Of a DNA stretch of 12,838 nucleotides, positions 1-12,838 are shown one piece after another (the stretch's first letter is position 1; each line of letters begins with the position of its first letter). The DNA lies in assembly GCA_021731425.1 (NCBI GenBank), contig JAKFXJ010000035.1:1-12838 (forward strand). Reading direction: 5' to 3'. Position numbers and translations under genes: made by a program. The notes under the pieces are model-generated. The model did not search any database, was not told where the DNA came from, and saw only the letters and a program-made list of their open reading frames with translations. Origin of the DNA: Limnohabitans sp. (GTDB lineage Bacteria > Pseudomonadota > Gammaproteobacteria > Burkholderiales > Burkholderiaceae_C).

Positions 1-150
1 CTGCACCGCACCCGTGGTCATGCCTGCAGCCCGGGCGACTTCGTGCACCGACAGCTGCCCATGCACTTTGGCCTGCATCAGGTTCAGGGCGGCATCCAGC
101 AGGCGCTCGCGCGTCTGTTCGCTTTTGATCTGGTGCAGGTTTCGGGTCAT
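1..150 (-). CDS. TetR-family transcriptional regulator, N-terminal part
   Basis: This is the first 50 residues of a DNA-binding repressor; the gene runs off the left edge with the frame open. The start ATG is at 150-148. An amphipathic helix (RERLLDAALNLMQ, about residues 14-26) is followed by a helix-turn-helix (LSVHEVARAAGMTTGAVQ, residues 33-50), the usual layout of the TetR N-terminal domain. The ligand-binding domain is not in the window, so the inducer cannot be guessed. The gene is divergent from the thioesterase at 290, and a perfect inverted repeat in the gap (166-189) begins 15 bp from its start codon. It therefore probably represses itself and the thioesterase. The family call is firm; the target assignment is inferred from the arrangement. 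Confidence 0.85.
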   Translation of the reverse strand, partial: MTRNLHQIKSEQTRERLLDAALNLMQAKVHGQLSVHEVARAAGMTTGAVQ

Positions 151-165
151 GCAATGGGCTCAAAT

Positions 166-189
166 ATTGCATTATGGTTGTAATGCAAT
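166..189. promoter_or_regulatory. Inverted repeat, probable TetR operator
   Basis: The arms ATTGCATTA (166-174) and TAATGCAAT (181-189) are exact reverse complements separated by a 6-bp spacer, TGGTTG. A 24-bp site is typical for a TetR dimer or pair of dimers. TTGCAT occurs on both strands within the arms (167-172 plus, 183-188 minus). On the minus strand it could act as a -35 element with TATTTG at 161-166 as a weak -10, so binding would block the divergent promoters. The palindrome is seen directly; the protein that binds it is inferred. Confidence 0.7.
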
Positions 190-289
190 TAGTCCCAACC
201 CGGGGTAACCCGCAGAGCTCACGTCATCCGGTCATGGAAACCAGGTCGAGTGGTGATGGAAAATTCACAACCCACAACAGGAACGTCTT

Positions 290-709
290 ATGTCAGATGC
301 GCCCCTCAGCAGAGAATCACTCCAACAAGCCCTGTCCGATCTGTTCGCCCCCTGGGTGCAGGCGCTGAATCTGAAAGTCGAAAGCTTTGACGCCGACAGC
401 GTGACCCTGCGCCTGCCGCAAAGCGATCAGTTGTCGCGCGTGGGCGGCATGTTGTGCGGGCAGGCCATGATGGCGGCTGCCGACACGGCCATGGTGCTGG
501 CGCTCATCGCGCACTTTGGCCAGTTTCGGCCCTGCAGCACGGTGCAGCTGTCCAGCACCTTCATGAAGCCCTTGTCGGGCCAGGATGCCCTGATCACCGC
601 CCGGGTGTTACGGGCGGGCAAAGCCATGGCCTTTGGCGAGATCGACCTGGCTGGCGCCGATAACGGCAAAAGCGTGTTCCGGGCCAGCACGACTTATGCC
701 CTGATGTGA
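290..709 (+). CDS. PaaI-type hotdog-fold acyl-CoA thioesterase
   Basis: A 139-residue single-domain protein of the PaaI/YdiI hotdog family, which hydrolyses acyl- or aryl-CoA thioesters in the cytoplasm. The family motif is seen as VGGMLCGQAMMAAADTAM (residues 51-68), with Asp65 in the position of the usual catalytic acid on the central helix. The beta-strand segment STVQLSSTFMKPL (83-95) and the C-terminal strand GKSVFRASTTYAL (126-138) follow. A ribosome site AGGAA lies 7 bp before the ATG. It is divergent from a TetR regulator and probably controlled by it. Oddity: its last 94 bases (616-709) recur at 10232-10325, beyond the catabolic block, and the similarity stops exactly at the stop codon. 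The native CoA substrate cannot be read from the sequence. Confidence 0.85.
   Translation: MSDAPLSRESLQQALSDLFAPWVQALNLKVESFDADSVTLRLPQSDQLSRVGGMLCGQAMMAAADTAMVLALIAHFGQFRPCSTVQLSSTFMKPLSGQDALITARVLRAGKAMAFGEIDLAGADNGKSVFRASTTYALM
616..709 (+). repeat. Direct repeat, left copy (3' end of thioesterase gene)
   Basis: Bases 616-709 match 10232-10325 without gaps, with about 11 mismatches by hand count (roughly 88%). The first 31 bases and the last 15 are identical. The left copy is part of the intact gene. The offset between the copies is 9,616 bp. No similarity is visible upstream of 616 or downstream of 709. Confidence 0.85.
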
Positions 710-772
710 ATGAACCACGGGCCACATACCGGATCTGCAGCGGGCAGACCCATTCACCGGGTCCACGACACA

Positions 773-1711
773 TCAGAACCTGCTGGCCTGGGCTGGACCG
801 GGCTGAAGCAAAGTTCCCGGCGTCCCCATCTCGGCAAACAAAATCTGGCCGTGTGTCGAATCGGTGCAAAACAAGGTCTGGCGGGAAGGACCGCCAAACG
901 CCAGGTTGGTGATCGAAGCACCTGCCGGCCCGGTCAGCACTTCCTGCGGCTCAGCGCGTGGGCTGAGCACCCAGACATAAGCCAACCCCGGGTTGGCCAC
1001 CAGCAGCCGCCCCGCCTCGTCCATGGCCAGGCCGTCGGGGCCGCTGGGGCCGTACGAGGTAAAAAACTGCCCCACCTTGGACACACTGCCGTCGGCCAAC
1101 AGCGGCATGCGCCAGACGCAGTTGCCACGCGTGGCGGCCACAAACAGAAAGCGCTCATCGTTCGAGAGAACGATGCCATTGGGGCTGGGCACGTTGGACA
1201 GCAGCGTGTCCAGCCGCCCGTCGGGCGCGAGGCGGTAGACACGGCCCGTGGGGTCGTGCAGACCAGTCTGGCCTTGGTCGGTGAAGTACAGATTGCCTTT
1301 TGAGTCGAACACCAGGTCGTTCACGCCTTTGAAGCGTTCGCTGTTACGCCGCTCCAGAAAGGGGCGCACCTGGCCGCTTTGAATGTCGAGCACCACTAGA
1401 CCATTGCGGTAGTCGGTAACCAGCAACTGCCCGGGCTTCAAGAACTTCAAGCCGTTGGGCTCGCCGTCCCACTGCGCCACCAAATCCCATTGGCCTTTCG
1501 GGCTGATCCGGAACACGCGGCCAAACGGGATGTCAGTGACGAACAGATTGCCCTGTTCGTCGAACACCGGCCCCTCCAGAAAGGAGTCCAGCTGCCTGAC
1601 GGGCATATTGGCGTCAGCCCAGAGGCTGCGCATACCGGTATTGCGGTATGAGTCGGGCATGGAACTGAAGAGCTCCAGAGGGCGAACGTCGGGCGGATTC
1701 AGAAGGATCAT
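773..1711 (-). CDS. SMP-30/gluconolactonase/LRE family protein
   Basis: A 312-residue six-bladed beta-propeller of the SMP-30/gluconolactonase family, which uses one divalent metal ion, typically to open sugar-acid or other lactones. The expected metal ligands are visible: Glu46 in FLEGPVF, Asn178 in SPNGI and Asp226 in GPDGLAMDE. Asn131 in GVNDLVFD fits the substrate-side Asn. No signal peptide is seen, so it should be cytoplasmic. The ATG at 1711 lies 7 bp after the stop of the preceding binding-protein gene. There is no strong ribosome site, which suggests translational coupling. It is the last gene of the minus-strand cluster and runs convergently into the thioesterase with only 63 bp between. 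A lactone substrate is likely, but related family members hydrolyse other esters, so the exact reaction is unknown. Confidence 0.82.
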   Translation of the reverse strand: MILLNPPDVRPLELFSSMPDSYRNTGMRSLWADANMPVRQLDSFLEGPVFDEQGNLFVTDIPFGRVFRISPKGQWDLVAQWDGEPNGLKFLKPGQLLVTDYRNGLVVLDIQSGQVRPFLERRNSERFKGVNDLVFDSKGNLYFTDQGQTGLHDPTGRVYRLAPDGRLDTLLSNVPSPNGIVLSNDERFLFVAATRGNCVWRMPLLADGSVSKVGQFFTSYGPSGPDGLAMDEAGRLLVANPGLAYVWVLSPRAEPQEVLTGPAGASITNLAFGGPSRQTLFCTDSTHGQILFAEMGTPGTLLQPGPAQASRF

Positions 1712-1718
1712 GGTGGAC

Positions 1719-2696
1719 TTATTCTGCCTTGAGGTCGAGCTCTCGGGCCAGTTGGGTGTAGGCCTTCACATCACGCTCCATATCGGCACCAAAAGCGTCG
1801 CGGCAGCTGCTTTGTGGCTCCATGCCCAAACTTTGCAGCTTGGCTGCCGTGCCAGACTGCTCGGTGAATTGTCTTGCGGCTTTCTCCAACGCCTGCAGCA
1901 CCGTGGCTGGCGTGCCTGCAGGGGCAAGCAGGCCGTACCAGGCATCGGCCACGTAGCCCTTGACGCCCGCTTCGGCAAATGTTGGGACGTTGGGCAACAA
2001 GGACGAGCGGCGTGGCGACGCTACCGCCAGCGCACTCAGCTTGCCCGCCTGCACCTGCGACAGCACCGAACCCAGCGAGGCGAAGGAGCTGTCGAGCTGG
2101 CCACCCATCACATCGGTCACCACCTGTGCAGCGCCTTTGTAGGGAATGTGGTTCATGCTCAGACCCGTCATGCGCAAAAATTGCTCCGTGGCAAAGTGAC
2201 CCGAGCTGCCGATGCCTGGTGTGCCGTAGCTGCGCTTACCCGGTGCTTCGCGCACCTGCTGCATGAAGGCGCCCAGAGTTTTGGCCGTGATGGCCGGGCC
2301 GGTGACGAGCACCGTGGGGCTGACGGCAAGGGTGCAGATAGGCGCAAAAGAGCGCACCGCGTCGAATTTGACACGGGCGCTGTACAGCGCCGGGATCATG
2401 GTGTGGTTGGTCGCGCCCATCAGGAGGGTGTAGCCGTCGGCAGGGGAAGACGCCACCGCTTCAGCGGCCAGGATGGTGTTCGCGCCAGGTTTATTTTCAA
2501 CAATGACGCTCTGGCCCAGCGCACGCGAAGCGTGCTCGGCAAAGGCGCGGGCCAGCACATCGGTGGGGCCGCCAGCCGAGAAGCCGACGATGATGCGCAC
2601 GGGTTTGCTAGGCCAGGCTTGCGCCCCGGCACTGGAGACGGCCAGGCCCATCAGTAAAGCGGTGGCCAGACGCGTTGGGTTTTGCAGTGTGCTCAT
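1719..2696 (-). CDS. Bug-family (TctC-type) periplasmic solute-binding protein 4
   Basis: A 325-residue periplasmic binding protein of the tripartite tricarboxylate transporter (Bug) family, which captures carboxylates. The signal peptide covers residues 1-27 (hydrophobic LATALLMGLAVSS, cleavage after AGAQA). The first ligand-loop motif is VGFSAGGPTDVLAR (37-50), the second conserved loop is TPGIGSSGHFATE, and HIPYKGAAQ and the VPTFAEAG segment follow as in other Bug proteins. Length is normal. It sits 12 bp downstream of binding protein 3 and 7 bp before the SMP-30 gene. It differs substantially from binding protein 3, so the pair is not a fresh duplication. No TctA/TctB permease is in the window. 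The ligand is unknown, probably an organic acid used by the neighbouring enzymes. Confidence 0.9.
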   Translation of the reverse strand: MSTLQNPTRLATALLMGLAVSSAGAQAWPSKPVRIIVGFSAGGPTDVLARAFAEHASRALGQSVIVENKPGANTILAAEAVASSPADGYTLLMGATNHTMIPALYSARVKFDAVRSFAPICTLAVSPTVLVTGPAITAKTLGAFMQQVREAPGKRSYGTPGIGSSGHFATEQFLRMTGLSMNHIPYKGAAQVVTDVMGGQLDSSFASLGSVLSQVQAGKLSALAVASPRRSSLLPNVPTFAEAGVKGYVADAWYGLLAPAGTPATVLQALEKAARQFTEQSGTAAKLQSLGMEPQSSCRDAFGADMERDVKAYTQLARELDLKAE

Positions 2697-2708
2697 TTGA
2701 AGCTGCCT

Positions 2709-3683
2709 TTATTCTTTCTTGATGCCTGCGGCCTTGACCGTGACGGCCCAGCGACCGGATTCGGCCGTCAGGTACTTGCGGAATTCTTCGGGCGAAGAGG
2801 CCACGATGCGTGAGCCCAGGCTGTCGAATCTGGCCTTGATTTCGGGTGTGGTCAACACTTCGCGCAGCGCAGCATTGAGGCGGTTGACGATGTCGGTCGG
2901 GGTCCCGCGTGGCAAAAAGATGCCATTCCATTCAAAGGACTCATAGGGCTTGCCAATCACTTCGGCCACGGTGGGCACCTCGGGGAACAGCGGATGACGC
3001 TGGGTTGAGGTAATGGCCAGCGCTTTGAGCGTGCCCGCTTTGACGTGGCTGCTGATGGCGGGCAGATTGAAAAAGCCCATGTCCACCTCGCCCGCGATGG
3101 TGCCGGTGATCGCCAGGCCACCACTCTTGTAGGGGATGTGCAGCATGTTCACGCCCGCCGCCTGGTTCATCAGCTCGGGCGCCATGTACTGCACCGTGCC
3201 CTGACCACCCGATGAGAACGTCAGCTTGCCCGGTGCGGCCTTGCCCGCCTTGATCAGATCAGCCGCCGAGGCGTAAGGAGACGCCTTGGGCACGGTCATG
3301 AGCATCGGCGTCACGCCCACTTGGGTCACCGGGATCAGGTCCTTGTCGGCATCGTAGGGCAGCTTTTGCAGATGCGGGTTGATGGAAAACGGGGTGGCGT
3401 CGTACAACATGGTGAAGCCGTCAGCGGCCGCCTGTGTCACAAATTGCGCACCAATGACGCCGCTGGCACCCGCTTTGTTGACCACCACGACCGAGGTGCC
3501 GAGTTTGGGGCCGAGGTGCTGGCCGATCAGACGCGCCAGGGCATCCGCTGTTCCGCCTGGGGCGTAGGGCACAACGATGCTGATGGGTTTGCCGTCGGGC
3601 CAGGCCGCCCAGGCTGCGGGGGCGGCCATGGTCATGGCCAGGCCTGTGGCGGCCAAGAGTGTGTTGAACGTTCTGCGTTGCAT
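2709..3683 (-). CDS. Bug-family (TctC-type) periplasmic solute-binding protein 3
   Basis: A 324-residue Bug-family binding protein. The N-terminus MQRRTFNTLLAATGLAM has a paired arginine followed by a hydrophobic stretch. Sec export is likely, and the RRTF motif also allows the Tat route; cleavage is near AWA at about residue 27. Ligand-loop motifs are VPYAPGGTADALAR (38-51) and SSGGQGTVQYMAPEL, followed by HIPYKSGGLA and EVPTVAEV. A good ribosome site (AGGAA, 7 bp from the ATG) and a 35-bp gap from the cyclase stop suggest that it can be translated independently. It belongs to the minus-strand cluster and should deliver a carboxylate ligand to a TctAB permease encoded elsewhere. The ligand cannot be deduced. 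Confidence 0.9.
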   Translation of the reverse strand: MQRRTFNTLLAATGLAMTMAAPAAWAAWPDGKPISIVVPYAPGGTADALARLIGQHLGPKLGTSVVVVNKAGASGVIGAQFVTQAAADGFTMLYDATPFSINPHLQKLPYDADKDLIPVTQVGVTPMLMTVPKASPYASAADLIKAGKAAPGKLTFSSGGQGTVQYMAPELMNQAAGVNMLHIPYKSGGLAITGTIAGEVDMGFFNLPAISSHVKAGTLKALAITSTQRHPLFPEVPTVAEVIGKPYESFEWNGIFLPRGTPTDIVNRLNAALREVLTTPEIKARFDSLGSRIVASSPEEFRKYLTAESGRWAVTVKAAGIKKE

Positions 3684-3718
3684 GGTGTCTTCCTCTCAAT
3701 GGGGTGGTTTTAGGTGGG

Positions 3719-4801
3719 TTAAACGGTGGCGATGGGGGTCACGGGTGAACCGGCTGCGCCCGGCAGGCGCAGCGGCGGGGCCGTGAGCAAAAAGCGCGAG
3801 CGACCTGCATTGCGCAGCCAGTGCGCCAGTGGCGTGAGCCACCACAGCTCGCCCAAGTGGATGCCGTTCTTGAACAGGCAGTGCTCGTGCAGCGGCAGGC
3901 GGGGCCCACGCAGCGGGGTGGTGCGCGTGAGTGAGGGGCCGGACACCAGTTCCACGGCCGGGTTGTCGGCCATCAGGCAGGCCAGGCGCGTGTCGCTGAT
4001 CCAGCCCAGAAGGCGCTCGTCCGAGCCGTCCAGGCCGCTGCCTGTTTCGTGCAGATGTTTCACATCGGGCTGCTTGCGCATGGCCAGCAGCGTGTCGGCA
4101 AAACCGGTGTGCAGGCAAACCATGTCGCCTGCTTCGATCTCGATCTTGTCGGCTTCGAGGATGCGCATCAGTGGGTCGTAGCCCACGGCCACACGCTGGC
4201 GGCCCAGGTGCTTGTCCAGGTCGATCAGCACGCCCCGACCTTGCGCGCCATGCACGGCCAGGTTGGCCACCCCCAAAGCGCCCGCATCCGGGTCGGGGTA
4301 GCGCGCCCAGGCGTGCGGGGCCTGTTCGTCGGTGCGACCGGGGTGAAGGTCAGTGCCCGCACGAAAACCGTTGTAGAAGACAGCCTCGGCCTCGCCGTCG
4401 CCGTCGGCATCGAAGCGGCTGCCGATGTGCGCCAGGCTGTCCCATTGGGTCGAGTACTGGGTATTCATCAGCATGACCTCGTCGCAGACGACATCGGTCA
4501 GATTCGGGTCTTCTGTCGCATACGACCAGCAAAAACCTTGCACGCCTGCACTGGCACCGTCGCGCAGCGTGCCATAGAGCCGGGGCGGCAGGCGGCGCGC
4601 ATTGAGCGCCACGCCGCCAGGCACGTCCAGCGGCAGCGACAGGCAAAAGGTCAGGCCTTCGCGCACTTCGGCCATGCCTTGGCGCACCTTGGCGGGTGTG
4701 ACCAGGTTCATGCGGCCCAGGCGGTCGTCCGGCCCGAACTCGCCCCAGTGGCTGCCGGGTGGTGACTGTTTCCAGCGTGGGCTCATGGCCTGCGTGGTCA
4801 T
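3719..4801 (-). CDS. Cyclase-family metal-dependent hydrolase (kynurenine formamidase-like fold)
   Basis: A 360-residue protein of the cyclase family (PF04199 type), whose members are metal-dependent amidases, lactonases or cyclases. It is longer than the approximately 210-residue kynurenine formamidases and fits the long form. In place of HxGTHxDxPxH it has QYSTQWDSLAHIG (115-127), where Asp121 and His125 keep the metal-site spacing. Other conserved-looking parts are GRGVLIDL (188-195), CLHTGF (229-234) and NGIHLGELWWL (312-322). An Asp-rich loop DADGDGE (131-137) resembles a calcium loop. No signal peptide is present. The ATG at 4801 has GAGG about 9 bp upstream, and the gene follows the dehydrogenase by 11 bp. 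It is probably a ring-opening or amide-cleaving step of the same pathway; the substrate is unknown. Confidence 0.8.
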   Translation of the reverse strand: MTTQAMSPRWKQSPPGSHWGEFGPDDRLGRMNLVTPAKVRQGMAEVREGLTFCLSLPLDVPGGVALNARRLPPRLYGTLRDGASAGVQGFCWSYATEDPNLTDVVCDEVMLMNTQYSTQWDSLAHIGSRFDADGDGEAEAVFYNGFRAGTDLHPGRTDEQAPHAWARYPDPDAGALGVANLAVHGAQGRGVLIDLDKHLGRQRVAVGYDPLMRILEADKIEIEAGDMVCLHTGFADTLLAMRKQPDVKHLHETGSGLDGSDERLLGWISDTRLACLMADNPAVELVSGPSLTRTTPLRGPRLPLHEHCLFKNGIHLGELWWLTPLAHWLRNAGRSRFLLTAPPLRLPGAAGSPVTPIATV

Positions 4802-4812
4802 GGTCGATAGCC

Positions 4813-5739
4813 TCAGGCCGTGGCCTGGGCCAGCACGTCCAACACATTGCGCACCGCGCCCACGCCCATGTTGATGTAGGCATCACTGGTCACGCCGCCG
4901 ATGTGCGGGCTCAGGATGATGTTCGGTGCGTTATGGAAGATGTGCGGCACGGTCATGGGTTCGACCGCGAAGCTGTCCAGGCCTGCTGCGAACACCTGGC
5001 GCGACTGCACGGCGGCCAACAATTCGGCTTCGTTGACCAGGCCACCCCGGGCGGTGTTGACCACGATCACGCCGGGTTTGCACTGCGCCAGCGTTTGGGC
5101 GTTGACCATGCCCCGGTTCTCGGGAGTCAGCGGACAGTGCAGCGAAATCGCATCCGACTCGCGCCAAATGGTGTCCAGATCCACCGCCTGAATGAAGTCA
5201 GGCAGGTTCTTGGCAAACGGGTCAAAGCCCAGCACCTTCATGCCCATGGCGTCACACATGCGTGCAAAACGCTGACCGATCGCGCCCAGACCCACCAGCC
5301 CGATTGTGCGGCCGTGCAGTTCGATGCTCTTGTGCGTGGCCTTGTCCCAGTGGCCCGCGTGCATGCGGGTGTTGAGGTCCCCCACAGACTTGGCGCAGGC
5401 CAGCAGCAGAGCCAGGGCTTGTTCGGCCACTGCGGCGGCGTTGGCCCCGATGGCGGCACGCACCTCGATGCCGCGTGCCTGGGCGGCGGCCTTGTCGATG
5501 GTGTCGGTGCCGCTGCCGTGCTTGGAGATCACGCGCAGCGAGGGCGCGGCGTCCATCACCTTGGCGCCCACGGCGCCGTAGCGCACGATGAAGGCGACGG
5601 GGTCATGCTGCTGGCACAAGGTCACCAGCTGCTCTTCGGTCGGGGTCTTGCCTGCGTAGACGATCTCGAAATCGCCGAGCAGGTCCAGGGCTTGCTGCGC
5701 CAGATCGGCGCCGGTCACGATGAGGGCGGGGCGGCTCAC
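4813..5739 (-). CDS. D-2-hydroxyacid dehydrogenase, NAD-dependent
   Basis: A 308-residue member of the D-isomer-specific 2-hydroxyacid dehydrogenase family (relatives include phosphoglycerate dehydrogenase and glyoxylate/hydroxypyruvate reductase), which interconverts a 2-oxoacid and a D-2-hydroxyacid. The nucleotide fold shows GLGAIG (150-155) and Asp173 at the end of the second strand, favouring NAD over NADP. The catalytic triad is Arg231 (NTARGG), Glu260 (FAVEP) and His279 (SPHIGG), with the usual 29- and 19-residue spacings. There is no C-terminal ACT domain, so it is probably not the biosynthetic serine enzyme. The start is GTG at 5739, overlapping the preceding stop as GTGA, with GGAG 7 bp upstream. 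This indicates coupled translation with the RraA-like gene. The substrate is inferred to be a pathway 2-oxoacid or hydroxyacid. Confidence 0.88.
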   Translation of the reverse strand: MSRPALIVTGADLAQQALDLLGDFEIVYAGKTPTEEQLVTLCQQHDPVAFIVRYGAVGAKVMDAAPSLRVISKHGSGTDTIDKAAAQARGIEVRAAIGANAAAVAEQALALLLACAKSVGDLNTRMHAGHWDKATHKSIELHGRTIGLVGLGAIGQRFARMCDAMGMKVLGFDPFAKNLPDFIQAVDLDTIWRESDAISLHCPLTPENRGMVNAQTLAQCKPGVIVVNTARGGLVNEAELLAAVQSRQVFAAGLDSFAVEPMTVPHIFHNAPNIILSPHIGGVTSDAYINMGVGAVRNVLDVLAQATA

Positions 5740-6416
5740 AGGTTTTCTCCGTCCTTGAGCACACCTGCGGCGCGCAGCGAGGGCACCAGCCAGGATGCTG
5801 CCGTCTTGCCCTCTTTGATCTGGGCGATGCGCTTGGCTTCGTCTTCGACCTTCTTGTGGGCAGCCGGGATCAGGCTGGCGAGTTTGTCTTTCTCGACCAC
5901 CACGATGCCGTCGGCATCGGCCAGCACAAAGTCACCAGCGTTGACAGTCACGCCGCCGCAGCTGATGGGGTGGCCGATGCGCCCGCCGATGTTCTTGGTC
6001 GGGCCATTGGGGTTGGTGCCCACCGAGAAGACCGGGAAGTCCATCTCATCGATCTCCAAGCTGTCGCGCACGGCGCCGTCCACGATGACGCCCGCAATGC
6101 CAAGCTGGCGGCAGGCGGTCATCATGATGGTGCCCATCAGCGCCGAGGTCTGGTCGCCCTTGCCGTCGATCACCAACACATCACCGGGTTTGGCCATGGC
6201 GATTGCCGCGTGGATCATCAGGTTGTCGCCAGGGCGCACCTCGACGGTGAGGGCCGGGCCGGCCACCTTCATGCGCGGGCGCAGGGCCTGAATGCGGCCA
6301 TGCATGGCACCGCGACGACCCGCCACGTCGGCCAGGATGGCGGCCTGAAAGCCTTCGGCCTGTTGGACCAGCTCTGGGGAAACGCGTTCAAAGTTGCGCA
6401 CGATGTCTTGGCTCAT
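5736..6416 (-). CDS. RraA/HMG-CHA aldolase-like protein
   Basis: A 226-residue protein of the RraA-like fold shared by 4-hydroxy-4-methyl-2-oxoglutarate / 4-carboxy-4-hydroxy-2-oxoadipate aldolases, which release pyruvate or decarboxylate oxaloacetate using Mg2+ or Mn2+. Such proteins are often mislabelled as menaquinone methyltransferases. Visible motifs are KPGDVLVIDGKGD (76-88) and VIVDGAVRDS (110-119), with Arg117-Asp118 as the substrate and metal pair. In the D-x20-R-D pattern that I recall for the family, the first acidic position is Thr96 here, so catalysis by the textbook mechanism is not assured. The ribosome site AAGGA lies 7 bp before the ATG. The stop overlaps the dehydrogenase start by 4 bp. 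In a catabolic cluster, aldolase or decarboxylase function is more likely than RNase E inhibition. Confidence 0.8.
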   Translation of the reverse strand: MSQDIVRNFERVSPELVQQAEGFQAAILADVAGRRGAMHGRIQALRPRMKVAGPALTVEVRPGDNLMIHAAIAMAKPGDVLVIDGKGDQTSALMGTIMMTACRQLGIAGVIVDGAVRDSLEIDEMDFPVFSVGTNPNGPTKNIGGRIGHPISCGGVTVNAGDFVLADADGIVVVEKDKLASLIPAAHKKVEDEAKRIAQIKEGKTAASWLVPSLRAAGVLKDGENL

Positions 6417-6448
6417 GGGGTGTCCTTGTATGAAAAGAAAAAAGAAAT

Positions 6449-7435
6449 TCAGTCGACTCTGATATTGGCCGTGCGGATGACGCGAGCCCAGGTGGCCGAG
6501 TCATTGGTTTGTGTATCGGCCAGCACCTTGGCGCTGCCGCCGACCAGCGTGATGCCGAGCCTGTCGGCCAGTTCGGTCACCACACTGTCTTTCAGGGCCT
6601 TGTTGATTTCGGTGTTCAGGCGTTGCACCACGGAAGCGGGGGTGCGGGCGGGCAGGTAAACGCCTTGCCACTGCTCCACCACAAAATCTTTCTGACCGAC
6701 TTCGGCCATGGTGGGCACATCGGGCAAGACCTTGAGACGCGCCGCCGAGGTGGCAGCCAGCGCGCGCAGCTTGCCACTCTTGATGTGGGGCAAGGCCGCG
6801 GTCACTGGCGCAAACATGAATTGCACCTGCTGACCCAGGGTGTCTTGCAAGGCGGGCGTGTCGCCCTTGTAGGGCACATGGATGAACTTCACGCCATTGC
6901 GCTGGGCCAGCAACTCGGCCTGCATTTGCAAGATGGTGCCGTTGCCGCCGGAGGCGAACGCAATCTCGCCCGGCTTGGCTTTGGCAGCGCTGAGCAAGTC
7001 GGCAACCGACTGGTAGGGCTGGGAGGTGCCAACCACCAAAACGTGCGCAATCGTGCCCACCAAGCTCACGGGCTCCAGGTCCTTGAGGGGGTCAAAGGGC
7101 AGCTTGGGCATGAGGTGGGGCGCAATGGTCTGCGCGCCGATGGTGGTGTGCAGCACGGTATGCCCATCGGGTACGGCTTTGGCCACAAAAGCACCCCCGA
7201 TGGTGCCAGTGGCACCGGCCTTGTTTTCCACCACCACGCTGGCACCCGTCGAAGCCCCGATGCGCTGCACCAAGGTGCGTGCCAGTACATCGGTGCTGCC
7301 AGCGGCCGGGTAGGGCACGACCCAGCTGGTGGGGCGGTTACCCGGCCATTCGGCTTGCGCAAAGGCCGAGGGCATCACACAGAGTGTGCATAAGCTGGCA
7401 ACCAACAAGCGACGAAAAGAGGAAAGGGTGTTCAT
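6449..7435 (-). CDS. Bug-family (TctC-type) periplasmic solute-binding protein 2
   Basis: A 328-residue Bug-family binding protein. The signal peptide spans about residues 1-27 (FRRLLVASLCTLCVMPSAFAQA). The first ligand loop is VPYPAAGSTDVLAR, in which the usual Pro-Gly-Gly is Ala-Ala-Gly; the second is SGGNGTILQMQAEL. HVPYKGDTP and DVPTMAEVG follow in the expected order. The ATG is only 3 bp after the amidohydrolase stop, with no strong ribosome site, so it probably depends on translation of that gene. A 32-bp A/G-rich gap on the plus strand separates its stop from the RraA-like gene. It should bind a carboxylate for uptake; the altered loop hints at a ligand different from the other three proteins. 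Confidence 0.9.
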   Translation of the reverse strand: MNTLSSFRRLLVASLCTLCVMPSAFAQAEWPGNRPTSWVVPYPAAGSTDVLARTLVQRIGASTGASVVVENKAGATGTIGGAFVAKAVPDGHTVLHTTIGAQTIAPHLMPKLPFDPLKDLEPVSLVGTIAHVLVVGTSQPYQSVADLLSAAKAKPGEIAFASGGNGTILQMQAELLAQRNGVKFIHVPYKGDTPALQDTLGQQVQFMFAPVTAALPHIKSGKLRALAATSAARLKVLPDVPTMAEVGQKDFVVEQWQGVYLPARTPASVVQRLNTEINKALKDSVVTELADRLGITLVGGSAKVLADTQTNDSATWARVIRTANIRVD

Positions 7436-7438
7436 GGT

Positions 7439-8356
7439 TTAGCTTTCAGTGAGTGCGTCAAAGCCGTAGAGCTTTTGCGGGTTGTGAACCAGGATTTGTT
7501 CGAGTTGTTGGCCATCACCCGCCCATCTGGCCAATGCGTCGATTTGCGCCGCGTCGTCGGGCATGGGGTGGCGCCCGGCTGATGCGGTGACATGTGGCCA
7601 GTCACTGCCCCAGATCACGCGATCGGGTGCAGCGTCGATGAAACTGAGGGCCAGTGGCAAGAGTTGCGGGTCATCGGTGTCATGGTCTGGGCTGACCAGG
7701 TAACCCCCTGACAACTTGACCCAAGCGCGCCCCGCGCCCAGCAGTTCGAGTAAGAGCGCGTGCGCCGGGTGCCGGCCACACAGGCCCGGCGTGACACGGC
7801 CAAAATGGTCAAAGACCAACTCGACAGGCAAAACACGCAGACGTTCGAGCAGGGCAACCAATTGCTCCAGCGGCATCAGCAATTGCAAATGCCAGCCCAA
7901 AGGAGCAATGCGTCGGGCGACTTTTTCAATATCGCTGGGCTGGTGTAGGACGCCCAAGGACAGGTTGATGCGCACCCCCCGCACGCCGAGCTGGTGGAGT
8001 GTCTGGAGCTCCGCTGCAGGCTCGTCACCAGTGATGACCGCGACGCCTCGTCCTTGGGAGCCCAGCTGGGCCAGTCCGGCCAGCATGGGGCGGTTGTCGG
8101 CACCGTAGGTCGATGGTGTCACCAGCACAGCACGTTCCGTACCCATGCGTTGTTGCACCGATCGGTAGTCTTCAATCGTGGCGTCCGGCGGGTGAAGGGA
8201 TGCGCCAGCCACCGCCGTAAATCGGCTGTCATACACATGGATGTGCGCATCACAGGCCTTGGCCGGCAAAGGCGTTCGGGCCAATCCGGTGCCAGCGGAG
8301 AATGCAAAAGGTGCAGACAAGGTTGCGCCCTGATCTTGGCCGTCAAGCAGGCTCAA
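7439..8356 (-). CDS. Amidohydrolase-family lactonase (COG3618 / LigI-like)
   Basis: A 305-residue TIM-barrel amidohydrolase of the group containing 2-pyrone-4,6-dicarboxylate hydrolase, L-fucono-lactonase and galactarolactone isomerase. The first-strand motif is DAHIHVYD (His38, His40). Further landmarks are GVRGVRIN (125-131), VFDHFGR (His184), WVKLSGGY (212-219), the last-strand acid in IWGSDWPH (Asp252) and HNPQKLYGF near the C-terminus. No signal peptide is convincing. The start is TTG at 8356, overlapping the binding-protein 1 stop as TTGA, with AAGG just upstream; the next Met is far into the fold. Opening of a lactone or pyrone dicarboxylate is the best guess. No LigJ-type hydratase accompanies it, so the full protocatechuate 4,5-cleavage route is not shown. 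Confidence 0.83.
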   Translation of the reverse strand: MSLLDGQDQGATLSAPFAFSAGTGLARTPLPAKACDAHIHVYDSRFTAVAGASLHPPDATIEDYRSVQQRMGTERAVLVTPSTYGADNRPMLAGLAQLGSQGRGVAVITGDEPAAELQTLHQLGVRGVRINLSLGVLHQPSDIEKVARRIAPLGWHLQLLMPLEQLVALLERLRVLPVELVFDHFGRVTPGLCGRHPAHALLLELLGAGRAWVKLSGGYLVSPDHDTDDPQLLPLALSFIDAAPDRVIWGSDWPHVTASAGRHPMPDDAAQIDALARWAGDGQQLEQILVHNPQKLYGFDALTES

Positions 8357-9348
8357 TCTACCTTGGCGCCAGAACCTTTAACCACCGGAGCCCATTTGGC
8401 GATGTCGCGCTGAATGAGCTGGCCGAATTCGCTGGCACTTGTGGGCGTCACAGTCAGGCCCTGATCTTCGAGCTTTTTTCGCAGATCGGGGGCGTTCAGT
8501 GCCTTGTTGAGTTCGGTGCTGGCGCTGGCCACCACGGCAGGTGGCAAATTTGCCGGACCCAGCAGACCAAACCAGGTGACGGCATCAAAACCTTTGTAGC
8601 CCGATTCGGCTACGGTGGGCGTTTGGGGCAGGTCATCGACCCGCTTGGCGCTGGTGACCGCCAGCGCACGGAGTTTGCCGTTCTTGATATGCCCGATCAG
8701 GGTGGGCACCGAGGAGACATAAAGCTGGACCTGGCCACCCATCACATCGTTGATGCCCTGGGCCGCACCTTTGTAGGGGATGTGGGTGAGTTTGACGTTG
8801 GCTTCACGCTGCAGCAGCTCGGTGGCCAAGTGGGCCACGGTGCCATTGCCCGAGGTGGCGTAGTTCACAACGCCAGGTTGCGCCTTGGCGGCGTTGATGA
8901 CATCCCCGAGGTTGCGAAGTGGCGAATTGGCGGCGACCACCACCACCAAGGCGGCATTGCCGACCAAGCCGATCGGGGTGAGGTCCTTGACCGGGTCGTA
9001 GGGCAGCTTGCTGTAGAGCGAGGGGTTGATGGCCAGGTTGCTGGTCTGACCGATCACGAGGCTGTAACCGTCGGGGCTGGACTTGGCAGCGTTGTCAATG
9101 CCAATGTTGCCGCCCGATCCTGGCTTGTTGTCGATCACGAAGGTCCACTTGTTGGTGGCCGCCATCTTCTGTGTCACCTCCCGGGCAATGATGTCGGTGC
9201 CTCCACCGGCCGGGAAAGGCACGACCATACGGATTGGCTTGGCGGGCCAGTTGTCAGTTTGGGCCATGGCGGGCGAAAGGGCCAGGGCACCCAAGAGGCC
9301 AAGCGCGAGGCGGCGCGACAGCGCCTGGCGAGAAGGACGAATCAACAT
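8353..9348 (-). CDS. Bug-family (TctC-type) periplasmic solute-binding protein 1
   Basis: First gene of the minus-strand cluster, encoding a 331-residue Bug-family binding protein. I start it at the ATG ending at 9348 because GGAG lies 6 bp upstream. An in-frame ATG at 9360 would add METN but has no ribosome site. The signal peptide is MLIRPSRQALSRRLALGLLGALALSPAMA, where SRRLAL resembles a Tat motif. Motifs are VPFPAGGGTDIIAR (about 43-56), TSGNGTVAHLATEL, HIPYKGAAQGINDVMGGQ and QTPTVAESG. Its stop overlaps the amidohydrolase start by 4 bp. It lies directly opposite the IclR regulator and is likely controlled by it. The ligand is unknown, probably the compound attacked by the adjacent amidohydrolase. 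Confidence 0.9.
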   Translation of the reverse strand: MLIRPSRQALSRRLALGLLGALALSPAMAQTDNWPAKPIRMVVPFPAGGGTDIIAREVTQKMAATNKWTFVIDNKPGSGGNIGIDNAAKSSPDGYSLVIGQTSNLAINPSLYSKLPYDPVKDLTPIGLVGNAALVVVVAANSPLRNLGDVINAAKAQPGVVNYATSGNGTVAHLATELLQREANVKLTHIPYKGAAQGINDVMGGQVQLYVSSVPTLIGHIKNGKLRALAVTSAKRVDDLPQTPTVAESGYKGFDAVTWFGLLGPANLPPAVVASASTELNKALNAPDLRKKLEDQGLTVTPTSASEFGQLIQRDIAKWAPVVKGSGAKVD

Positions 9349-9368
9349 GTTTGTCTCCATAGGGTTTT

Positions 9369-9426
9369 GTGAAATGAGTGGGGTGAAATGTAGACACTTG
9401 CTTCACTGGATACAATGATGCTTCAC
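9369..9426. promoter_or_regulatory. Divergent control region with repeated GTGAA/TTCAC half-sites
   Basis: GTGAAATG occurs at 9369-9376 and 9383-9390 (14-bp offset). GCTTCAC occurs at 9400-9406 and 9420-9426 (20-bp offset, about two helical turns). Minus-strand promoter candidate: TTGTAT (-35, 9410-9415), 17-bp spacer, TACATT (-10, 9387-9392). Plus-strand -10 candidate for the IclR gene: TACAAT at 9411-9416, without a clear -35. The promoter assignments are weak; the repeats are seen directly. Confidence 0.45.
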
Positions 9427-9430
9427 AGAA

Positions 9431-9444
9431 TGAAACATGTTTCA
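9431..9444. promoter_or_regulatory. Perfect 14-bp palindrome overlapping the IclR start codon
   Basis: TGAAACATGTTTCA is its own reverse complement, and its last base is the A of the IclR ATG. IclR-family dimers bind palindromes of this size in the gap between their own gene and the divergent target operon. Bound protein would sit just downstream of the expected transcription start, suggesting autorepression. The palindrome is certain; the binding protein is inferred. Confidence 0.65.
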
Positions 9445-10226
9445 TGCCGCGATATTCAAAGCCCCAAGCAGCGTCTAGCGATGCGCCCACCCAGGAACAA
9501 ACTCCGGAAGGTGGCGTCATCGCTGTCTCGCGTGCTTTACAGGTGATGGAGGCATTTCGCATTGGCGAGCGTCACCTGACCTTGGCAGAACTGAGCCGCC
9601 GCACAGGTTTGCACAACAGCACGGTGCTGCGCCTGGCGCGCACGTTGGCGCACAGCGGTTACATGGTCCAGCGCGAAGAAGGCGAATGGCGGCTGGGCCC
9701 AGCAGCGGGCTGGCTGGGAGCGCGCTACCAAGCCGGTTTTGACATCAACAATGCCGTTCAGCCTTTGCTGCGCAGTCTGTCCGAGCATGCCCAGGAAAGT
9801 TCCTCCTTTTATGTGCGCGAGGGCGATGAACGTGCCTGCATTGCGCGTGTCGAAGGGCCGCAGTCCGTGCGGCATCACGTCCGCATTGGAATGCGTCTGC
9901 CCTTGCACCTGGGGGCGCCGGGTCGGGTGATCTTGGCGTTTTCCGGGGAACCCGGAGAAGTGTACGAAGACATCCGTCGGCGCGGATACCACATCTCGAT
10001 GGGGGAGCGCGAACCCCAGGTCTCCAGCGTGGCGGCCCCAGTATTCGGCCTCAATTGGCGACTGCTGGGCTCGATGTGCATTTCAGGACCCACCTCCCGC
10101 TTGACCGAGAAGGCTCTTGAAACCCATGCCCAAACTGTGATGGCCGCTGCCAATAGCTTGTCGTATGCATTGGCCGGGGCACGTTCGGACAATACGCCCA
10201 ATGTGGTTTCAACTTGGCATCCCTGA
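9444..10226 (+). CDS. IclR-family transcriptional regulator
   Basis: A 260-residue regulator with a winged helix-turn-helix at about 25-88 (AVSRALQVMEAF, LTLAELSRRTGLHNSTVLRLARTLAHSGYM, then EWRLGPAAGWLG) and an IclR effector domain at about 103-243, marked by LPLHLGAPGRVILAF (152-166) and VAAPVFG (196-202). Length is normal. It is divergent from the nine-gene cluster, so it most likely senses a pathway compound and controls that cluster. The start at 9444 is the only sensible Met before the DNA-binding domain, but no Shine-Dalgarno sequence precedes it and a palindrome covers the start. The stop at 10224-10226 is followed after 5 bp by the thioesterase remnant, so the edge of the acquired block is right at this gene's 3' end. 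Confidence 0.9.
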   Translation: MPRYSKPQAASSDAPTQEQTPEGGVIAVSRALQVMEAFRIGERHLTLAELSRRTGLHNSTVLRLARTLAHSGYMVQREEGEWRLGPAAGWLGARYQAGFDINNAVQPLLRSLSEHAQESSSFYVREGDERACIARVEGPQSVRHHVRIGMRLPLHLGAPGRVILAFSGEPGEVYEDIRRRGYHISMGEREPQVSSVAAPVFGLNWRLLGSMCISGPTSRLTEKALETHAQTVMAAANSLSYALAGARSDNTPNVVSTWHP

Positions 10227-10231
10227 AGTCA

Positions 10232-10325
10232 GGGCAAAGCCATGGCCTTTGGCGAGATCGACTTGACCGGGGCCGACGACGGCAAGAGCGTTTTTCGGGC
10301 CAGCACCACCTATGCCCTGATGTGA
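10232..10325 (+). pseudogene. Remnant of thioesterase 3' end (right copy of direct repeat)
   Basis: These 94 bases have no start codon of their own. Read in the thioesterase frame they encode the last 30 residues with two changes (AlaGly to ThrGly, AsnGly to AspGly), and end at the same TGA. Most of the roughly 11 DNA differences from 616-709 are silent. The two copies thus come from diverged functional genes and are not a fresh duplication followed by neutral decay. It is probably the original 3' end of the gene, displaced when the catabolic block arrived. Confidence 0.82.
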
Positions 10326-10360
10326 GCCGGGTTGTCAGCGGCCCGCCAGCTGGGCTTGGC

Positions 10361-10366
10361 TACAAT
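10361..10366 (+). promoter_or_regulatory. Candidate -10 element for the small membrane protein gene
   Basis: TACAAT lies 27 bp before the ATG at 10394, a sensible distance for a short leader. No good -35 is found at 16-18 bp spacing; TTGTCA at 10332-10337 is 23 bp away, which is too far. It is a weak call, based on the -10 match and on the fact that the gene has no upstream neighbour that could carry it. Confidence 0.35.
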
Positions 10367-10393
10367 ACGGCCATTCTTGTTTCGGGGTACCCC

Positions 10394-10528
10394 ATGTCTG
10401 CTCACAACGACTCTCACACATCCGACGATCCCGTTGAAAACGTGGTCAAGCACATTCCCGTGATCATTCCGGCCGCTGGTGCCGTGCTGATTTTCCTGCT
10501 GGCCTTCATCGCCGTGTTCATGGCCTGA
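10394..10528 (+). CDS. Small single-pass membrane protein, 44 aa, function unknown
   Basis: A 44-residue protein with a polar, acidic N-terminus (MSAHNDSHTSDDPVENVVKH, residues 1-20) and one hydrophobic helix (IPVIIPAAGAVLIFLLAFIAVFM, 21-43) ending at the last residue. It has no charged tail, and the His/Asp-rich start would lie on one face of the inner membrane. GGGG 7-10 bp before the ATG may serve as ribosome site. A -10-like TACAAT and a strong downstream terminator make it a self-contained transcription unit, which supports a real gene. I do not recognise the family. It lies convergent to modC and is not obviously linked to molybdate uptake. Confidence 0.7.
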   Translation: MSAHNDSHTSDDPVENVVKHIPVIIPAAGAVLIFLLAFIAVFMA

Positions 10529-10570
10529 GGCTTTACCGCCCCCGGTGCGCCGCTTGGTCGCACCCGCCCA

Positions 10571-10605
10571 ACCCGCAACAGCCCGTGCTTTGCGGGTTTT
10601 ATTTT
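10571..10605 (+). terminator. Rho-independent terminator after the small membrane protein gene
   Basis: ACCCGCAA (10571-10578) pairs with TTGCGGGT (10590-10597) around an 11-base loop, followed by TTTTATTTT (10597-10605). The tail covers the modC stop codon (10599-10601 on the other strand), so two convergent units meet here. Confidence 0.75.
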
Positions 10606-11768
10606 GTCCGTACGGGCATGATGTGCAGCGCCCCCGGCGCGATCAGCAGCTGAACCCAGCCGCCAGCCCCCACTTGCAAACGCCGCAGCAGTCGGCTGGT
10701 CAGGTTCAAGGTGATGGTTTGGCTGGGCAGGGCTTCGGGCCTGAGCGTGCACAGGCTGATTTCGCCCAGCGACAAGACCTCCAGCAATTGGCAGCGCAAA
10801 CGGGTGTGGCCAGGCGCCAAGTGACCGGGCAGCTCGCCATCGGCCAGCACGTCCACCTGTTCACCATTCAGCACCCAGGTCACGCGGGTGCCGTTGTCGA
10901 TTTTGTTTTTGTCAAAAACGGCCAGGGCCAATTCGGCTTCTGGCTGCGCGGCGTCTGTCCAGCACAAGCGCCCCCAACCGTCCTCACCCTTCACAAAGCG
11001 CCCTTCAAAGTGGTTTTGAATGCCCACCAATTCGGCCACCCGGGCGTTGCGCGGGCTGGCAAACACGCGGGCAGGCTCACCCGTTTGCAGGGTCTGGCCC
11101 GCGTCCACGATCACCACCCGGTCGGCCAGGCGGCGGGCCTCGGACAGGTCGTGTGTGACCAGCACCATGGGCACCGACACCTTTTGGCGCAAGGCGGCCA
11201 GCTCGCGGTAAAGCGTCTGGCGTGTGGGCGCGTCCACCGCAGAAAAAGGCTCGTCGAGCAACAAAACACCGGGCAAGACTTGCGGCGCATCGGCTTGCGC
11301 CACTGAGGGCCTGGGCATGACCCGCACCAATGCCCGCGCCAGCGCCACCCGTTGCTGCTGCCCCCCCGATAGCTGGGACGGCCTGCGCGCACGCAACTCG
11401 GCCAAGCCCAAACGAGCGAGCAATGTCTGCACCTCTTCGCTGGACCAGCCCGGCCCGGCGGCCAGGGCGACATTGGCCTGCGCCGTCATGTGCGGAAACA
11501 GCGCGTAATGCTGGAACACCAGACCCGCCCGGCGCTGCTGCGGGGTCAGCTGCACACCCGCTGCCGTATCCAACCACGCCTGGCCCGCCACCCGGATATG
11601 GCCTTGCAGATCGGCAGGCGTCCACAAGCCCGCAATGGCGCGCAGCATGCTGGTTTTGCCGCTTCCCGACGGCCCGACCAAAGCCACCAACTCCCCAGCG
11701 CCGCAGTCAAATTCAGCCTCCAGCCGAATGGGGCTGGACGAACGCAGTTGCACTTGCAAGCCGGACAT
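10599..11768 (-). CDS. modC: Molybdate ABC transporter ATP-binding protein
   Basis: A 389-residue ATPase that powers molybdate import with ModB and ModA. Walker A is GPSGSGKT (32-39), Q-loop Gln86, signature LSGGQQQR (133-140), Walker B VLLLDEP (168-174) with Glu173, and the switch His206. The C-terminal region (about 250-389) fits a TOBE/Mop-like molybdate regulatory domain. The start is the ATG at 11768, because AGGAG lies 5 bp upstream and it overlaps the modB stop as TGATG; a TTG one codon earlier is less likely. Oddity: between the signature and Walker B there are about 12 extra residues (around MPRPSVAQADAPQVLPG). Sulfate or tungstate specificity cannot be excluded from ModC alone, but ModB and ModA features favour molybdate. 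Confidence 0.88.
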   Translation of the reverse strand: MSGLQVQLRSSSPIRLEAEFDCGAGELVALVGPSGSGKTSMLRAIAGLWTPADLQGHIRVAGQAWLDTAAGVQLTPQQRRAGLVFQHYALFPHMTAQANVALAAGPGWSSEEVQTLLARLGLAELRARRPSQLSGGQQQRVALARALVRVMPRPSVAQADAPQVLPGVLLLDEPFSAVDAPTRQTLYRELAALRQKVSVPMVLVTHDLSEARRLADRVVIVDAGQTLQTGEPARVFASPRNARVAELVGIQNHFEGRFVKGEDGWGRLCWTDAAQPEAELALAVFDKNKIDNGTRVTWVLNGEQVDVLADGELPGHLAPGHTRLRCQLLEVLSLGEISLCTLRPEALPSQTITLNLTSRLLRRLQVGAGGWVQLLIAPGALHIMPVRTK

Positions 11769-12445
11769 CAACGCTCCTGCAGGGCGCGGCCGCGCTGGCC
11801 CACCCGGTCAAACGCCAGCACCAGACTCAGCGCCAGCAGGGACACACCCACCAGCACCAGCGCCATGACATGGGCCGACTGCAAATCCATGCCCTGCACC
11901 TTGTCGTAGAGCGACACCGACAGCGTGCGCGTCTCGCCTTCGATGTTGCCGCCCACCATGAGCACCACACCAAACTCGCCCAAGGTGTGTGCCACCGTGA
12001 GCGCCATACCGGCCAGCAAACCGGGCCAGGCCAGCGGCAACTCGATGCGCCAAAACGTCTGCCAAGTGGACAAGCCCGAGACCCAGGCCGCCTCGCGCAA
12101 GCTGTGCGGCACCGCCGCAAAAGCCCGCTGAATCGGCTGCACCATGAAAGGCAGGTTGACCAAGACGCTCACCAGCAACAGGCCTTCGAGGGTGAAGACC
12201 AGCCGAATGCCGGAATCCGCCAGCCAGGCCCCCAAAGCGCTGCCTTGACCAAAAGCCACCAAAAAATAAAAGCCAATCACCGTGGGTGGCAACAGCAAGG
12301 GCAGCAGCAGCAAAGCCTCGACCACAGGGCGGCCTGCCCAGGCGGTCACGGCCAACCAGCGGGCCAAGGCCAGTCCCAGCGGCAACAAAGCCAAGGTGGT
12401 CAAGACGGCCAAAGTCAGCGAGACGTGAAGGGCGGACCAATCCAT
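11768..12445 (-). CDS. modB: Molybdate ABC transporter permease
   Basis: A 225-residue inner-membrane permease with about five hydrophobic segments (roughly 8-33, 41-66, 85-105, 142-165, 192-212). The cytoplasmic EAA loop that docks the ATPase is REAAWVSGLSTWQTFWRIELPLAWPG (117-142). The stretch AHTLGEFGVVLMVGGNI (152-168) is typical of ModB. I start it at MDWSALHV (ATG at 12445), which matches the family N-terminus; upstream in-frame extension to 12523 would overlap modA and adds no membrane segment. It lies 46 bp after modA and overlaps modC by one base, so it belongs to a modABC operon. Confidence 0.9.
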   Translation of the reverse strand: MDWSALHVSLTLAVLTTLALLPLGLALARWLAVTAWAGRPVVEALLLLPLLLPPTVIGFYFLVAFGQGSALGAWLADSGIRLVFTLEGLLLVSVLVNLPFMVQPIQRAFAAVPHSLREAAWVSGLSTWQTFWRIELPLAWPGLLAGMALTVAHTLGEFGVVLMVGGNIEGETRTLSVSLYDKVQGMDLQSAHVMALVLVGVSLLALSLVLAFDRVGQRGRALQER

Positions 12446-12491
12446 GGGATGCGTTTTTCGGGCGAATGAAAGTGCGGAGTGTGGGTCTGGA

Positions 12492-12838
12492 TTATTGCGG
12501 CATGGCGTAGCCATGTCGCACAAACACCACCTGCGCTGGGGGGCTCAGCAAAAACCGGTGCCAATCTGCCGCGGCCGCACCTGTGCCTTTGAGCAGCACC
12601 ATGCGCTGGTGCAAGGGGGCGTGCAAATCGGCGGGCAGTGGCAAGACCTGCAAGCTGCTGGCGATCTCGGGGGCCTGCGCCAAGGCCAGCGCAGTGATGC
12701 CTGCCTGCGCCGCGCCCGTGGCCACGAACTGTGTGGCCTGGCCGATGTTGTCGCCCAGCACTTTCTGGCCTGCAGGCAGCGTCCCTACCCATGCACGCAA
12801 CAAAGCTTCTACAGCCGCCACGCCATAAGGGGCCAGCG
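12492..12838 (-). CDS. modA: Molybdate ABC transporter periplasmic binding protein, C-terminal part
   Basis: The last 115 or so residues of the molybdate-binding lipoprotein or periplasmic protein; the 5' part lies beyond the right edge and the frame is open there (…LAPYGVAAVEALL). Typical ModA features are the APYG segment at the domain hinge, GQATQFVATGAAQAGITALALA in the second lobe, and the closing ADWHRFLLSPPAQVVFVRHGYAMP. No signal peptide is visible because of the truncation. It is first in the modABC operon as seen here. No ModE regulator or Mo-box is in the window. Confidence 0.87.
   Translation of the reverse strand, partial: LAPYGVAAVEALLRAWVGTLPAGQKVLGDNIGQATQFVATGAAQAGITALALAQAPEIASSLQVLPLPADLHAPLHQRMVLLKGTGAAAADWHRFLLSPPAQVVFVRHGYAMPQ

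Follow-up and report, generated by a model that had tools for sequence, protein, structure and literature searches.

How a whole set of catabolic genes came to lie between two copies of the same gene end is the question raised by this Limnohabitans locus. The window, i.e., the complete stretch of 12,838 nucleotides analyzed here, yielded a single direct-repeat family in a repeat scan: a 94-nt repeat with copies at 616-709 and 10232-10325 that align without gaps, are identical at 83 of 94 positions (88%), and are spaced by 9,616 bp (E = 5.5e-28). At an E-value of 0.001, these are the only two such places in the genome. Both copies represent the 3′ end of a thioesterase (TE) gene and are closed by the same TGA, but while the left copy completes a 139-codon open reading frame (ORF; 290-709), the right one belongs to no gene, which confirms the initial annotation of a full gene on the left and an orphan tail on the right. 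The first 31 bases of the copies are identical and all 11 differences fall within 647-694, with 8 of them at third codon positions and two predicted to change a residue (A/T and N/D). Among the 396 genome pairs with 9–13 tail differences in a set of 47 genus genomes, pairs that are not independent of each other, a single one showed no difference across these first 31 bases, which marks such a start as unusual, and 30 displayed an identical run of at least 31 bases anywhere in the tail. The 31-bp stretch was otherwise found only in two relatives, the sister species G063 and genome G102, among the TE loci compared. The features of the window are as follows.

1-150, minus strand: putative TetR-family regulator, N-terminal 50 codons, with the rest on contig C291
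290-709, plus strand: complete hotdog-fold TE gene with a putatively replaced 3′ end (PF03061 and PF13622 above cut-off)
616-646, plus strand: 31 bp without differences between the copies, most likely the crossover zone
647-709, plus strand: foreign-looking TE 3′ tail of 63 bp, 81% identical to G063 and at most 88.9% across 47 genomes
710-772: spacer from the TE stop to the stop of the SMP-30 gene, with no clear counterpart in the genus
773-1711, minus strand: SMP-30/gluconolactonase-like gene (PF08450), left end of the block
1719-2696 and 2709-3683, minus strand: two TctC/Bug-type receptors, the first by PF03401, the second by its match to the same genes of relatives
3719-4801, minus strand: cyclase-family protein (PF04199)
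4813-5739, minus strand: D-2-hydroxyacid dehydrogenase (PF02826, PF00389)
5736-6416, minus strand: RraA-like aldolase (PF03737)
6449-7435, minus strand: TctC/Bug-type receptor, by matches to those genes of relatives that the Pfam-tested receptor also hits
7439-8356, minus strand: amidohydrolase (PF04909)
8353-9360, minus strand: TctC/Bug-type receptor, assigned on the same basis as that at 6449-7435
9444-10226, plus strand: IclR-family regulator (PF01614, PF09339), right end of the block
10227-10231: right junction, 5 bases from the IclR stop to the orphan tail
10232-10325, plus strand: native TE 3′ tail, now an orphan
10394-10528, plus strand: small protein of 44 aa, native right neighbor
10599-12838, minus strand: putative modC, modB, and part of modA (names from the first reading), native flank

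The block thus counts ten genes rather than the nine initially annotated, i.e., nine on the minus strand (773-9360) and the IclR gene on the plus strand (9444-10226). Seven of the ten matched Pfam families as catabolic, receptor, or regulator genes, and the other three match Bug receptors. The amidohydrolase resembles 4-sulfomuconolactone hydrolase but scores far under the family cut-off (NF042924, 139 of 500 bits), and in the right flank the ModC profile match is also below cut-off (TIGR02142, 175 of 285 bits). Among named SMP-30 loci of Burkholderiales (the best 80 of 572), 75 carry the genes for RraA and the dehydrogenase on one strand, with a divergent IclR gene of ≥55% identity in 39 of those 75, and only 7 of the 80 carry the full set of RraA, dehydrogenase, such an IclR, cyclase, and amidohydrolase. 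Unlike here, this TE gene was present in none of the 80 loci, 18 of which were stretches <20 kb.

Next, we evaluated the corresponding locus in relatives. An intact TE gene was detected in 47 other Limnohabitans genomes, with the small gene directly after it in 37 and the block beside it in none. The locus of G063 and G102 runs on into modCBA without the block, and no copy was seen elsewhere in either genome, that of G063 being a single contig with 100% completeness. Given the TE–small gene adjacency in 37 of 47 genomes and the absence of the block from all 47 loci, the block is therefore an insertion in this lineage, and the empty site proposed in the initial annotation is intact in relatives; an old genus feature at the TE gene is ruled out by the same count. 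In silico excision of the 9,616 bp yields an intact 139-codon TE gene that is 93.4% identical to G063 (370/396), near the background of 92–94% in the longest stretches compared. Other genes follow the TE gene in ten relatives, and were of catabolic type in the nine read by eye. The insertion suggests that the TE–small gene–mod interval is a place of catabolic gene exchange in Limnohabitans.

The two tails differ in their closeness to the sister species. The right tail is identical to G063 at 93 of 94 positions and to G102 at 92 of 94, whereas the left tail matches G063 at 82 of 94 (right vs left, Fisher p = 0.0025). The right flank (10232-12838) is 95.0% identical to G063 over 2,607 aligned bases; the corresponding values are 90.7% for the whole left TE gene and 91.7% for its 5′ part alone. 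Judged by sequence, the right tail is the native one, and the left tail looks foreign and is not of the sister type. The trees suggested in the initial annotation gave a mixed outcome, with the TE 5′ part grouping with G063 and G102 (support 93/91, just under the strong-support mark) and the grouping of the 94-bp tails not being separated, as AU tests, which are weak on such short tails, rejected no grouping (tails as sisters, p = 0.35). A recent local duplication of the tail is nevertheless disfavored because the right tail is closer to another species (93/94) than to the left tail (83/94). Neither of the outcomes initially named as contrary, a block at the TE gene throughout the genus or tails grouping as a simple local duplication, was observed. 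The switch to foreign-like sequence at 647 was not significant in a permutation test (p = 0.13), and a Fisher test that yielded 0.008 was post hoc. On one background contig, identity to G063 drops to 77–84% in some stretches, which places a tail at 87% close to the range of this genome.

The block itself, whole or reduced, was identified in at least 7 of the 89 other genomes of the genus, a lower bound from three candidates scored per genome among the matches listed, at apparently four other sites and never beside the TE gene. The G065 copy is 90.8% identical to the one in the window, and the G065 background is at 83% in the longest stretch of one contig and at 76–89% in pieces >500 bp of another. 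In six copies (G065, G013, G110, G072, G006, and G090), similarity ends 0–4 bases past the IclR stop, and the other copies have the same gene boundaries, i.e., the SMP-30 stop and the IclR stop, which probably reflect the operon. No flanking direct repeat was detected in the six copies with both flanks comparable, some of them short (0.9 kb on the left in G065, 1.2 kb on the right in G110) and with G082 left out as its contig ends in IclR. The four site groups share no common outer sequence, which, together with these repeat-free flanks, speaks against an element with fixed ends. Matches between the flanks of G006 and G090 were inverted, not direct. An SMP-30 fragment lies at a contig edge in G108, and G091, for which no block match was listed, has a completeness of only 74%.

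As in the initial annotation, no integrase, transposase, or terminal inverted repeat was found: no recombinase was recognized among the window proteins tested, and none of three inverted-repeat pairs brackets the block, such that both marks of a transposon or integrase-borne island, a recombinase gene and terminal inverted repeats, are missing from these scans. The genome has six Phage_integrase matches, none on this contig. This profile, which does not include serine recombinases, was run on ten TE-variant genomes and six others; in the ten TE-variant relatives and G063, matches were absent from the TE contig or >200 kb away from the TE gene. Of the initial proposal that an element entered the TE 3′ end and supplied a replacement end, the geometry therefore stands, while an element with its own ends is not supported, given the lack of flanking direct repeats around the other copies tested and of a recognized recombinase.

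Taken together, we consider it likely that this lineage gained a ten-gene catabolic operon under IclR control by horizontal transfer, via recombination in the TE 3′ end, and we infer that host homologous recombination, not an integrase, performed the insertion. The incoming DNA would have carried a diverged TE 3′ tail beside the SMP-30 end of the operon, and homologous recombination would have fused the native TE 5′ part with the incoming tail, the crossover falling most likely within the 31 bp of identity, which would have kept the TE gene complete. The native 3′ tail would thereby have been pushed 9.6 kb away, to become a non-coding orphan before the small gene and the mod genes. The anchor would be conserved TE coding sequence, and the incoming DNA would have needed no recombinase of its own. 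The donor may have been a circle, for which one crossover would suffice, or a linear fragment, one end of which was joined illegitimately. Linear capture of this kind is not expected to duplicate the 31 identical bases, and because these are present twice, a single crossover with a circle fits better. The event is probably recent, since the displaced native tail is still identical at 93 of 94 positions to the sister species.

Of the origins initially envisaged, recombination with a relative whose block is TE-linked provides the best fit, although such a relative was absent from the 47 genus TE loci and from the 80 named SMP-30 loci (best 80 of 572). A query across the spacer (700-800) against 90 genus genomes returned its own match and scraps of ≤32 bp (best E = 0.003). 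The right-junction pattern was detected in this genome alone among 399 family genomes, only 6 of which belong to the genus. A junction-spanning ORF obtained 69 matches in a protein collection, the best-scoring one covering 65% of the query and the largest coverage being 85%; none of the 69 includes the residues across the IclR–TE join, and no alignment begins before query residue 17.

Alternatively, an integrase may have inserted a circle at the 31-bp core, with the element supplying the new end and the integrase genes being lost later. Several characteristics resemble such a decayed integrative element, akin to a cis-mobilizable element (CIME): identical 31-bp direct repeats lie at both ends, the repeat begins 5 bases after the last gene of the block and runs to the TE stop, excision restores an intact gene, and all ten genes are assigned without any for recombination or transfer. 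Parts of PMC7563491 describe CIMEs as similar cargo-only units of 1.2–13 kb, lying in islands at the 3′ ends of protein-coding genes such as rpmG, rpsI, and fda, with direct repeats and no recombinase. However, no integrase was recognized in the window or near the TE gene in the relatives tested, the genome’s own six matches are on other contigs, no related ICE/IME was found at this site among 47 TE loci, and the cargo at other sites has neither flanking direct repeats, where testable, nor common outer sequence. A decayed element, one of the two origins offered in the initial annotation, thus gained no support from these surveys and we regard it as unlikely.

It is less probable still that the whole left region is foreign, i.e., that a donor near G063 contributed a complete TE gene together with the block and an illegitimate right join cut the native TE gene to its last 94 bases. 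The left TE gene is indeed further from G063 than the right flank (90.7% vs 95.0%), and with a within-gene change point at p = 0.13, all of it could be foreign. In addition, the adjacent TetR gene is missing from the corresponding place in G063 and G102; it lies divergently beside the TE gene in G020 (86%) and ~1 kb upstream of it in G034 and G070. Yet the TE 5′ part is nearest to G063 and G102 and near background, and so is a FAD-oxidoreductase-like gene on contig C291 (92.4% to G063). The last 191 bases of this contig, from the same assembly, match the first 191 of the window with 1 mismatch, so the sequence carries on to the left. Such a donor would also need to combine a closely related 5′ part with a distant tail. 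Least probable is a chimera of two sequences from a mixed sample joined by the assembler through their common 31-mer. The assembly, at 405 contigs and 82% completeness, is fragmented, the mismatch in the C291 overlap suggests a strain mixture, and the switch sits at an exact 31-mer; but a k-mer switch would account for one join only, the right join from the IclR stop to the TE tail has no homology that could misdirect the assembly process, and a search of the assembly found neither another TE tail nor a native TE–small gene join.

The locus has partial parallels in known systems. Insertion of prophage e14 into icd of Escherichia coli swaps the 3′ end of a coding gene for a diverged copy and leaves the old end on the far side, as proposed here. 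Unlike the TE block, at which nothing like an integrase was recognized, e14 is a prophage with its own integrase. Orphan 3′ parts are also known from T6SS and rhs loci, for which passages in PMC5361080 and PMC3240628 propose homology-facilitated illegitimate recombination: as would be the case here, an incoming module is anchored by homology to the target and the old 3′ part is kept downstream. At our locus, a catabolic operon is the cargo, and the gene of a metabolic enzyme would serve as the anchor. According to the relevant passages of PMC3240628, the other side of such events mostly involves 3–10 bp of microhomology, and a recipient deletion of similar size is generally observed; here there is no sizeable recipient deletion, as excision gives an intact TE gene beside its native right neighbors, and the 31 identical bases are doubled.

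Overall, horizontal gene transfer has left a clear trace at this locus, though one of a fairly ordinary kind, and the locus offers a snapshot of how an entire operon can enter a chromosome with no mobile element in sight. The case suggests that the 3′ end of a coding gene may act as a passive landing site for metabolic operons, through a mechanism proposed for toxin/immunity loci. More speculatively, and in our view improbably, the 9,616-bp unit could be a recombinase-free catabolic cassette that moves in and out by homologous recombination alone, with a gene 3′ end as its address; the TE gene would then be intact on both entry and exit, and the 31-bp repeats would make the unit reversible in the population.

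On plasmids, partial matches to the block were obtained in 19 records, the best coverage being in Variovorax with 76% identity over the cyclase, dehydrogenase, and RraA genes. In the SMP-30 protein search, 428 of 8,000 candidates scored passed, and 120 relatives were listed at 82–92% identity. Eleven of these 120 have 312 residues, as does the SMP-30 protein of the window, the length of which is thus natural.

The two ends of the catabolic block carry, as the initial annotation had claimed, a 94-bp repeat: bases 616–709 and 10232–10325 align without gaps at 83 of 94 positions, and all 11 differences lie past base 31. The left copy completes a 139-codon gene that encodes a hotdog-fold thioesterase (TE) according to its ORF and Pfam match, while the right copy is an orphan tail. 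Seven of the ten block genes were named from Pfam, the remaining three, Bug receptors, by matching the same genes of relatives, and the mod names are putative. The assembly (G000) comprises 2.8 Mb in 405 contigs and is 82% complete.

290–709, plus strand: TE gene, with the left tail at 616–709
773–9360, minus strand: nine block genes, in order an SMP-30-like lactonase, two Bug/TctC receptors, a cyclase-family protein, a D-2-hydroxyacid dehydrogenase, an RraA-like aldolase, a Bug receptor, an amidohydrolase and a Bug receptor
9444–10226, plus strand: IclR regulator of the block, divergent from the other nine genes
10232–10325: right (orphan) TE tail
10394–10528, plus strand: small gene of 44 aa
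10599–12838, minus strand: modC, modB and part of modA

The small protein, which has no family match in Pfam or NCBIfam, adjoins modC in many genomes of the genus. By eye, the shared 31-mer (616–646 in the left copy) contains an imperfect dyad, CAAAG-CCATGGC-CTTTG, which may merely mirror the codons of GKAMAFG.

TE matches at E 1e-10 were found in 49 of the 90 genus genomes, i.e., the window's own genome, 47 others with an intact gene, and G096 with a fragment. Across all 47 other intact loci, TE is directly followed by the small gene in 37, and by a Bug gene in seven, either lying between TE and the small gene (4/47, with further genes there in G021) or with the small gene outside the stretch (3/47); other genes follow TE in the last three. 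The block follows TE in none of the 47, which marks it as inserted in this lineage.

We then compared both tails with G063, which, like G102, is a sister genome with an empty site. From 10232 onward, the right flank is 95.0% identical to G063 over 2607 bases, and its tail matches at 93 of 94 positions, against 82 of 94 for the left tail, whose last 63 bases reach at most 88.9% identity to any of 47 genomes. The TE 5′ part (314–615) is 91.7% identical to G063 and groups with G063 and G102 (support 93/91; 296 columns, 320–615). For background, the longest G000–G063 matches on two other contigs are at 92% and 94%, and shorter pieces of one of these contigs at 77–84%. Removing 9616 bp restores an intact TE with 370/396 identities to G063 (93.4%), compared to 359/396 (90.7%) when the left tail is kept. 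Taken together, these identities single out the left tail as the anomalous part. The entire left TE, and not just its tail, could nevertheless be foreign: the change at position 647 inside the left copy has a permutation p of 0.13 (the Fisher value of 0.008 there is post hoc), and AU tests rejected none of four tail groupings.

The block also occurs, whole or in part, in at least seven of the 89 other genus genomes, with three candidates scored per genome: G065 (90.8% over 9.4 kb), G013 (80.5%), G110 (76.5%), and reduced copies in G072, G006, G082, and G090. Shared flanks define four sites (G013 and G072; G006, G082, and G090; G065; G110), with little flanking sequence in G065 and G110. None of the six testable copies (G082 leaves its contig) yielded a flanking direct repeat, and G006 and G090 display inverted matches between the block flanks. 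Five of the seven genomes have no TE match, and in G013 and G072 TE lies on a different contig. Among 80 named SMP-30 loci, RraA and dehydrogenase genes are present on the same strand in 75, and TE was seen in none. The block is closer to G065 than the G000–G065 background, which is 83% over 8.2 kb and 70–86% in other pieces (76–89% in pieces >500 bp on a further comparison), and this favours a recent intra-genus transfer from a donor outside the sampled genomes.

That the block was inserted and pushed the native 3′ end aside is well supported by the empty sites and the native right tail, as initially proposed, and homology-anchored capture is the most likely mechanism. The simplest route to identical 31-mers at both ends would be for the chromosome to recombine with a circle carrying a TE tail and the block, by a single crossover within the 31-mer. 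Alternatively, homology-facilitated illegitimate recombination, in which a linear donor has one illegitimate end, would yield the same map, but would not favour a duplicated identical stretch; either route would require host recombination alone. A donor tail that had simply diverged would be unlikely to share the first 31 bases exactly: this was seen in 1 of 396 equally diverged pairs, though 30 of the 396 have an identical stretch of such length at some point in the tail (pairs are not independent). One of the two options in the initial proposal, a decayed element, is possible but unsupported. Insertion by an integrase would produce the same picture; however, of six Phage_integrase matches in the genome (five over cut-off), none is on the window contig. 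Likewise, G063 and the ten relatives in which TE is directly followed by a gene other than the small one have either no such match on the TE contig or one >200 kb away, and the nearest same-contig match to any of the seven block copies is ~36 kb away (G072). These searches were made with the Phage_integrase profile and bear on that family, not on serine recombinases.

The same geometry is proposed for T6SS immunity genes and the same idea mentioned for rhs loci (PMC5361080), PMC3240628 describes what homology-facilitated illegitimate recombination typically looks like, and cis-mobilizable elements (CIMEs) are defined in PMC7563491. Among the papers listed for Limnohabitans with horizontal gene transfer and genomic islands, or with tripartite tricarboxylate transporters, none describes such an event in its title or abstract opening. 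The window represents a clear case of an already known kind of event.

On the left, the last 191 bases of contig C291 from the same assembly (locus L138) equal window positions 1–191 with one mismatch, and the two contigs are probably neighbours that strain variation kept apart. C291 holds part of an FAD-oxidoreductase-like gene (92.4% to G063), followed by amidase-like, Bug receptor, and TetR genes (putative names from reading the sequence) in the same order as in G020, G034, and G070. Since this cassette is absent between oxidoreductase and TE in G063 and G102, this lineage would have acquired genes both left and right of TE, unless the left-hand ones were lost in the sisters. TE flanks vary across the genus (L082, L083, L085–L130), where Bug, amidase-like, ABC-transporter-like, enoyl-CoA-hydratase-like, and CoA-ligase-like genes alternate (most names by eye), a pattern resembling that of a hot spot where catabolic genes turn over. 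By eye, nine of ten variant TE loci carry transport and catabolic-type genes, the ORFs of G032 being uninformative. Two loci, L084 (G007) and L130 (G096), retain only TE codons 79–121 beside the FAD-oxidoreductase-like gene, apparently as a remnant of a broken TE that they have in common; a second, intact TE lies elsewhere in G007. Finally, in two metagenomic ORFs (P0016 and P0041) the small gene is fused to a TE start or to what seems a decayed TE tail, and TE may have been lost repeatedly in front of it.
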